A stretch of DNA of 64,000 nt from NCBI GenBank assembly GCA_039566865.1, contig CM076949.1, forward strand, positions 11,013,501 to 11,077,500, written 5' to 3'. Of this stretch, positions 1 to 64,000 are shown piece after piece. A program made the position numbers and the translations under genes. Origin of the DNA: Aurelia coerulea (Eukaryota > Cnidaria > Scyphozoa > Semaeostomeae > Ulmaridae). Position 1 is the first letter of the stretch, and the number at the start of each line of letters is the position of its first letter. The notes beneath the pieces are model-generated. The model saw only the letters and a list, made by a program, of their open reading frames with translations, did not search any database and was not told the origin of the DNA.

Positions 1-97
1 TGTATGTTTTTGTGGAAGTGTTTCTATGTATCGTTGTGAAATCAAGAAACAAACAAAAAATACTACAAAAGTATCCTATTGCTTTGCCTGTTGCTAA

Positions 98-569
98 GGG
101 ACAGTGCAAAGTTTATATTATAACATGGCCAGTGCAAAACGTAACGGGGCAACTACTTTTGCTGAGCTTTGTACAGAATTACAAAGCAATATGAACGAGG
201 CAGGAACTTTTTATGAGCTCAAGACGAATTTTGAGATAAGAATGGTTCATTTTGAAGACAACATTGTGAATCATGCAAGTCGAGAAATGCAGGAAGATGT
301 ATATGAAAATAATGCAAAATGTCCTTGTCAGTCGTTTGCAAGAATAAGTCATAAGGCGACAAGAATTGATTTTGTTATGGTCTTTGGTTAATTCTGTCTG
401 CGGTGATAAACAACATCTGTTGTTAAAGAATACGGGAGACACATTTTTCGAAGGAAAGGGTGACGGGCAGTTAGTTTTTTTGCAATAATTTCATACAGGG
501 AGGGCAGATTTTTTTGCAAGAATTTTTGTTCTCCACCGGCCATGTAATATAATAAATTTTGCACTGCCC
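98..569. mobile_element. MITE, possible PIF/Harbinger type (copy 1)
   Basis: This 472-bp element has imperfect terminal inverted repeats of about 30 bp beginning GGGACAGTGCAAA and ending TTTGCACTGCCC. TAA flanks it on both sides (95-97 and 570-572), which fits the 3-bp TWA target duplication of PIF/Harbinger elements. A second copy lies inverted at 39561-40025. The short open frames inside it are broken in the other copy, so they are probably not genes. The superfamily is inferred from TSD length only. Confidence 0.7.
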
Positions 570-776
570 TAACGATTGGACTCTATATTTAGAGTGACTG
601 TTGGGTAATCACTTCTTAAAAGCTTCCATAGGCTCTTAGCAGAAACCCACAAACCTTCACAATTCAAAATTTTGCACGATTTTACCATCGGCATGAACTT
701 GCCTGTTTCTGCAAAGCCTGCACGGAAGATTTAAGAAGTAATACACCCGTTGGTTTTTCCATAGTCTACTGTAATG

Positions 777-2185
777 GAGGGTGTAGAAGGGGTTTTGACT
801 AGCTGACTAACAGACTGTTTTGCACACTGACTAATGACTAATTTTGTTCAAAAGCATAGACTAATGACTAACTATATTCTGTAGTTGACTTTTGACTAAG
901 CCTATTTTTCTCTGCATTTAGTCAAAAGTACATTTGCACAGAGGCCAGAAGTAGCACAAACCCTGTTATTTCAGCAATGAATATCAAAAGGAATGGAAAA
1001 ACGACCAACTTTTACCACACAAAAAATATTCTTTTTAAAACAATCAGTGGCAGGAACGTGGGAAGCATCTCAAACTTGGGGGGCATGACACTTCAAGGGC
1101 ACTCTTTTCATTAAGTTAAAGGGGCACTCCCTGAGAATAAACGGGCATTTCTTTGTTACTTGAAAAATTTTGGGGGAAGCACGTGCCCCCAATGCCCCCC
1201 TTCGGTTCCTACGTCTCTGCTCAGTGGTAGGCTGAGATTTTTCAATTCTTCTTCTTTCCTTCTTCAGCATCAATATCTCGAGAATGGGGCCAGAAAATGA
1301 TTGTAACACATATCAATTTTGTGTTCCCTCTTCTTCCTCCATTCAGGAAAGCACTTCTACCCTGACTGTTCAATTCAAAAATATTTTGGGTTACCCATGG
1401 TTATACCTCTAGGTCAAGCAAGGGACACAAAACGACCTTATCGTGTAGTACAGTAGTCAGCAATCTGGTTCTATCTTGACGTTTTCGGCGGAAGAAACGG
1501 TATATTTTATCACACACGCAATTACAACACAATTTTTGGCACTATCTTGGGGCAAAGGTGATGGAATGTTTTGGGAGAATAACTGGTCTTCCTGACAAAG
1601 AAATAAGCAATCCAATTGTGACGTGCATATCTTTGGCTGCATAGAAATAGTTATGTTTGGCTGTATGCAATATAATGTCACTCATTGAGTAGCCTGCGTG
1701 CAGACTTTACTATTGTGAAGGAGTTAGAGGTGAAAAGGGAAAGGTACCTTTACCTTTCCCTTTCCCTTTTCGCCTCTAACTCCTCCACAATAGTAAAGTC
1801 TGCACGCAGGCTACTCATTACGCCGTTCTCAGGGATCTACAACTATATGATGGTGGTGTCAGCAGGAAGCCTGGTATTGAGATACATAGGCCACTTCTGT
1901 CATGTTCTAATCGAAAAAGGGGACAAATAAGGTGTTTATGTATAACAGTTTCACCCGCAGCTTGGCACTCAAATTATTAAAACTGGTGGTGCACCCACGA
2001 AATCAGAGTTAACGTAAAAGAAAATTTGATTAATTTCCCATTCAGTCATAGGTAATTACTGCAGTTTATCATACACTTTTGCATAGAAGAGCTCATAACA
2101 GAAATTTCACTTTCAAAGGAAAGTTTGACTAATTGAAGCCAAATGTCTTGACTAGTGACTAGCGGTACCCCCTTTCTACACCCTC
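777..2185. mobile_element. Non-autonomous hAT-like element
   Basis: The ends are inverted: GAGGGTGTAGAAGGGG on the left and CCCCCTTTCTACACCCTC on the right. GTAATG is duplicated directly outside (771-776 and 2186-2191). Trimming one base from each end gives an 8-bp TSD with two mismatches, the hAT pattern. Subterminal DNA (about 795-900 and 2120-2165) is rich in GACTAA/GACTAG motifs, typical of subterminal transposase-binding repeats. No transposase frame is visible. A 132-bp hairpin is nested at 1686-1817. Confidence 0.7.
1686..1817. repeat. Near-perfect 132-bp hairpin (palindromic MITE)
   Basis: The outer sequence TGAGTAGCCTGCGTGCAGAC returns inverted as GTCTGCACGCAGGCTACTCA. The roughly 63-bp arms meet near 1751 with almost no loop and only a few mismatches. 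It lies inside the hAT-like element at 777-2185 and is probably a nested foldback MITE. No clear target duplication was found. Confidence 0.75.
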
Positions 2186-2431
2186 GTAATGAGTTTTGTG
2201 ACGAACTTTACCAACATGCGGTTCCTTTGATGAGAAATCAGAGCCTAAGAAAAACCATAATGTGAAAAGAAAGAGAACGTAAATCACATCAATATGATGA
2301 TAGCGTATTATATTTACAACATCAATTCAGGATAATATTTGCATCCTACGTTTTCGAATTAAACAATCATTTGATAAAAATATGGAATAAAATTACAGCC
2401 AGAAATGCAAAGCAAACTGGCAAGGATTGGT

Positions 2432-3433
2432 TCATGAATATGAGTTGCAAATTTTTATGGCTGCATTTTTTTCGTCCTTTGGTGATTTCTGAGATCCTCG
2501 TAACTTTTTCTTCGCTCTGTCTAACTTTTGTTTACATGCGGACGTTGTTCGCCTTATCAGCTCCTTTGCAGAACTTTGTCGTCGAAAGTTTTTGAATTCG
2601 GGAGATTCCGAACCACTGTCATATTTGGGCTCGGGCGATGAAGGCCGACTGTCTGAATCTGAACTTGAATTAAAAAGAGCTTTGTCCGTCTCAAGAGAAA
2701 ACGTCCTTTGACGAGTAACTGGTCTGTCAATATCTAATAAATTTTCGTCACTCCTCCTCAACAATTCTTTCTGCTGCAGAGCTTTCTTTTTCTTTGATTT
2801 TTTGCGCAAACTTAATGTCCTTGAGAAACTGCCATTTCTCTTCTCGGTCGGCAATGCTGCGCTAGGATCAACTTCGACCAGCTCCGGAATGTATAAGTTC
2901 AATAATCCGTGGAAAGCTTCAGTTACATTGCTGTCCTCCTTTGCGGAAACTTCGACGAAGTCACAAGTAACATCTCCAACGCTGATGTCTCTTGCAAAAT
3001 CAAGTGCGTCTTTCTTTGGGACTTTTCTTCTGGACTCAAGCTCCAGTTTATTGCCGATAAGTACAATTTTGATTTCGTTACCATCACCCTTGACAGCTTT
3101 GATTTCATCAACGAGGACTTTGGCCTGCTGGAATGATTTCTTGTCTGCGATCGAATAAACAACTACAAACGCATTAGCTTTGGAAATCGACCATTTTTTC
3201 ATGGCTGGGAACTCAAATGTACCCGAAGTGTCGATCAGCAAGCAAACACATGTAGAGCCATGATGATCGACAACATGTTGGAAATGATCCTCTATTGTTG
3301 CGACGTGTTTCTCACTAAATCCATCCTCTGTAAATCGTTTGATCAAGGAAGTCTTCCCAACACAGGCCCCTCCAAGCACTGCAATTCGATACTCGAAAAT
3401 ATAATTGCTGCGTCTTGCTTTACCACGCTCCAT
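2432..3433 (-). CDS. Ras-family small GTPase, RasD/Di-Ras-like, with long basic tail
   Basis: This is a single-exon 333-residue frame. The frame is also open with a GTG two codons upstream, but the first ATG (3431-3433) has a good Kozak context (AAGATGG), so it is taken as the start. Visible GTPase motifs are the P-loop GGACVGKT (residues 21-28), switch I with TIED (Thr46), DTSG (68-71) followed by TFEFPAM, NKLE (128-131) and SAK (163-165). The DTxGxxxFPAM form is typical of RasD/Rhes and Di-Ras proteins. Positions equivalent to Ras Gly12, Gly13 and Gln61 are Ala, Cys and Thr, so GTP hydrolysis is probably atypical. After about residue 185 comes a 150-residue Ser/Lys/Arg-rich tail with a KKSKKKK run. 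The C-terminus (CNSYS) is not a CaaX box, so prenylation is doubtful and membrane contact may rely on the basic stretch. At 333 residues it is longer than RasD proteins (about 270-280). No intron signals were seen. The exact subfamily is inferred. Confidence 0.9.
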   Translation of the reverse strand: MERGKARRSNYIFEYRIAVLGGACVGKTSLIKRFTEDGFSEKHVATIEDHFQHVVDHHGSTCVCLLIDTSGTFEFPAMKKWSISKANAFVVVYSIADKKSFQQAKVLVDEIKAVKGDGNEIKIVLIGNKLELESRRKVPKKDALDFARDISVGDVTCDFVEVSAKEDSNVTEAFHGLLNLYIPELVEVDPSAALPTEKRNGSFSRTLSLRKKSKKKKALQQKELLRRSDENLLDIDRPVTRQRTFSLETDKALFNSSSDSDSRPSSPEPKYDSGSESPEFKNFRRQSSAKELIRRTTSACKQKLDRAKKKLRGSQKSPKDEKNAAIKICNSYS

Positions 3434-4865
3434 CTTCACCAGTGAGTCTTAACAAATGCTTGATACAAGTCCGATTTCGTGTGGATGCTTTACTGGAGTA
3501 TTAATGCCGAGTTTACTGGTTGTGGATCAGTATACTGCCATTGTCTGTCTCATGTCGACTTTGACTTGCACATAACAACATATCTTGTAATTGAATACGA
3601 TCCGTAATCCGATATGTGAGTTATATCTCCAAAGGAAATGCAACCATGCGAATAGCATTTGCATGGAATTAATCAAAAGTTGAAACCTTTCTTCTAAAAC
3701 CCACTATTATGGTGGCCCAGTTTATCCCGGTGCGTGTTATCGAATTGGCTCAGCCAAGGCTTGTCAGGGCTAAACGTGAGTCAACTGCGCAATCACAAAG
3801 CTATGACGTAAACTAAGATGTACAGCACTGTAAATCTTTCATAAAAACTGCGTATGTCGGTTTTAAATAACTGCTCGAGTAGGATGAAAGTCAAATCTGT
3901 ACTCTTGGAAGCTGAAAATGGATACTTCTCAAGCAAAATATAGATTGTGAGGAGCGTAATAATATTGATAATCAGGAGGAATTTGAAATATCCTTTAAAG
4001 AATTTGATGAATGAAAAATATGCGGTAAACAATGTGTCTTCATGGGCTAATGGCATGTTAAGACAGTCCTTATTGAAATAGGTCTGTGGTTTCAAAGTGA
4101 CAATAAACGCCTAATCCGATGCCCAGCCCGTATCTCTGGTTAGTCACGATATCAATAGAATTGGTTAGTCTGGTTACTTTATGAGACAATTCAGGGGCCT
4201 CATCACTTAATCTTTGTACCAGGATGTTAGTCAGCACAACCATCCAAGGCCCAAAATCTGTCTGTCAAGTATTCATGGCCAAAACCTGTCAAAATAGAAA
4301 TCTGATATAATAAATCTTTGAAACAATTACCTATTGAACCGAATTTCCTTTGTAAAAGAGATCACAGTCATATCTAATTGCTTTACAACCAATGATAACT
4401 GCAGTTGTAGATTTTTTGGGGCTTGAATTGCAAGGAACGTTTTGGTAAAATTCTTGATTTTTATTATATGCCACCAAACCACCACGTTTTACTGTTGAAG
4501 AAAAAATCATTGTAGACTGGAGGATTGAGCCATGCGTTTAATCCTTTTGCTCTATGGGTGCCCGAAACACAGAGTTAAGTCTGATTGAATTCCATAGAAT
4601 GAATTTTGTTAATGGTTACAACCCTGATTAAGGTTACTGTAACTGTTCAGACGACAAATTTTCGATTTTTCGTTTTCGTCATAATCTGATAGTATAAGTA
4701 TTTGAGGACTGTTTAATGTCAAAACAACTGGTGCGTTTCGCGTGATTACAGAATCCCGGATTAAATTGTGAAATGCAAATAGGAATCTCTTTTTCAATTT
4801 CCACTTACATTGTGGGTTTAGTTTCTCCCTTTCTAACTTTGACATGACATCTGATCATCATCATA
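3434..4865. other. Upstream spacer of the Ras-like gene
   Basis: About 1.4 kb of AT-rich sequence should include the promoter of the minus-strand Ras-like gene, but I could not place a TATA box or initiator with confidence. A 100-codon minus-strand frame (3793-4095) with one hydrophobic stretch has no recognisable family and is probably chance. A short segment near 4715-4750 (core AACTGGTGCGTTTCG) recurs inverted near 18090-18125, so part of this spacer is repeat-derived. Confidence 0.4.
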
Positions 4866-5241
4866 CTTGTTGGGGAGACAAGATCGCTTTGTCCGAAGAA
4901 ACTTATACGCCCGGGGGGAGGGGTACTCATATATTTTTCCGTACGGGGACGTGCCGCCGAACAGGGTACCTTTTTCAAGATTCCTACTCCGGGACAGGGT
5001 ATCACTTTCGTATGGTCGGCTCCATGACAGGGGCACAGGGTCCATATTTTGTATAATTGACTACATATCGTCGTTGTAAGCCATTTTCACTCCGCGAATA
5101 TGATTTAAATCGTTTGGATGGCAACATTTCTGCATTTTCTGATAGATTTCTATCAAATTTCCATCAAATTCCCAGGGCAGCCAGGGGGGGAAGCATGGGT
5201 TCCTCGGGTGAAGCGCATCTCGTCTCCCCAACAAATACATA
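4866..5241. mobile_element. TIR element enclosing part of a CCCGGGGG-ended repeat
   Basis: TTGTTGGGGAGACAAGAT at the left is mirrored at the right as ATCTCGTCTCCCCAACAA. Inside, from about 4911, lies one end of the repeat seen complete at 27137-27517 (CCCGGGGG, then a GTACTCATAT-like stretch, then GGGGACGTGCC). Its partner end is absent, so that copy is truncated. No convincing TSD was found. The short frames on both strands are by-products of the palindrome. Confidence 0.55.
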
Positions 5242-5302
5242 TACTTGCTCACGAATCGTACACCGTCACACAGGTCACACGATGGCGATCGGGTTTGTAA
5301 TA

Positions 5303-5591
5303 CTCTTATTTTTTATAAGAAACTGCCCAAAAGAAACTCTACTCGCAGATCGCCAAAAATTAAGAAACTCCAGTACTGGGAAAATATAAGTTAAGAAACT
5401 ATTTATTTTGATAAAGGAAATCCTTGACATAGATTTACTTTATTTTCACATGTTTCTTTGGTAGTGAACATGAAGATTGTTATGGGAACCTCTAAACAAC
5501 TCGTAAGAAACTCTGAGTACTCAATATCTGATAATTTTAAGAAACTTTCAGTACTGGCCCAAATTCTTAGTTTGTCATAATAAAATACGTG
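5303..5591. mobile_element. TAAGAAACT-family MITE (TA target)
   Basis: Flanked by TA (5301-5302 and 5592-5593). The left end is CTCTTATTTTTTATAAG and the right end is ATAATAAAATACGTG. The interior repeats the motif (TA)AGAAACT several times. It shares the stretch around CGCCAAAAATTAAGAAACTC with the copy at 8666. The termini are more diverged than in the copies at 11981, 35456 and 44529. Confidence 0.6.
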
Positions 5592-5869
5592 TAGGGCATC
5601 AAGCCATTGACACCGTTACCAGTCTTGCATTTGTGATTCGAGAGGAAATTTATTTCGAAAAAAGTTTGGTAGACGTAATGAAGGACTTAATATACGAGAG
5701 GGTCGTTTAGGGGTTCCAGGGAACAGGGGAACATGCATAATGTATCCAAGGAACAAGGGAACATGGCCAAAATTAAAAAGGAACAAGGGAACTTCAGATC
5801 TTATCCAGGGATCAGGGAAGTTTCTATATGTAATAATTAATTCAAGGATTTTCACATTCAATGGAATTT

Positions 5870-7020
5870 ACTTCTGCCAAAGCAAAAGATGGTCCTTGAG
5901 ATTCATTTTAAGCCAAAGTAACGGTGTCTCTTTGAAAACTTTTCCTTCACAAATTATTACAGGATCGTCAAGACTTCCATCTTGGGGACAAGCAAATTGG
6001 ATTGTGACAAATGCAAACAAGGGAAAGTGTGGTGGTGGTGTGGGTTGGGCAAACACTTTCTCAAATGTGGTGATTTATGAAAAACTGTTACAAAGTTATG
6101 AACGTTTCCAATTTGGCACTTATTAAAGATGGTTTCTAACTTGGCACTGGTGGAGATGGGATGAAGACAGGCATTCTAAAAATCAACTTAACTTAAAACG
6201 TTTTCCTGGGGATGCCGATCTATAAAGCAACTGTTACAAAATGATCAACAATTCTGTTTAGCACCGGCTAACATGGTATCGGTAGAACTGTTCCCAGCCA
6301 AAGTAAAAGGCTTGACCTCAGCAATTTTCCTGGAGGCTTGGCTTCGCCCTCGATCCCACTCACTTTACCACTCTCTCATTTTACTACCGAAAGGAGACAC
6401 AAATCACTGTTCAATTATGAGTTCTTTCCAAGCCTCAGAAAGTTGTTTACATGACAGCAAAGAGATGACGATTTGTAAACTATTGGAAAGCGTAATGCTT
6501 AACGCCTGGAGCGGAGGGTATTTTAGCCTGAGATCAGGCTCACTTCGTTGAAAAATTAAAGATAAGGGACGTGCCGCCCAACTTTTAGGGAAAGTCCAAT
6601 GGTTAAGGATTTTCCGTCCATTTTCATACTCATTTTTAAGGATTTTGGGGCGAAAGCCTGTTGAACTTCCCAGGAATCAAGTTTCATTTCGAAAGACGGT
6701 CCTCGAGATTCCTTTGAAACCGAAGAGAAAATAGCTGGGTATAGGTTGGGTAAGAATTTTCCGAGAAATGTCACATCTTCCATTTTTAGCACTGGCAAAT
6801 GTGGAATCATGGGATGCATTCTAAGCCAAAGTAAAGGATGTTCCTTCACGCAATTTCCTCCTGCTCTTGATTTATAGGATAACTGTCACAAACCTATCAA
6901 AGTTTCCTTGTCACTATTGGCAAGCATGATATTGGGAGATGCATTCTAAGCCAAAGTGAAGGGCGTGGTCCTAAAAATTTTCCTGCGTGCCTCGCCCGCA
7001 GACCCCCTCATTTCAATACC
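5870..7020 (+). repeat. Degenerate array of the hAT-associated ~131-bp unit
   Basis: Several diverged units share the core GCATTCTAAGCCAAAGT, followed by a short variable block, AAATTTTCC, and later ATAACTGTCACAAA. Clear cores are near 5915, 6295, 6825 and 6945. This is the reverse complement of the tandem unit at 18851-19430. One unit ends in the GGCTTCGCCC-type motif that also occurs near 10235. Frames in this stretch are not conserved between units. Confidence 0.6.
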
Positions 7021-8255
7021 CCCACATAATTTACGCTGGCCAAGCTGCTGCACAAAGGAGGAAAAGGTAGCTAATCACACCAAAGGTATTATCTGTCATG
7101 TCGAGGGAGTGGGGGGGGGGGTTAGTATATTTGTCCGACGGGAATGTGCCGTTTTTCAGGGTATCGTTTTCACCAATTCTTTTCTAGAGCAGGGTATCAA
7201 AAGAAGGCAAATTTTCTGGAGCCGGTTGTCAAAACATGTCACAAGGGGAAATGGTGTTAGATCGATTTGTTATTTAGTCCATTTTGTGTGTTTTGGAGTA
7301 TACTTTTTTACCGATTTTTTTCTACAATCGGCTGTCATTTGAAGGGAACAATTCTGGAGCCGGGTAATTTTTTTCGTGGGTACATCTCAGTGCAAGTTTA
7401 GGTTACGTACACCTTCCCCCCAGGATTTTATTCAGAAGATAAATCAGAACTGACTATCCAAGAGCGTGTTACAATCTCCTGGCACATGTCTTAGAACATA
7501 GAGATCAAGCAAGTAAAGGTAAATTCAGGCATGCATAATGTTCAAACCTTCCTGGGAGCGGTAGAAATTCTCTGAAAACCTGCCTGCATATCAATTTTGT
7601 AAAGCTAGGGTAGAAAAGCCTATTACCAGAACCAGTAATAATGCAGGTATCAGACAGTAAGTTTTTGCACATGGAGCAACGAAACGATTAATCATATATT
7701 CAACAGCAGAACATGAGCAATTTGTACCATTTGTTTGCTTTTACTCATCATCTTACTGCAATTACATTTCATCAAAAACTATTTGAGAAAAACTGCCTGC
7801 AAAATATTGCTTTGGAAAAGCTGCCTGGTTGTTCCCACGTTCCCATTTTTATGCACGCCTGGGTAAATTACTAGAGGAAGAGGAGGAACCACACCACACA
7901 TGAAACGATAAGACGCTCATCTGGAAGCAGTAAAGAATTTTCCAGGATTTATACAATTTGAAGGAACGAGAATGATAGCAAAAGAAAAAGAAAATTCCCG
8001 GGAGCACATTTTGAGATGTTTGCCTCTCTCCTCATCATTGTGCGATACTGATGCAAATGATCAAATGATTTTAGTTGTAACACTTTAAGAAGTAGCTGCA
8101 TAACATTGGTCATTTGTTTGTTTTAAAATGTGTTTTAATGTTTTATCAACACAACCCAGTTTTCATTATTTTTACGTTTGTCTTCCTCTTGGAAAAACTT
8201 TCAAAAATAAGCATAGCTAAAATATCGACTGTCAATGTGAAAAATATACCTACCA
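7020..8255. other. Spacer with a partial GGGGG-ended repeat
   Basis: Near 7095-7210 a run of G is followed by TTAGTATATTTGTCCGACGG, a diverged relative of the left end of the 27137 element. The rest is AT-rich with no gene-like frame or recognised repeat. Confidence 0.4.
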
Positions 8256-8361
8256 AACTCCAGGGAACAAGCGGATTTTCTCAAGGGAACAGGGGAACAA
8301 GCGGAAATTTAACAGGGAAAAGGGGAACATAGACCCCCCCTAAACGACCCTCACTAGGAAC

Positions 8362-8585
8362 GGGGAACTTAAAATGGGGAACTTTAAAACGGGGAACTTT
8401 AAAAAGGGGAACTTTAAAACGGGGAACTTTAAAATGGGGAACTTTAAAATGGGGAACTTTAAAACGGGGAACGGGGAACAAGGAACGGGGAACTTTAAAA
8501 TGGGGAACTTTAAAACGGGGAACTTTAAAACGGGGAACTTTAAAAAGGGGAACTTTAAAACGGGGAACTTTAAAATGGGGAACTT
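8362..8585. repeat. 15-bp minisatellite (GGGGAACTTTAAAAN)
   Basis: About 14 units of GGGGAACTTTAAAAC, with the last base varying C/T/A, are interrupted once by a short AACAAGGAAC variant. Because the period is divisible by three, both strands stay open (a GNFKx repeat on plus and VPxFK on minus). These apparent proteins are therefore a product of the repeat. Confidence 0.93.
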
Positions 8586-8665
8586 GGGCTTCTTTGCTTG
8601 AACGCGCCATCCTCAGATTTGAAACGAGCATGGCATCCTTATTGCCGTATTTATATTTGAGTTTA

Positions 8666-8890
8666 CACGTATTTTTTACAAGAAACTGCCTATTTTATAT
8701 AAGAAACTCAACTCTCGGATCGCCAAAAATTAAGAAACTCCAATACTGGGAAAAAGGAAATCTTTGACATATTTTTGTTTTATTTTCACTTGTTTCCTGT
8801 ATGACATTTCTCCGAAGGTGCTTGAGTAATGTCTAAACATAGGAAAATCTTAAAGTAGAGTACTCAAAATCTGATAATTTCAAGAAAAAT
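8666..8890. mobile_element. TAAGAAACT-family MITE, right end lost
   Basis: Preceded by TA, it starts CACGTATTTTTTACAAGAAAC and then matches the 5303 copy (CGCCAAAAATTAAGAAACTC, then a TACTGGGAAA stretch). No matching right terminus precedes unrelated sequence near 8890. Confidence 0.6.
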
Positions 8891-9007
8891 TCAACAATTA
8901 TCTATTGTTTATTTTGTTTTTATTAGAAGCTAGTTCTGTTCAGAGTTTTGTTCAGTTTCATAGCATCAGATTAAATTGTCCAATAATCTAGAGTCTTTTT
9001 CTCACTT

Positions 9008-9110
9008 TCTTATTTATCCACGGTAGCCCCGTCAGTCAGTATGACTGATTTTCAGGGGGCCGTGCCAAAAACCTTACAAATTAAAAATCTACTGAAATTA
9101 ATGACGGGAA
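9008..9110 (-). mobile_element. 3' end fragment of a LINE
   Basis: In minus orientation this matches the 3'UTR of the LINE ending near 23188: a hairpin formed by CACGGCCCCCTG and a GGGGC...CGTGG partner, then AT-rich sequence. The same module ends the LINEs at 41.4 kb and 47.05 kb. Only the tail survives and no reverse transcriptase is attached. Confidence 0.65.
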
Positions 9111-9259
9111 AAGGAAACCATACCCAGAACAGATTTTATGTCGCTAGCTATGGGAGGAAAATTGAAATAGTTGCAAAGGTGCGCTCGCAAGCAGTTTGTA
9201 AAAACCCCGTAAAACCTGATGGCAATGAGGGTGCCCCTCGCAGCTATAATATCTCCATC

Positions 9260-10638
9260 CAGGGGCGGACTGGCCAGTCGGGCCCCCACCAGCAAGGGCC
9301 CTTTTGGGCCCCTTCAATGCTTCAAAAAGTACTTTCAGATGGTTGTTTTTGGCCTAACTTTGTAAAAGTTGCAAAGCAACTAATGAGGAAAGCAACCAAA
9401 ATGGTTATGAAGGGCCCAGTAATAATTCTTTTAACAGTGAAAGTTTGTCTATCTGGCATTGAAGAATGTCATTGAGTGCAACTGGGCCCCGATGAACTGG
9501 ATGGCTTCTGACTGGCAGACAAAAAGTTATAGGGAATCTGCAAATGTAGAAACTGGAGTGCTTCAGGCCTGAGGGGCCCAATAGAGAGATGATCAAGGTT
9601 CGAGGAACATGTGTAGTAAACAGGGGCCCTTCTCACTTAATCTCTGGCCCTTGCCAGAAGAAAATTTAGTAGATTGACTTGAAAAAAAGTTGTTTTAGGT
9701 GATTTTCAAGCTCTGCTTTCAAGGACTTCTCACAGGAAAGATTTTTGTCAACAGTAATCATTTCCTTCAGCAAAAGGTAAAATTTCACAAGCGAAGTATT
9801 TCCAATGATCTGAAGCATTTTTCATCGAAATTTTCCGTTAGAAAAAGCAGAGGCATCGCAACGGATAAGGCTGGGGCTGAGGTGCATTTACCCTCCCTTA
9901 GGATTGTTGAGGCTTCCATTTTGGAAACAGGCAAACTGGATTATGAGAAACGCTTAAGACAAAAGCACACGTGTTTGCGCAAGAACTTTCCAAGGTGGTC
10001 ATTCATAGAAAACTGTGACAAAATTATGAAAATTTCCATTGGTTAAAATGGGATGAAGACAGGTATTCTGAGGCAAAGAAAATGATCTTTGATCTAAAAG
10101 TTTCCTACGGATGCTGATTAATAAAAACTTGTTACAAAATGATCAAAAGTCCATTTTAGTGCCAGCTATTATGGGATCTGTAGAAGCGTTCTGAGCCAAA
10201 GTAGAGGGCGTTTCCCCAAAAAATTTTCAGAGGGCTTCGCCCCCGACCCCATCATTCTTCTTTGTTCCAACTTTGCCCTGGCCAAGCCACTGCGCATGTC
10301 CTCGTACCAAGATCGCTGTTCTTGCGTTCAACTTATAGATGCTCATAGGTCTATATACCCTGGGTACCAGAGCCTCAAAATTTTAATTTTTTTATTTTAT
10401 CATTTTTGGCTCTGGTACCCAGGGTAAGGTCTATATCAAGAATTGTATTCTTCAGTGATAGCTTGAGAACGAAGATAGCAAAATGCAGCGCATCGAAAGA
10501 CCATTCAAATCACTAAAAATGATTTCAGTACCATTTTAAGCCAATCTAAGGAGCATGCATGCAAAAAAAATTTGTTGGTCTTGGGCCCCTTTATGGCTGA
10601 ATCGCCCGGGCCCTAATAATACTGCCAGTCCGCCCCTG
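9260..10638. mobile_element. Non-autonomous hAT element with perfect 8-bp TSD
   Basis: The terminal inverted repeats are CAGGGGCGGACTGGCCAGT and its near-mirror ACTGCCAGTCCGCCCCTG. TCTCCATC is duplicated exactly at 9252-9259 and 10639-10646. The CAGGGGCGGACTGG terminus and 8-bp TSD are typical of hAT elements. The 1,379-bp interior has no transposase. It carries diverged copies of the 131-bp unit (about 10030-10260) and a 71-bp micro-element at 10356-10426. GGGCCC-rich stretches lie just inside both ends. Confidence 0.9.
10356..10426. mobile_element. 71-bp micro-MITE with 9-bp target duplication
   Basis: TACCCTGGGTACCAGAGCC and its exact reverse complement bound only about 33 bp of A/T-rich sequence. 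AGGTCTATA is duplicated at 10347-10355 and 10427-10435. It inserted into the hAT element 9260-10638, so it is younger. A partial relative (CTGGGTAACCAGAGCCTC) occurs near 26237. Confidence 0.85.
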
Positions 10639-10646
10639 TCTCCATC

Positions 10647-11978
10647 GCAGCTATTTTACATGACTGTGCCACGAGGAAAAGTGGTATATTCTCACAGACC
10701 TTATGCTCTCCATACCAAATATTTAGATATGGGGAGTGCGAAGGAGACTTCGCTGTTGTGGTAAGGAGAGTGGTATTAAACGTGCGCTGCCACTGAGGGA
10801 GAAGGGTGGGTCGATTTCGAGTTCATCGATGTTCGTTGTTCCTTGAAGAGAGCTAAAACTGACTGCTACAAAGGTTTAAATATGACCCTTGGACTGTGGG
10901 GACTAGGACTAGTCCCAAGATAGGCGATTTTGCAAAAGTTAGGTCCGTGGGACTAAAATATTTAAAATTCCGAGCATTCGGTCCTGTGAGAATAAGGTCC
11001 ATGACTGTCATAATTCCCAATGTTGCATGTTCTGGATGCTCTGAATTTACATCTGTTCTTAAAGGGGCAGTTGCACGTGCGCACCCGCGGGACTCAGGGC
11101 AACAGTTTTGTCGAGTTGATTGGGCTAGGCAGCGCAAATTCTTTTGAAAAAGTTATGCCTTGGTAAAATCTGGTTGCATCGCCGCTACAGACGCGCCACG
11201 AAAGGAAAATCCTTACGGAAATTGGTTAAGAGGGATGACTGCTTGAAGAAACGTTAATATTTTCAAGAATGGAGCTTTCACCTGCTAAAAGAAGGTGCAC
11301 GGAATTGTCATTTGCAGCTTCCAAAAAACGACATTTGACCACAACAATTTGGCAGTCTAATCACAGGAGAAACGTGCTAAATTTGAAAATTATGGATACC
11401 TGGAAAAGATGAAAAACGAGGGGTGGCTTTGCTGCATATCTTCTCTCTCTTGCAATGGGACGGCGAAAAAGGTAACAGAAAGTTTTACATTTTGATTTAG
11501 GCCAGCCTACCGAAGCCAATAATAGGCCGCACTTCGGGCCAAAAAACAAATAAGCAACGCACTTGCCATCTGAATGTGGTGTCATTGTAGCAACCTTACT
11601 CTAAAATATTATGATTTCAATTACCTTGTTTTTCCTGTGGTTAGCATTTATATGTGCATGCATGAAATTTGCTTATTGCAAGGTTGTGTGGAACATAACA
11701 AACTGCTCATGTCTGACATGGTTATTGATTTATGATCATTATTTGGCTTCCTGTGGCCAGTTATTGAAGGACATTGTTCAAAATATTAAATAGATTGAAT
11801 TATTAGGAAATAGGATAACACAAACTAGCACAAACTGCATCCTTATCTCATAAACTTTATCTTTCCCTTTGTCCTTGCAGCATTGCATGACATACATGCA
11901 AGAAACCCCAGCAGAAAAGAAGAAGAAAGCATACAGCTGAATGTGGTTAGTATAAAAAATGGTATCCAAATTACCTCA
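10647..11978. other. Spacer, no recognised gene
   Basis: About 1.3 kb with short frames only. I found no conserved protein motif, RNA gene or paired inverted repeat. The local segment near 11060-11110 is GC-richer than its surroundings, but no promoter could be supported. Confidence 0.4.
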
Positions 11979-11980
11979 TA

Positions 11981-12180
11981 CACATATTTTTTATAAGAAA
12001 CTAAGGATTTGAGGCAATACTTTTGTATTGGCTCAAATTCTGAGCCATTTTTAAAATTTGAGCCAGTTTCTTAAAATTTTAAAAATAAAATTTGAGCCAG
12101 TTTCTTAAAATTATCAGATTTTTTGGGCAATCTGAGAACTGAGTTTCTTATTTGCAGTTTCTCATGACAAAAAATATGTG
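11981..12180. mobile_element. TAAGAAACT-family MITE, 200 bp
   Basis: Flanked by TA on both sides (11979-11980 and 12181-12182). The ends are CACATATTTTTTATAAG and the mirror-like CAAAAAATATGTG. Inside, AGAAACT or its complement AGTTTCTTA occurs repeatedly in both orientations, together with a GAGCCA motif. The TA duplication points to Tc1/mariner-type mobilisation, which is an inference. Confidence 0.8.
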
Positions 12181-12182
12181 TA

Positions 12183-13815
12183 GACTATTCCAATTTTTGA
12201 TAATCTGTGAAAATTTTACAAAGCACAAAGTTTCTGTCAGACATATCAACTCCACACCTATACCTGGCACCTTGCCCCAGGGATTAGGATCAGGATAAAC
12301 ATCATATCAAGCTCAATATATATAGCAAAACAATATGAAATTTAGAATCATTACAGATATAGACCAATTGATGTAAAAGAAGAATTGCTAAACAAATTTT
12401 TTTCACTGTTCTTGCAGGTATGTCAACATAAATACATGGCCCAAGCCCATTTCTTGGCAAATTTTGGGACTTGTCAGCTGCTGTGGATGCTGATGCTACT
12501 TCAACCAGTGCTACATCTCTGTCTTGAATGAGTGTTGTTATGTTCCAAGCTGCCTTTCCATTCTTTACCACTTGAGAACCAAATATTTGAGAATGTTAGA
12601 ATCAAGATCAGCAATAAATTCCTAGAACATCAAATGAATCTAGTTAGAGAGCAACTGGCAATACGATCTTGCCATGCATTGTTGACTAGTGTTCAAACTT
12701 TTCTGTGTAAAGCACGGTGAAGATTTTGGTGAAGAGATTTGGGAACTGATGATCCAACTGAAGTAATGAGTATGAAGGAAGCAAGATCATTCTTTTGGTC
12801 ATGATTACAGGGGAGGTCAGGGGGTATCAATGATCATGGCCTAAGGCATCAATGCATTACACAAAATAAATGTCTTGTTCATGTCCTACCCTAACCATTT
12901 TTTCTAAAATTTCTGGTACAAATGTCAAGGGGCAGGCCAAATATTTTTGGTGCATGCCTGGGGGCTGGGTACTGAGAACATGCTATATTCCCAGCAACAG
13001 CATGATTGGAAGCCCTGCTTTGTCAAATACCACACAAATGCCCCATGGCTGTGGAAAAATTTACATTCAAATGCCTAGGGGCCAGGAAAATTTTGCGAGC
13101 AAATACCTGGGGGTGTCCCATGGTCAGGGTAGGAATAGAATCGGACACAATATGCATCACAAAAAGCAATTTTCAACAGCCCTGACTCACTTGAGACACT
13201 ATTTATGCAGACTTTTATTGATATTGTACTCAAAAACACCATATTAGATACATCAATGAGTTTGTTTTAGATAAATCAATGACTTTGTTTTCATGTTTGT
13301 CCTCCTCACCTTGTGTCATGATATCAGCAGATGGCTTCTGAGAAATGGCCAAATGCTTTGGTTTATTTATGATATGCTTGTAAAGAGAAACCAAAAAGAT
13401 ATGAGTGTAAGAGACCACGAACAATCAATTTAAGAAGAATGGAATAATTTGACTTATTTAAGCTTTTGGCCATGTATACTGAGCTACAAATCTATGCATT
13501 ATAATCAAGACAAACATGAATGAAAGTGACTCAAAAATTCATTTTTAGAATAATGGAATGATGCAACTGATCCTAGTTCCTAGAGAAATCTATGCCTGAA
13601 TATGTATTCATATAACTTTGTGTACTTACTTTGTTTTTGCTATGGGTTTTGCAAGGCTTGTCTGAGCTTGTGCCACATGAGCAATGTTTGCTGCCGATTC
13701 TGCCATCAGTTTTACAGCTGCATTCTTTCCTTTTTATAGTTGTCTTTGTCACAAGTTGTCCCCTGCATTGATATGGAGGATATGCACCCTGCAACAAACA
13801 AGAGACGATGCATGC
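12183..13815. other. Spacer, no recognised gene
   Basis: AT-rich sequence with short unconserved frames. G-rich patches (near 12960 and 13110, CCTGGGGGYTGGG-like) may be remnants of GGGGG-ended elements. No exon, RNA gene or complete repeat could be supported. Confidence 0.35.
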
Positions 13816-13898
13816 CGTAAAAGCTCTATTAACCCCCAGGGGGCTTATTTAATTTTGGACACTCCAGAAGAGGGCTTCAAAGAAAGGGGCTTATTAGA

Positions 13899-16172
13899 GA
13901 CATTTCTGATCATAAACTGGTATATGTTGTACTTGATGTTAAAAGGAATAAAACCCAACCAGTATTAAAAGTCATAAGAGATTTCAAGAATGCAAATATA
14001 GAAAACCTCAAGAATTCGATGGAGAAGGTACCGTGGTGGGTATGCAATATTTTCGAAGATGTTAATGATTCATTATATATCTTTGAGGAGCTATACAAGG
14101 ATGTCATAAATGAGCATATAAAGTTAAGAACAGCGAAAGTAAGAGCAAAGGGACTACCTTGGGTGACTAGGGACATCAAAAAAGCTATGAATAAGAGGTA
14201 CAAAGCCTTGATGAAATGGCAACGAAGCAAAGAAGATCTTTTACTCAAACAAAAATACAAGGAATTAAGAAATAATGTGACAAAAATGATGCAAGAAGCA
14301 GAAACTAATTATTGGAAAGAACAATTTAACGCTGCAGCTACAAGTGCTGATTTTTGGAAAATAGTGAAGAAACTAAAAAGGAAACAAAAGGAAAGAAAGA
14401 TTGGTCCTTTGAAAAATGAGGAAGGCAGCATAATCACTAATGATACAGAAAAGGCAGAGCTCATGAATTCCTATTTTACAAACATAGGAAAAGAGCTATC
14501 CGATAATCTTAACTGTACCTTTGATGAAAGTGACATGAGTTATATAAGCAGGGTAACACCTACTTGCAATGACATTGTCTACAATGATAAGAAACTAGAT
14601 GATCAGTTACGAAATTTGAACCCAAGAAAAGCTGCTGGACATGATGATATAGGGTCAAGAGGATTGAAAGTTATAGGGGAACCTGTCAAACCAGGAATTA
14701 GGTGTATAATGCAAAATAGTATTGCAGAAAAGAAATTCCCTGATACATGGAAACTCGGAAAGCTAAAATCTATCTTCAAAAAGGGAGAAGAATGGAATAG
14801 GGAATTTCTTTACTTTGCATACTTAGCAAGCTTATGGAGGGTGTCATTTGGGAAATTCATAACGGGAAGCTCTTTTGCAATAATCATCGAATGGATAGTC
14901 ATTTGACAATATCGGGGATAAGCCATCCAAATCAATGGGGGTTCAAGCATGGCTGTAGTACAGAAGGGCTACTTCTCTATCTTACTGAAGAGTGGAAAGC
15001 TGCACTTGATGATGGGAATTATGTGGGAATACTGTTTGTTGACTTTAAGAAAGCTTTTGACAGTGTGAATAGAGACATCCTAAAAAGAAGCTCCAAGCTG
15101 TTGGCATCTGTGGAGATATGTTTCACTGGATCTGTGATTATCTTGATGAAAGGAAGCAATATGCAGAAGTGAATGGGAAGTTCTCATCAGTAGAAGGAAT
15201 TGACTTTGGAGTTCCACAAGGGTCTCTCCTTGGCCCGCATCTATTCTCGATTCTTGTCAATGATCTCCCAGATGCCGTATCGGCGGGACATCTCTTTATG
15301 TATGCTGATGACACCACAATTTATTGTGTCTCCAAAACCATCGAAGATGTAATTGAGAAATTAAATGCTGCAGCAAATGAACTACGTGCATGGTGTACAA
15401 AGAACCATCTTACTGTACACACAGGAAAAACAGAAGCAATGATTTTATCGAACGCCAATTTTGTAGGGCCTCTAAAGCCTGTTATGTTTGGGAATAATAT
15501 GATAAAATATGTTACAGAGGCACTTCCTTGGGAGTCAAAATAGACAACAAACTAAACTGGAAAAGTCATCTTACAAAAGTGACAAATAGTTTTAATAGCA
15601 AATTTAAAGAGATGAGAAGACTAAGGTATTTACCTATCAAGATTCAAGAGGAGATATATTTCAAAACTGTGGTTAGTTCAATGACATACTGTGTTTCTGT
15701 TTGGGGCACAAGTTCTAATGTCATCATGGATGCTATTGATAATCTACATAGCAGGGCTGCAAGACTCATACACAAGATCAAAGATAGAACCCTTACAAAC
15801 GAAGAGATAATGAACAAAGTAAATTGGCAGCCAATAAGTTACATCTATAAGAAAAGGCTGCTAACCTACATGCACACAATTTTCTATGGAAACTGCCCTG
15901 CTCTACTCTCAAGGCCTTTTGAAAAACGAGAGAGTAGAACTCGGAATAAGTTGCAATTTGACATAAAGCGATTTAAAAGAGAGATTGGCAGAAATAGTCT
16001 TAGATATAGAGGATCTCTTCTGTGGAATGCAATTGACAACAGTTTAAAAGAGAAAGAGAACACACAAGAATTCAAGAACAACATCAAATTACATATTGAT
16101 TTTATAAATAAATTTTCCTTTAAATCTGAAACTTGTATTTTAAAAACTAGGCTTAAGGATTTTTATTACTGA
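13899..16172 (+). pseudogene. LINE endonuclease (C-end) plus reverse transcriptase, frameshifted
   Basis: The reading passes through at least three frames (breaks near 14790-14840, 15100 and 15530), so the copy is dead. The first residues, DISDHKLVY, are the SDH motif of an APE-type endonuclease. Reverse-transcriptase motifs follow: A, FVDFKKAFDSVN (about 15035-15075); B, GVPQGSLLGPHLF (about 15208-15246); and C, MYADDT (about 15298-15315). A post-RT region with NKLNWKSHL and a WGTSS block ends at a TAA near 16170. The protein would have nicked target DNA and copied its own RNA there. The palm order and YADD match jockey/CR1-clade enzymes; the exact clade is not resolved. Confidence 0.85.
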
Positions 16173-16302
16173 ACAGTTTTAACATTTCTTTACATTTTTC
16201 AGGTAAACTTTTCATTTATTAGTAGTATATGCAGGTCCACATCAGCATTAGCTGACTTTAGTTTAACCTGCAATAACAAATATCGAAAAAAAAAAAAAAA
16301 AA
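13899..16302 (+). mobile_element. 5'-truncated jockey/CR1-type LINE with poly(A)
   Basis: The copy starts inside the end of the endonuclease domain, runs through reverse transcriptase and ends in 17 A residues at 16286-16302. Just upstream (GAAAGGGGCTTATTA) and just after the poly(A) (GAGAGGGCTCATTA) are similar sequences, a plausible diverged target duplication. It sits inside the TIR element 13816-16602. Confidence 0.85.
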
Positions 16303-16984
16303 GAGAGGGCTCATTAACCAAATCAAATGACAAGGATATATATGATAGCTTTTTAGTTCTTTTATAGCATACTTTATGGATGCACATACAATTTTACGAG
16401 TCAAATACATAAATTCGACACAGTTTATCTCAAACCATGTCAAAATCAACAAATCAACATGCCAAATTTATTTAGGTCAATTGAATGGAAAAACTTTGGC
16501 AACCATTGGAATGTAATACAAGTGGGGGGGGGGGCTTAAGAGAGAGGGAGGCTTATTTAAAATATTGGCTCAGAGGGGAGGGGTTTATTAGAGCTTTTAC
16601 GGTAATATGCCCATAAATTGCTGCAAGTCTTTGCAGATTATTTAGGCCCTTAGGCCTCATCATAAAAGCGGTCAGCTTATATTACAACTGTAATAACTTT
16701 TCGATAGGAATTTGTACTCACCACTGTTAGTCCAAGTTTTCCTCTCACGAACAAAAGCTGCTACTTCCAACCTCTGCAGCTGCAGCCATCACTCGAAGCT
16801 CTGCAGCCATGAGCCAGCAACAACGGAGATACATGAGGATACATGGAGGACGATGCATTTTTCGGGATTTTAGAAGATCCTTACATGAAGGCTTTGACTT
16901 CATAGACAATAGATTGTCTTCAATGCGCATGCTCCATTTATCATGAAAACAAATACCCGCAACAAGGGGGAATTTCGTTTTCGA

Positions 16985-17049
16985 CCAATCAGCGCATTTG
17001 TTGACATTTGAGGCCTCGACCAATCAGAATGCACCATGACGTCACGTCA
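16985..17049 (+). promoter_or_regulatory. CCAAT/CRE cluster, candidate promoter
   Basis: Two copies of GACCAATCAG (CCAAT at 16985-16989 and 17020-17024) are followed by a perfect CRE palindrome TGACGTCA at 17037-17044, extended to TGACGTCACGTCA. An ATG with acceptable context (TCAATGG) follows immediately at 17050. Spaced CCAAT boxes plus a CRE near a start are typical of animal housekeeping promoters. No transcript evidence is available. Confidence 0.35.
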
Positions 17050-17158
17050 ATGGCGGAATCTGTGGGAAACTGCGAGGAAAACATCTCCCCCAATATCGCT
17101 CGAGCTGACAACGGTTATCCAACTTTTGACCGATTTTATTGGTTCACATCAAAGTTTG
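17050..17158 (+). CDS. Candidate first coding exon, unknown product
   Basis: From the ATG beside the CCAAT/CRE cluster the frame runs MAESVGNCEENIS and onward for 36 codons to a possible splice donor (TTG|GTAAAT, GT at 17159-17160). Without splicing it stops at 17169 after 39 residues. I recognise no domain and could not identify a downstream exon before the LINE at 18.3 kb, so it may be chance. Position relative to the promoter-like cluster is the only support. Confidence 0.2.
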
Positions 17159-18771
17159 GTAAATTTTGAAACTTTCTGCCACTGCAATTTTCGATAGATC
17201 GTTTTCTTCAAGAGAAATCGTTTTTTAAATAACACTAAAATTTGAGGCTTTGATGAGAATACCATCCCCTTAGGCCCTTTTTCAAACCTGCGATCTTTTG
17301 CCTTCTCTTCCAAGAAAGGTCGAAGATTTCCTTAACTTTTCGTAACCACGTCCCACAAATGAAAATTTTTCACAAAAATAATTGTCACCCGAGTCCCCTG
17401 GGATGGCGCGATTCTTTGTTTTGGCCAAAGTGAATCTCATTCATCAGTTTCCTCGGCAGCGTTCTGTTGATTCTCTTACTTGATTGGCTCTTTTGAGAGA
17501 TTTTGCGGGAAAAAAGCTTGGTGACTGGAAGAAGGAAATGTCAGGTGCTAAGTTTATTCAGTAAACAAATATGCCGAAGTTTAAGAACACTTGTGGAAAT
17601 CCCTTCCTCGCAGAGTGGGTCAAACAATACAGAAGATTCTATGCTTGTGAAATTGAAAGCTGAGGGATTGATTGTTGGTTTGTTTCCTTGTTTAATTCGA
17701 TCTTATATTGAGGGAGGAAGGAAAAAGTGGAGATAAGTTGTACAGAGAAGTAGAGAATGTTTGCACATCATGCCTGAAGAAAGTTTCAAACCCGAAAGAG
17801 CTGGCTCGATATATACCTGCATCGCATAGATTGAGAATAATAAAACAGGTAGATATAATTCAAGAAACCTTCTTATGGAATGGAGTTCATGTCTTTATTT
17901 TTTAATAAGAAACTGCCTATAAGAAACTCAGCTATCGGATCACGAAAAATTTAAAATTCCCCATTTTAGTAGTCATCCCAAGTTTCCTTTTCTAAATCCT
18001 TATTTGACTATAATCAATCGAAATAAAGAAAGGTAACTGAAACCACAAAGAGCAAGCGGATTTAGATTTCAAGTACCATTTTGTGGTCAGAGGACCACAC
18101 GAAACGCACCAGTTGTTTTGACAGTAAACCAACTCACTTCCAGAAATAATCACAATTACTTAGAAATTTGAGACAAGTGACAATTATTGAGACATTGAGA
18201 CAATGAGACAATTATATATTTTATATATTTTATATTATTTTATATCGGTTTCATAAATTTCGCTACATGCTGGATCATAAACTAGTCAGAATCCAATAGT
18301 GTTCAAAAAGTTATTCGCTAAAATCGATTGCTAGATATTTATAATCTTTTTGGACTCCATCAGCTTATAGTACAGCCACAAGAGAGACAATCTCCTCATC
18401 CACGTTAATAGACCATGTGGCTACTAACAATAAGTCAAATATTGTTATTTCAGGAGTTCACCCTCTTGGCATTAGTGACCATTATTTGGTGTATTGTATT
18501 AGAAAATTCCGTGGCTCTGTAAAGAAACAGCACAAAATTATTTGAGGGGGGTGACAGGGGGGTCTTTGGTACCGGTACCACATGGTTTGGTACCAGGTTC
18601 CACCCTTTATGGTACCAGGTTCCACCCAAATTGAAAGCAATGGTACCACGTAATCCCAATTTCGATCGAAGGAGATAATAGCTGATAATGTAGACATAGT
18701 TTACCATCTACGAGGAGTTCTCAAAAGAGGTCTTGAAAATAGCTCCTCTAACAACGTACCAAAGGCACCAT

Positions 18772-19947
18772 CAGTGGTGTAGAGCTAGATCAATAACTAG
18801 GGGGGCTCAGGTAGAGAGGTGGCACCATGAAATTTGTTAGGGCCACGCCTTTTACTTTGGCGTAGAATGCATCTCCCAATATCATGCTTGCCATTAGCAA
18901 CAAGAAACGCTTGATAGTTTTGTGACAACTGACAGCTATCCTACAAATTAGAGCACGAAGGAAATTTCAGAAGAAACATCCTTTACTTTGGCGTAGAATG
19001 CATCTCCCAATATCATGCTTGCCATTAGCAACAAGAAACGCTTGATAGTTTTGTGACAACTGACAGCTATCCTACAAATTAGAGCACGAAGAAAATTTTA
19101 GAAGAAACATCCTTTACTTTGGCGTAGAATGCGTCTCCCAATATCATGCTTGCAATTAGCAACAAGAAAACCTTGACAGTTTGTGACAACTGACAGTTAT
19201 CCTACAAATTAGAGCACGAAGAAAATTTTAGAAGAAACATCCTTTACTTTGGCGTAGAATGCGTCTCCCAATATCATGCTTGCAATTAGCAACAAGAAAA
19301 CCTTGACAGTTTGTGACAACTGACAGTTATCCTACAAATCAGAGCACGAAGAAAATTTTTCAAGAAACATCCTTTTCTTTGGCTCAGAAGGCATCCTTGA
19401 TTCCATATTTACCAGTGCTAAAATGGAAGCTTTGATAACACAGTTCAATTATGTATAATTTCCTTCTAGCATTATTTGGCATTTCACGGAAAAATTTTCA
19501 CCGAACCTATACCCAGCCATTTCTCTTCCGCGTTAAAGGAATATCAAGGACCATTTTTCGAAACAAGTGGCGGGGGCACCCCATACCCCCATCGCCTTGC
19601 CACTTATGATGTCCGTTTGCACTTCCTTGTTCTATTGTAATTTGCACTTCTGTGTTTCTGAAGCCATTTTTATAACATTAGTGGCATCCCATTTATGCTT
19701 ATAAACATCAAGGAAGATAAGAGCTTGACAGTCATTGAAGATTTCATCTTGGTGCAAACCAAAAACCAGGATCACTTCTTTAAAAGAATATAACATTACC
19801 TTGTTCTGTCATTTTTGTCATAATAAACAAATCAAGAAAACCAAAATTTCTTCAGAATAACTAGGGGGGCTAAAGCCCCCCCAAAATTACGGAAAAAATA
19901 ACTAGGGGGGCTGAGCCCCCCTGAGCCCCCCCAGCTCTACACCACTG
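18772..19947. mobile_element. Non-autonomous hAT element with perfect 8-bp TSD
   Basis: The termini are CAGTGGTGTAGAGCT and AGCTCTACACCACTG. GGCACCAT is duplicated exactly at 18764-18771 and 19948-19955. The 1,176-bp interior is dominated by four full copies and one partial copy of a 131-bp unit. ACTAGGGGGGCT motifs sit near both ends. No transposase frame is present. It is the innermost layer of the LINE > TIR element > hAT nest. Confidence 0.93.
18851..19430 (-). repeat. 131-bp tandem repeat inside the hAT element
   Basis: The marker TTTACTTTGGCGTAGAATGC recurs, with small changes, at about 18851, 18982, 19113 and 19243, with a degraded copy at 19373. Spacings are 131, 131, 130 and 130 bp. 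Units 3 and 4 resemble each other more than unit 1 (CTTGCAATTAGC and GAAAACCTTGACAG variants), suggesting a later duplication of the pair. Diverged units occur at 5870-7020, 10030-10260 and 52905-53105. Confidence 0.92.
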
Positions 19948-22900
19948 GGCACCATAGACAACTTGAATGAACAAATATTTCAAACAAGAAAGGAGAGAGT
20001 AAGGAGGATTGTGAGCTTTTCTTTTCCTGCCCCAAAAACAACTGTTTTGAATGAAATGTTAATACGTATAAATTGATAGAGTCTACGCTGTCGACTGCGC
20101 TTGTCTATGACATAGAGGTTTGCAGCAAATTGCACTATAACATAACGAATAAACGTCCAGTGGTAGAATTAAAACAGAACTTATAATAATTATAATAATG
20201 ACAATAATAATAATTTATTATCAATTCTACCACCTTTGATTTTAACGTTTTCGTGTTGCCATGTTCCTTTTTAGTTCAAATAGACAGAGAAGAAACCGTG
20301 CGAGATGATGTCATCATGCATTCGGACATATGGAAGTGTTTCATCACTTAAGATTTTTGAAAAGATAAATCAAGAGTATAAGGCCTAAGGAAGAAAATGT
20401 CAAGTGTTGTCTTATTTTGTGTTGTCGCATTCCAAAGAGTGGTTGCTGTTGTCTTTTGGCGCGAAATTGTATTGTACTCTCTCACTGATGTGGAAATAAT
20501 CGATGTAATAACAACAACAACAACAACTCTGTGCTCGCAAGACAACGCAAATGCGCATGCACGTCGCATCGCTTCCGCTAAGCTGAAACTTTGTTTGTTC
20601 TGTTAAAAGCTGTTCAAAGAATTCCAAAAACATCAATTGACAAAAAATTTTGTTGGTACCAACTCCTATAGGCTGGGTACCGGTACCACTACTTTTGGTA
20701 CCAGGTTCCACCATCTTTCTAGAACTTGGTACCAGGTACCACCCCCTCTGGTACCATGGTACCACTACCCTGTCACCCCCCTCTTATTTCTACAAGAAGT
20801 CTGAAAAACTTTAATAAAACTGAGTTTTTGAATGACTTACTTTCAGTAGACTGGAAAGGTATTGTTTCCAATACTGACGACATTAATACAATTGTTAAGC
20901 AATGGTCCCATATATTCTCACTCATTCTTGAGAAGCATGCTCCGATGCGTAATAAACGTGTGTCTGAAAAATTTTCCCCATGGCTGACTAAGGAGTTTCA
21001 GACTATGTCTGCCACACGTGACAGACTACGTAAACAGGCCGTAAGATCCAAATCCCAAATTTTGATGCAAGCTTATAGGCAGTTACGTAACAGAGTTAAC
21101 AAGTTGAACTTGGACCTGAAGCGTGAGTTTTTCACAAAGAAGATTTCGTCTTATGCTGGTGATGTTAAGGGGTCATGGAAAATTATTAACCAAGTTCTAA
21201 ACAAAAAATCCAAGACTACTCATGTTTCATGTCTAAGTGTTGAGGGTGAAACAATACTTGACAATAAGGCTATCGCTGAATCCATGAATAATTTTTTCTG
21301 TGGCATTGGTAAAAAACTCAGTGACAAAATACCGGATACGGTAAATCCACTCTTGGGAAATGAATATTCTGTCAATAAAGAAAATACTAAGTTCCACTTT
21401 AAGCCCGTGGATACACGTCAGGTCGAAAAGGTCTTTGGAAAATTCAAATCATCTATGGGATCTGGGCCTGATGGCATTGCCAACTTTTTCTTGAAAGCTG
21501 GACTTCCAATCTTGGTCGATTCTCTTTGCGACATGTTTAATCTCTCTTTAGCTACTGGTGTTTTCCCGGATAGTTGGAAAATTGCAAGAGTTGCCCCTAT
21601 ATTTAAAAGTGGCCAACAGAATGATCGCTCAAATTACAGACCCATATCAGTTCTCCCTTTTTTATCAAGGGTGTTTGAAAAGTTGGTTTACAATCAGTTT
21701 TATGAGTATATGGACGGAAAAACCCTTTTTTTTCGCATCAATCCAGTTTTAGGAGTTTGCACTCTGTAGTTACATCCCTTTTAAACAATACCAATGATTG
21801 GTACGTCAATATAGATAATGGAAAATACACTGCTATGGTCTTCATCGACCTTAAGAAAGCATTTGACACGGTCAATCATCAAATTCTTCTCGCGAAACTG
21901 AAGAAATATGGCATTGATGGCCTCGAATATTTATGGTTCCAATCTTACTTAGAAAACAGATGTCAGTTCTGTAAAGTTAATGGTGCATGTTCTGATTTGC
22001 ACGATATTGATTGTGGTGTTCCTCAGGGATCGCGCTTAGGACCACTCCTTTTTCTAATCTACATTAATGATCTTCCTTTGGCACTCAATAAATGTAATCT
22101 GACAATGTATGCTGACGATACTAGCATCTCATATGCCTCTAAAAACATCGAAGAGCTTAATACTACACTAAATAGGGATCTCGATTGTCTAAACAAATGG
22201 TTGCAGGGTAACAAACTGTCGTTAAATGTTGTAAAGATGCAAGCGATGGTTATAGGTTCCCAACCAAACCTGAAGAAAATTGCTGAAAAGAAAGTAGATT
22301 CTACAACTTTTTCTATTGGAGGCTCTGACATAAATCTAGTTAACAATGTGAAATATTTAGGTGTTCAACTTGACAGTAATCTTGACTGGAATCAGCACAT
22401 GAAAGTCTTATGTGGCAAAGTATCTCGTGCTTTAGGTTTTCTCAAGTATGCTAAGAAATTCGTACCGAAACCTACTCTGATACAAATGTACAGAGGCATT
22501 GTCGAGCCACGCTTTCGCTACTGTTGCTCTGTATGGGGAAGCTGTGGCGAAGCTAGATTGCAAGCTCTGCAAAAATTGCAAAATCGAGCTGCAAGGATTG
22601 TCTCAAATAGCAGTTATGATACATCTGCGACCCTTTTGATTAAGAACCTTAAATGGCTTACTGTCAGTGATATGATTAAAAGTGAAACAGCTACGGTTAC
22701 GTATAAAGCAATAACTGGCCTTGCACCTAGCTATCTTTCTGATTTGTTCACAACAAATTCTGACCGAAATATTGATATTAGCTTGCGAAATGCAGCCACT
22801 GATCTCTATATCCCAAGGATGACAACCTGCAAAGGACAAAAAGCGATATCTTTTCGTGGCGCTAGAACTTGGAATCAGCTTCCGTTGGATATACAACAAG

Positions 22901-23188
22901 CAAATTCGCTTAATTCGTTTAAATGCCAACTAAAAAACCATCTGCAGCCTTCTGCTTGAACATTTGATTGTGATTTTTCGTTCCATTCACCAGTTTTGAT
23001 TTTACTCTTTTTAATTTTTTATCATAAGTATTCTAGTTAGATTTTTTAGATTTTATCACTTGTAATTAGGTTATTTTAGTAAAGTATTGTTAATTTTGTA
23101 AGCTTTTTAACACGGCCCCCTGTAAAGCAGTCGTTGATCGATGGGGCCACCGTGTATAAATAATTAAAAATGAATGAAAATGAAAACT

Positions 23189-24163
23189 GAGCATTTTAAA
23201 AGGAGCAATCCTGTTTCTCAAAAATTGCGGGAATATACATTAAGGGATTAAAGTAAACTCACTTGACCTTGCAGCTATGTTCATGATATCCCGTGCTGCT
23301 ATGTTATTGACATAATGCTTGCTTAATCGTATTTCCCGCAATTTTTGCTTGATCTTGATTTCTCGAAACAGGATTCCGGAGTACTGGTGGGTAATAAAAA
23401 GTCTTTGTGTACCCAACACGCCAATCGAATCGCTTGAAACTTGGGACACAGAGTCAAAATGCATATAACTACGAAACCATGTCAACGATTTGTGATAGAT
23501 CCACTGGTCCGATTTTTAGAAGGGTCTGAAATGATATCATTTCAAGACAATACCTTTTATCAAAAATTCGTGACACGTTTTGCAGTTCAGGGCCTTAGGT
23601 CTTTGGTAAATAGATAGTCGTAGTCCAACGATTATCATTGGGTACACAAAGATTTTTTCGCAAGGGTGGCCGATTTTGCATTAAATCTAGAATAAATCAC
23701 GCGTGATTATATTGAATCAACTGAATATATTTTTATGATATTCTACGTTTAATTCTGCGTCGAATGATGCATAAGTTTGTTTGCTATATTTTGACGAACG
23801 GCCGTGGTACACGGAGTTTCTTAATCGCCGCCTGAACGGTTACAGTAACCTTAAGACGTACTATGGAAATGTTCCACAGGGGCATCAGCTTAAATGTCTC
23901 TGCTCTTTCATTCGCAACTAGCGCTCTTCTTCCCATTTAACAAAATGTTTGCTGCGCATCGAAAACAAAAAAGTGTCAGAGCGAGTGCGGGTTTACAAGA
24001 ATTGTTATCAAATGTTTGCGATTGTGGTTAACAGAAACTTGTCCAGTCGATTGCTTCATGTAAGAATCCAGTCCATTGACCATGCACGAAATGATATTTC
24101 TTTTGCAGCAATAACATATTCATTTCCAAACTGCACATGCACAAGTGAAGGTGGTTACCGTAG
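23189..24163. other. Spacer, no recognised gene
   Basis: A short inverted match (TCAAAAATTGCGGGA near 23218 against CCCGCAATTTTTG near 23335) suggests an old small TIR element. GTACCCAATG/GTACACAAAG-like pieces recur near 23405 and 23645. Nothing coding is supported. Confidence 0.35.
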
Positions 24164-24440
24164 TTTTTTTTTTTTTTTTTTTTTTTTTTGTATGCTCATA
24201 ATATTTACAATATATCTAAACTACAAATACAACCTACATACACACAATCACATACGATTACACAACGATGCCACAGGGAGCATGGAATTTCACAACAACC
24301 CTGCGGCCATTTAAAATTAACTCAAAGTTTGTCCCAAAATAGACGCCAGGCCAGACATTCAGGAAAATTTCGATGAATATCGAGATACTAGGCTTGCCGG
24401 TCGGCGCCTGACCTGGCCCGCCGTCGTACCGAGTGATTGC
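24164..24440 (-). mobile_element. Poly(A)-tailed retroelement fragment
   Basis: A run of about 25 T on the plus strand (24165-24189) is the poly(A) tail of a minus-strand insertion. The body upstream of the tail (about 24190-24440) is moderately GC-rich in its 5' part and has no conserved frame. It could be a SINE or a truncated LINE 3' end; its limit at about 24440 is approximate. Confidence 0.5.
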
Positions 24441-24589
24441 TTGGGAAAGAATTTGTTGCTTCTTGACGTTGCTTTCTGTTATCACTTTATGTAACCAAAG
24501 TTTCGTCATAGGTTCATTCTACATTCTACAAAGCTGCTGTTCATAGTTGCGCAAGGGAGCATTTAACAACACGAGTGTTTACCCCCAGG

Positions 24590-25580
24590 GCCGTCGAGAG
24601 AGAGGCCGGATACCATGCCCTTTTATCATTGGGGCACGCCCCCCCCTATGCACTGGTAAGACACTGCTTTTAGATTTTTTTTAGAATCTCAATGGGTCCG
24701 CAGGCCTGAAAACGTCCCTGAAAGAAAACTACAACAAAGAAAAATACATACCTTATTTCTTGCTGGCCAACAGAGGCCCCGGGTCCCCTGGTAGCTACCC
24801 TGGCTACCCCTCCTCTGTTCTGAATACCCCCCTGCTATACTGATGATGCCTCACCACACACATCATGGTATTCCCCCCCCCCCCCCACTGTACTCCAGTT
24901 GCCTCCCCACTGTACTGAACACCCCCGTCCCCCACTGCACTCAAGGTATCCCCCACTGCATTCTGATTGCCTCCCCACTATACTGAATTGCCCCACTGTA
25001 CTCAAACATACCTCCCAACTGTACTGAACATCCCCAACTGTACTGCACACTCCAGGTGGGTGCAATTCAACAGTAAAAGGTACATCACGATCACGCTCGT
25101 CCATACCATTCCACAGGATAGCCTTTTCTCTGACATTCTAGTTGATGAAAAAACTCCTTATCATAGAAAATGTTGAAGGTAACCCCCCTTTACAGGAGTA
25201 TCACTGAGCCCTAAAGAAATCTGTACAGTACAAACACTGTTTCTAAGCAGGATCGTCGAGAGGGGGGGGGGGTTAGCCAGGGTAGTTACCAGGGGGCTCG
25301 GGGCCATTGGGGGCCCGCAAAAATTAGGTATGTATTTTTTCTTTGTTGTAGTTTTCTTTCAGGAACATTTTCAGACCCGCAGGCCCACTGAGATTCCAAA
25401 TGAAATCTAAAAGCAGCAGGGGCGGGTCCAGCCCGAAGTTGAAGGGGGGGGGGCAACTTGCAAAGTGGGCGCCAAATATGCGATAGAAATTGAGCGAGCA
25501 GCGTTTCACCAGTGCATAGAAGGGCGTGCATAGGAGGGTGTGGCCCAAGGATAAAAGGGTGTGGTACTTGGCGTATGAAA
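24590..25580. repeat. Palindromic element with central minisatellite
   Basis: The left arm (about 24595-24815) is mirrored by a right arm (about 25260-25575). Shared blocks include GTAGTTTTCTTTCAGG, CAGACCCGCAGGCC-like and CCAGTGCATAG. The right arm has an extra 50-60 bp G-rich segment near 25420-25470. The centre is the 24820-25045 minisatellite. Minus-strand frames across the right arm are antisense shadows of a non-coding repeat. Confidence 0.65.
24820..25045. repeat. Degenerate ~19-21-bp minisatellite (CCCCACTGTACTGAA)
   Basis: About ten imperfect units of CCCCACTGTACTGAAYANC are laid head to tail, with variants CTGCACTC and CTATACTGAA. The array includes one C homopolymer near 24879. 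It forms the loop of the palindromic element 24590-25580. Confidence 0.8.
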
Positions 25581-26436
25581 CTTGGGCCAGGTGAATTTGA
25601 CTTTTATTTTAGGGCCCCGAGTCCACCAGCCAGCATTTCACTGTTTTTGGGTTGGAATATTTTCTGAAGAAAAATACCCGTTTTTCCTAAGATTCTACAA
25701 AAACTTTCATAAAAAGGAATATAGCTCGATAAATTCTCAATTTACTCTGTATGTTACGATTATTGTGGTAGATTTTCCCGGTTTATGGGGTCATATTTTA
25801 AAATTTTGCCCTGGTTACGGGTCCTAACTCTGAATTCTCAAAGTCACATATATACCAGACCCCCTATAGGAGTTACCCCCTCGCCCCCTGCTTTCTAGCC
25901 TTCTCATCCCAAACAGAGGCTCTGAACTCACTTTCTGATTGTTCTTTCCAGCCATTGTTCTGGTTTGAAAAGCATTGACGTCAGATATGTGTCTTGAATG
26001 GAAGGGCAATTAGCGGTGTTGCCTTGACAATGAAGAAAGTGCAAATAGAATTGTATGAATGTAATGTTTAATGTATTGTTGTTCAATTTCAATGACCTCT
26101 GAAAACAGAATAACTTGTAAACATTAGGCCTCTCAATTCAGATTACTCTTCATGTTCAGCCTCGGATAGTTCGGAAGAGTGATAACACCCCTCAACTCGT
26201 TTCACGTTTTTAATCAGGCAAAGGGCGACGTACGCTGGGTAACCAGAGCCTCGACATTAGAATGAAATTAAGGGCGATGTGCAAATCGCTGGTTTCTTTT
26301 TTTTTTGTTCAGGCAAAGGGCAACGTGCAAATCGCTGGTTTCTTTGTAAAACTGCCTTGTAAAATAGCAGATAAGTCCCAGTCATTGCTCATAAAAGCAT
26401 AAAAAGACGTCAGGTAAAAATCAAACTTACGGAGAC
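25581..26436. other. Spacer with a local duplication
   Basis: Near 26215-26345 a segment with GCAAAGGGCGACGT/GTGCAAATCGCTGGTTTCTT is present twice in direct orientation, about 50 bp apart. It is adjacent to a partial CTGGGTAACCAGAGCCTC motif related to the 71-bp micro-MITE. The rest holds no recognised gene. Confidence 0.4.
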
Positions 26437-26440
26437 TTAA

Positions 26441-27004
26441 AGGGGCATTCCTCGAAAATTAAATGCATGCAGAGATTCATTTTGTGATCCCGATCGAGAA
26501 ACAGATTATGTCAGCCCTCGGAAATCGTTTTCCTTTCCTCGATCGCACTTCTCAAACGCGAGATATGGAAGGAAACATTTGACCAATTTTAATTTCAATA
26601 CCCTACCATTTTATGCATCGTTCTCGGCGAACAAAGGTAGAATATTTTCGTTATTGCCTGTCGGTCGGTCATCAGCGGGTCTTGATAGGCTCGTTTCGCG
26701 TCGCTCGTTGAATTTAGTTTGAATGTTTTGTTGTAGTCATTCATTCATGTGTCCATGGTCGACTACGCGCAAGAGAATTGATCGGCTTTACCGATAATTC
26801 TCGTTTTCTGTCTCGGATTCAAATTCCAGGATATGGCTGAGTTCTCGGGCTCTATTTTGAAAAACACCTGTTTCGTTTTTGGCCGGTTTGAGCTTTATTC
26901 AAGTTGGAGAAACATTGGAAAATGTTTATATTGATAAGCATGTTCGTTTTAAAAGCAAACAACGCAGTTCACCGATATCCAGTTTTTTTCTGCGGAATGC
27001 CCCT
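26441..27004. mobile_element. piggyBac-type MITE (TTAA target)
   Basis: AGGGGCATTCC and its exact mirror GGAATGCCCCT are each flanked by TTAA (26437-26440 and 27005-27008). TTAA is the obligate target of piggyBac transposases. At 564 bp without a transposase frame it is non-autonomous. Confidence 0.75.
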
Positions 27005-27136
27005 TTAAGATAAGACTGCAGGAAATCACAAGAGTCGACAGGAACCTGGAAAACTCCCATAGCTAAACTTTATTTCGATTTGGCCCAAGACTTGGCCCCT
27101 GTCTTCTTTGAAGGATTTTGTTCAGCTTCAATTTCT

Positions 27137-27517
27137 CCCGGGGGGGGGGGGGGGTACTTCACATATTTTGGGTACGGGGACGTGCCATCGGGAAGGGTAT
27201 CGATTTTCACGATTTTGGTATAAGGAACGGTATCGATTTTCACGATTTTGGTATAAGGAACGGTATCGATTTTCGCAATTTTGGTTTCGATTTTCACGAT
27301 TTTGGTATAAGGAACGGTATCGATTTTCGCAATTTTGGTTTAAAGAACGATTTTGGTATACTTTTTCGGAAAATTGGTATAAGCTCGGGTATACTTTTTC
27401 GCAAAATTGGTATAAAGTCAGGTATACTTTTTCGCAAAATTGGTATAAGGAACGGGTATGTTTTTGAAGCTTCGATGGCACGTCCCCGACCAAAACCTGG
27501 TCAAGTACCCCCCCGGG
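27137..27517. mobile_element. CCCGGGGG-ended TIR element with 8-bp TSD
   Basis: CAATTTCT is duplicated exactly at 27129-27136 and 27518-27525. The ends are a G run followed by TACTT, and AAGTACCCCCCCGGG. GGGGACGTGCCATCG is mirrored by CGATGGCACGTCCCC, so inverted repeats continue about 65 bp inward with a few mismatches. The core is a tandem array. Related ends occur near 4911 and 7095. Confidence 0.87.
27198..27455. repeat. ~33-bp tandem array inside the TIR element
   Basis: Units of GGTATCGATTTTCACGATTTTGGTATAAGGAAC (33 bp) grade into GGTATACTTTTTCGCAAAATTGGTATAAA-type units. The period divisible by three keeps frames open on both strands, giving repetitive FRYKER-like and LYQNRENRY-like translations that are not proteins. 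Confidence 0.88.
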
Positions 27518-27525
27518 CAATTTCT

Positions 27526-28697
27526 GCACATGTGGTTTCTGGCAAAAACAGAATGCACGCATTCGTTGCCGATCCCTTACTTCCAGTTATCGTCCAATAT
27601 TTCACACCATTTTACTCTTCCTTCCCTTCCCTCTTCTCATTTCATGAAGGCCTATTCAAACGATTTAGGTTTAGTGGCCATTTGCTGCCAAAAGCTGGTC
27701 GAGAGTATCGTAAATGTTAATCCTCTCAAGGAAAAATTCAAGTACTATTTTAATCTAAAAACTATCAACAGTTTGAAAGCAATTTTCCATGCTGCACAAC
27801 AATGTCAAACCCTTTTTGCGAGACAACTGAGATGGTAGTTGAAAGCATAAAAGGGGATGTTTCTCCCGAGAGAAGGGGGAGTCCCCGAGAAAGGGCTAAA
27901 CAGATGTCTAAAAATTAGAAAATGTTGCAATTGTGGCACTCTGGAGCGCCAATCCCTCTCCCAATAACTCGTATATTGAGGTAGAAACTCCTTAAATATA
28001 GCAAGGCTGTCAAAAGACAACATTTAGCAAATAAACTGGGGAAAACGGCCTTTGAAGGGTAGGAAATGTGCAATTTCCACTCGACCCCCCTCTAGCACCT
28101 AGAAAATCCCCGGACCTGAATCCCTCTCCAAATGGGTCCCAATGCATATCGAGCGAACAGAGTTCCCACTGGGATTTTTAAAAAATCCGAAAACCCCTCA
28201 ATGGGGTTTTGAAGGACACCCATTTTTTGACGTCATGAGCAGCGCGAGAACAATCGAACGAAAAAGGACTTCGAGCTCAACACAAAGGGAAACAAAGGGC
28301 TTGGCAAGCCGAAAGTGGGGTGAGGAATTTGGCGAATAACCCCTGGACCAGAGTCTTGACTGGAAAAGGAGGACGTTTTGAGGAGGAACGGAATGTTGGG
28401 CGACGTTTTCACGTGCGGTTTGACTTCGCCCATGTTGCGGTTCTGCCAATCGAACTGTCTAGACAATGAGAACGTTGGCGAGAGGGACAAAGGGAATGAC
28501 GCCACATCCGACTGCAACGAATATGTATATAGATGCATGAGTAATAATGATTGTCGGAGGAGAAAGCCTTACCTGTTACTATTTTGGAACAGACTTTGAC
28601 AACAAATATAAAAGAAACAAATAACGAGACTATAAAAGAAAAATCACGTAATGAAAAATAAGGGAAACTGTTTGCGAGAGGAAACAATTGCAGCGAT
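27526..28697. other. Spacer, no recognised gene
   Basis: A CRE palindrome TGACGTCA at 28228-28235 lies just before an ATG (28236), but the following frame is unremarkable. CCCTCTCC/GGGAGAGGGATTC pieces near 27950 and 28120 are inverted relatives. No exon is supported on the plus strand. Confidence 0.35.
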
Positions 28698-28875
28698 TTA
28701 TCGGAAACGTTCTGATGCATGAATGTATTTCAGAGTTGCCTTGATGACTTCTGTATTCGAGACAATTGGCAGCCTTTCATCGCCATACAACAAAACTCTA
28801 AGCATAATTTTGTTAGAAAGGTTTGACAGGCCATGTTGGTGCAATATTGCATTGACACTGTTGAGAAGATCACGT
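28698..28875 (-). CDS. Candidate 3'-terminal exon or LINE C-terminal tail
   Basis: A plausible splice acceptor (TGTATGTTGTTTGCAG, AG at 28876-28877) opens a frame of about 58 residues. It begins RDLLNSVNAILHQHG, contains LLYGDERLP and EVIKATLKYIHASERF, and ends at TAA 28698. The LLYG...ATLxYIxxSxRF pattern resembles C-terminal ends I associate with some cnidarian reverse-transcriptase proteins, so it may be a LINE tail with a chance AG. No neighbouring exon was found. Confidence 0.35.
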
Positions 28876-29076
28876 CTGCAAACAACATACAAGTGACAGA
28901 ACAGCAAATAATGTTCTAATGAAATATGAAATATGAAATATGGTTACCGTAGTGATATCTAGACTCATTACAGTTCGTCGCTAGTTTTCGCTCGCAATTA
29001 CAAAACTTTTTTACTCATTTATCTATTGAGTAGCATTATTTTACCTATTTATTGAATTGAACTGCTAGAAGGTTAA

Positions 29077-29799
29077 CCCTATTGTACCCGGGGGGGGGGC
29101 AAAAAATGCCCCCCCCAACCAAACTTTTGATTATAAAACAGAGAGGAGATAGAAAAATGAGCTGAAACATCCATGACTTTTCCTAGTTTTCAATTGGCAA
29201 TTAACTTTTAGACTTTTCATTGTCATAATTTAAGTCACGTGACCAGTAGATACCCATATTTGGAGAGTAGTGACAAAGAAAATCACAAAAACCGTCATAA
29301 TTGCTTTGTCTTAATCTTGATGAAGTTGTAATTGGTACCAAACGATTCCCCTTGCAAAGTACTTTCATTTGATATATACATTATTCATATTTGCTGACAT
29401 CAGCAAATTATAGATTCCATGACGTCATGCAAATTGATAACGTCATATCTCTAATAAATAATGACAAAATTTTCACATTTTGATATAAATCGATGGATAA
29501 ACATATTCTCTTCATTTTTAAATAGTTTATTGAGGTTTTCATACATTTTATCTGAATTAATTAGCACTTTTTGTGTTTTCAGTACTGAAGCTTATATCTG
29601 ACATGGTCCCATTGTTTGGTCGCTTGGCAACGGACCACGTGACTAATTAGCATTAAAATCTATAATTAGACTCCTAATAGATGTACTTACTATTGTGCGA
29701 AGTTACAATGACATACTAATTATGGTTTTGGAGATAATTAGGGGGCATTTTTGCCCCCCCCGGGCCCTGTCTGACCCTAGGAGCCCGGGTAGAATAGGG
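29077..29799. mobile_element. piggyBac-type element (TTAA target), 723 bp
   Basis: CCCTATTGTACCCGGG and CCCGGGTAGAATAGGG are bounded by TTAA on both sides (29073-29076 and 29800-29803). Next to each end a G run plus GCAAAAAATGCCCCCCC-type palindrome lies inside. The CCCT start and TTAA target are piggyBac-like. The AT-rich interior has no transposase. Confidence 0.85.
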
Positions 29800-29867
29800 T
29801 TAAAGTAAAAAATATAAAAACGAGTGAAATTTACGACCAATTGTAATCAATCTAAATGATATCCAGA

Positions 29868-29900
29868 CAAACAAACAAACAAACAAACAGACACACACAC
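29868..29900. repeat. Microsatellite (ACAA)n then (CA)n
   Basis: ACAAACAAACAAACAAACAA grades into ACAGACACACACACAG. Confidence 0.9.
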
Positions 29901-29974
29901 AGAATCCACTTTGAAGTTGTTGAGTAAAATGCTGCTTCACACCAACTAATGCTCTAGAGATTATTTTACCATGG

Positions 29975-30395
29975 AATCCACCTTTTCAATGTAAGAGGCG
30001 CGAAAGCGGAAGTTTTTTACTACTTGAGATATTGCATTGTTGAGGCCAAAATCTTGTTCTGGGTACAAAGTTTAGCTAAGAAGCAAATTTGCAACGTCAA
30101 ATATGTCTTCATTTCAAAATAATGATCATTTTAAGAACTTAAAGTCATAAAGGGCTTTGACCGTGAAATCAAAGTTGGACAAATCAAAGTTTGAACTCCG
30201 ATTTCCACGGTAAAAGCCCTTATGAATTCAAATTCTCTATATCATCATAATTTCTAAATAAAAACAGATATGAATGTGAAAATTTGTCTCAAAACTAAAC
30301 TTCGTACGCACAATAAGACTTTATTCTCAAAAATGCAAAATTTCAAACAACAAAATACTTCCGCTTTCGCGCCTCTTACCTTGAAAAGGTGGATT
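29975..30395. mobile_element. 421-bp foldback element
   Basis: AATCCACCTTTTCAATGTAA is mirrored at the right end (TTACCTTGAAAAGGTGGATT). The arms continue with GGCGCGAAAGCGGAAG and its complement. A second inverted pair around AAGGGCTTTGACCGTG / CACGGTAAAAGCCCTT lies in the centre, so most of the element can fold on itself. No target duplication was resolved. Confidence 0.82.
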
Positions 30396-31195
30396 GATAG
30401 TTGACCTATTGGTTGCTTTTTTGTGGTGAGTGTTTCTGTTTTTTAATTTTATTTCCACACAGCACTTCTTTCTTTAAACAAACATTGTACTAAAAAGGGA
30501 CAGTGATGTTTGCGAGAAACCGAGCGGCCCTTGCGGCTGAGAGAAATACCCAATTTCTGATGACTAGACACGTAAAATTGACGTTTTTTTATACATATAT
30601 AATATTACAATAAATCTTACATTCTACTATACCTTCCCAATTACTGTACAACACTATAGGGACAATGCCAAGTGGAGCGAAAGACAATGACTACCCCATG
30701 GCCAATAGAAAAGACACGCAATGTTAAACTACATATACAAATAGGTACACTACGAACGATTAAAACCTATTGGATACTATTTTAGATTCTGTCCAACATT
30801 AGATGTCAGGTCAGGTTTTCTTTCAAACATCCCAACCCATCACTTTTTCATCACGGTCGTTGTCAATTGTGATTTCTCATCATGAATTGATTTCTTGTTG
30901 GTGCGGCCATAATAAATTTGGATTTGGAGAGGCGGTTATTCGTTACTCGTACCAGCTCGTACGAATCGATATAGCCAATTCAAGACCGATAACGAAGAAA
31001 GGACAATGAGAGCTCAATAACTAAATCTTGTTTAAAAGATAGATGTCCACACAAAGCTTCCTTTGACTTCAAATAGTTGGCTAGTATTTGGAAATATCAA
31101 ATAATATCTTCTAACAATGTGGTTTCGATCTACCTTTATCTTTTAATCTGCTAGAACTGGTAAATTCTGAAAGGTTTCTGTAACGTCTGAGGTCT
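30396..31195. other. Spacer, nothing recognised
   Basis: AT-rich sequence between two elements. It has short frames without conserved motifs, and no inverted repeats or RNA genes were seen. Confidence 0.4.
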
Positions 31196-31205
31196 ATTTA
31201 TTTTA

Positions 31206-31693
31206 GGCTATCTCTAAAGAGGGGAATGGAACGGGGGAATGGAACGGGGGAATGGAATTGGGGAATGGCTCGGGGAATAGAAAAGTTATATTGTATATAC
31301 ATAAGCCAAGTATAGCATATGAAAGTACTGCTCAAGATGTATCTTTTCACCAAATAGCTAGTCAATAACAGTCATAGTTTTGTTGCAATTCAAAGAATAA
31401 ACTTTCCTTTTTCAAACAAAGGGGAATGGAATGGGGGAATGGGTTTTCGGGGAATATCGAAACTACAAGGTAGAAATTCGATTTCAAGGTATCATTCGAA
31501 GCCCCTTCTTCTCAGCTATCCAAATTTACCATTTTCGCATCGATACATTGAACTGTTACTCCATAAACGTATGGTACAACTCAGATTATAGTTTCTTATC
31601 TCGATTGGCGATATCATTTCGTGATTTCAATTGGCTATCAGGCAGATTAGCAAACGCATTCTTCATAACAAAGAGTTCATATATGCCATGCCA
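31206..31693 (+). repeat. TIR block A, left
   Basis: It contains two clusters of GGGGAATGGAACGG-type short repeats (near 31219-31280 and 31421-31450) separated by AT-rich sequence. The whole block is mirrored at 38832-39317. About the first 320 bp also match block B in direct orientation. Confidence 0.88.
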
Positions 31694-32288
31694 TGCCCAG
31701 ACAAAGATAGGCACTAAATCCTAACTGGCTAACGAGCTTGGCACGTGACACGCTTTGAAACCAATCAATGGAACGGAAAATCGACCGGGAAATTTGAAAA
31801 GTCAAATTTAGGCCGTTTTTGGACGATTTTACCACCCTTCACCAAAAAAAGATTGTACGGAAGGAAAATTAAGATTTTCAAAAAATTCCTTCACAAACGT
31901 GTTCCCAATACTTGAATACATGCCTGTTCACGGGGGCTAAGAATTATCTCAAAATCTGGAGAAATGCCGAAGTTTTGAATTTGACCTCACTGACCTCACT
32001 GTAGCGTGTCATGGTAAAAACCTCAGTAAACACAGAAACGTATTCTTCACATGCATCTGGAGACTAAATACTTTGCTTCGAAGTTCTTATTCTGTGTGTT
32101 TAAAAGATGCCAAACTTAGAGCACTACAGCATCTGAATCTTTTTTAGTTTGAAGCTAACATGAATACCACCGGCGATTTTCAATATTTAATGCTGAGGGG
32201 AAGGTGAAAATGGGAAGATTTGCACTGCACTGGCCTAATAAGACATCACACTGTTGTTATAAATCAGGACGAATTAACAGATACTTAC

Positions 32289-32723
32289 AATTCTATCTTG
32301 CAAAATGAGGACCACAAACTGAAAATATGAAGCAGCACAAATGCCAAAAGTATTTCAACTGGTTTTAATGGCAAAAATCCACTTTTTTGACCGTAATCTG
32401 CAGCCAGTTTCTCCAACAAATCGTTCAGACTTTCCTCTTTCAACATCATTGTCAATAGAAAGGGCGCAGAAATTTCAGTGATCAGCTGCATGCTTGCTAG
32501 TCATCATCAAATAACATAAAATTCCAATGAACTTTGAATAAATAACAATTATTTCAGGAATGGCAAGAGCTGTAACATCCAACGTGGCCAGAACGAAAGA
32601 TTTTGTGATGTCCTCTTCGATAACCATTGCTCCCATTCCTTTATCCAATTCTGCTCTCATCCTTGTGAGATCATAAGAGTGGGAATCAGAGATTACATAA
32701 ACCAAAACATCATATAGATTCAC
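32289..32723 (-). pseudogene. Captured gene-like segment, left palindrome arm
   Basis: Two overlapping frames lie in tandem. The first (ATG near 32723) begins MNLYDVLVYVISDSHSYD, continues AELDKGMGAMVIEED and ends SKHAADH. The second begins MQLITEISAPFLL in another frame and ends at a donor-like site (AGAATT|GTAAGT, GT at 32287-32288). The right arm keeps the same layout. The protein family is not recognised. The coding-like character and splice-donor match suggest exon capture, but drift of a once-single frame cannot be excluded. Confidence 0.45.
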
Positions 32724-33387
32724 GAATTGTGTCCCTTGCTTTTTAGCACAAGAAATGGCAAATCATCTCGTCTAGCAGGTACATGAAATGAATATGAAAT
32801 ACTAAATTTAATTTTTGCGAAAGATCACAATTTCAACGAACGGAAGAAATGTACATCTTGTTTTTAATGTGAAAAATAGATTGGCCATTTCTGCAAAATA
32901 ACATTTGAAATACTACTTTTACAGCTCCTTCATATAAATTTCACAGTTTGTGCGGATATCATAGAAAAATATCTATCTTTGGACTACCAAAGGAAGGCCA
33001 TTCATTAGAAAATCACTCCTTTACTGTCAAACAACACAGCAGCATAGAGCACAACTTTTCTGTGAGATGATAAAACTTCGACCCCCCCCCATAGACTGAA
33101 GTTTCTTAGAATTCTTATTCTCGTTTGACCGCATAGGGGTGATTTTCAAATGGATGACCTCTGGTAGTCCAAAGATAGATATTTTTCTATGATATCCGCA
33201 CAAACTGTGAAATTGATATGAAGGAGCTTTAAAAATAGTATTTCAAATGTTATTTTGCAGAAATGGCAAATCTATTTTTCACATTAAAAACAAGATGTAC
33301 ATTTCTTCCGTTCGTTGTTATTGTGATCTTTCGCAAAATTAAAATAAGTATTTCATATTCATTTCATGTAGCTGCTAGACGAGATGA

Positions 33388-33867
33388 TTTGCCATTTCTT
33401 GTGCTAAAAAGCAAGGGACACAATTCATGAATCTATATGATGTTTTGGTTCATGTAATTGTAATTGCTGATTCCCACTCTTATGATCTCACAAAGATGAG
33501 AGCAGAATTGGATAAAGGAATGGGAGCAATGGTTATCGAAGAGGACATCATAAAATCTTTCGTTCTGGCCACGTTGAATTTTACAGCTCTTGCCACTCCT
33601 GAAATAATTGTTATTTATTCAAAGTTCATTGGAATTTTATGTTATTTGATGATGACTAGCAAGCATGCAGCTGATCACTGAAATTTCAGCGCCCTTTCTA
33701 TTGACAATGATATTGCAAGAGGAAAGTCTGAACGATTTGTTGGAGAAACTGGCTGCAGATTACGGTCAAAAAAGTGGATTTTTGCCATTAAAACCAGTTG
33801 AAATACTTTTGGCATTTGTGCTGCTTCATATTTTCAGTTTGTGGTCCTCATTTTGCAAGATAGAATT
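33388..33867 (+). pseudogene. Captured gene-like segment, right palindrome arm
   Basis: This mirrors the left-arm copy. The frame is open from about 33388, with ATG at 33427 (MNLYDVLVHVIVIADSHS). It includes a small insertion (VIVIADS against VISDS) and then AELDKGMGAMVIEED to SKHAADH at 33681. An overlapping frame from 33665 (MQLITEISAPFLL) reads to a donor-like AGAATT|GTAAGT (GT at 33868-33869). Most differences between arms are conservative substitutions (K/R, T/I). No family was recognised, and no promoter is visible in the loop. Confidence 0.45.
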
Positions 33868-34460
33868 GTAAGTATCTGTTAATTCGTCCTTATTTATAAC
33901 AACAGTGTGATGTTTTATTAGGCCAGTTCAGTGCAAATCTTCCCATTATCACCTTCCCCTCAGCATTAAATATTGAAAATCGCCGGTGGTATTCATGTTA
34001 GCTTCAAACTAAAAAAGATTCAGATGCTGTAGTGCTCTAAGCTTGGCATCTTTTAAACACACAGAATAAGAACTTCGAAGCAAAGTATTTAGTCTCCAGA
34101 TGCATGTGAAGAATACGTTTCTGTGTTTACTGAGGTTTTTACCATGACACGCTACAGTGAGGTCAGTGAGGTCAAATTCAAAACTTCGGCATTTCTCCAG
34201 ATTTTGAGATAATTCTTAGCCCCCGTGAACAGGCATGTATTCAAGTATTGGGAACACGTCTGTGAAGGAATGTTTTGAAAACCTTAATTTTGCTTCCGTA
34301 CAATCTTTTTTTGGTGAAGGGTGGTAAAATCGTCCAAAAACGGCCTAAATTTGACTTTTCAAATTTCCCGGTCGATTTTCCGTTCCATTGATTGCTTTCA
34401 AAGCGTGTCACGTGCCAAGCTCGTTAGCCAGTTAGGATTTAGTGCCTATCTTGCCCAGAC

Positions 34461-35092
34461 ATATATTGACGGGGAATGGAATGGGGGAATGGAATGGGGG
34501 AATCGCTCGGGGAATAGAAAAGTTATACAGTATATAGAAGGATAAAGTATAACATAGGAAAGTACTTCTCCGAATGTATATTTTGGCAAAATAGCTAGTC
34601 AATAACAGTTAGTTTTGTTACAAATCAAAAAATTAACTTCACTTTTCAAACAAAGGGGAATGGAATGGGGGAATGGGTTTTCAGGGAATATCAAAACTAC
34701 CTGGTAGAAATTCGATTTGAAGGTATCATTCGAAGCCCCTTCTTTCCAGCTATCCAGATTTACCATTTTCGGATCGATACACGAAACCGTTGGATCTAGA
34801 AGCGAAGGGGAAAGCCAGATAGAAGTTTGCTTGTTGTTTCAAAAGAAGTCAAAAGGCAAATTAGGACGACGCCTCTACACAACAGGCTAGACATAGGCTT
34901 TTTTTAGATTGTTGGAACGATGAGAGATGCCTGGGAATGTTTCTTCACTTTGTTTTCACAAGCAGGGAGGATACAGCCTAGATATTCAGATCAAATTGAA
35001 TGAATATTGGCATTGCTGTCGTTATCATCGCTACTATATGTATAGTAAAATCCCCCCTCCCAGGTTTCGCAAAGCTTGGCAGTTTTTCTGTC
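34461..35092 (+). repeat. TIR block B, left
   Basis: The first part repeats the GGGGAATGGAATGGGG module of block A. The remainder (CGAAACCGTTGGATC onward, with GGACGACGCCTCTACAC and GGAGGATACAGCCTAG) is unique to B. All of it is mirrored at 38202-38825. Confidence 0.85.
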
Positions 35093-35455
35093 AACGTTTC
35101 TTAACTTGACACCCCCTAGATTTTTACTTCCCGTACGCTTATGCCCCTGGGCATACAAAAGCATCGCTTCTTTTCTAATCAAAGGACCTTAGAAGTGACG
35201 CACGGGCTTAATGATTTTTATTGTGAAATTTTCCAAATTATGCCATGAGAATGCAAAGGAAGATCAGTGCAGTTTTGTTGCACCTTCCTCGAAATATGAG
35301 TAAATATGCTGTAATGTTACGTTACAGAATGCAGTCTGAGGAAGCAACCATCAAAAATTGGCGTGCACGAAATGTTTAGTCTTTGCTTGAAGATTTTTCA
35401 GTGGAGAACAAACAATCTAATTAAACACACAAGCAATCAAATTAATCACGAAATA

Positions 35456-35857
35456 CACGTTTTTTTATTATAAGAAACTTGGATCAGCATTTGGTACTAA
35501 AAGTTTCTTAATTTCGCATGAAAATTTCGGTGTTTTAGTAGTAAAAGTTTCTTAATTAGTTTCTTATTTGTTTGGGCCTAAAATTGCGGTATTGTTCGAA
35601 GTTGAGCCTTCTATTTTGCATTGACATTGTCATCAAGAAGAAGCCATGCACATCAAGGCAAAAATTTACCAATTTTGCAGTTAAAAGTCAAGAAAAGACG
35701 GAGGCACCTTTGTTAGAGAGACATAGAATAAGAGAGACATACAGATATAACGTTTTAGAGTTTCTTAACTGTTCTTGAGCGTAGTACTAGAGTTTCTTAA
35801 ATTTTTGGTCATCGTAGTACTAGTTTCTTATAAACCAGTTTCTTATAAAAAAACGTG
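35456..35857. mobile_element. TAAGAAACT-family MITE, 402 bp
   Basis: Flanked by TA (35454-35455 and 35858-35859). The ends are CACGTTTTTTTATTATAAG and the mirror-like CTTATAAAAAAACGTG. AGTTTCTTA and AAGAAACT motifs cluster in both subterminal zones. It inserted inside the large Mutator-like element. Confidence 0.85.
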
Positions 35858-36881
35858 TAATCCGTTTTCAGCATGATTAAACAGTGCTAGTGTTAATAAG
35901 AAACTCTTTTCAAGAATTCAACTAAGAACTAAACCAGTAAGAACCTCGACTGAGAACTTGGATACTGCTCAAAAAACTTGTTTATTTTGTCTGAGAAGGT
36001 AATTCGCATACTGGCGCTGTATTCTGGTAAAACTCACGAAATGCTTGGGAAGTTACCTATCAATGAATACAACGAACATGTAAGAAGGATGCGGAGAAAC
36101 TGCAAAAACCTTTGGTACCCATGATCTGCTAATTTCAACTGTTTACTGAAAGCTAAAAGTGACTTTCAGTACTGGGTGGGAAAATTTATTGGTTTCTTGA
36201 AAACTCTTCGATTGTTGTTCTACTTGACTGATCAGCTGCCTAAAAGTTCTTAGAAAACTAACAATAATCTTGAAAAAATGCTAACAAAGAGCTTTTTGAA
36301 ATAATTTTGATGGGAACGTCATTGGGCTAATTACTGCACTCAAAGAGTTCATTTTGTTGGAGAAATTTCCCTTAGCAACCAATCTCATTCTGTGAAATGA
36401 TGCATCAACACAGGCGAGCAAGGTGGCTGCCATGCCAAACACATTATATTTTCCAATCTCGGCCTGTTCTCAGCTGCAGTCCCTCTATTTTCCAGAAGTT
36501 TATTATTCACAATTTAGCGCAAACCTCAAGATCAATGTGCTTTGCACAAGTCAACTTAGAGGTCTAGTCCGAACAAAACATTGAATTCAGACTATTGCTG
36601 AACAAATTAAAAGTCTAGGCCTACTTTTGAAGCAAAATCGGCTAGCCTATGATTCAAATAAAATGCACAGAAAGTTTAAAAAATGCAAGGCTTGAATTGA
36701 AAATTGATGAACTCGCGTTGTTGCAAGGCTTGATGTGGACTTCATCACGTCCTTCACCCCATGACATAAAGGATTTTGTAAACAGGAAAATGCCCACCAC
36801 CCCTATGACTTCACTACCGTGCGTCAAAAATGCTCTCTCGCACGACTGTGGTGCATCGTGCAACTCTTGCACAGCGCAGAT

Positions 36882-37124
36882 CGAGGGGCAAATTACTGAT
36901 TTTTTTTTCGTACACCTTCCTTAAAATCACAAAAAAATCACACACAAAAATCACAAAAGCACAAAATCACCATACAAAAATCACAAAATCATAGAAAAAT
37001 CACAAAAAAAATCACAAAAAAATCACTAAAATCACAAAAAATCACTAAAATCACAGAAAAAAATCGTGTGATTTTAAAATCACAAAAATCACGTACGCTA
37101 TTTTGAGAAGTGATTTGCCCCTCG
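36882..37124. mobile_element. hAT-like MITE with AAAATCAC array and perfect 8-bp TSD
   Basis: CGAGGGGCAAATTACT is mirrored by AGTGATTTGCCCCTCG, and GCGCAGAT is duplicated exactly at 36874-36881 and 37125-37132. Nearly the whole interior (about 36930-37095) is a degenerate (AAAATCAC)n array. It split an otherwise continuous stretch of the Mutator-like element interior. Confidence 0.88.
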
Positions 37125-37268
37125 GCGCAGATTCTACAGAGCCAAAACGACATGATTTTAGGTCAGGCTGCCCAACACAAAATCAATTGTTTAGCATAAT
37201 TTTTGCTCGACTGAGGGCATTTTTTTGCCCGATTGGGGCTCCCGGTCCCCCGCCTCGTACGCTTATGC

Positions 37269-37796
37269 CCAGGGGGGTACTCAGGTATATTTAGGATAGG
37301 GGTGCTCAGGCTGGGGTACAGCACATCAACCCAAAAAATAATTTCTAGCATAAAAATAGATCCAAACAAATAATTTGTCTTACCCTACATACCCAAAAGT
37401 TATGGAATCAGTATCTTTAATCTGTAGAAAAGGCTTTGAATTGGGGAATTGCTAACTGCTTACTGCTAACTGCTAACTGCTAACTGCTTACATTTCTTAC
37501 ATTACATTTCTTACATTAACTGCTTACATTTCTTACATTACATTGCTAACTGCTTACATTTCTCCATATTGTATTTGAATATTCACGTGTTTGATCTTAG
37601 TAATGTTAGTTACTTGATGTTAATTTCATTTGTAAATTATATTTTTCCCCGATTTTTTCATTTTCCCCAAATTTGAGACCAAAAAAGTAAGCCAGAATTT
37701 CAGGAACCCAAAAAAATAACTGTACAAATCATTGACCCAAAAAAGTAACCTGAACACTCCTATCCTAAATATATGAGATTACCCCCCTTGGGTTGT
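37269..37796. mobile_element. TIR element with GGGTACTC terminus
   Basis: CCCAGGGGGGTACTCAGG, then ATATTTAGGATAGGGGTG, is mirrored at the right end (CACTCCTATCCTAAATATAT, then TACCCCCCTTGGG), giving about 45-bp imperfect TIRs. The termini resemble the 27137 family (a G run and GTACTC). No TSD was resolved. It encloses a CTAACTG array. Confidence 0.7.
37449..37570. repeat. Tandem CTAACTG / CTTACATTT array
   Basis: TGCTAACTGCTTACTGCTAAC-type heptamers grade into CTTACATTTCTTACATTA units. Confidence 0.85.
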
Positions 37797-38201
37797 ATGA
37801 CGCGAGGGGGTACAGAAATGTTGTTCATTTTTTTGCGATTCCCCCTTCAGCAACGCCATGTGGATTCTCTTTCAGCAGGTTTGTCTATTGTCTCTAAACA
37901 CAAACATTCATATCCCTTGCTTTCCTTTTTGGTGGAACTGAGCTTTTTGCAGAGGGTGATAAAGAAAAGAGGGGCGGGGGCAGGATCACGAATCCCGAGA
38001 ATATAATGTTAAATATCACGTTTGACTCCAAAGGATATAGCGTTTTCACATTTCACGACAATAGATAATGGCTTTTCACGCTTCACGAGAAGAAAATATG
38101 TCCGAAAAACATGGCCGATCACGATCACAAGCCAGAGTGCTGCTTTTCAGCTGTGAAACTTTGAACGAACACCTCAACGACATGATTTTAGGTCAGTGCC
38201 A

Positions 38202-38825
38202 CTGCCAAGCTTTGCTAAATTTGGGAGGGGGGATTTTACTATACATATAGTAGCGATGATAACGACAGCAATGCCAATATTCATTCAATTTGATCTGAAT
38301 ATCTAGGCTGTATCCTCCCTGCTTGTGAAAACAAAGTGAAGAAAATTCCCAGGCATATCTCATCGTTCCAACAATCTAAGAAAAGCCTATGTCTAGCCTG
38401 TTTGTGTAGAGGCGTCGTCCTAATTTGCCTTTTGACTTCTTTTGAAACAACAAGCAAACTGCTATCTGGCTTTCCCCTTCGCTTCTTGATCCAACGGTTT
38501 CGTGTATCGATCCGAAAATGGTACATTTGGATAGCTGGAAAGAAGGGGCTTCGAATGATACCTTCAAATCGAATTTCTACCAGGTAGTTTCAATATTCCC
38601 CGAAAACCCATTCCCCCATTCCATTCCCCTTTGTTTGAAAAGTGAAGTTTATTTTTTGATTTGTAACAAAACTATAACTGTTATTGACTAGCTACTTTGT
38701 GAAAAGATACATCTGGAGCAGTACTTTCATATGCTATACTTGGCATATTTATATACGGTATAACTTTTCTATTCCCCGAGCGATTCCCCCATTCCATTCC
38801 CCCATTCCATTCCCCGTCAATGTGT
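38202..38825 (-). repeat. TIR block B', right
   Basis: This is the inverted partner of 34461-35092. It adjoins block A' directly, with only a few bases between. That marks the uninterrupted arrangement into which the nested palindrome inserted on the left. Confidence 0.85.
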
Positions 38826-38831
38826 GTACTT

Positions 38832-39317
38832 GGCATGGCATATATGAACTCTTTGTTGTAAAGAATGCGTTTGCTAATCTGCCTGATAGCCTATTGAAAT
38901 CTTGAAATGTTATTGCCAATTGAGATAAGAAACTATAATCTGAGTTTTACCATACGTTTATGGAGTAACAGTTCAATGTATCGATGCGAAAATGGTAAAT
39001 TTGGATAGCTGAGAAGAAGGGGCTTCGAATGATACCTTGAAATCGAATTTCTACCTGGTAGTTTCGATATTCCCCGAAAACCCATTCCCCCATTCCATTC
39101 CCCTTTGTTTGAAAAAGGAAAGTTTATTTTTTGATTTGTAACAAAACTATAACTGTTATTGACAAGCTATATGGTGAAAAGATACATCTGGAGCAGTACT
39201 TTCATATGCTATACTTGGCTTATTTATATACTGTATAACTTTTCTATTCCCCGAGCGATTCCCCCATTCCATTCCCCGTTCCATTCCCCCATTCCATTCC
39301 CCTCTTTAGAGATAGCC
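38832..39317 (-). repeat. TIR block A', right
   Basis: This is the inverted partner of 31206-31693, ending CCCCTCTTTAGAGATAGCC. It is similar along its whole length, including the two GGGGAATGG-type clusters, which appear here as CCATTCCCC. Confidence 0.88.
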
Positions 39318-39560
39318 ATTCATTTTATGTGTTTTACCACCACTTGCGTTTCGTGAAGATAAGAGTTAGGGAATGTAACAAGGAATTTTTGTTACAGACA
39401 AGCGAGGAGACAAACCAGGCATATGACTCAAAAACATTGAAAGATATATTTGTTAGGACATCTTTCTTTGGATTGAATGGCGTTGAAGGGACTTTGCTAC
39501 AGTTCTCCTACTTACATTTCTCCATTTTAGATTTTAATATCTTGATTGGTAGCACAATTA

Positions 39561-40025
39561 GGGACAGTGCAAAATTTATCATATTACATGGCCGGTGGAG
39601 AACAAAAATTCTTGCAAAAAAATCTGCTTGCCCTGTATGAAATTATTGCAAAAACTAACTGCCCGTCACCCTTTCCTTAGAAAAATGTGTCTCCCGTATT
39701 CTTGAATAAAAGATGTTGTTTATCACCGAAGAATTAACCAAAGACCATAACAAAATCAATTCTTGTCGCCTTATGACTTATTCTTGCAAACGACTGACAA
39801 GGACATTTTCATTAATTTCATACATATCTTCCTGCATTTCTCGACTTGCATGATTCACTATGTTGTCCTCAAAATGAACCATTTTATATCTCAAAATTCG
39901 TCTTGAGCTCATAAAAAGTTCCTGCCTCGTTCATATTGCTTTGTAATTCTTTACAAGCTAAAAAAAGTAGTTGCCCCGTTACGTTTTGCACTGGCCATGT
40001 TATAAAATAAACTTTGCACTATCCC
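39561..40025. mobile_element. MITE, possible PIF/Harbinger type (copy 2, inverted)
   Basis: This is a near full-length inverted copy of 98-569. The flanks are TTA and TCA, a weak 3-bp duplication. Most differences from copy 1 are substitutions and short indels that break the small frames seen there. Confidence 0.75.
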
Positions 40026-41312
40026 TCACAAGGTCTTGCGTTTCAACTGTTCTTCAGGTTGTGACGTCATCGAATTGCTAAATCATCAGCACAAAGTGAC
40101 TGGATTTCTGCTTATTGCCAAATTGTAGATCTTCACAATGTAAGTGCAAAAATTTTCGGCGTGACAAACTTTCGGACAAAGACTTGTCCGAAAATATATT
40201 TGTACGAAATATGGAGTTGTCCGAAAATTTGTCACGCCGAAAATTTTTGCATAGATGTGCGCACGCGCAATGTGGATTGAATGCCAATAGGATAGGAACC
40301 AAGACGAGAAATCTGAAATCGAATCTCCAGCACGTCACGAAAGATTATTGCAAGCATGCAAAGTTTTTGAAAAAGAAACTGTTTCCAATCCAATATTATT
40401 GAACATATAGTCAGAACAAATAACAACAACGTCCTCTTCGTCTTTGACAATTTACATGCTTCCTCTTGTGACTATGCTCTCACTGTTGCTGATATAATTC
40501 GAAAAGAATTCATATCAAAATGGCCAAAATTGATGTTGCAATCAAAAACGACATAGAACAAGAAGACCCTTTTGCAGATTTAAAGTGCCTATGACACCAA
40601 CTACAATTTAAAGCACGTATACAAAGATTGACGAATACGAATAGAAACAAGAAAATTAGTGAATTTTTTGCTGTTCTATTTTTAGAAGGGACTTTATTAG
40701 GACATGCTAGGGCTCTATTCCAAACTTTATGAAGATGTTTTGTTTCAATAAATCTTAAGCCTGGACTTGGGGTGATTTTGCATAAATGATCCGTAGACCA
40801 GTCAAAAATTTTGTCCCAAAATTCATTTGTCCGAAATACCAAAAATGTGTCCGAAAATATTTTCGCCGAAGTTTATCCTCCGAAAATTTTTGTACTTAAT
40901 GTATGTTTGTCTTGAAAATGATACTGCTTTTCCTCTATTGATTTAAAATATACGACAATACAAACCCTTTAAAAAATTTGCATCTGGATGCAAATTCAGA
41001 TAACGCAGGTCTACATGGTTTACACTCACTTCAGATCACGTGATTGTCCTCTTGAGAAGCTGTTAAAGTTTTCGTACCATGAATGGATCATATGGGCTGT
41101 AAGAAACTGGCACAGTAAAAACCCCCTGAGATAGCTCAAATAAGGCAATGACCCGTACGTAAAATCGTATACTCCGATGTGACAAAAATGAATAACACGA
41201 ATAATCCATTTTATGTACTTCGATTCAAATCTCAATAAAGTTCCTTCCAACACGATGCTAATAAAATGAATGATATGCTTCCATGTAATATACGTTACAT
41301 CAAAATCACTGT
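40026..41312. other. Spacer with small foldbacks
   Basis: It contains the 105-bp hairpin (40146-40250) and a decayed relative (about 40800-40897, with TTTGTCCGAAATA and CCGAAAATTTTTGTA). No gene is supported. A short CACGTGATT-containing patch near 41037 has no further context. Confidence 0.4.
40146..40250. repeat. 105-bp hairpin MITE
   Basis: GCAAAAATTTTCGGCGTGAC is mirrored exactly at the right end, and TTTCGGACAA / TTGTCCGAAAA form an inner pair. The arms of about 45 bp enclose about 15 bp. A degraded relative lies near 40800-40897. Confidence 0.85.
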
Positions 41313-41316
41313 AATT

Positions 41317-41391
41317 CATTCATTCATTCATTCATTCATTCATTCATTCATTCATTCATTCATTCATTCATTCATTCATTCATTCATTCAT
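41317..41391. repeat. (ATTC)n microsatellite, LINE 3' tail
   Basis: About 19 perfect ATTC units; on the minus strand this is (GAAT)n at the LINE 3' end. The LINE at 23.19 kb ends in a shorter AATGA-type tail. Confidence 0.93.
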
Positions 41392-41572
41392 TTTAACTTC
41401 TTTAACCATGGTAACCCCGTCAATCAATAGACTGCTTTTCAGGGGGCCGTGCATAAAACCAATGATCTTTGATAAAACCTTACAAATTAAGTTGAAATAA
41501 ATACAAAGTAAAACCCTAATTTAATTACAATGATAAATAAAAAAGTGAATAAATAAATAAAAGAATAAACTA

Positions 41573-42174
41573 CCGGGTGCGCCAAAATAAACTATGCACG
41601 TTTGGCAGGCCACAATAAATTGAATACTGGACCGATTTTGAAGATTTAGGACTTAATATTTAGCAGAGAGCCTGAATTAGATTCTAGGATTTTTTTGCAA
41701 ATTTTTCCGTTTTCAGGTTTTAGAGCTAGAAGCGAGTTTCTTAAATGTTCGTTTTCGAAAATATTGAAAACGATAAAAAACGTCGATCAAATTTTAAAAG
41801 ATCCAACATGAATAAACAAAGAGAAAATGTTTTCAGGGGGATTTGGGGGTTCAGTATTAACTCTCGTACAGCAGATTACAATTGGTCGATTTTTAGATCG
41901 CAAATCACCACGAAAAAGTTCTCTCTTTGTCCATTCATGTCGATTCTTTAGAAAACTTGATCGATGTTTTTTGATCGTTTTCGGTGTTTTCGAAAACAAA
42001 AATCTTAGGAAACTCGCTTCTAGCTCTAAAACCTGAAAATGAAAAAATTTGCAAAAATCCCAGTATCTAATTCAGGCTTTCTGCTAACGAATGAGACATA
42101 AATCCTCAAAATCGATCCAGTATACGATTTATTGTGGCTTGCCAAACGTGCATAGTTTATTTTGGCGCACCCGG
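41573..42174. mobile_element. 602-bp mariner-type foldback in the LINE 3'UTR
   Basis: TA flanks both ends (41571-41572 and 42175-42176). CCGGGTGCGCCAAAATAAAC is mirrored exactly, and pairing continues, with mismatches, nearly to the centre (for example TCTAGCTCTAAAACCTGAAA near 42020). It is almost entirely palindromic. The TA target and CCGGGTG end suggest Tc1/mariner. The short frames on both strands are mirror artefacts. Confidence 0.88.
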
Positions 42175-42176
42175 TA

Positions 42177-43480
42177 TTTCAAAAAGCTTCTTTAAATGCT
42201 TTGAAAGAGGATGCCTGCTTGACTTCACAATCCAAGAGGTTCCAAATTCCAGCACCACGAGATGAGAAAGCTCGCTGACCATTCCTTGTTCTCATTAGTG
42301 GGACTTGAAGATCAGTTGCGGTGTTTCTCAAATTTTTCCTACTGCATGTCGGATTTTTAATAAACATTTCTGACAAGTAATCAGGAGCAAGGTCATTTAC
42401 CGATTTGTAAACCATGCAAGCTGTCTCGGTTTTTATCATATCTGCTACAGTAGGCCAATTCAAACTTTTAATCAAAGCACTAGCAGACACAATTCTAGAA
42501 TGATACCACGATACATTTTACAGAGAGTGTCTTTTGGAAGTAACTTCTTGATAAATTTAAGAAATCCAATAGCACGAGAAACCTTAGATCGTAAAAAATG
42601 GATATGTTCATCCCAAGCTAAATGTTTATCAATTTGCATCCCTGATAACTTGACCTTATCAACCATTTCAACTTCAGAGCCACCAATAGAAAATGATGGT
42701 GGTTCCTTGGAGCCATTCCCTTAAAGAATCAAGTTCTTTGTTAAGCGTCACGTTCAGATCGCTGACGCTCCTTGCAGAAAAGGAGATACTGGTATCATCA
42801 GCATACATAGTCACCTGGCAGTTGTCCAGACAAAACGGAAGGTCATTGATATAAAGTATAAAAAGAAGAAGCCCAAGACAAGATCCTTGTGGAACACCAT
42901 AGTGTATTTCTTCTATTCGTGACGAAACACCATTGACCTTGCATAACTGCCATCTGTCTTGGAGATATGATGTAAACCATGCATGCTCGATACCAGAAAT
43001 TCCTTATTCCTGCATCTTTTTTAGCAGGATATCATGATCTACAGTATCAAACGCTTTCTTCTGGTCTATGAACACCAATGCAGTGTATTTCCCAGTATCC
43101 ATGTTCTTATACCAATCGTTAGTGCAGGACAGGAGACTTGTTACAACAGAGTACAGGCGTCTAAAACTGGATTGTTTAGAAAACAAGTGCTTGTTTGTAT
43201 CCAAGTACTAATAGAGTTGGTTGAAGATCATTTTTTCAAAAATTTGATAACAGATATAGGTCTGTAATTAGAACGATCATCAGTTTGACCACTTTTGGAA
43301 ATAGGAGCAACCCTAGCAATTTTCCAAGAATCTGGAAAACTCCTGTGGCAATAGACAGATTAAATATATCACAAAGGAAGTCAGAAATAACTGGGAGGCC
43401 GATCATCAAAAGATGATTTGCTATGCAGTCAGTGCCAAAATCCATAGATGTTTTGAATTTCCCCAAGACACTTGTGACCT
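42177..43480 (-). pseudogene. LINE reverse transcriptase, fragmented
   Basis: RT sequence is recognisable in several broken frames. From the RT N-side: GKFKTSMDFGTD (about 43460), VFIDQKKAFDTVDHDIL (motif A, about 43060), a VPQG block (about 42895, with the neighbouring LLLFILYIND region), and YADD within a broken stretch near 42805. Then HLAWDEHIHFL (about 42620), and RGAGIWN near the C-terminus with a stop near 42180. Multiple frameshifts and stops make it inactive. Confidence 0.82.
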
Positions 43481-43484
43481 GGTG

Positions 43485-44009
43485 AGCATAGGTTCCAAAT
43501 CTTTAAAAAGGCTGGTGTAAAATGCAGTGACCTATTTCTTTGAACTGAATGACTTCAAAGAAACTTAAGCTATTTCTCTATAATTCTACCGTTGAACTTT
43601 TCTGAAATCTTCGATATTTTCAGAATTAGAGTGTTTTTTTACTTTTTCAAGAATTCAAGAAAAATTGTCAAAAAAAACTTAAAACCATCGTAATCTCTAA
43701 ACTGTTTGAAGCAACATGAAACAATTTCGAAGAAACTCATAGTTTATGGATGTCTACAATATGGTATCAAGCAAAAGTCTGTCACTTTTCTGGTTTATGA
43801 TTTAGAAATTTGATAACGTCATACCCTCAAATGAGTTGAAATGTAAGATATGTCAAAATTTTGAAAAATATTAAAAACTTTGGAAAAGTCCAACGGTAGA
43901 ATTAAAGATAAGTGACTAAAGTTTGTTTCAGGCCACTTAGTTCGAAGAAATAGATCACAGAATTTACACCCACCTTTTTACGCCGAGTTAAAGATGAGGA
44001 AGCTATGCT
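43485..44009. mobile_element. TIR element, AGCATAGGTT family (copy 1)
   Basis: AGCATAGGTTCCAAATCTTT is mirrored by AAAGATGAGGAAGCTATGCT. The flanks are GACCTGGTG and AACCTGGTG, an 8-9-bp target duplication. A second inverted pair around TCTACCGTTGAAC / TCCAACGGTAGA lies inside. A close copy in the same orientation is at 58699-59222. It interrupts LINE coding sequence. Confidence 0.88.
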
Positions 44010-44100
44010 AACCTGGTGTGAATTTACAGGTTGAAAGTGAAACCGTGCTGCTTCTGGATTTACTGAATATTTACCCTCAAAAAAGGATAAAGTACTTTGG

Positions 44101-44528
44101 AAAAAACTTGGGAGTATTACGGTGCCCCCTACCAGCTCCCCGGGTCCTATATGCCTGTGGCACTATGTTTTGAATGAGAGCCGCAAAAACGGCCTTGGAC
44201 CATTTGGACCAATGAGGAGCATTAAGCCTCATTTCAATTACATCACAGACTGTCACAAAGTGCCGTTTGAAACAAATGGGTGGCTTCACTGTTCAAAGCG
44301 ATCATTAAACTATTTACCAAAATCGGTCTTTCTGAACCGAATAACTGGAATCGCCGTATCTTCTGCGATCTAACATCAACGGTAACATCATTTGGAACAA
44401 AGATATGATAAAAAAAGCATGATGGCTGGGAGCTCTACTGGTGGGCAAGCCCCAGCAGCTACAGCTGCACTTTAGTTGTTTCTTTTGGATCTCATGCTTG
44501 TCCACCATTTTTTCTGAGAAAGGGAATA
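44101..44528. other. Spacer, possibly older LINE or host sequence
   Basis: Upstream of the LINE RT fragment. I see no conserved protein. A 73-codon minus-strand frame (44314-44535) lacks motifs. Confidence 0.35.
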
Positions 44529-44922
44529 CACTCATTTTTTCGATAAGAAACCGCTTATAAGAAACGGTAGGCTCAATTTTTCAAAAGTTAAGAAACATCC
44601 CTACCTGAATTGAAAAAGCTAAGAAACTTTTGTAATGTACAATTTCAATTTTCCTATCGTACTCAAAAAAGGTTTTGACAGTGTACAGTTATAGCAACTC
44701 TTTGGACATTATTTTGAGTGCGAATTATGTTATTTACTTGTTTTGATATCTTACTAAGTAATTTGGGAGCCCTTTATGCAAAACAAAATGAGCTCTACAC
44801 TTCCGGCATCAAAAGTATAAGAAACGCATAAGAAACTTTTGCCAGCAAAATGGCCCAAAAATTTAAGAAGAACTGCCTACCATCACCGGACCTTAGTTTC
44901 TTATATAAAAAAAAAATGAGTG
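44529..44922. mobile_element. TAAGAAACT-family MITE, 394 bp
   Basis: TA flanks both ends (44527-44528 and 44923-44924). The ends CACTCATTTTTTCGATAAG and TATAAAAAAAAAATGAGTG are mirror-like. AAGAAAC occurs at least seven times inside, including a TATAAGAAACGCATAAGAAAC pair. Confidence 0.87.
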
Positions 44923-44924
44923 TA

Positions 44925-47036
44925 TAAATTCAAATCCTATCTAGGACATTAAATTAAAAAATAGGGGTCATTTTTGGAAAAGTAGTCAGAGATTACCAGG
45001 AATAGGGTACTAAATTTAGCTGGTAATACATGTAACAAGGTAAATTTCAAACAAAATTGTAACAGCGCACCAGAATAATTTCGACAATTTCAACGTGTAT
45101 ACAATGAGTTTAGATCACTCAGTATCAAGTCACTCCAGGGGTAAATGGGTAAGCTTTAGGGTGCTTAAGTATCAGCCAGTTTTTTGCAAAATGTTGGGCC
45201 ATGACTTTTTCTTTTGAGCTACAACAATTTGATCTTAAATCAAATTGAAGTTGAATTGTTGAATGTTGAAATTTGGTCTGCTGTGTTTGCACGTTTGAGT
45301 TCAATCATGTTTAGCAACGGCAAATGTTGTAAAACAAAAGATTCAGTTTGCCCAAAAAAAAAGATTGGCCTTTCTGAAGAATAGATTTCAATCCACTGAA
45401 TGCACTCAATCAAAATAGAGGAAGAAAGCAAAATATTGCAAGTCGGCTGCGTTGAATAGGTGTGGAATCTGTTCTTGAGGCTGTACATCCACGTTGTCCC
45501 TCTTTAACAGAACTGTATACTTTGTTTTGCAAAATTCACGCTTGCATTGCTATAATGCCTACGAGTCTTCAAAATTTACAAAAATTCCAGCACGTGAATC
45601 AGAATATAGGTTTAATATTCATTGATCCAGGCAACCGAGCAGCCAAAAAACCTAAAATTCAGAACAGTTCGCCACCTACAGTCATTTGAAAGTTGTACGT
45701 TTTCCTGAAACAGCCGGTTTTGCACATACGAACATATGAAGGGTTCTCTTCGAAATCAACAAATGTCTCACTAGCAGACATTAGATGGCATTTAAATTGG
45801 GTTTTATCGATACAGTATATCAAACATCTCTATAGCATATGCACTTATTTATGACAACTGTCTTTGTGAAGTTTAGTACCGTCCATTGTAATCTATATCG
45901 TGATAATGAAGCATAGCTTGCTTGGAAACGTCAATAAAGTTAACCATGGCCTGGTAAAAAATATCATCGAATTGTCACATATGGCATTGTCTAAATAATA
46001 TGGATTTGTCTTCATTTTGTAACAACGGGAAGGCCAAATAGTATCCCAAAAAAGTACGTCTTTCTGAAAAATCGATGAAATTTGATTATCAAAACTGACA
46101 CAAAATGTTCTTGTTGATCTCTTTTGTCAATAATCCAAATAATGTGATCAAATGTTTATTTCGTTACTGAAAAGGTATGACACAATGCATTGAAAAACCT
46201 CCATCTAAACTATACTCTTTAAACATCGTTAATATTGCCTAAGAGCCATTTTTTAGAATTTTCCTTATCCATCAAGTCCACGATGATAGTATGTCTAACA
46301 TTAATGACCAAACTAGAAGCTTAACAGACAGAAATGATTTAATCTGGTAATCATTAATGTATTTTGCTTCATGCGCCAAACCAAGGCAGCCCTAAAAAGA
46401 GCGAAATTTACTAATTTCAAAACCAATCAAAAGATCAGCTATGCCTGGAATAACAAACAGGAGTACGTTTTTGGGACACCCGGTGTGAAAATATGAAAAT
46501 AGTGTTCTCGTCGCATTCTCGCCCTTCAAAAATAACGTCTTCAAATTCGACTGATTCTACCAGCTTCTGTACCACTTGAAATGTGCAAGTTTTTCTCATT
46601 CAGCACGTATTGCATAATTTTTTCATTGAAGGAAGTGGTAAGTGGTTTAACTACACCAAAGAAGATGATATGACACGAGCGGCTATCCGAAACCAATAAC
46701 AGAAAGGATGTTTAATGTTGTGACGGTAAGCACATCATTCTTCAACGGATCTATATGTCATTTCTCCTGGTTAACGATTTAACCTTTCAAAATCCTATTT
46801 GACTGTTCAAATTAAAGTACTTGACAGTATTTCAACCAACGGGTAATACTATAAATCCTAAAATTTTCCTGATTGGTGAACACAACATGCCTTTGTTTCC
46901 TAATTGCAATCGACACGTATTTGAATTTTCAAGTTAAGTACTTGAAGATTTTACAAGCAAGCAGGCAACTTTCCTCTGAATCCGAAAATTTTCTGATTTT
47001 CTGAATGGAAATTCTTTTGGTTTCCGAACAGCAATT
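44925..47036. other. Spacer ending in a mariner-like terminus
   Basis: About 2.1 kb of AT-rich sequence. GTACGTTTTTGGGACACCCGG (46462-46482) looks like a Tc1/mariner right end. No left partner was found, so part of this region may be a decayed mariner. No transposase motif could be recognised in any frame. Confidence 0.35.
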
Positions 47037-48160
47037 GGGGATTTCATTTCATTTATTTAACTACGGGCAGGGTAGCCCTTCAGCGCAGTTGCTGATTTTC
47101 AAGGGGCCCTCCCATAAAATAAAAGTAAACTTGATTTGCAAAATTAATACTAAAACTATACTATAAACTTAATTGCAATCTAAAATCCTATTTACAATGT
47201 GTTGATATTTTCACAATGAATAAATATGCTAAAGGCTGTTCCACAACCTTGCTCCTCTGTAAGAAAAAGATTTTTGACCACTTGTTGTTTTTTCCACAGG
47301 CAGCCTGAGATCTGTCACTGTATTTCGAAAGTTTGAATAAGTTCCTGAATGGTCTTCCAACCCAGACTTTCAATAAGTGGCCTGCTCGGGGAATTAAAAC
47401 TGCTGTTTGTTATAACTCTAGCAGCCCGGTTCTGAAGTTTTTGCAACCGACTGACCTCAGTCGAACCAGCGCAGCCCCAAACAGAGTAACAATACTTAAA
47501 GTGGGGGTCCACAATGCTTTTGTAAAGAGTTTTCAGAGTTGTTTGGGCAAGAAAGGTTTGGCATGCTTCAAAAGCCGAAAGCCCTGGAAACCTTGGTAGA
47601 AACAGCCTTTATATGTTCCTTTCAGCCCCAAAAAGAGTTGTCAATTTCAACACCAAGGTATTTTGTTTTCGCAACAACTTGAAGCTCATTTTCACGGATC
47701 TTCAATTCCATCTCTTCTCCCGACTTACAAGAATGTTGTGTTTCTGTTAAGTGGAAACCAGCATGGAATGAGTTTTGGCTACATTCAGAGAAAGTTTGTT
47801 ACCTTTTAGCCAGGTATAAAGTTGCCTCAGATCGCTGTTAATAGCCTCATTCAGCTGAGTCATATCATTTTACTGGTGGCAAAGACTAGCATCATCAGCA
47901 TACATGGAGACAGTGGAGTCTTGGACAGCTTGTGAGAGATCGTTGATATAAATCAGGAAAGGTAAGAGTCCAAGACACGAGCCTTGCGGCACACCAACTT
48001 CTATATCCCGAATCTCTGAATCGACACCATTAACCACCATTAACCCTGCAAAACTGCTTACGGTTGGTGAGGTAGAATTTGAGCCAAGGTAGTTCACGGT
48101 GTTGGAAACCATAGTGGGAAAGCTTTCGCAGAGAATTTTATGATCAACAGTATCTAGATG
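47037..48160 (-). pseudogene. LINE RT remnant, 5' part lost
   Basis: The 3' tail is ATTTC-rich (47040-47060) and is followed by a 3'UTR with the GGGGCCCTCCC hairpin side. Recognisable frames are YSVWG and LQKLQNRAARVITNSS (about 47400-47500), then VGVPQGSCLG and LIYINDLSQAV (about 47930-48000) and MYADDAS (about 47885), then DTVDHKIL (about 48150), all on the minus strand. The frames are interrupted. Homology stops at about 48160, next to the B2 repeat of the tyrosine-recombinase retrotransposon. That retrotransposon may therefore have inserted into or beside the LINE, although no LINE sequence resumes beyond 58017. Confidence 0.8.
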
Positions 48161-48173
48161 CAAAGGAAACATG

Positions 48174-48305
48174 TTTATTTTCTTATCCATCACTTCGTGA
48201 TGGAACCGAAAATAAATTATTTACCTTTTAATTTTCCGAGAATTGACACAAGGAATAATCATTTATTAGGAGTAGTGGCGTTGGTTATCATACACAGCCA
48301 AAATC
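48174..48305 (-). repeat. Split direct repeat B2
   Basis: This 132-bp block differs from B1 at about four positions. It contains a hairpin CCATCAC-TTC-GTGATGG (48187-48203). Its outer edge is the 3' boundary of the retrotransposon. Confidence 0.9.
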
Positions 48306-48526
48306 ACAATTTAGATTGACACTTAACATAATGAATCATCGAAATAAAGATACAACTGCAAAATCGAATTCTAAATAACAATAAACGCAACGAATAAGCG
48401 AATACTGAAAAACCGTAATAGCTGCCCCTTTTTATATTATCTATTTATTTATTCATTTTGTTAACGACAACTTTGAAGAAAACTCTAATATCAATAACGA
48501 ACAATGATTTATAAACAGCTTATTGG

Positions 48527-48718
48527 TGGAAAGTTACCTGGCTGTGTATGAAATTAGGCCAAGATGGAGAGTTGTTTGTGCTCAACCCTTTTATAACATT
48601 AGGCTCTTGCATTCCTGCGTGGAACTCGCAGCGTGCAGAAAAAATTCTTTGAACTCCCAGAGGAATGCAGTTATAGAAAAAAGTTAGAGAATTCCTTCAA
48701 AAACAAAGATAAATTCAT
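48527..48718 (-). repeat. Split direct repeat A2
   Basis: This 192-bp block differs from A1 (57826-58017) at about six positions. It joins B1 with a one-base overlap. Confidence 0.92.
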
Positions 48719-48849
48719 TTATTCTCTTATCCATCACTTCGTGATGGAACCGAAAATAAATTATTTACCTTATAATTTTCCGAGAATTGACACAAGGAAT
48801 AATCATTTATGAGGAGTGGTGGCGTTGGTTATCATACACAGCCAAAATC
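48718..48849 (-). repeat. Split direct repeat B1
   Basis: The inner B copy, with the same CCATCAC-TTC-GTGATGG hairpin (48731-48747). It lies 82 bp beyond the recombinase stop codon and directly adjoins A2. Confidence 0.9.
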
Positions 48850-48931
48850 TCCAAAGATGGGCTGGAGCAGGAAATATACAGCTCTAAAAGCCTAGACTAA
48901 GGGAAACAGAAAGGAGGCTGCTCAAGTTGTC

Positions 48932-49895
48932 TTAAATATAACCATCTTTTGCGTTCTCTGATCTCCACCTCCCATGACGTTTGAAAAGCCTGTCTTCATT
49001 TCTGCGTTTGCAGCAGCTGTAGCGTCTCCAGCTCGGAGACTATGGAGACCAAATTCCTTTTTTATTTAAGCCGATCTTTTATCAAAGGCGTCTAAAACTA
49101 TTTCTCTCGTGCGGCTATATGAAATTGGTCTATCTTTAGAACGTAGTTTATAAGTATCTAGATTTTTGAGAAAAGCAATCGCTCTAAATAGGTATTCTTG
49201 CCAATTCTCGGGGATATCAGCAAGTTTGATATACTTTTGAAGGACTTCGTAGGGGCAAGAGATTGAACCAGTTTTAGCAATAAGCACGTGAGCTCCATTT
49301 CTGTAAATATCAGTCTTGCTTTTTTCGATGAAGATTTTCATGTATGTGTTGTGAAAAGAGATATCTGATCGTCGTAAATTAGCTACTTCATTGAACCTCA
49401 GAAATCCAGAAAATGCTACACAGCAAATAGCAAGCGTACGGTAATTGGGCAAATTATTGGGATTCTCTGTGAGGATTTTGCCAAGCTTGCGCAAATGTGT
49501 AGGTTTAATAGGCTCTTTCTTTTTGTTGGCTTAGCCAAAATCCTACGTGCTGATTCCAGAGCAGTTACTGCCATTTTGTTTTTGCAAGGGTTCTTCCTGC
49601 CAGTTATGTCATGAAGGAATTTCAAACCATAGAATATCTGAGTGATTTTTGAAAGTCTTTCTGCAGACTGAACCATGCTTGTAATAAAAAGCGTAAGTGA
49701 AGCAGCTTTCACAGGGAAAGAAGATAATTCAGAAAATTGATCAGACCATGTCTTCCATGTTTTGATGCCTCTGGTGTAGGTTTCAACCATGTTTTACTCT
49801 TGGATGCAAGTAGCAAAGTGGAAATAGATTCATTCAATGATTTCAGTGTTGGGTGGACGAAATAGCTATCACGGTAGATGACATCTTTGATCGGA
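48932..49895 (-). pseudogene. Tyrosine recombinase of the retrotransposon
   Basis: The element uses this enzyme in place of an integrase. The N-terminal core-binding region spans about 49430-49895 (SLNESISTLLLAS, then TRGIKTWKTW and FLHDITGRKNPC). The catalytic part follows: first Arg in FSGFLRFNEVANLRRSD (about 49375-49425), HxxR as GLHSLRAG (about 49030-49055), the H/W box RHGRWRSENAK (about 48945-48985), and catalytic Tyr in DGYI just before the stop at 48932-48934. All five residues are thus still readable. However, an in-frame stop follows DKRSA (49066-49068) and there are frameshifts near 48985 and 49440-49490. A pyrimidine-rich tract ending in AAG lies at about 49896-49920 on the minus strand and could be a splice acceptor, so the frame may begin with an intron. 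Confidence 0.88.
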
Positions 49896-50359
49896 CTTAA
49901 AAGAGAGGAAAAAAAAAAGTTTGTTCCAAAAAACTTGCAAAGTCAATACTTCAAAAATCACTCAAAAATTCACTGTCTAGGTCAGTATGACATAATGCCT
50001 GTGCATTAATCCAAAACCTCTCAAAACTAAAGCTAGGTTGCAACTTGCTAATACAAGTCCAATTTCACTACCTGTACATAAGGAACTAATTTCCAAGCAT
50101 ACGCGTACAATATGACAGGTAATCGAAAAATAAAATGTCAAACATCAAATCTCGTTGCACCCAGTGCCTTACTCTTGATCTGTAATTTCTACTCAAAATT
50201 GTAAATTGTAATTGTAGGGCCAATGAACCGATCCCGGCTGCCCGTCAGTTACGTAATCATGAAACTCTTCCTTTGCAATTCTGATCCCAGAACCTTTATC
50301 CATCAATCAGTATCCTTAAAAAATTGCTTATACTTGTTATTTTATAACCAGTTCTGTGT

Positions 50360-50462
50360 ACTAGATTAGATGCGTACAAAAGATACCAGAAAATCAATAA
50401 TTCTGTGTAAACAAGCCATCCAGCAATGTAAACAAGCCATCCAGCAGAGAATAACATAAAGT
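50360..50462. repeat. Short tandem duplication in the RH-recombinase spacer
   Basis: A 20-bp unit, GTAAACAAGCCATCCAGCA, occurs twice head to tail (about 50408-50447). It sits between the RNase H stop and the recombinase. Confidence 0.8.
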
Positions 50463-51075
50463 TCAATTGGAATTCCCATCCAAAGCCACTGCCAATGCTG
50501 GACTTGTGTACTTGTTCGAACCTAAGAGAGAACCTTTATAATTACCGAGTTCGAAAATACCTGAGGGATTATTGAAATACATTATGTCTGTGACGTAAGT
50601 ATGAGTGACAAACTTGTTTACAAATAGGAGGGGCCAAAATGGCGCGGAAGGCCAACATGGGGCAATAAGAACCCCTTTTGCTTTGCATGACAAAAGATGC
50701 AGAATAACCTTAGAAATCAGGTAAACTGGTGGGACAATCCAGTTGTTTTCACTCGCCCACGACACAAAGAATGCATTTACTTGCTCCGAACAAGGATTCC
50801 AAAACAATGAATTAAGTCTAGGGCACTTTGCATTATTGGTAGACGATGCAAAGCGGTCTACTGTAAAAGGGCCCCACCGTTGGCTAATCTTATAAAAAAA
50901 CCATTTTGTTGTCTGCCAGTCATCATAGTCTACAGCTTTACTAACTAAGTCTGCATGTGTATTATACTCCCTAGGTACCCATTCCGGAAACAATGAAATA
51001 TTATTGCTCAAGCACGATGAATCAATATCTAAAGCAAGTTCTTGTAAATGTGTCTTCATGCTACCGTTATTTATA
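50463..51075 (-). pseudogene. RT-RNase H C-terminal part
   Basis: This is the end of the polymerase protein. HLQELALDI is followed by EWVPREYNTHADLVSKAVDY and WGPFTVDRFASS, then SENNWIVPPVYL, then CWPSAPFWPLL, and finally SPALAVALDGNSN and a stop at 50463. The WxPRxxNxxAD...SK and DRFAS blocks are characteristic of DIRS-order polymerases. The frame is open for about 200 codons. It is cut from the RNase H core by the insertion 51076-54884; the reading resumes at NKNVV on the far side. Confidence 0.88.
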
Positions 51076-52610
51076 ATAGAAACTAGCTGTTAACGCAGTT
51101 AAGTAAGTGCTGCTCATAGCATTATTGATAATAACATTCCGCAGATTGTCAAAAGAATAAATGTCAGAGTGGATATTTTGGAGCATGTGGTTGAAACCAA
51201 GTTAAATTGCAGCTTTTTAAGGTAAAACAATTAAAAAAACTACGAGAACTGTTTGTAAATGTCAAGACTGCATCAAACGACTATAATAATCATTAAAACT
51301 CAATGCGATATTAATCTCACTTCAAGTCTTCATTGCAATTTCAAGACTCAGTTAATCAATGTCAGTTCATTTTGTACTTTCTTGGACTGCAAGGCTTTCT
51401 TTCTCCTAGGTGGTACCTCAAATAGTGTATGGTTTTCTTTCTCGTTTGGCCATAGATCAACACTGCTATTTTGAAGTAAAAATAGTTTTGATGTTTTAGT
51501 AATACAGAGCTTTGATCATTTCTTTGTAATTAGCTCAGAATGTCAATTATCTGCTTCCATCTGCAATAATCAGCCTCTTCGATAATATTCAAACAACTTG
51601 ATACATGACGGCAACACACAAAGTGCCCCCCTTTTCAATTCTGTGTCAAATAACAGGCTTTGTACTTTGCCTCAAATGAAAGCAAGTCTTGAGGGTATAT
51701 GATGCACAACAGTTGACCACAACAATTCTTCAAAAGTTCATCTGGTGACAGTTTGTATCAAAGTTAAAAGGTCGCAAGGTGTGAAGAATGGTCACAGAAG
51801 CAATGCTGATCCAATGCTTTTTGGTTTTTGTAAGAATGTGCATCCAGATAACTAATTTGTAAGATAACTTTCTTATGCTGCGTTGGTCTTTGAATGTCAA
51901 TGGTTAAAGAAGCAAATACTGATCCAATGCTGTGCAAACTGTTACAGGAATATGAACAGCTGATATGCAGAATGTGATCCAATGCTGTGTTAATCTTTAC
52001 ATGGGCTGTCACAAATCAATAACGTTACCTTTAACTTCTGCAACAAAATACATGAGATATTAAGCTTTTGTTTATGAGATGTATATGTGCATGGTCATAT
52101 GGCAACATTAAGGGACCTTTGCAAGGAGCATGGTTTGTGAACACACCATTGTGTGGTCTTTTCGTTGTTGCCATTTTTACAGTCCACAAAAATGACCACC
52201 AATAAAGAGATGGCACATGCAAGGTATGGTGGTTGGAAAGGCCGATTTAAGAACATATATTGCAACTAAGTAGAAAACAGAAATATACTGACAAGAAAAA
52301 TCTGTGCTAAAAGAGGGGAAAAATTAATCAAGAAGCCAATCAAAATTCTTTCAGGTGCAAAGAATCATGGTTGAAAGATCCTTTCAATTATCTTTCTTTT
52401 GCAATCCTCTCTTGTGATTTTCTATGCAATGGGAAATTATCTCTTCTGTTCTAAAAAAAATTCATGGAACATTTATGCACTAGATGTTTGCAGTTTTAAG
52501 CAAAAAGAAAACTACTGTTCTAAAGTGCAACAATACTCTACTAAAAGATTAATTCTTACCTAATTTAATCAAATACATAAAACCCTGAGTTTGTATTGTG
52601 CATAATAGAT

Positions 52611-52783
52611 ACCAGGTACCCATCTAATATGAAAATTGCATGGTTGTTATCTGTGAAAATCTTTAAGTGCTGTATGCAAGGGAATGAATGGTGAATCATT
52701 ACATTATCATCTTGTGTATTACTAAAGAAAGAGCCTTGACAAATATTTCCAAAATTGAGCATCCTGAATGATCAGATTCATAG
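52611..52783. repeat. 172-bp direct repeat, copy 1 (empty-site form)
   Basis: From ACCAGGTACCCATCTAAT to GATCAGATTCAT this is almost identical to 53549-53721. Here CCAGGTAC is followed by its natural flank with no hAT end before it. Confidence 0.9.
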
Positions 52784-52849
52784 AGAACTGGAGATGACCG
52801 GAAATGCGACTTTGAGAAAATGGCTAGCGATTCAATTTGCAGGGTAAAT

Positions 52850-53548
52850 TAAATGGGGGGGGGGGTACGAAGATGAGGGAGTCTGGGGGCGATGCCCCCG
52901 GAAAAATTTTTAGGGCCACGCCCTTTACTTTGGCTTAGAATGCATCTCCCAATATCATGCTTGCCTTAAGCGACAAGAAAACCTTGATCGTTTTTAACAG
53001 TTATCCTATGGATCAGCGCACGAGGAAAATTTTTAAAGAAAGATCCCTTACTTTCATCTCCCAATATTATGCTTGCCTTTAGCGACAAGAAAACCTTGTT
53101 TGTAATACGTCTAGAATGTTGAAACAGAAAGGTCCATCTAAGGCTGAGTAACTATGAATGTCAACTGCACTGGAAGGACTTTTTGGCGCTTAACAATAAG
53201 GGGGTAAAACTGTAAAATAAGTTGAACGAAAAGAGTCCAAACTAATGGGCCAAAAATGGGGAGTTTTGCTTCACTACTTGGCCAGGAAGAGGGCCTACTG
53301 GGCCAATGGCCCGCTGGTTATATATTAAAAGATGCCCTGATTGAACGTGAAGAGGTGTTCATTTGGTTGGGGCCCAGAGACAATAGACGTGATAGCCATT
53401 GTTTTGAATCAGCTTGCGAAGCTTACGTGTATGGTTATAGATTGATGGTTAAATTCAAAAATTTCTCTTTATGAAGGGCCCGCTTTTCAAAATTATAAGG
53501 GGGCCCGGGTGGCGATCGCCACCTAGCCACCCGGGCCAGTCCGCCCCT
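52850..53548 (-). mobile_element. Truncated hAT element with 131-bp units
   Basis: The right end GGGCCAGTCCGCCCCTG (to 53548) matches the terminus of the element at 9260-10638 (CAGGGGCGGACTGGCC in reverse). Units of the 131-bp repeat occupy about 52905-53105, after a G run and a GGGGCGATGCCCCC motif. The expected left terminus is missing. Frames near 53256-53474 are unconserved. Confidence 0.65.
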
Positions 53549-53721
53549 GCCAGGTACCCATCTAATATGAAAATTGCATGGTTGTTATCTGTGAAAATCT
53601 TTAAGTGCTGTATGCAAGGGAATGAATGGTGAATCATTACATTATCATCTTGTGTATTACTAAAGAAAGAGCCTTGACAAATATTTCCAAAATTGAGCAT
53701 CCTGAATGATCAGATTCATTC
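53549..53721. repeat. 172-bp direct repeat, copy 2 (filled-site side)
   Basis: It begins CCAGGTACCCATC directly after the hAT terminus and matches copy 1 to GATCAGATTCAT. The first eight bases, CCAGGTAC, equal the expected hAT target at copy 1. Confidence 0.9.
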
Positions 53722-53995
53722 AATTTGCTGTTTGTTTCAGTTGGTTTTGAAGTAGTAGCTTTTGTTGCCACAATAATGGGCAATTCACTGTTTATAACCA
53801 CAAATGGGTGATTCACTTTTTCTTTCCACAATGGGAAAGTCACTGTTGTCAGGTGCCTCAGTGGGAATTTCTGATATATTGGCTTTTGTTGCTACAAGTG
53901 GCAATACCACAATGGGTTTATACGTTTAATTTGTTGCCACAAAGGGCAGGTCATTGCTGTTTATTTGTGAAAGTGTAAGAAATTGTTGGGTAGGC

Positions 53996-54496
53996 CTAGA
54001 GTGGTTTCGGGTAATATGGGACCTCGGGTATTTTGGGACATTATTCAGTAAATGAAGCTTAGGGGCCTGGGGATGAGAAAGAAGCTTGTTAATTTCACTT
54101 GATGCAAGTCTTCATACCTCGTCTGTCATATTTTGATCGATGTTAGGCTCCTGTAACATTTTGTGTACTCTGCGTATCGCTGATAATGAAGGACATCAGA
54201 CATCAAGTGATTTCAGGCTGCCATTTTCTTGAGATATCTCAAACATGAACCAGTATACAAACAATAGAAATAACTTAGTTCCAAAATACCCGACAGTGTT
54301 CCATACCCTAGCTAATGCCCAACTCAACCCGGGTTCAATTTTTTGTCTTACTTATTAACAACCAACGTTTCAGAATCAGGGCATACTGATGAAATATTAG
54401 AGCATGCTTTGGCATAATTGCTAATACCAAGTTTGGCTCAATGTGTCAAGAATTATGCTGTTAAGTGTTCCATGATAATACCCGAAACTACTCTAG
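53996..54496. mobile_element. 501-bp TIR element (CTAGAGTGGTTTCGGGTA)
   Basis: CTAGAGTGGTTTCGGGTAAT is mirrored by ATACCCGAAACTACTCTAG. A second inverted pair (CGGGTATTTTGGGAC / TTCCAAAATACCCG) lies inside. No target duplication was resolved. Confidence 0.78.
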
Positions 54497-54712
54497 TCAA
54501 GGCCTTCGTTGATGACATCTTCCTGGAACCTATCCGCTGCAGAAGAACAAATTTTCAACACAAATGAGAGCATAAAGAGAAACCCTCTCTTATTTACTAT
54601 GAAATGAGATGTAAAAAATGATTTGATACGTACTAGAGTCCGTGAAAATTCCCTTCTTCTTCTCGCAATGAACGCGAGCCAACTCCTTGCATCCAAAATC
54701 AAAGCGGTGGGT

Positions 54713-54800
54713 GGGAAGCATTTCAGTCGGCCAGCACGATGCTTGTTTGGTTGCGTGGGCAGCATTTCAGTCGGCGAGCACGATGCTTGTTTGGTTTTTG
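54713..54800. repeat. 44-bp tandem duplication
   Basis: Two units of GCATTTCAGTCGGCSAGCAC followed by GATGCTTGTTTGGTT lie head to tail with about three differences. They are GC-richer than the surroundings. Confidence 0.88.
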
Positions 54801-54871
54801 CATCCATACAAACACCGCCATCGACACAGGAATTGCAATCAACCCGTCTAAATGTCTGCTACGCGCATGTG

Positions 54872-55535
54872 CTAAGCAGCAACAACATTCTTATTGTCTG
54901 TGAACCAGTGAACAGATCTACCCTTCAGTCTTGGTAAAATGGAATGAAGGGCATAATGAACTGCACTTAGCTCCCTCCAAGTGGGGCTCATCATCTTCTC
55001 CTCCGCATTCCACATCTTATGTGCAAGCTGGTTGCCACAAGATAACAAAACAGCACCACACGCTACGCTGCTTGCATCTGAAAAAGTTATCAATTTGGGT
55101 GGTTCCTGGCAGAAAAGCAACTTTTGATTGAACTTATTTATATTTTCCAACCAAAATTTGAGCTCGTTACAAGCACGCGGAAAATGAGAAATATTTAATG
55201 GTGTGTCCCAACACCACCTGCTTTCTATTGCAGCGAAAAGACTTTTAGTCATTAACTTTGAAACATTTCCTACAACAAAAGACATGGATAAAATTTTTTC
55301 CCGCGATAGAACAAAGTTTTCTTGGGGAAACAAGCGGGAAAGTCTTCTGAATTTCCTTGAGTGAAAAGAGTAACGATGAAATTCTACCTTCAGGAATACA
55401 AAGAGAGCCTTTCGTTGTGTATAAAATTATACCAAGCCAATCACAAGTATTCGTTGGCTGCCAAACACTTTTCTCCTTGTTTGGGGTAAATCCTGCCTTT
55501 AGAAGGGAATCCTTGACAAAATTAGCACTTGACAA
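54872..55535 (-). pseudogene. RT C-terminal part and RNase H core
   Basis: FVKDSLLKAGFTPNKEKSVW and DWLGIIL (RT thumb side, about 55390-55520) overlap, in a second frame, with the RNase H region. RNase H shows FSDASSVACGAVL (first catalytic Asp), a conserved Glu in TWRELSAVHYAL, and FTDNKNVV (second Asp). One frameshift lies near 55250-55330. The insertion 51076-54884 truncates it immediately after NKNVV. It would have degraded the RNA strand after reverse transcription. Confidence 0.87.
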
Positions 55536-55573
55536 GCAATCAGAAAATGTACTGCATATAGAAACATAAGATC

Positions 55574-56573
55574 CTTTTGGATGATTACAAAGTCTGTCCT
55601 GAGCTAAACAAGCATATTGATCTGAATATTGATTTCTTCATAACCCCAAATGGTCGTAGATGCTGTTTTTAGCTACAGTCAGAGAGATGAGTGTTGCTGC
55701 TAAAGTCGCCTTCAATGGAAAATCAAGCGCCTTGTATAAGGACAAGAATCGCCTCAAAGGCAATATTTTGGTCTTTATGTCAAACGAGAATGATACGCAA
55801 AAATCAAAAGTCATTACCCCTAGTTTGCTTAGTTCGTGCACGAAACTATTGGTGCAACTGTGTCAAATGAGATGTAATGTGAGATTTACGATAACGCAAA
55901 ATTACTTATGCAGAACCCTACAGAACGTTTCAATTGTTGCTATTCGCGGGCATCTAATTTGAGACAAGCAGTCACGAAGATAACCTCTGTGCAGAATGAT
56001 ATGCATGAAGATGTTTTGGTTCAGTGTGATCTCGTGCCTTCCCCCAGTCAATGGCGCCATTGTTTGCTGGGATTCTGCACCTTTCTGTAGCTGTGTAGGA
56101 GGGGGATCCTTCTACCTTCGGTGATGCTGCGAATGCTAGCCTCTGTGCAGGCCGCCGGTTACATCATCCTCTAAAGTTGACTTATTTGCATAATGAGTGC
56201 TATCAATAAGTAGCTAATGATTCGTTCGTTCTAGAAAACGATTGTTTTGACATAATTAAGCTGCTAATGAAGTCAAGAACGTGCCAATTCTGGGTAAATT
56301 TGTTGTTGTGCCAGGGTAAACATCATGGTAATTTATCCATCTTATGGTGTCAAATATGTCTAACATGAAATAAGCCGACGTCAAATGTTACTATCGGATC
56401 GCGGGAAACTTCTGTCTTGTATGCGCTTTATGTGCGCTTTCTTTATTTCAGTGCCAATTAGCAGAGATAAAACGTTAATCAATCGCTTTAACGAGCGTGA
56501 CGGAAGTGGGTTACTTTCTTTCTTACTGACTGACATCGAAGCCCCTTCTTAGATTACAAAGTGGACTTTGTAA
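55574..56573. mobile_element. ~1-kb insertion inside the RT active-site region
   Basis: RT reading breaks after YLDNGF (56574) and continues at GSYVSICSTF (about 55570), so about 1 kb was inserted. GATTACAAAGTC motifs are present near both ends. The right end, CTTAGATTACAAAGTGGA followed by TTTGTAATC, also occurs next to the TIR element at 59400-59951. A 100-codon plus frame (55660-55962) has no known family. The termini and TSD are not resolved. Confidence 0.6.
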
Positions 56574-57446
56574 TCAAAAACCGTTGTCTAGGTACAGAAC
56601 AATCTTAATACCGTTAAATCTCCACAGCTTAACTAATGGGCGGCATACTTTTGTAAAAATAAACGGAGCTGTGGACAGCCCAAATGGTAGCACCGAAAAA
56701 GTGAAATATCTCACTCTGTCTCTGATTTTCCAGGAAAATCCTAAGTAGGTTTGGAAGTCACGGTTTATCTCAACATGGTGATAGCCACTTTTCAGGTCAA
56801 ATTTGAATAAAAAACCGTCACTAGTTAGATAATTTTGAAACACCTTCCAATCCTCGAATCTGAATTTCTGTTTCTCCAAATGCCGATTCACGTACCAAAG
56901 ATCTAAGATAAGGCGTGTTTTATCTTTATTTGAAGAAACAGAAAGTGGATTGACAACATGAGGCTTTGGATGAAGTTCCACAATTCTACCACTATCTATA
57001 AGCTCCAAAATAGAAGATGTAACAAAATCAGAGTGGATGATGGCTGACTTGTTATTTTTAAAATCATGTTGCTTTGGTATTGATACGAAAGGTAGTTTGT
57101 ATCCATTTGCAACAACGTCTGAAATGAATTCGCTGGCTTCAATTTCTCTCCAGTAGCGCAGCTTTGCACGAAGTGAACCTTTTTGAAAATTAGTATTTGA
57201 ACCTTGTTCATAATCACATTTTTCACTATTAAAGATATTACTGTAATCATACTTAACTTCTAACTCTTCATTATGCTTGTTTGATTCCTGTTCCTGCGAT
57301 TGCTTCTGACTGACTGTTGGCAATGAGTGCTTGCACGCCTGGTCTGAAATTTTGCCTTGTTGCTGTGTGGAGGACTGGGTACGAATTCTTCCAATGACCT
57401 TATTGCCCGCATGAGAAGCAGAAACTTCTGTCAATCCTTGGTCCAA
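56574..57446 (-). pseudogene. Reverse transcriptase N-terminal and palm region
   Basis: An open frame of about 290 codons. The N-terminal half is Q/S-rich and gag-like (residues 1-95). RT then starts with LRYWREI. The motifs are RLILDLWYVN (a DLRYVN box with W for R), motif A FLFKFDLKSGYHHVEI, motif B LPFGLSTAPFIFTKV, and motif C YLDNGF, where the second catalytic Asp of YLDD is replaced by Asn. That change alone should abolish polymerisation. The frame ends exactly where the 55574-56573 insertion begins. Confidence 0.9.
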
Positions 57447-57529
57447 TGGCGCTCTGGATAGCGTTGACGTTTGGGGGTAAATGGGGCAAATGGGGATGGG
57501 TAGGCAGGGTCATACGTGCTATACTTCAG

Positions 57530-57820
57530 TCATGTCGATACACGTTCTGTCGTATCCTGGGTGATATTTGAAGTCAAAGATTCGAATTTGTTGTCGATAT
57601 ACGTTTGAAAATTCACCAAAGATTGTTGTAAAAAGGTATTTGATGATGTTTCCCTTATCACGCGGTCGGCTTCGCTGTCTACCTGTGTTCTTCGTTGTTT
57701 ACTACGGCTTCTTGTATGTGAAGCTGAGCTTGAATTCCTCGAAACTGAGCCTTGAGTATCGCTGTTGCCACTTGAGTTACTTGAAGTACTCTCCCTTCTC
57801 TTTCGTTTTCCTTTCGCCAT
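57530..57820 (-). pseudogene. gag-like N-terminal frame
   Basis: It starts at an ATG only 6 bp inside repeat A1 (MAKGKRKRRESTSSNSSG). The first 50 residues are very basic and Ser-rich, followed by a helical stretch (NFQTYIDNKFESLTSNI). The frame is lost near 57530, upstream of the RT frame, by a frameshift. It probably represents the nucleocapsid-like ORF1 start; no zinc knuckle is visible. Confidence 0.7.
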
Positions 57821-57825
57821 AACGA

Positions 57826-58017
57826 TGGAAAGTTACCTGGCTGTGTATGAAATTAGGCCAAGATGGAAAGCTGTTTGTGCTCAACCCTTTTATAACATTA
57901 GGTTCTTGCATTCCTGCGTGGAACGCGCAGCGTGCGGAAAAAATTCTTTGAACTCCCAGAGGAATACAGTTATAGAAAAAAGTTAGAGAATTCCTTCAAA
58001 AACAAAGATAAATTCAT
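57826..58017 (-). repeat. Split direct repeat A1
   Basis: This 192-bp block is the 5' end of the retrotransposon. It matches A2 with about six differences, and its outer edge, ATGAATTTATC (minus strand), defines the element boundary. It likely holds the promoter, because ORF1 starts immediately inside it. Confidence 0.92.
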
Positions 58018-58698
58018 AGGTTTTTCTAAACAATGAAATTTGTTCTGATTGTGTTTCTAAACTTGTATTCAAGACTTCCCCCTACATTACAGTTGCTACG
58101 ATTCTCTTGTACGATTCTTTGACGAACATTTGTAAGAACGCATAAGGTATGTGATATGCAACGTTTGTGTGGCTGCAATGAAGAATTTATAACTTTGACT
58201 CATTATTAATACAGCTGAAAAGAACAAGCTTCAAGTTAGTGTTTGACATCTTCTCAGAGTTAATTCGACAACAAGTTGATGATTTATGGCACAAGAAAGT
58301 TAAAATCATAGACCACGGAATGCCAAATTTGAATGCTCATTTTCTATCAAGTGCTCTAAAATGGAAATTTTTGCTGATAGCGTTCTCACACATCCAAATG
58401 CCCTAGACGCAGACACTAAGGACTTAGAATGTCAAAAAAGAAATCTCGCACGTAAAAAAGAGAAGAGGGCTTCAAATTACCAAATTACCTACAGAAGAAA
58501 AGCTGCTCCTGAATTGCTGCACATTTTCTCAGAAAATCAATTTTGTTGGAAAAAATTCAGATGGATTTACAGATGAAATTAGGTGAATTGGTTATTTAAC
58601 CGATCCCAGATAAAAGCCAGAAGATACTTGCACGGTTTTATAGATTTAACAAACTAGCTATGGTATTCCCTTGAATAATTTTTCTCGGCTTTCGTGTC
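58018..58698. other. Spacer, no recognised gene
   Basis: AT-rich sequence. The 71-codon plus frame at 58361-58576 has no recognised family and no splice context. Confidence 0.35.
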
Positions 58699-59222
58699 AG
58701 CATAGGTTCAAAATCTTTAAAAAAGGTGGTGTAAAATTGAGTGACCTATCTCTTTGAACTGAATGACTTTAAAGAAACTTTTGCTATTTCTCTATAATTC
58801 TACCGTTACACTTTTCCGAAATCTTTGATATTTTCAGAGATTGAGTGTTTTTCTTCTTTTTCAAGAATTCAACAAAAAATTTCAAAAAAACTTAAAACCA
58901 TCGTAATTTCTAAATCATTTGACGCAACATGAAGTAATTTCGAAGAAGACCATAGTTTGTGAATGCCTACAATATGGTATCAAGCAAAAGTCTGTCATCC
59001 ATCTGGTTTGTGATTTAGAAATCTGATAACGTCACATCCTCAAATAAGCTTAAATGTAAAATACGATGTAATTTTGAAAATATTCAAAATTTTTGGAAAG
59101 TCCAACGGTAGAATTATAGATAAGTATCTAAAGTTTCTTTCAAGCTATTCAATCAGAAGAAATAGGTCATTGAATTTTACACCCACCTTTTTACGCCGAG
59201 TTAAAGATTTGGAACCTATGCT
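58699..59222. mobile_element. TIR element, AGCATAGGTT family (copy 2)
   Basis: TTTCGTGTC is duplicated exactly at 58690-58698 and 59223-59231. AGCATAGGTTCAAAATCTTT is mirrored by AAAGATTTGGAACCTATGCT. It is the same length within one base as copy 1 (43485-44009) and similar throughout. The 9-bp duplication would fit a Mutator-like element, but copy 1 also permits 8 bp (hAT). Confidence 0.9.
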
Positions 59223-59399
59223 TTTCGTGTCATAAACATTCAGTTTCAGGAATCCAGATGGGGAAACCAAAAACATTCATGAAATTCAACAGGAATAAAG
59301 CATTGTTTTTAACTATGTGTAATCTTACGCCTAACAGAACGAGCGTGACAGACTTAGCTACTTACTTTCTTTCTTTCTTTCTGAAAGGCCTGGAGCCCC

Positions 59400-59951
59400 T
59401 AGACTTATGACGATGAGTCCCTTGTATCCCTGCGGTACCTTGCTCACAGGGACTCATAATGAAACAGTTAAAAACCTGACCCTAACTTCTGCATTCGATT
59501 GATCGAATCTGGATCGAACGTCTGCTTCGGCTCTGTTCAACAGTCACTCCTCAGAAAGGAAATGCGATAGAAACCACGGTAAGCAGACATTTAATCAACA
59601 AAACTTGGTATTCATCTGAAGGAGAAAGTTCACTTTACCTGGTGAGTGCAAAATAAGTCTTTTAATGCTGCAATTTCCATGTTTTTAAGACCAAAACATA
59701 CCAGAGAAATCTTCAAGTACCTGCTGCAGCAACTTCCTTCAAATTTAGTAAGCTGCGTCAATCGAATTGAAGGTTCGAAATTGATTGTTCTTTGCCAAAT
59801 CTCGCAATCTGATTGGCATGCTAGGAATCCCAGCATATTAGGCCTAATAGGGTCAACTTTTTCAGAGTAATATTATGAGTCTCTGTTGACTGAAGCGCCA
59901 TCAAGAAGTCAAAGAGCACAGGGAAACAAGAGACTCATCGTCATAAGTCTA
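59400..59951. mobile_element. 552-bp TIR element with 8-bp TSD
   Basis: TAGACTTATGACGATGAGTC is mirrored by GACTCATCGTCATAAGTCTA, and GGAGCCCC is duplicated exactly at 59392-59399 and 59952-59959. It inserted in a repeat whose uninterrupted form is seen at about 56485-56568 (GAAGCCCC then TTCTTAGATTACAAAG). Short frames inside are unconserved. Confidence 0.88.
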
Positions 59952-59959
59952 TGGAGCCC

Positions 59960-61088
59960 CCTCTTAGATTACAAAGTGGATTTTGTAATCAAAAATGAGC
60001 TCCCGTTCTCAGGACACTGCCAAAATTTTGCAAATTTCCTAGGCAATGTCAAGTGTGAACTAAAAACTCCCTCTCTCTCTGAGGATGGGAAGGTAAGAGT
60101 TAGCAACCTCTACTGGCATTACGTAGATGGAAGACCAAACTAACTCTTTGTTCCGTTATTCCTGCAGTATGGTCTGAGATACACATTTGCTTTGAATCAT
60201 CCAATGGTAGTTTTAATCCCATCGTATTTTATTACTCGCAGAGACAATGTTCTACCGAACCCTTGTCCCATCCTGTTCCATTCATTTCATTTGACTGTTT
60301 TGTAACATTGTAACTATCAGCCATAAATTCATATGGATTGCCTGGAGTCTTTGCGACTAACAACGTTCCTCCACAGCTCCCATACAACACCTTCTTAAAA
60401 TTATGACAAGAGTTCCGAACGAAAAGAACCATCAATCCAACGAATTTCAATTTTCTTCATCCACTAACAAAACACTACAACGTTAAGCATTACCTCTAAC
60501 TTATTATTCCCAATTGCATATTTGCATTTTTTTCATACTGATCGCAGCTCAGCAAGCGTCTCTGTCTCCCTTTCTGGCAGATTTTTCGCCCTCAATGAAG
60601 ATGAACATCACAAAGATGGCGACTTTATTTCCTGAAATAAAATGTTGCTTAATATACAATGATTGTGGCATAATCTAATAGAAAAGTTCAATGTAACTGG
60701 CATCTACGAAACAGACATTTTCAAAGTAATAATGTTTTGTTGATGTATTACAATCTGGAGAAAAAAATTCAATTCAAAAGTAAAAACTTCACACTTTCTT
60801 TCACACAAAACTTCACGCTTCACACTTTAAGTTGGCGTACTCAGTTCTGCTTTGGTCACGACCATTTACTATTTTAAACAAAAGAGATTAATATTGCTCA
60901 TTCAGCAAGGTTAATAAAGAGTATCTTCCTCGCACAAATCTTTCACCTATTCTGTAAAAGGATCTGGATTGAGAGATATCTCGATAAGATTCGCAAAACT
61001 TTGTCGTATCTTCGAATGTACAAGATGACATGAGATCGAAACGTTGAGTCTTAAAAATACCTAAATGTTTGAAGCATTTACCTTCGAC
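59960..61088. other. Repeat remnant and malate synthase 3' flank
   Basis: The first ~40 bp continue the repeat interrupted by the 59400 element. From about 60600 to 61088 lies the likely 3'UTR of the minus-strand malate synthase exon. No other gene was recognised; the frames near 59886-60143 and 60232-60450 are unsupported. Confidence 0.45.
60624..60629 (-). terminator. Candidate AATAAA poly(A) signal
   Basis: AATAAA on the minus strand, 459 bp beyond the malate synthase stop. It is the first canonical hexamer I noticed downstream, but the cleavage site is unverified. Confidence 0.35.
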
Positions 61089-61388
61089 TTACAATTTTGC
61101 AGAATCCCGAATAAGGACATCATATGCAGAGAGAGTTAAGAATTCTTCCATGGCAGGGGAACGGATGAGTTTGTTCAACAGAAGGGCAGCATCGCCAAAT
61201 CTCTGCTTACTACTTCCACCAAGTTTTTCGAGTTCCTGTCGGCAGAATTGATCGTACAAATCTGTAGTGAACACTCGACCATCAATTAATTTGGTTCTGT
61301 TTTTCAGCCACTGCCACAACTGAGCACGTGATATTTCTGCCGTTGCTGCATCCTCCATCAAGTTGTTTATTGCGACTGCACCAACACC
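61089..61388 (-). CDS. Malate synthase, last exon (C-terminal domain)
   Basis: This encodes 99 residues and a TAA stop. Malate synthase condenses glyoxylate and acetyl-CoA to malate in the glyoxylate cycle. The diagnostic block NLMEDAATAEISRAQLWQW is intact. Its Asp in MED aligns with the catalytic general base (Asp447 in E. coli malate synthase A). The usual C-terminal plug follows: DLYDQFCRQELEKLG, RFGDAALLLNKLI, EEFLTLSAYDVL. The protein ends DSAKL, so the last three residues, AKL, form a PTS1 peroxisomal signal, as expected for a eukaryotic enzyme. The exon begins at a good acceptor (TTTTTCTACCAG) in phase 0 with GVGAVAINN. About four-fifths of the protein must be encoded upstream on the minus strand. 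I did not find those exons up to 64000, so the preceding intron is long or they lie outside. A fusion to isocitrate lyase, known in some animals, cannot be judged here. Confidence 0.93.
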   Translation of the reverse strand, partial: GVGAVAINNLMEDAATAEISRAQLWQWLKNRTKLIDGRVFTTDLYDQFCRQELEKLGGSSKQRFGDAALLLNKLIRSPAMEEFLTLSAYDVLIRDSAKL

Positions 61389-64000
61389 CTGGTAGAAAAA
61401 TTAAAATCATTGAAAAGTCTTATTTGGAATTTAGCGTATCAAACATCTCCTGGCAATCACGAAGACAAATTCTTTTGTATCCCTTGAGGTGCAATCTGTG
61501 TTCCATCTTTGGGCCTTGCCGCAGTGCATATTAAGAAATGATCTATTATCAAAGAAAATAATTCTTCTATGTTATAAACAATCAAATCTCTCGAAAAAAC
61601 CAAAAGGCGTACATAGCATTCTGTTGAAAACATGTCAATGTAAAAAGGTTACACCCAAAGCCGTCTTATACAATCCCCAATATTCTGAGTTCATTTTTCA
61701 GAGAAGTTCAAGTTGTTATAAATCAGCATTAAACGTTAAAATCATTCTTGTTCCTGTTTAGTTTTGTACATTTTTGGGACATCCGGTATCAAGAAGAGAG
61801 GCTGAAGACAATGATAGCCTTGGAATCAAGGTTGATCCGGTATAGATCTTCCTCATAATGAGGCAAGTGTAATGAGGCAAGTGTAATCTAACCAGGAAGA
61901 ATCAAAACTTTGAATGAACTTTCTTCAGTACCATGTTCAGCGACTTCCTTCATTGACCCTTGCAAATTAGTTTCACGAGCAACATGATCTGCGTAGCCTG
62001 ACCTTCCAAAGAAGGTTGTGTTACGAAACTAACTTATGTCTGACATGCTCATTAACTACATCCTATGAACTTTCGATTGGGTTCAAATCTCCTTCAGCAC
62101 CATCCTCAGCAACAAGAATCTTGATCCCTTCGCCAGGGGACGAGGGGGGGGGGGTGGGATGCATGTATGATTGGTGTTTTTGCTGTTGTTGTGGTTGATT
62201 TTGGCGTTGGCGAAGCTTGGTTCTTTGCCCATCTTAGAATCCATGGCTGGTATCGGCCCTGCCCTTCACTGACCCTTGCAAATGTGTTTCGTGAGCAAGA
62301 TGATCTGCATTACGCAACTTGAAGACATTACTTGTTACTTTCGCATCGTGAGAGTTGCAACTATGACTACTGTTTTGCAAACTAATCAACCTGAGCAGGA
62401 ATGAACTAGAAATGCGGCAAGAGATGCGGCCAGAGATGCAAATTAGAGAGAAAAATATGCTGTTTTTCCAAAAGACACTCCAATAAATTAGATTGAAAAT
62501 TATTTTTGTTATCACCAGACAAGCAGTCTGTCACATCAAGGCACTGCCTGGAATCCGGTAATTAAAACGAAAACTAGCAGGATGGCACGGGAATCTTCAA
62601 GAAACTCGTTCCAAGTTTGGTTGAAGGGAACTTTTGGTTCACATCTTTGAGAAATCAATATAGAACCCGCAAATAGAAATGTTCTTTCTCACAAGAGCCT
62701 ACCTTTTAGTTTCCTGATTAAATGTATAGAAATTTCACATATGAGGGTACAATTTCTCAAAAGAATTAGCCTGAGGTTTCTTTAAAAGTGGTTTCTATTT
62801 TGTGAGCTCATACTGTATCACTCGACAGTCCAGTTTGACTTTATTTGAAAGACAAGTCCACTTCTTTAAATGTTTTGAAATAAACTCCAGTAAACCTTTT
62901 TTTTCGGTCATAACTTATGGCAATTGAGAAACAGGCTTTTAAAATAAATTAAGGGTAAGGGATGATCAACATTTTACTACTCTCTGAAAGATTGCAACCA
63001 AAAAATGTGATAGAATTTGAAAAACTCACTTTCTTTAAGGCCAAAAGCTCCAGAAATTCAAACTCAAGCTGTTGCTAGACTTGGGGGCGAGTTTTCTTGG
63101 ATCGCTTTGCGTCAGGCGGTATGCCTGGACATTGTTGGATCCGATATTCACAATAAAAATTCCACGATACTTGAATTTACAATACAATAAGAGTCAGTTT
63201 CTCTAAAATGGCCAATTACCCCATTTCATCTTGACCATTAGGACTAAAACGACTGCATTTTGCATTTCCAAAAATAAGAAAAATGTCTCCCAGCCATTCC
63301 ACAGCTACTTGTAATGATAGTCATATTTCTTGTTCCAATTCTTGACAAATTTTGATGGTGACAGGATGGTGTGCTAATCAACAACTTTACATTGCAAAAC
63401 ACCTATTTTCGAGGCTAAATCAGGGCAAGTATTATCTTGGCCGAAAGATACAGTATTCTTTATGTAAAAGTTATTTTCAAATGTACTTGACGACAATCTA
63501 TCTTGCAGGTGTTTGCACTTGGGAAATTATCTCTTTTTTGTCGATGCAGATAGCCGCACCACCCTTGTCATCGTACGAATTTCTTAACTTATATGAAACA
63601 AAGGTTTCTGAAAGAGGGAGAATTGCTAGTCTGCGTGCTACATTCCACTGCGAAGGAGAGCCTATGCAGATCTTGTCAAGTCTGCGAATAAGCGTCCATT
63701 ATCGTGTTCTGAAAGAAAAGTTTTTCCTGCGAAGAGGAGTTCAATCGTCCGAAATAAATTGACTCGCTAACGGGAAGAAATCATACGATCATACGAAGTC
63801 ATACGATGACAATCCCACCCACACAACTTCAGAGCCTGCAAAATGCAGAGGCAATAGACATAAAAGACTCACTAGTAATTGCTCTATCATGGTGAAAGGG
63901 TAAGTTGTTAGCGAAATCGTACGTATAGCTACTCCATTCACAGTGGCGCATAAAACCAGACCAGCTTTATCTATACCAGCTTCAATTTCAGCCAAATCAA
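61389..64000. other. Probable malate synthase intron and unresolved sequence
   Basis: If the upstream exon lies beyond the window, this is intron. GTACATTTTTGGGACATCCGG (61766-61786) is a lone mariner-like terminus related to the one at 46462. A minus-strand frame 63789-63995 (AEIEAGIDKAGLVLCATVNG) and a plus frame 63352-63762 have splice-like edges but no recognised family. I report neither as a gene. Confidence 0.4.
61766..61788. repeat. Lone Tc1/mariner-like terminus
   Basis: GTACATTTTTGGGACATCCGG followed by TA matches the terminus at 46462-46485 with few changes. No partner end is visible within range. Confidence 0.45.

Follow-up and report, generated by a model that had tools for sequence, protein, structure and literature searches.

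The window analyzed here, a stretch of 64,000 nucleotides from the jellyfish Aurelia coerulea, contains two foldback-type DNA transposons that appear to be non-autonomous and most likely belong to the Mutator superfamily. One is nested in an arm of the other, and the composite later jumped as a unit, giving rise to the copy in the window and to a second copy, L014, elsewhere on the same contig. We hold this account as a whole with considerable confidence. The nesting of two elements, already proposed in the initial annotation, is borne out by self-comparison, by family copies and by empty sites; the transposition of the composite lay beyond the reach of that annotation, which had no copies for comparison.

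Self-comparison of the window places the outer element at positions 31206-39317, and these boundaries, first proposed from the window alone, recur in other genomic copies. Its arms pair in inverted orientation in two blocks, 31206-31693 with 39317-38831 (95.1% identity) and 34452-35083 with 38835-38201 (94.2%), in keeping with the A-B/B'-A' arrangement initially described. A module of about 314 bp is directly repeated within each arm, at 31234-31547 and 34471-34781 on the left (87.6% identity) and at 38503-38815 and 38977-39289 on the right (94.3%), which accounts for the roughly 320 bp that A and B had been said to share. On the left (forward strand), part A (31206-31693), delimited also by other copies, comprises module 1 together with the terminus GGCTATCTCT and the greater part of the spacer between the modules, and part B (34462-35083) comprises module 2 and the inner arm region. 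On the right (reverse strand), part B' (38201-38830) holds module 2, the first half of which is of the module-1 type at module-specific sites, and part A' (38831-39317) holds the terminus, module 1 and spacer. G-rich repeats of 13 bp, GGGGAATGGAACG, adjoin the left terminus (31221-31268, forward strand), and related boxes are found at 31420-31442, 34471-34503, 34654-34676, 38608-38630, 38783-38815, 39082-39104 and 39258-39302. The flanking sequences ATTTATTTTA (31196-31205) and ATTCATTTTA (39318-39327) are identical at 9 of 10 bases, confirming the 10-bp target duplication with one mismatch; a match of this quality arose in 155 of 2,000,000 draws of random 10-mer pairs from the same window.

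The outer core (35084-38200, forward strand) gave nothing over the Pfam cut-off in six read-through frames, and neither did the inner element; the matches in both were weak (E 0.085-0.67). Rfam and tRNA scans produced no matches. A stretch of 1,647 bp within the core (35179-36825) is unmatched in the other loci compared. As L009-L014 join its two sides directly, we read it as probably a private insertion of the window copy; a search for a target duplication at its ends revealed no clear one.

The inner element (31704-34452, forward strand; 2.75 kb) is an almost wholly palindromic foldback, AAGATAGGC...GCCTATCTT, whose arms of about 1.33 kb (31704-33032 against 34452-33123, 96.4% identity) are separated by a spacer of about 90 bp. 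All 20 family loci that we fetched start with AAGATAGGC, all 17 of them that show a right end finish with GCCTATCTT, and 13 of these 17 two-ended copies carry an exact adjacent 9-bp duplication; in the other four the duplication is displaced by one base (L045) or missing (L029, L034, L046). These ends and duplications, shared across the family, fix the element at 31704-34452 and its target duplication as GCCCAGACA (31695-31703 and 34453-34461). The initial annotation was thus right about an exact 9-bp duplication, but its boundaries were one base off and its duplication, TGCCCAGAC, which occurs at just two sites in the window (31694 and 34452), is replaced by GCCCAGACA.

The inner family is abundant, with 262 exact 26-base termini in the 574-Mb genome and none for the control sequence. 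Among 100 listed termini of the 262, 29 pairs of neighbors face each other, and 13 of the 29 span 2,665-2,789 bp. In a set of 15 copies (the window copy, L014 and 13 from among the 20 fetched), arm identity within a copy (96.4-98.8%) is about equal to the mean identity between copies (97.1-97.7%). Our guess that arm-specific differences would be common to the copies failed, with no diagnostic column in the 15. We also considered an arm reading frame of about 95 amino acids as a gene: it matches no Pfam family, and a protein search gave one relative among six candidates, on a contig of 511 bases. We did not treat it as one, given a ratio of non-synonymous to synonymous change of 0.58, stops that interrupt 6 of the 30 arms and gaps that affect 28 of the 30 rows.

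Near-perfect hairpins are difficult to assemble, and the palindrome or the nesting might on that ground be suspected as an assembly artefact. We find this extremely unlikely: there is 2.9% divergence between the inner arms, many other palindrome copies carry 9-bp duplications of their own, and a second composite stands between different flanks.

The inner element sits within an outer arm of about 1.1 kb, some 490 bp from the arm tip, and not at a boundary of the terminal inverted repeat as first described. The right arm of the window copy does present the corresponding site without an insertion, as had been noted, but in an imperfect form, GCCAAGTACACACATTGAC; cleaner empty sites with a single GCCCAGACA are seen in L012, L013 and L021. 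A genome search recovered copies both with the inner element (L014) and without it (L009-L013, L015, L016 and L023 among others), the latter with two-module arms. Since the doubling of A and B is present in copies that have no inner element, and module-specific sites tell the two modules apart, we rule out that it arose with the nesting. The anatomy and the empty sites in relatives show that a member of the inner family entered the spacer of one outer left arm, with formation of the 9-bp duplication.

The whole composite occurs a second time, as L014 at C7:12112348, the window copy being at C7:11044706. In L014 the inner element occupies the same insertion base and has the same duplication as that in the window, and the outer 10-bp duplication, ATTGAGTGAT, is perfect (10/10). 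The match between the two loci begins and ends at the termini, and no similarity was observed between their flanks over the 1 kb compared on each side. The same insertion site, the different flanks and the separate 10-bp duplications show that host and guest moved together as a unit. A segmental duplication or a recombination event could instead have made both copies, in line with their position on one contig, 1.07 Mb apart, and with the ready exchange of sequence among foldback-like elements described for Galileo (PMC3573991); however, dissimilar flanks, match limits that coincide with the termini and a 10-bp duplication proper to each copy (perfect in L014, 9/10 in the window) argue against either event, and we regard this explanation as very improbable.

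We give almost no credence to independent entry of the inner element into two outer copies at the same base. The spacer does seem to attract or tolerate insertions (six of eight arm insertions), but between the window copy and L014 the inner arms are 99.77% and 99.55% identical, compared with 96.2-97.7% to the 13 other copies, which makes the two each other's closest kin by identity among the 15. The outer parts are similarly close, save for positions 1-227 of A, where 3 of 227 bases differ. Transposition of the composite as a unit remains our preferred reading, and the jump was probably late relative to the nesting, because the inner arms of the window copy differ from each other at 39 of 1,324 positions (2.95%) and the two composites at 19 of 6,168 aligned bases (0.31%). 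The outer tip remained usable after the nesting. The two copies have one private insertion each, and L014 lacks part of A, of which about 270 bp remain; these changes may have occurred before or after the jump. The case suggests that on the left the outer 490 bp or so, and perhaps about 270 bp as in L014, are enough to serve as an end.

The outer family is multicopy and foldback-type, with inverted arms of about 1.1 kb, usually two modules of about 314 bp in each, and termini reading GGCTATCTCT. A genome search with the first 401 bases of the element returned at least 64 matches (40 of 113 candidates scored), as well as 39 exact 17-base termini, with none for the reversed control. The duplications noted in the window have counterparts in independent copies, though not in all: among 12 two-ended outer copies, five (L011, L012, L013, L014 and L022) have a perfect 10-bp duplication, and most inner copies have an exact 9-bp one; the window copy (9/10) and L009 (9/10 if three extra bases are assigned to the element) are near misses, and five copies of the 12 have none (L010, L018/L019, L020, L049/L050 and L051). 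Among the larger relatives scanned, a reverse-transcriptase match turned up in L012 and a kinase match (E 1e-5) in the core of L018; as regards a Pack-TIR, which would carry a captured host gene fragment between its arms, this kinase match stands beside the lack of Pfam matches over the cut-off in the window copy.

The mapped copies have arms of one or two modules, and no long module arrays were seen there. Eighteen sites distinguish the modules; they were chosen from the rows that they sort (at least 70% per group), so that purity is partly built in, and the comparison omits L014, L017, L022, L024, L028, L049 and, for L012 and L013, the right arms. Among 15 module-2 rows, 10 are of type 2 throughout or bar one site and five are mixed (the window right arm, L016, L018, L021 and L023). 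In the window right arm, the first nine sites are of type 1 (eight plus one odd base) and the last nine of type 2, a switch which shows that direct modules exchange sequence; one-module relatives point to a possible collapse of two modules into one. Internal direct modules are thereby suggested as a route for long arms to grow, convert and collapse.

The placement of these elements in a superfamily is argued from their structure. MULEs are described as having 8-10-bp duplications and long arms (PMC5225508). The duplications here are of 10 bp in the outer element and 9 bp in the inner one (also in L052), and the terminal inverted repeats exceed 100 bp in both, at about 1.1 kb, recurring in copies, and about 1.33 kb. 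Both fit the foldback structural class: the long arms of the outer element contain direct repeats as well as short tandem repeats in variable number, and in the inner one the arms make up nearly the whole element. The genome contains at least 105 matches to the MULE domain PF10551, five with an internal stop (150 of 224 candidates scored). Among the matches listed, the closest approach to one of the 39 exact outer termini, altered termini being outside the count, is 29.7 kb, and that to one of the inner termini (100 of 262) is 36.9 kb, with none inside the 29 inner terminus pairs. Neither family yielded a transposase in the window or the larger relatives scanned. Two candidate autonomous copies were rejected: a 13.2-kb pair of outer termini on C4 has flanks without a common duplication and no frame of at least 120 amino acids, and L052 (5.5 kb), which has the 9-bp duplication of an inner copy, has no frame of 100 amino acids outside its arms. 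A possible lead is an outer-family match (C22:14883877-14884201) that has a MULE domain (C22:14893771) at a distance of 9.6 kb, by orientation on its flank side.

By duplication length and arms, both families likely belong to the Mutator superfamily, so the initial label 'Mutator-like' stands as far as these features go, with a transposase tied to neither element. A transposase acting in trans would probably bind the outer ends. That the families are instead foldbacks of some other superfamily (P/Galileo-like, Merlin or undescribed) is a less likely but serious possibility, given that neither set of ends is linked to a transposase and that the foldback form is reported to arise in several superfamilies (PMC3169594, PMC4079207); against it stand the 9- and 10-bp duplications with arms beyond 1 kb, which fit the published description of MULEs (PMC5225508), the abundance of MULE domains in this genome and, for a P/Galileo-like origin, the 7-bp duplications described for Galileo (PMC3573991).

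The mapped copies show six insertions with different ends in the spacer of about 160 bp, which makes up about 14% of the arm, against two elsewhere in the arm (6/8, binomial p 0.0002; 6/7 without module 1, p 0.0004), a post hoc count that is biased against copies whose module 1 is broken, the query being the first 401 bases; only the inserts of L013, L021 and the window were compared by sequence with fetched loci. It is conceivable, if doubtful, that other transposons use the inter-module spacer as a landing site, and that guests there stay mobile with their host since the outer module on its own can still act as an end. If so, a doubled end module would be a safe harbor for hitch-hiking guests, as in the composite of the window and L014. 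More broadly, this is a clean, datable animal case of a transposon with a 2.75-kb palindrome inside its own arm that is still moving, and two foldback families are added to a genome rich in MULE domains.

The architecture, initially called unusual, matches foldback elements already described (Tm1, Tetris and Galileo). Sea urchin TU and Drosophila FB elements likewise have long arms with short tandem repeats, and the present elements resemble them in this respect, by description and not by sequence. Tm1, a Mutator/Foldback family of root-knot nematodes, is reported to share the composite long arms and the many non-autonomous copies, with 13-15-bp tandem repeats in arms averaging 93% alike and mostly 9-bp duplications (PMC3169594). 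According to the same description, its 7-bp tips are asymmetric and some copies encode a Phantom-like transposase, whereas the present elements have symmetric tips, usually two modules of about 314 bp per arm and no transposase copy that we could find. Tetris of Drosophila virilis is portrayed as a foldback with direct repeats of about 220 bp in its arms and 8-10-bp duplications, for which a transposase was not found and placement in Mutator follows from duplication length, as here; the host differs, and the likeness is of description and not of sequence (PMC4079207). Galileo, as described, shows arm growth via direct repeats, exchange between copies and chimeric copies without matching duplications, but belongs to the P superfamily, with 7-bp duplications (PMC3573991). 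Nested insertion followed by continued transposition is reported for rice coding-MULEs bearing the 274-bp MITE Os0548 at one site, where many copies descend from one nested element (107 copies, the MITE being intact in 40 and partial in 67; PMC3903597); in the present case the guest is a 2.75-kb palindrome in an arm, and two copies are known. Foldback elements of the Mutator superfamily, arms built of modules and nested, co-mobilized MULEs have all been described previously; the composite is a clear example, though a fairly ordinary one, since each kind of event was known before.

Self-comparison of the window (C7:11013501-11077500, in a genome of 574 Mb and 294 contigs) recovers all the repeats described in the initial annotation. 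The left arm of the outer element (31206-31693 and 34452-35083) is 94-95% alike to its inverted counterpart on the right (38201-38835 and 38831-39317), and each arm contains two direct modules of about 314 bp with 13-bp G-rich repeats, GGGGAATGGAATG. The outer flanks agree at 9 of 10 bases, a match reached by 155 of 2,000,000 random 10-mer pairs from the window. The inner element, nested in the left arm, is palindromic: two arms of about 1.33 kb, 96.4% alike, enclose a spacer of about 90 bp.

The proposed nesting with a 9-bp duplication stands, but the true site lies one base rightward of the one first assigned. The inner element starts with AAGATAGGCACTAAATCC in all 20 fetched loci, and an exact 9-bp duplication adjoins it in 13 of the 17 inner copies fetched with both ends (L037, L044 and L048, with a single visible end, fall outside the 17). 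The duplication is shifted by one base in L045, and none is present at the two ends of L029, L034 and L046. From these starts and duplications, we place the inner element of the window at 31704-34452, with duplication GCCCAGACA. Its exact 26-base terminus occurs genome-wide 134 times in forward and 128 times in reverse orientation, and the reversed control has no occurrence. Among 100 inner termini listed, we observed 29 facing neighbour pairs of 1.1-18.3 kb, 13 of them spanning 2,665-2,789 bp.

After nesting, the composite of both elements transposed as a unit. In a second composite copy, L014 (C7:12112348-12119571), the inner element occupies the same insertion point and is bordered by the identical 9-bp duplication. 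The outer flanks of L014 form a perfect duplication, ATTGAGTGAT, and comparing 1 kb on either side with the surroundings of the window copy reveals no similarity. The two copies differ by 19 substitutions in 6,168 aligned bases (0.31%), and the inner arms of the window copy differ from one another at 39 of 1,324 (2.95%). If the inner arms were alike on landing, the jump is roughly one-tenth as old as the nesting; we infer this premise because arms within a copy differ about as much as arms between copies. A 1,647-bp stretch (35179-36825) is private to the window copy, and a 983-bp insertion with a 9-bp duplication to L014. The latter also lacks bases 228-446 of the outer part of the left arm (31206-31693 in the window), so that just about 270 bp separate its left tip from the inner element; the loss may postdate the jump. 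Of the inner termini in the list of 100, which spans C1 to part of C7, none other than those of these two copies is within 35 kb of an exact outer terminus.

The first 401 bases of the outer element have at least 64 genome matches (113 candidates, 40 scored), and its exact 17-base terminus is found 39 times, against 0 for the control. Flanks were read on both sides in 12 outer copies, leaving aside those with an altered or missing tip (L017, L025, L028) or one end read (L015, L016, L021, L023, L024, L026, L027). Duplications of 10 bp are perfect in 5 of the 12 (L011-L014, L022); the window copy matches at 9 of 10, and L009 matches at 9 of 10 bases provided AGA is assigned to the right end; comparison of both flanks reveals no target duplication in L010, L018/L019, L020, L049/L050 and L051. 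The two flanks of L020 (C7:12632500-12636500) are inverted copies of one another, as if half of the element and its flank had been duplicated in inverted orientation. At 2476-2691, in the core of L018, lies kinase-like sequence (PF07714, E 1e-5) that may be a captured host exon.

We mapped 21 records against the right outer arm of the window. The doubled module is usual in the outer family: two-module arms without the inner element are seen in L009-L013, L015, L016, L023 and others, and a single module is present in the arms of L020 and L025-L027 and in the left arm of L018. At 18 distinguishing sites, chosen from the very rows they sort, every one of the 14 module-1 rows shows type 1 at 16 or more; the 15 module-2 rows divide into 10 that are type 2 save at most one site and 5 that are mixed. 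Module 2 of the right arm in the window is mixed, its first half type 1 and its second half type 2, as would be expected of a conversion tract. Since the right arm of L014 is 99.4% alike, this switch predates the jump of the composite.

Among arm insertions in mapped copies, 6 of 8 fall in the spacer of about 160 bp (window/L014, L013, L017, L018/L019, L021 with L020, and L028), in a count made post hoc and biased against broken module 1; the others are in module 1 (L049) and further in (L017, right). The spacer is a possible landing site. The copies demonstrate nesting, later co-transposition and a type switch inside one module. Transposase supplied in trans would move the elements, the G-rich boxes being its putative subterminal binding sites, and module 1 alone may be enough as a left end.

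Several other sequences surround the composite. An inverted pair (97-572 and 39558-40026, 94% identical) has its second copy about 240 bp to the right of the outer element. A Ras-like gene (2435-3433, minus strand) has 14 protein matches, the sole organism-named one being from Hydractinia (39%). The host is probably a cnidarian. A 130-bp unit is repeated in tandem (4.2 copies, 18851-19395), with relatives at 6777-7023 and 52861-53098. By eye, long frames at 13833-16172 and 20723-22959 resemble LINE-type reverse transcriptases, and frames within 49066-57509 (minus strand) resemble the tyrosine recombinase and reverse transcriptase of a DIRS-type element. A 170-bp direct repeat (52612-52781 and 53550-53719) is 100% identical.

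Both the duplication lengths (9 and 10 bp) and the long arms fit the Mutator superfamily, for which PMC5225508 gives duplications of 8-10 bp and arms above 100 bp; Tetris, also a foldback, was assigned to it by the same reasoning (PMC4079207). The MULE model PF10551, also positive in 3 of 14 control genomes, has at least 105 matches in this genome, all 105 above the family cut-off and 5 with an internal stop. Four contigs hold 78 of the 105 (C9 31, C5 16, C22 16, C17 15). The smallest distance from one of these matches to any exact outer terminus is 29.7 kb, and to any listed inner terminus 36.9 kb. That the elements work like non-autonomous Mutator foldbacks is well supported; that they are Mutator foldbacks is likely.

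Among the titles and abstracts listed in our open-access literature search, none names a foldback that sits within another foldback's arm and has been mobilised together with it. The ingredients have precedents: composite arms, short tandem repeats and 9-bp duplications in Tm1 (PMC3169594), module growth and exchange in Galileo (PMC3573991), and, in rice MULEs, nested elements that multiplied after nesting (PMC3903597).
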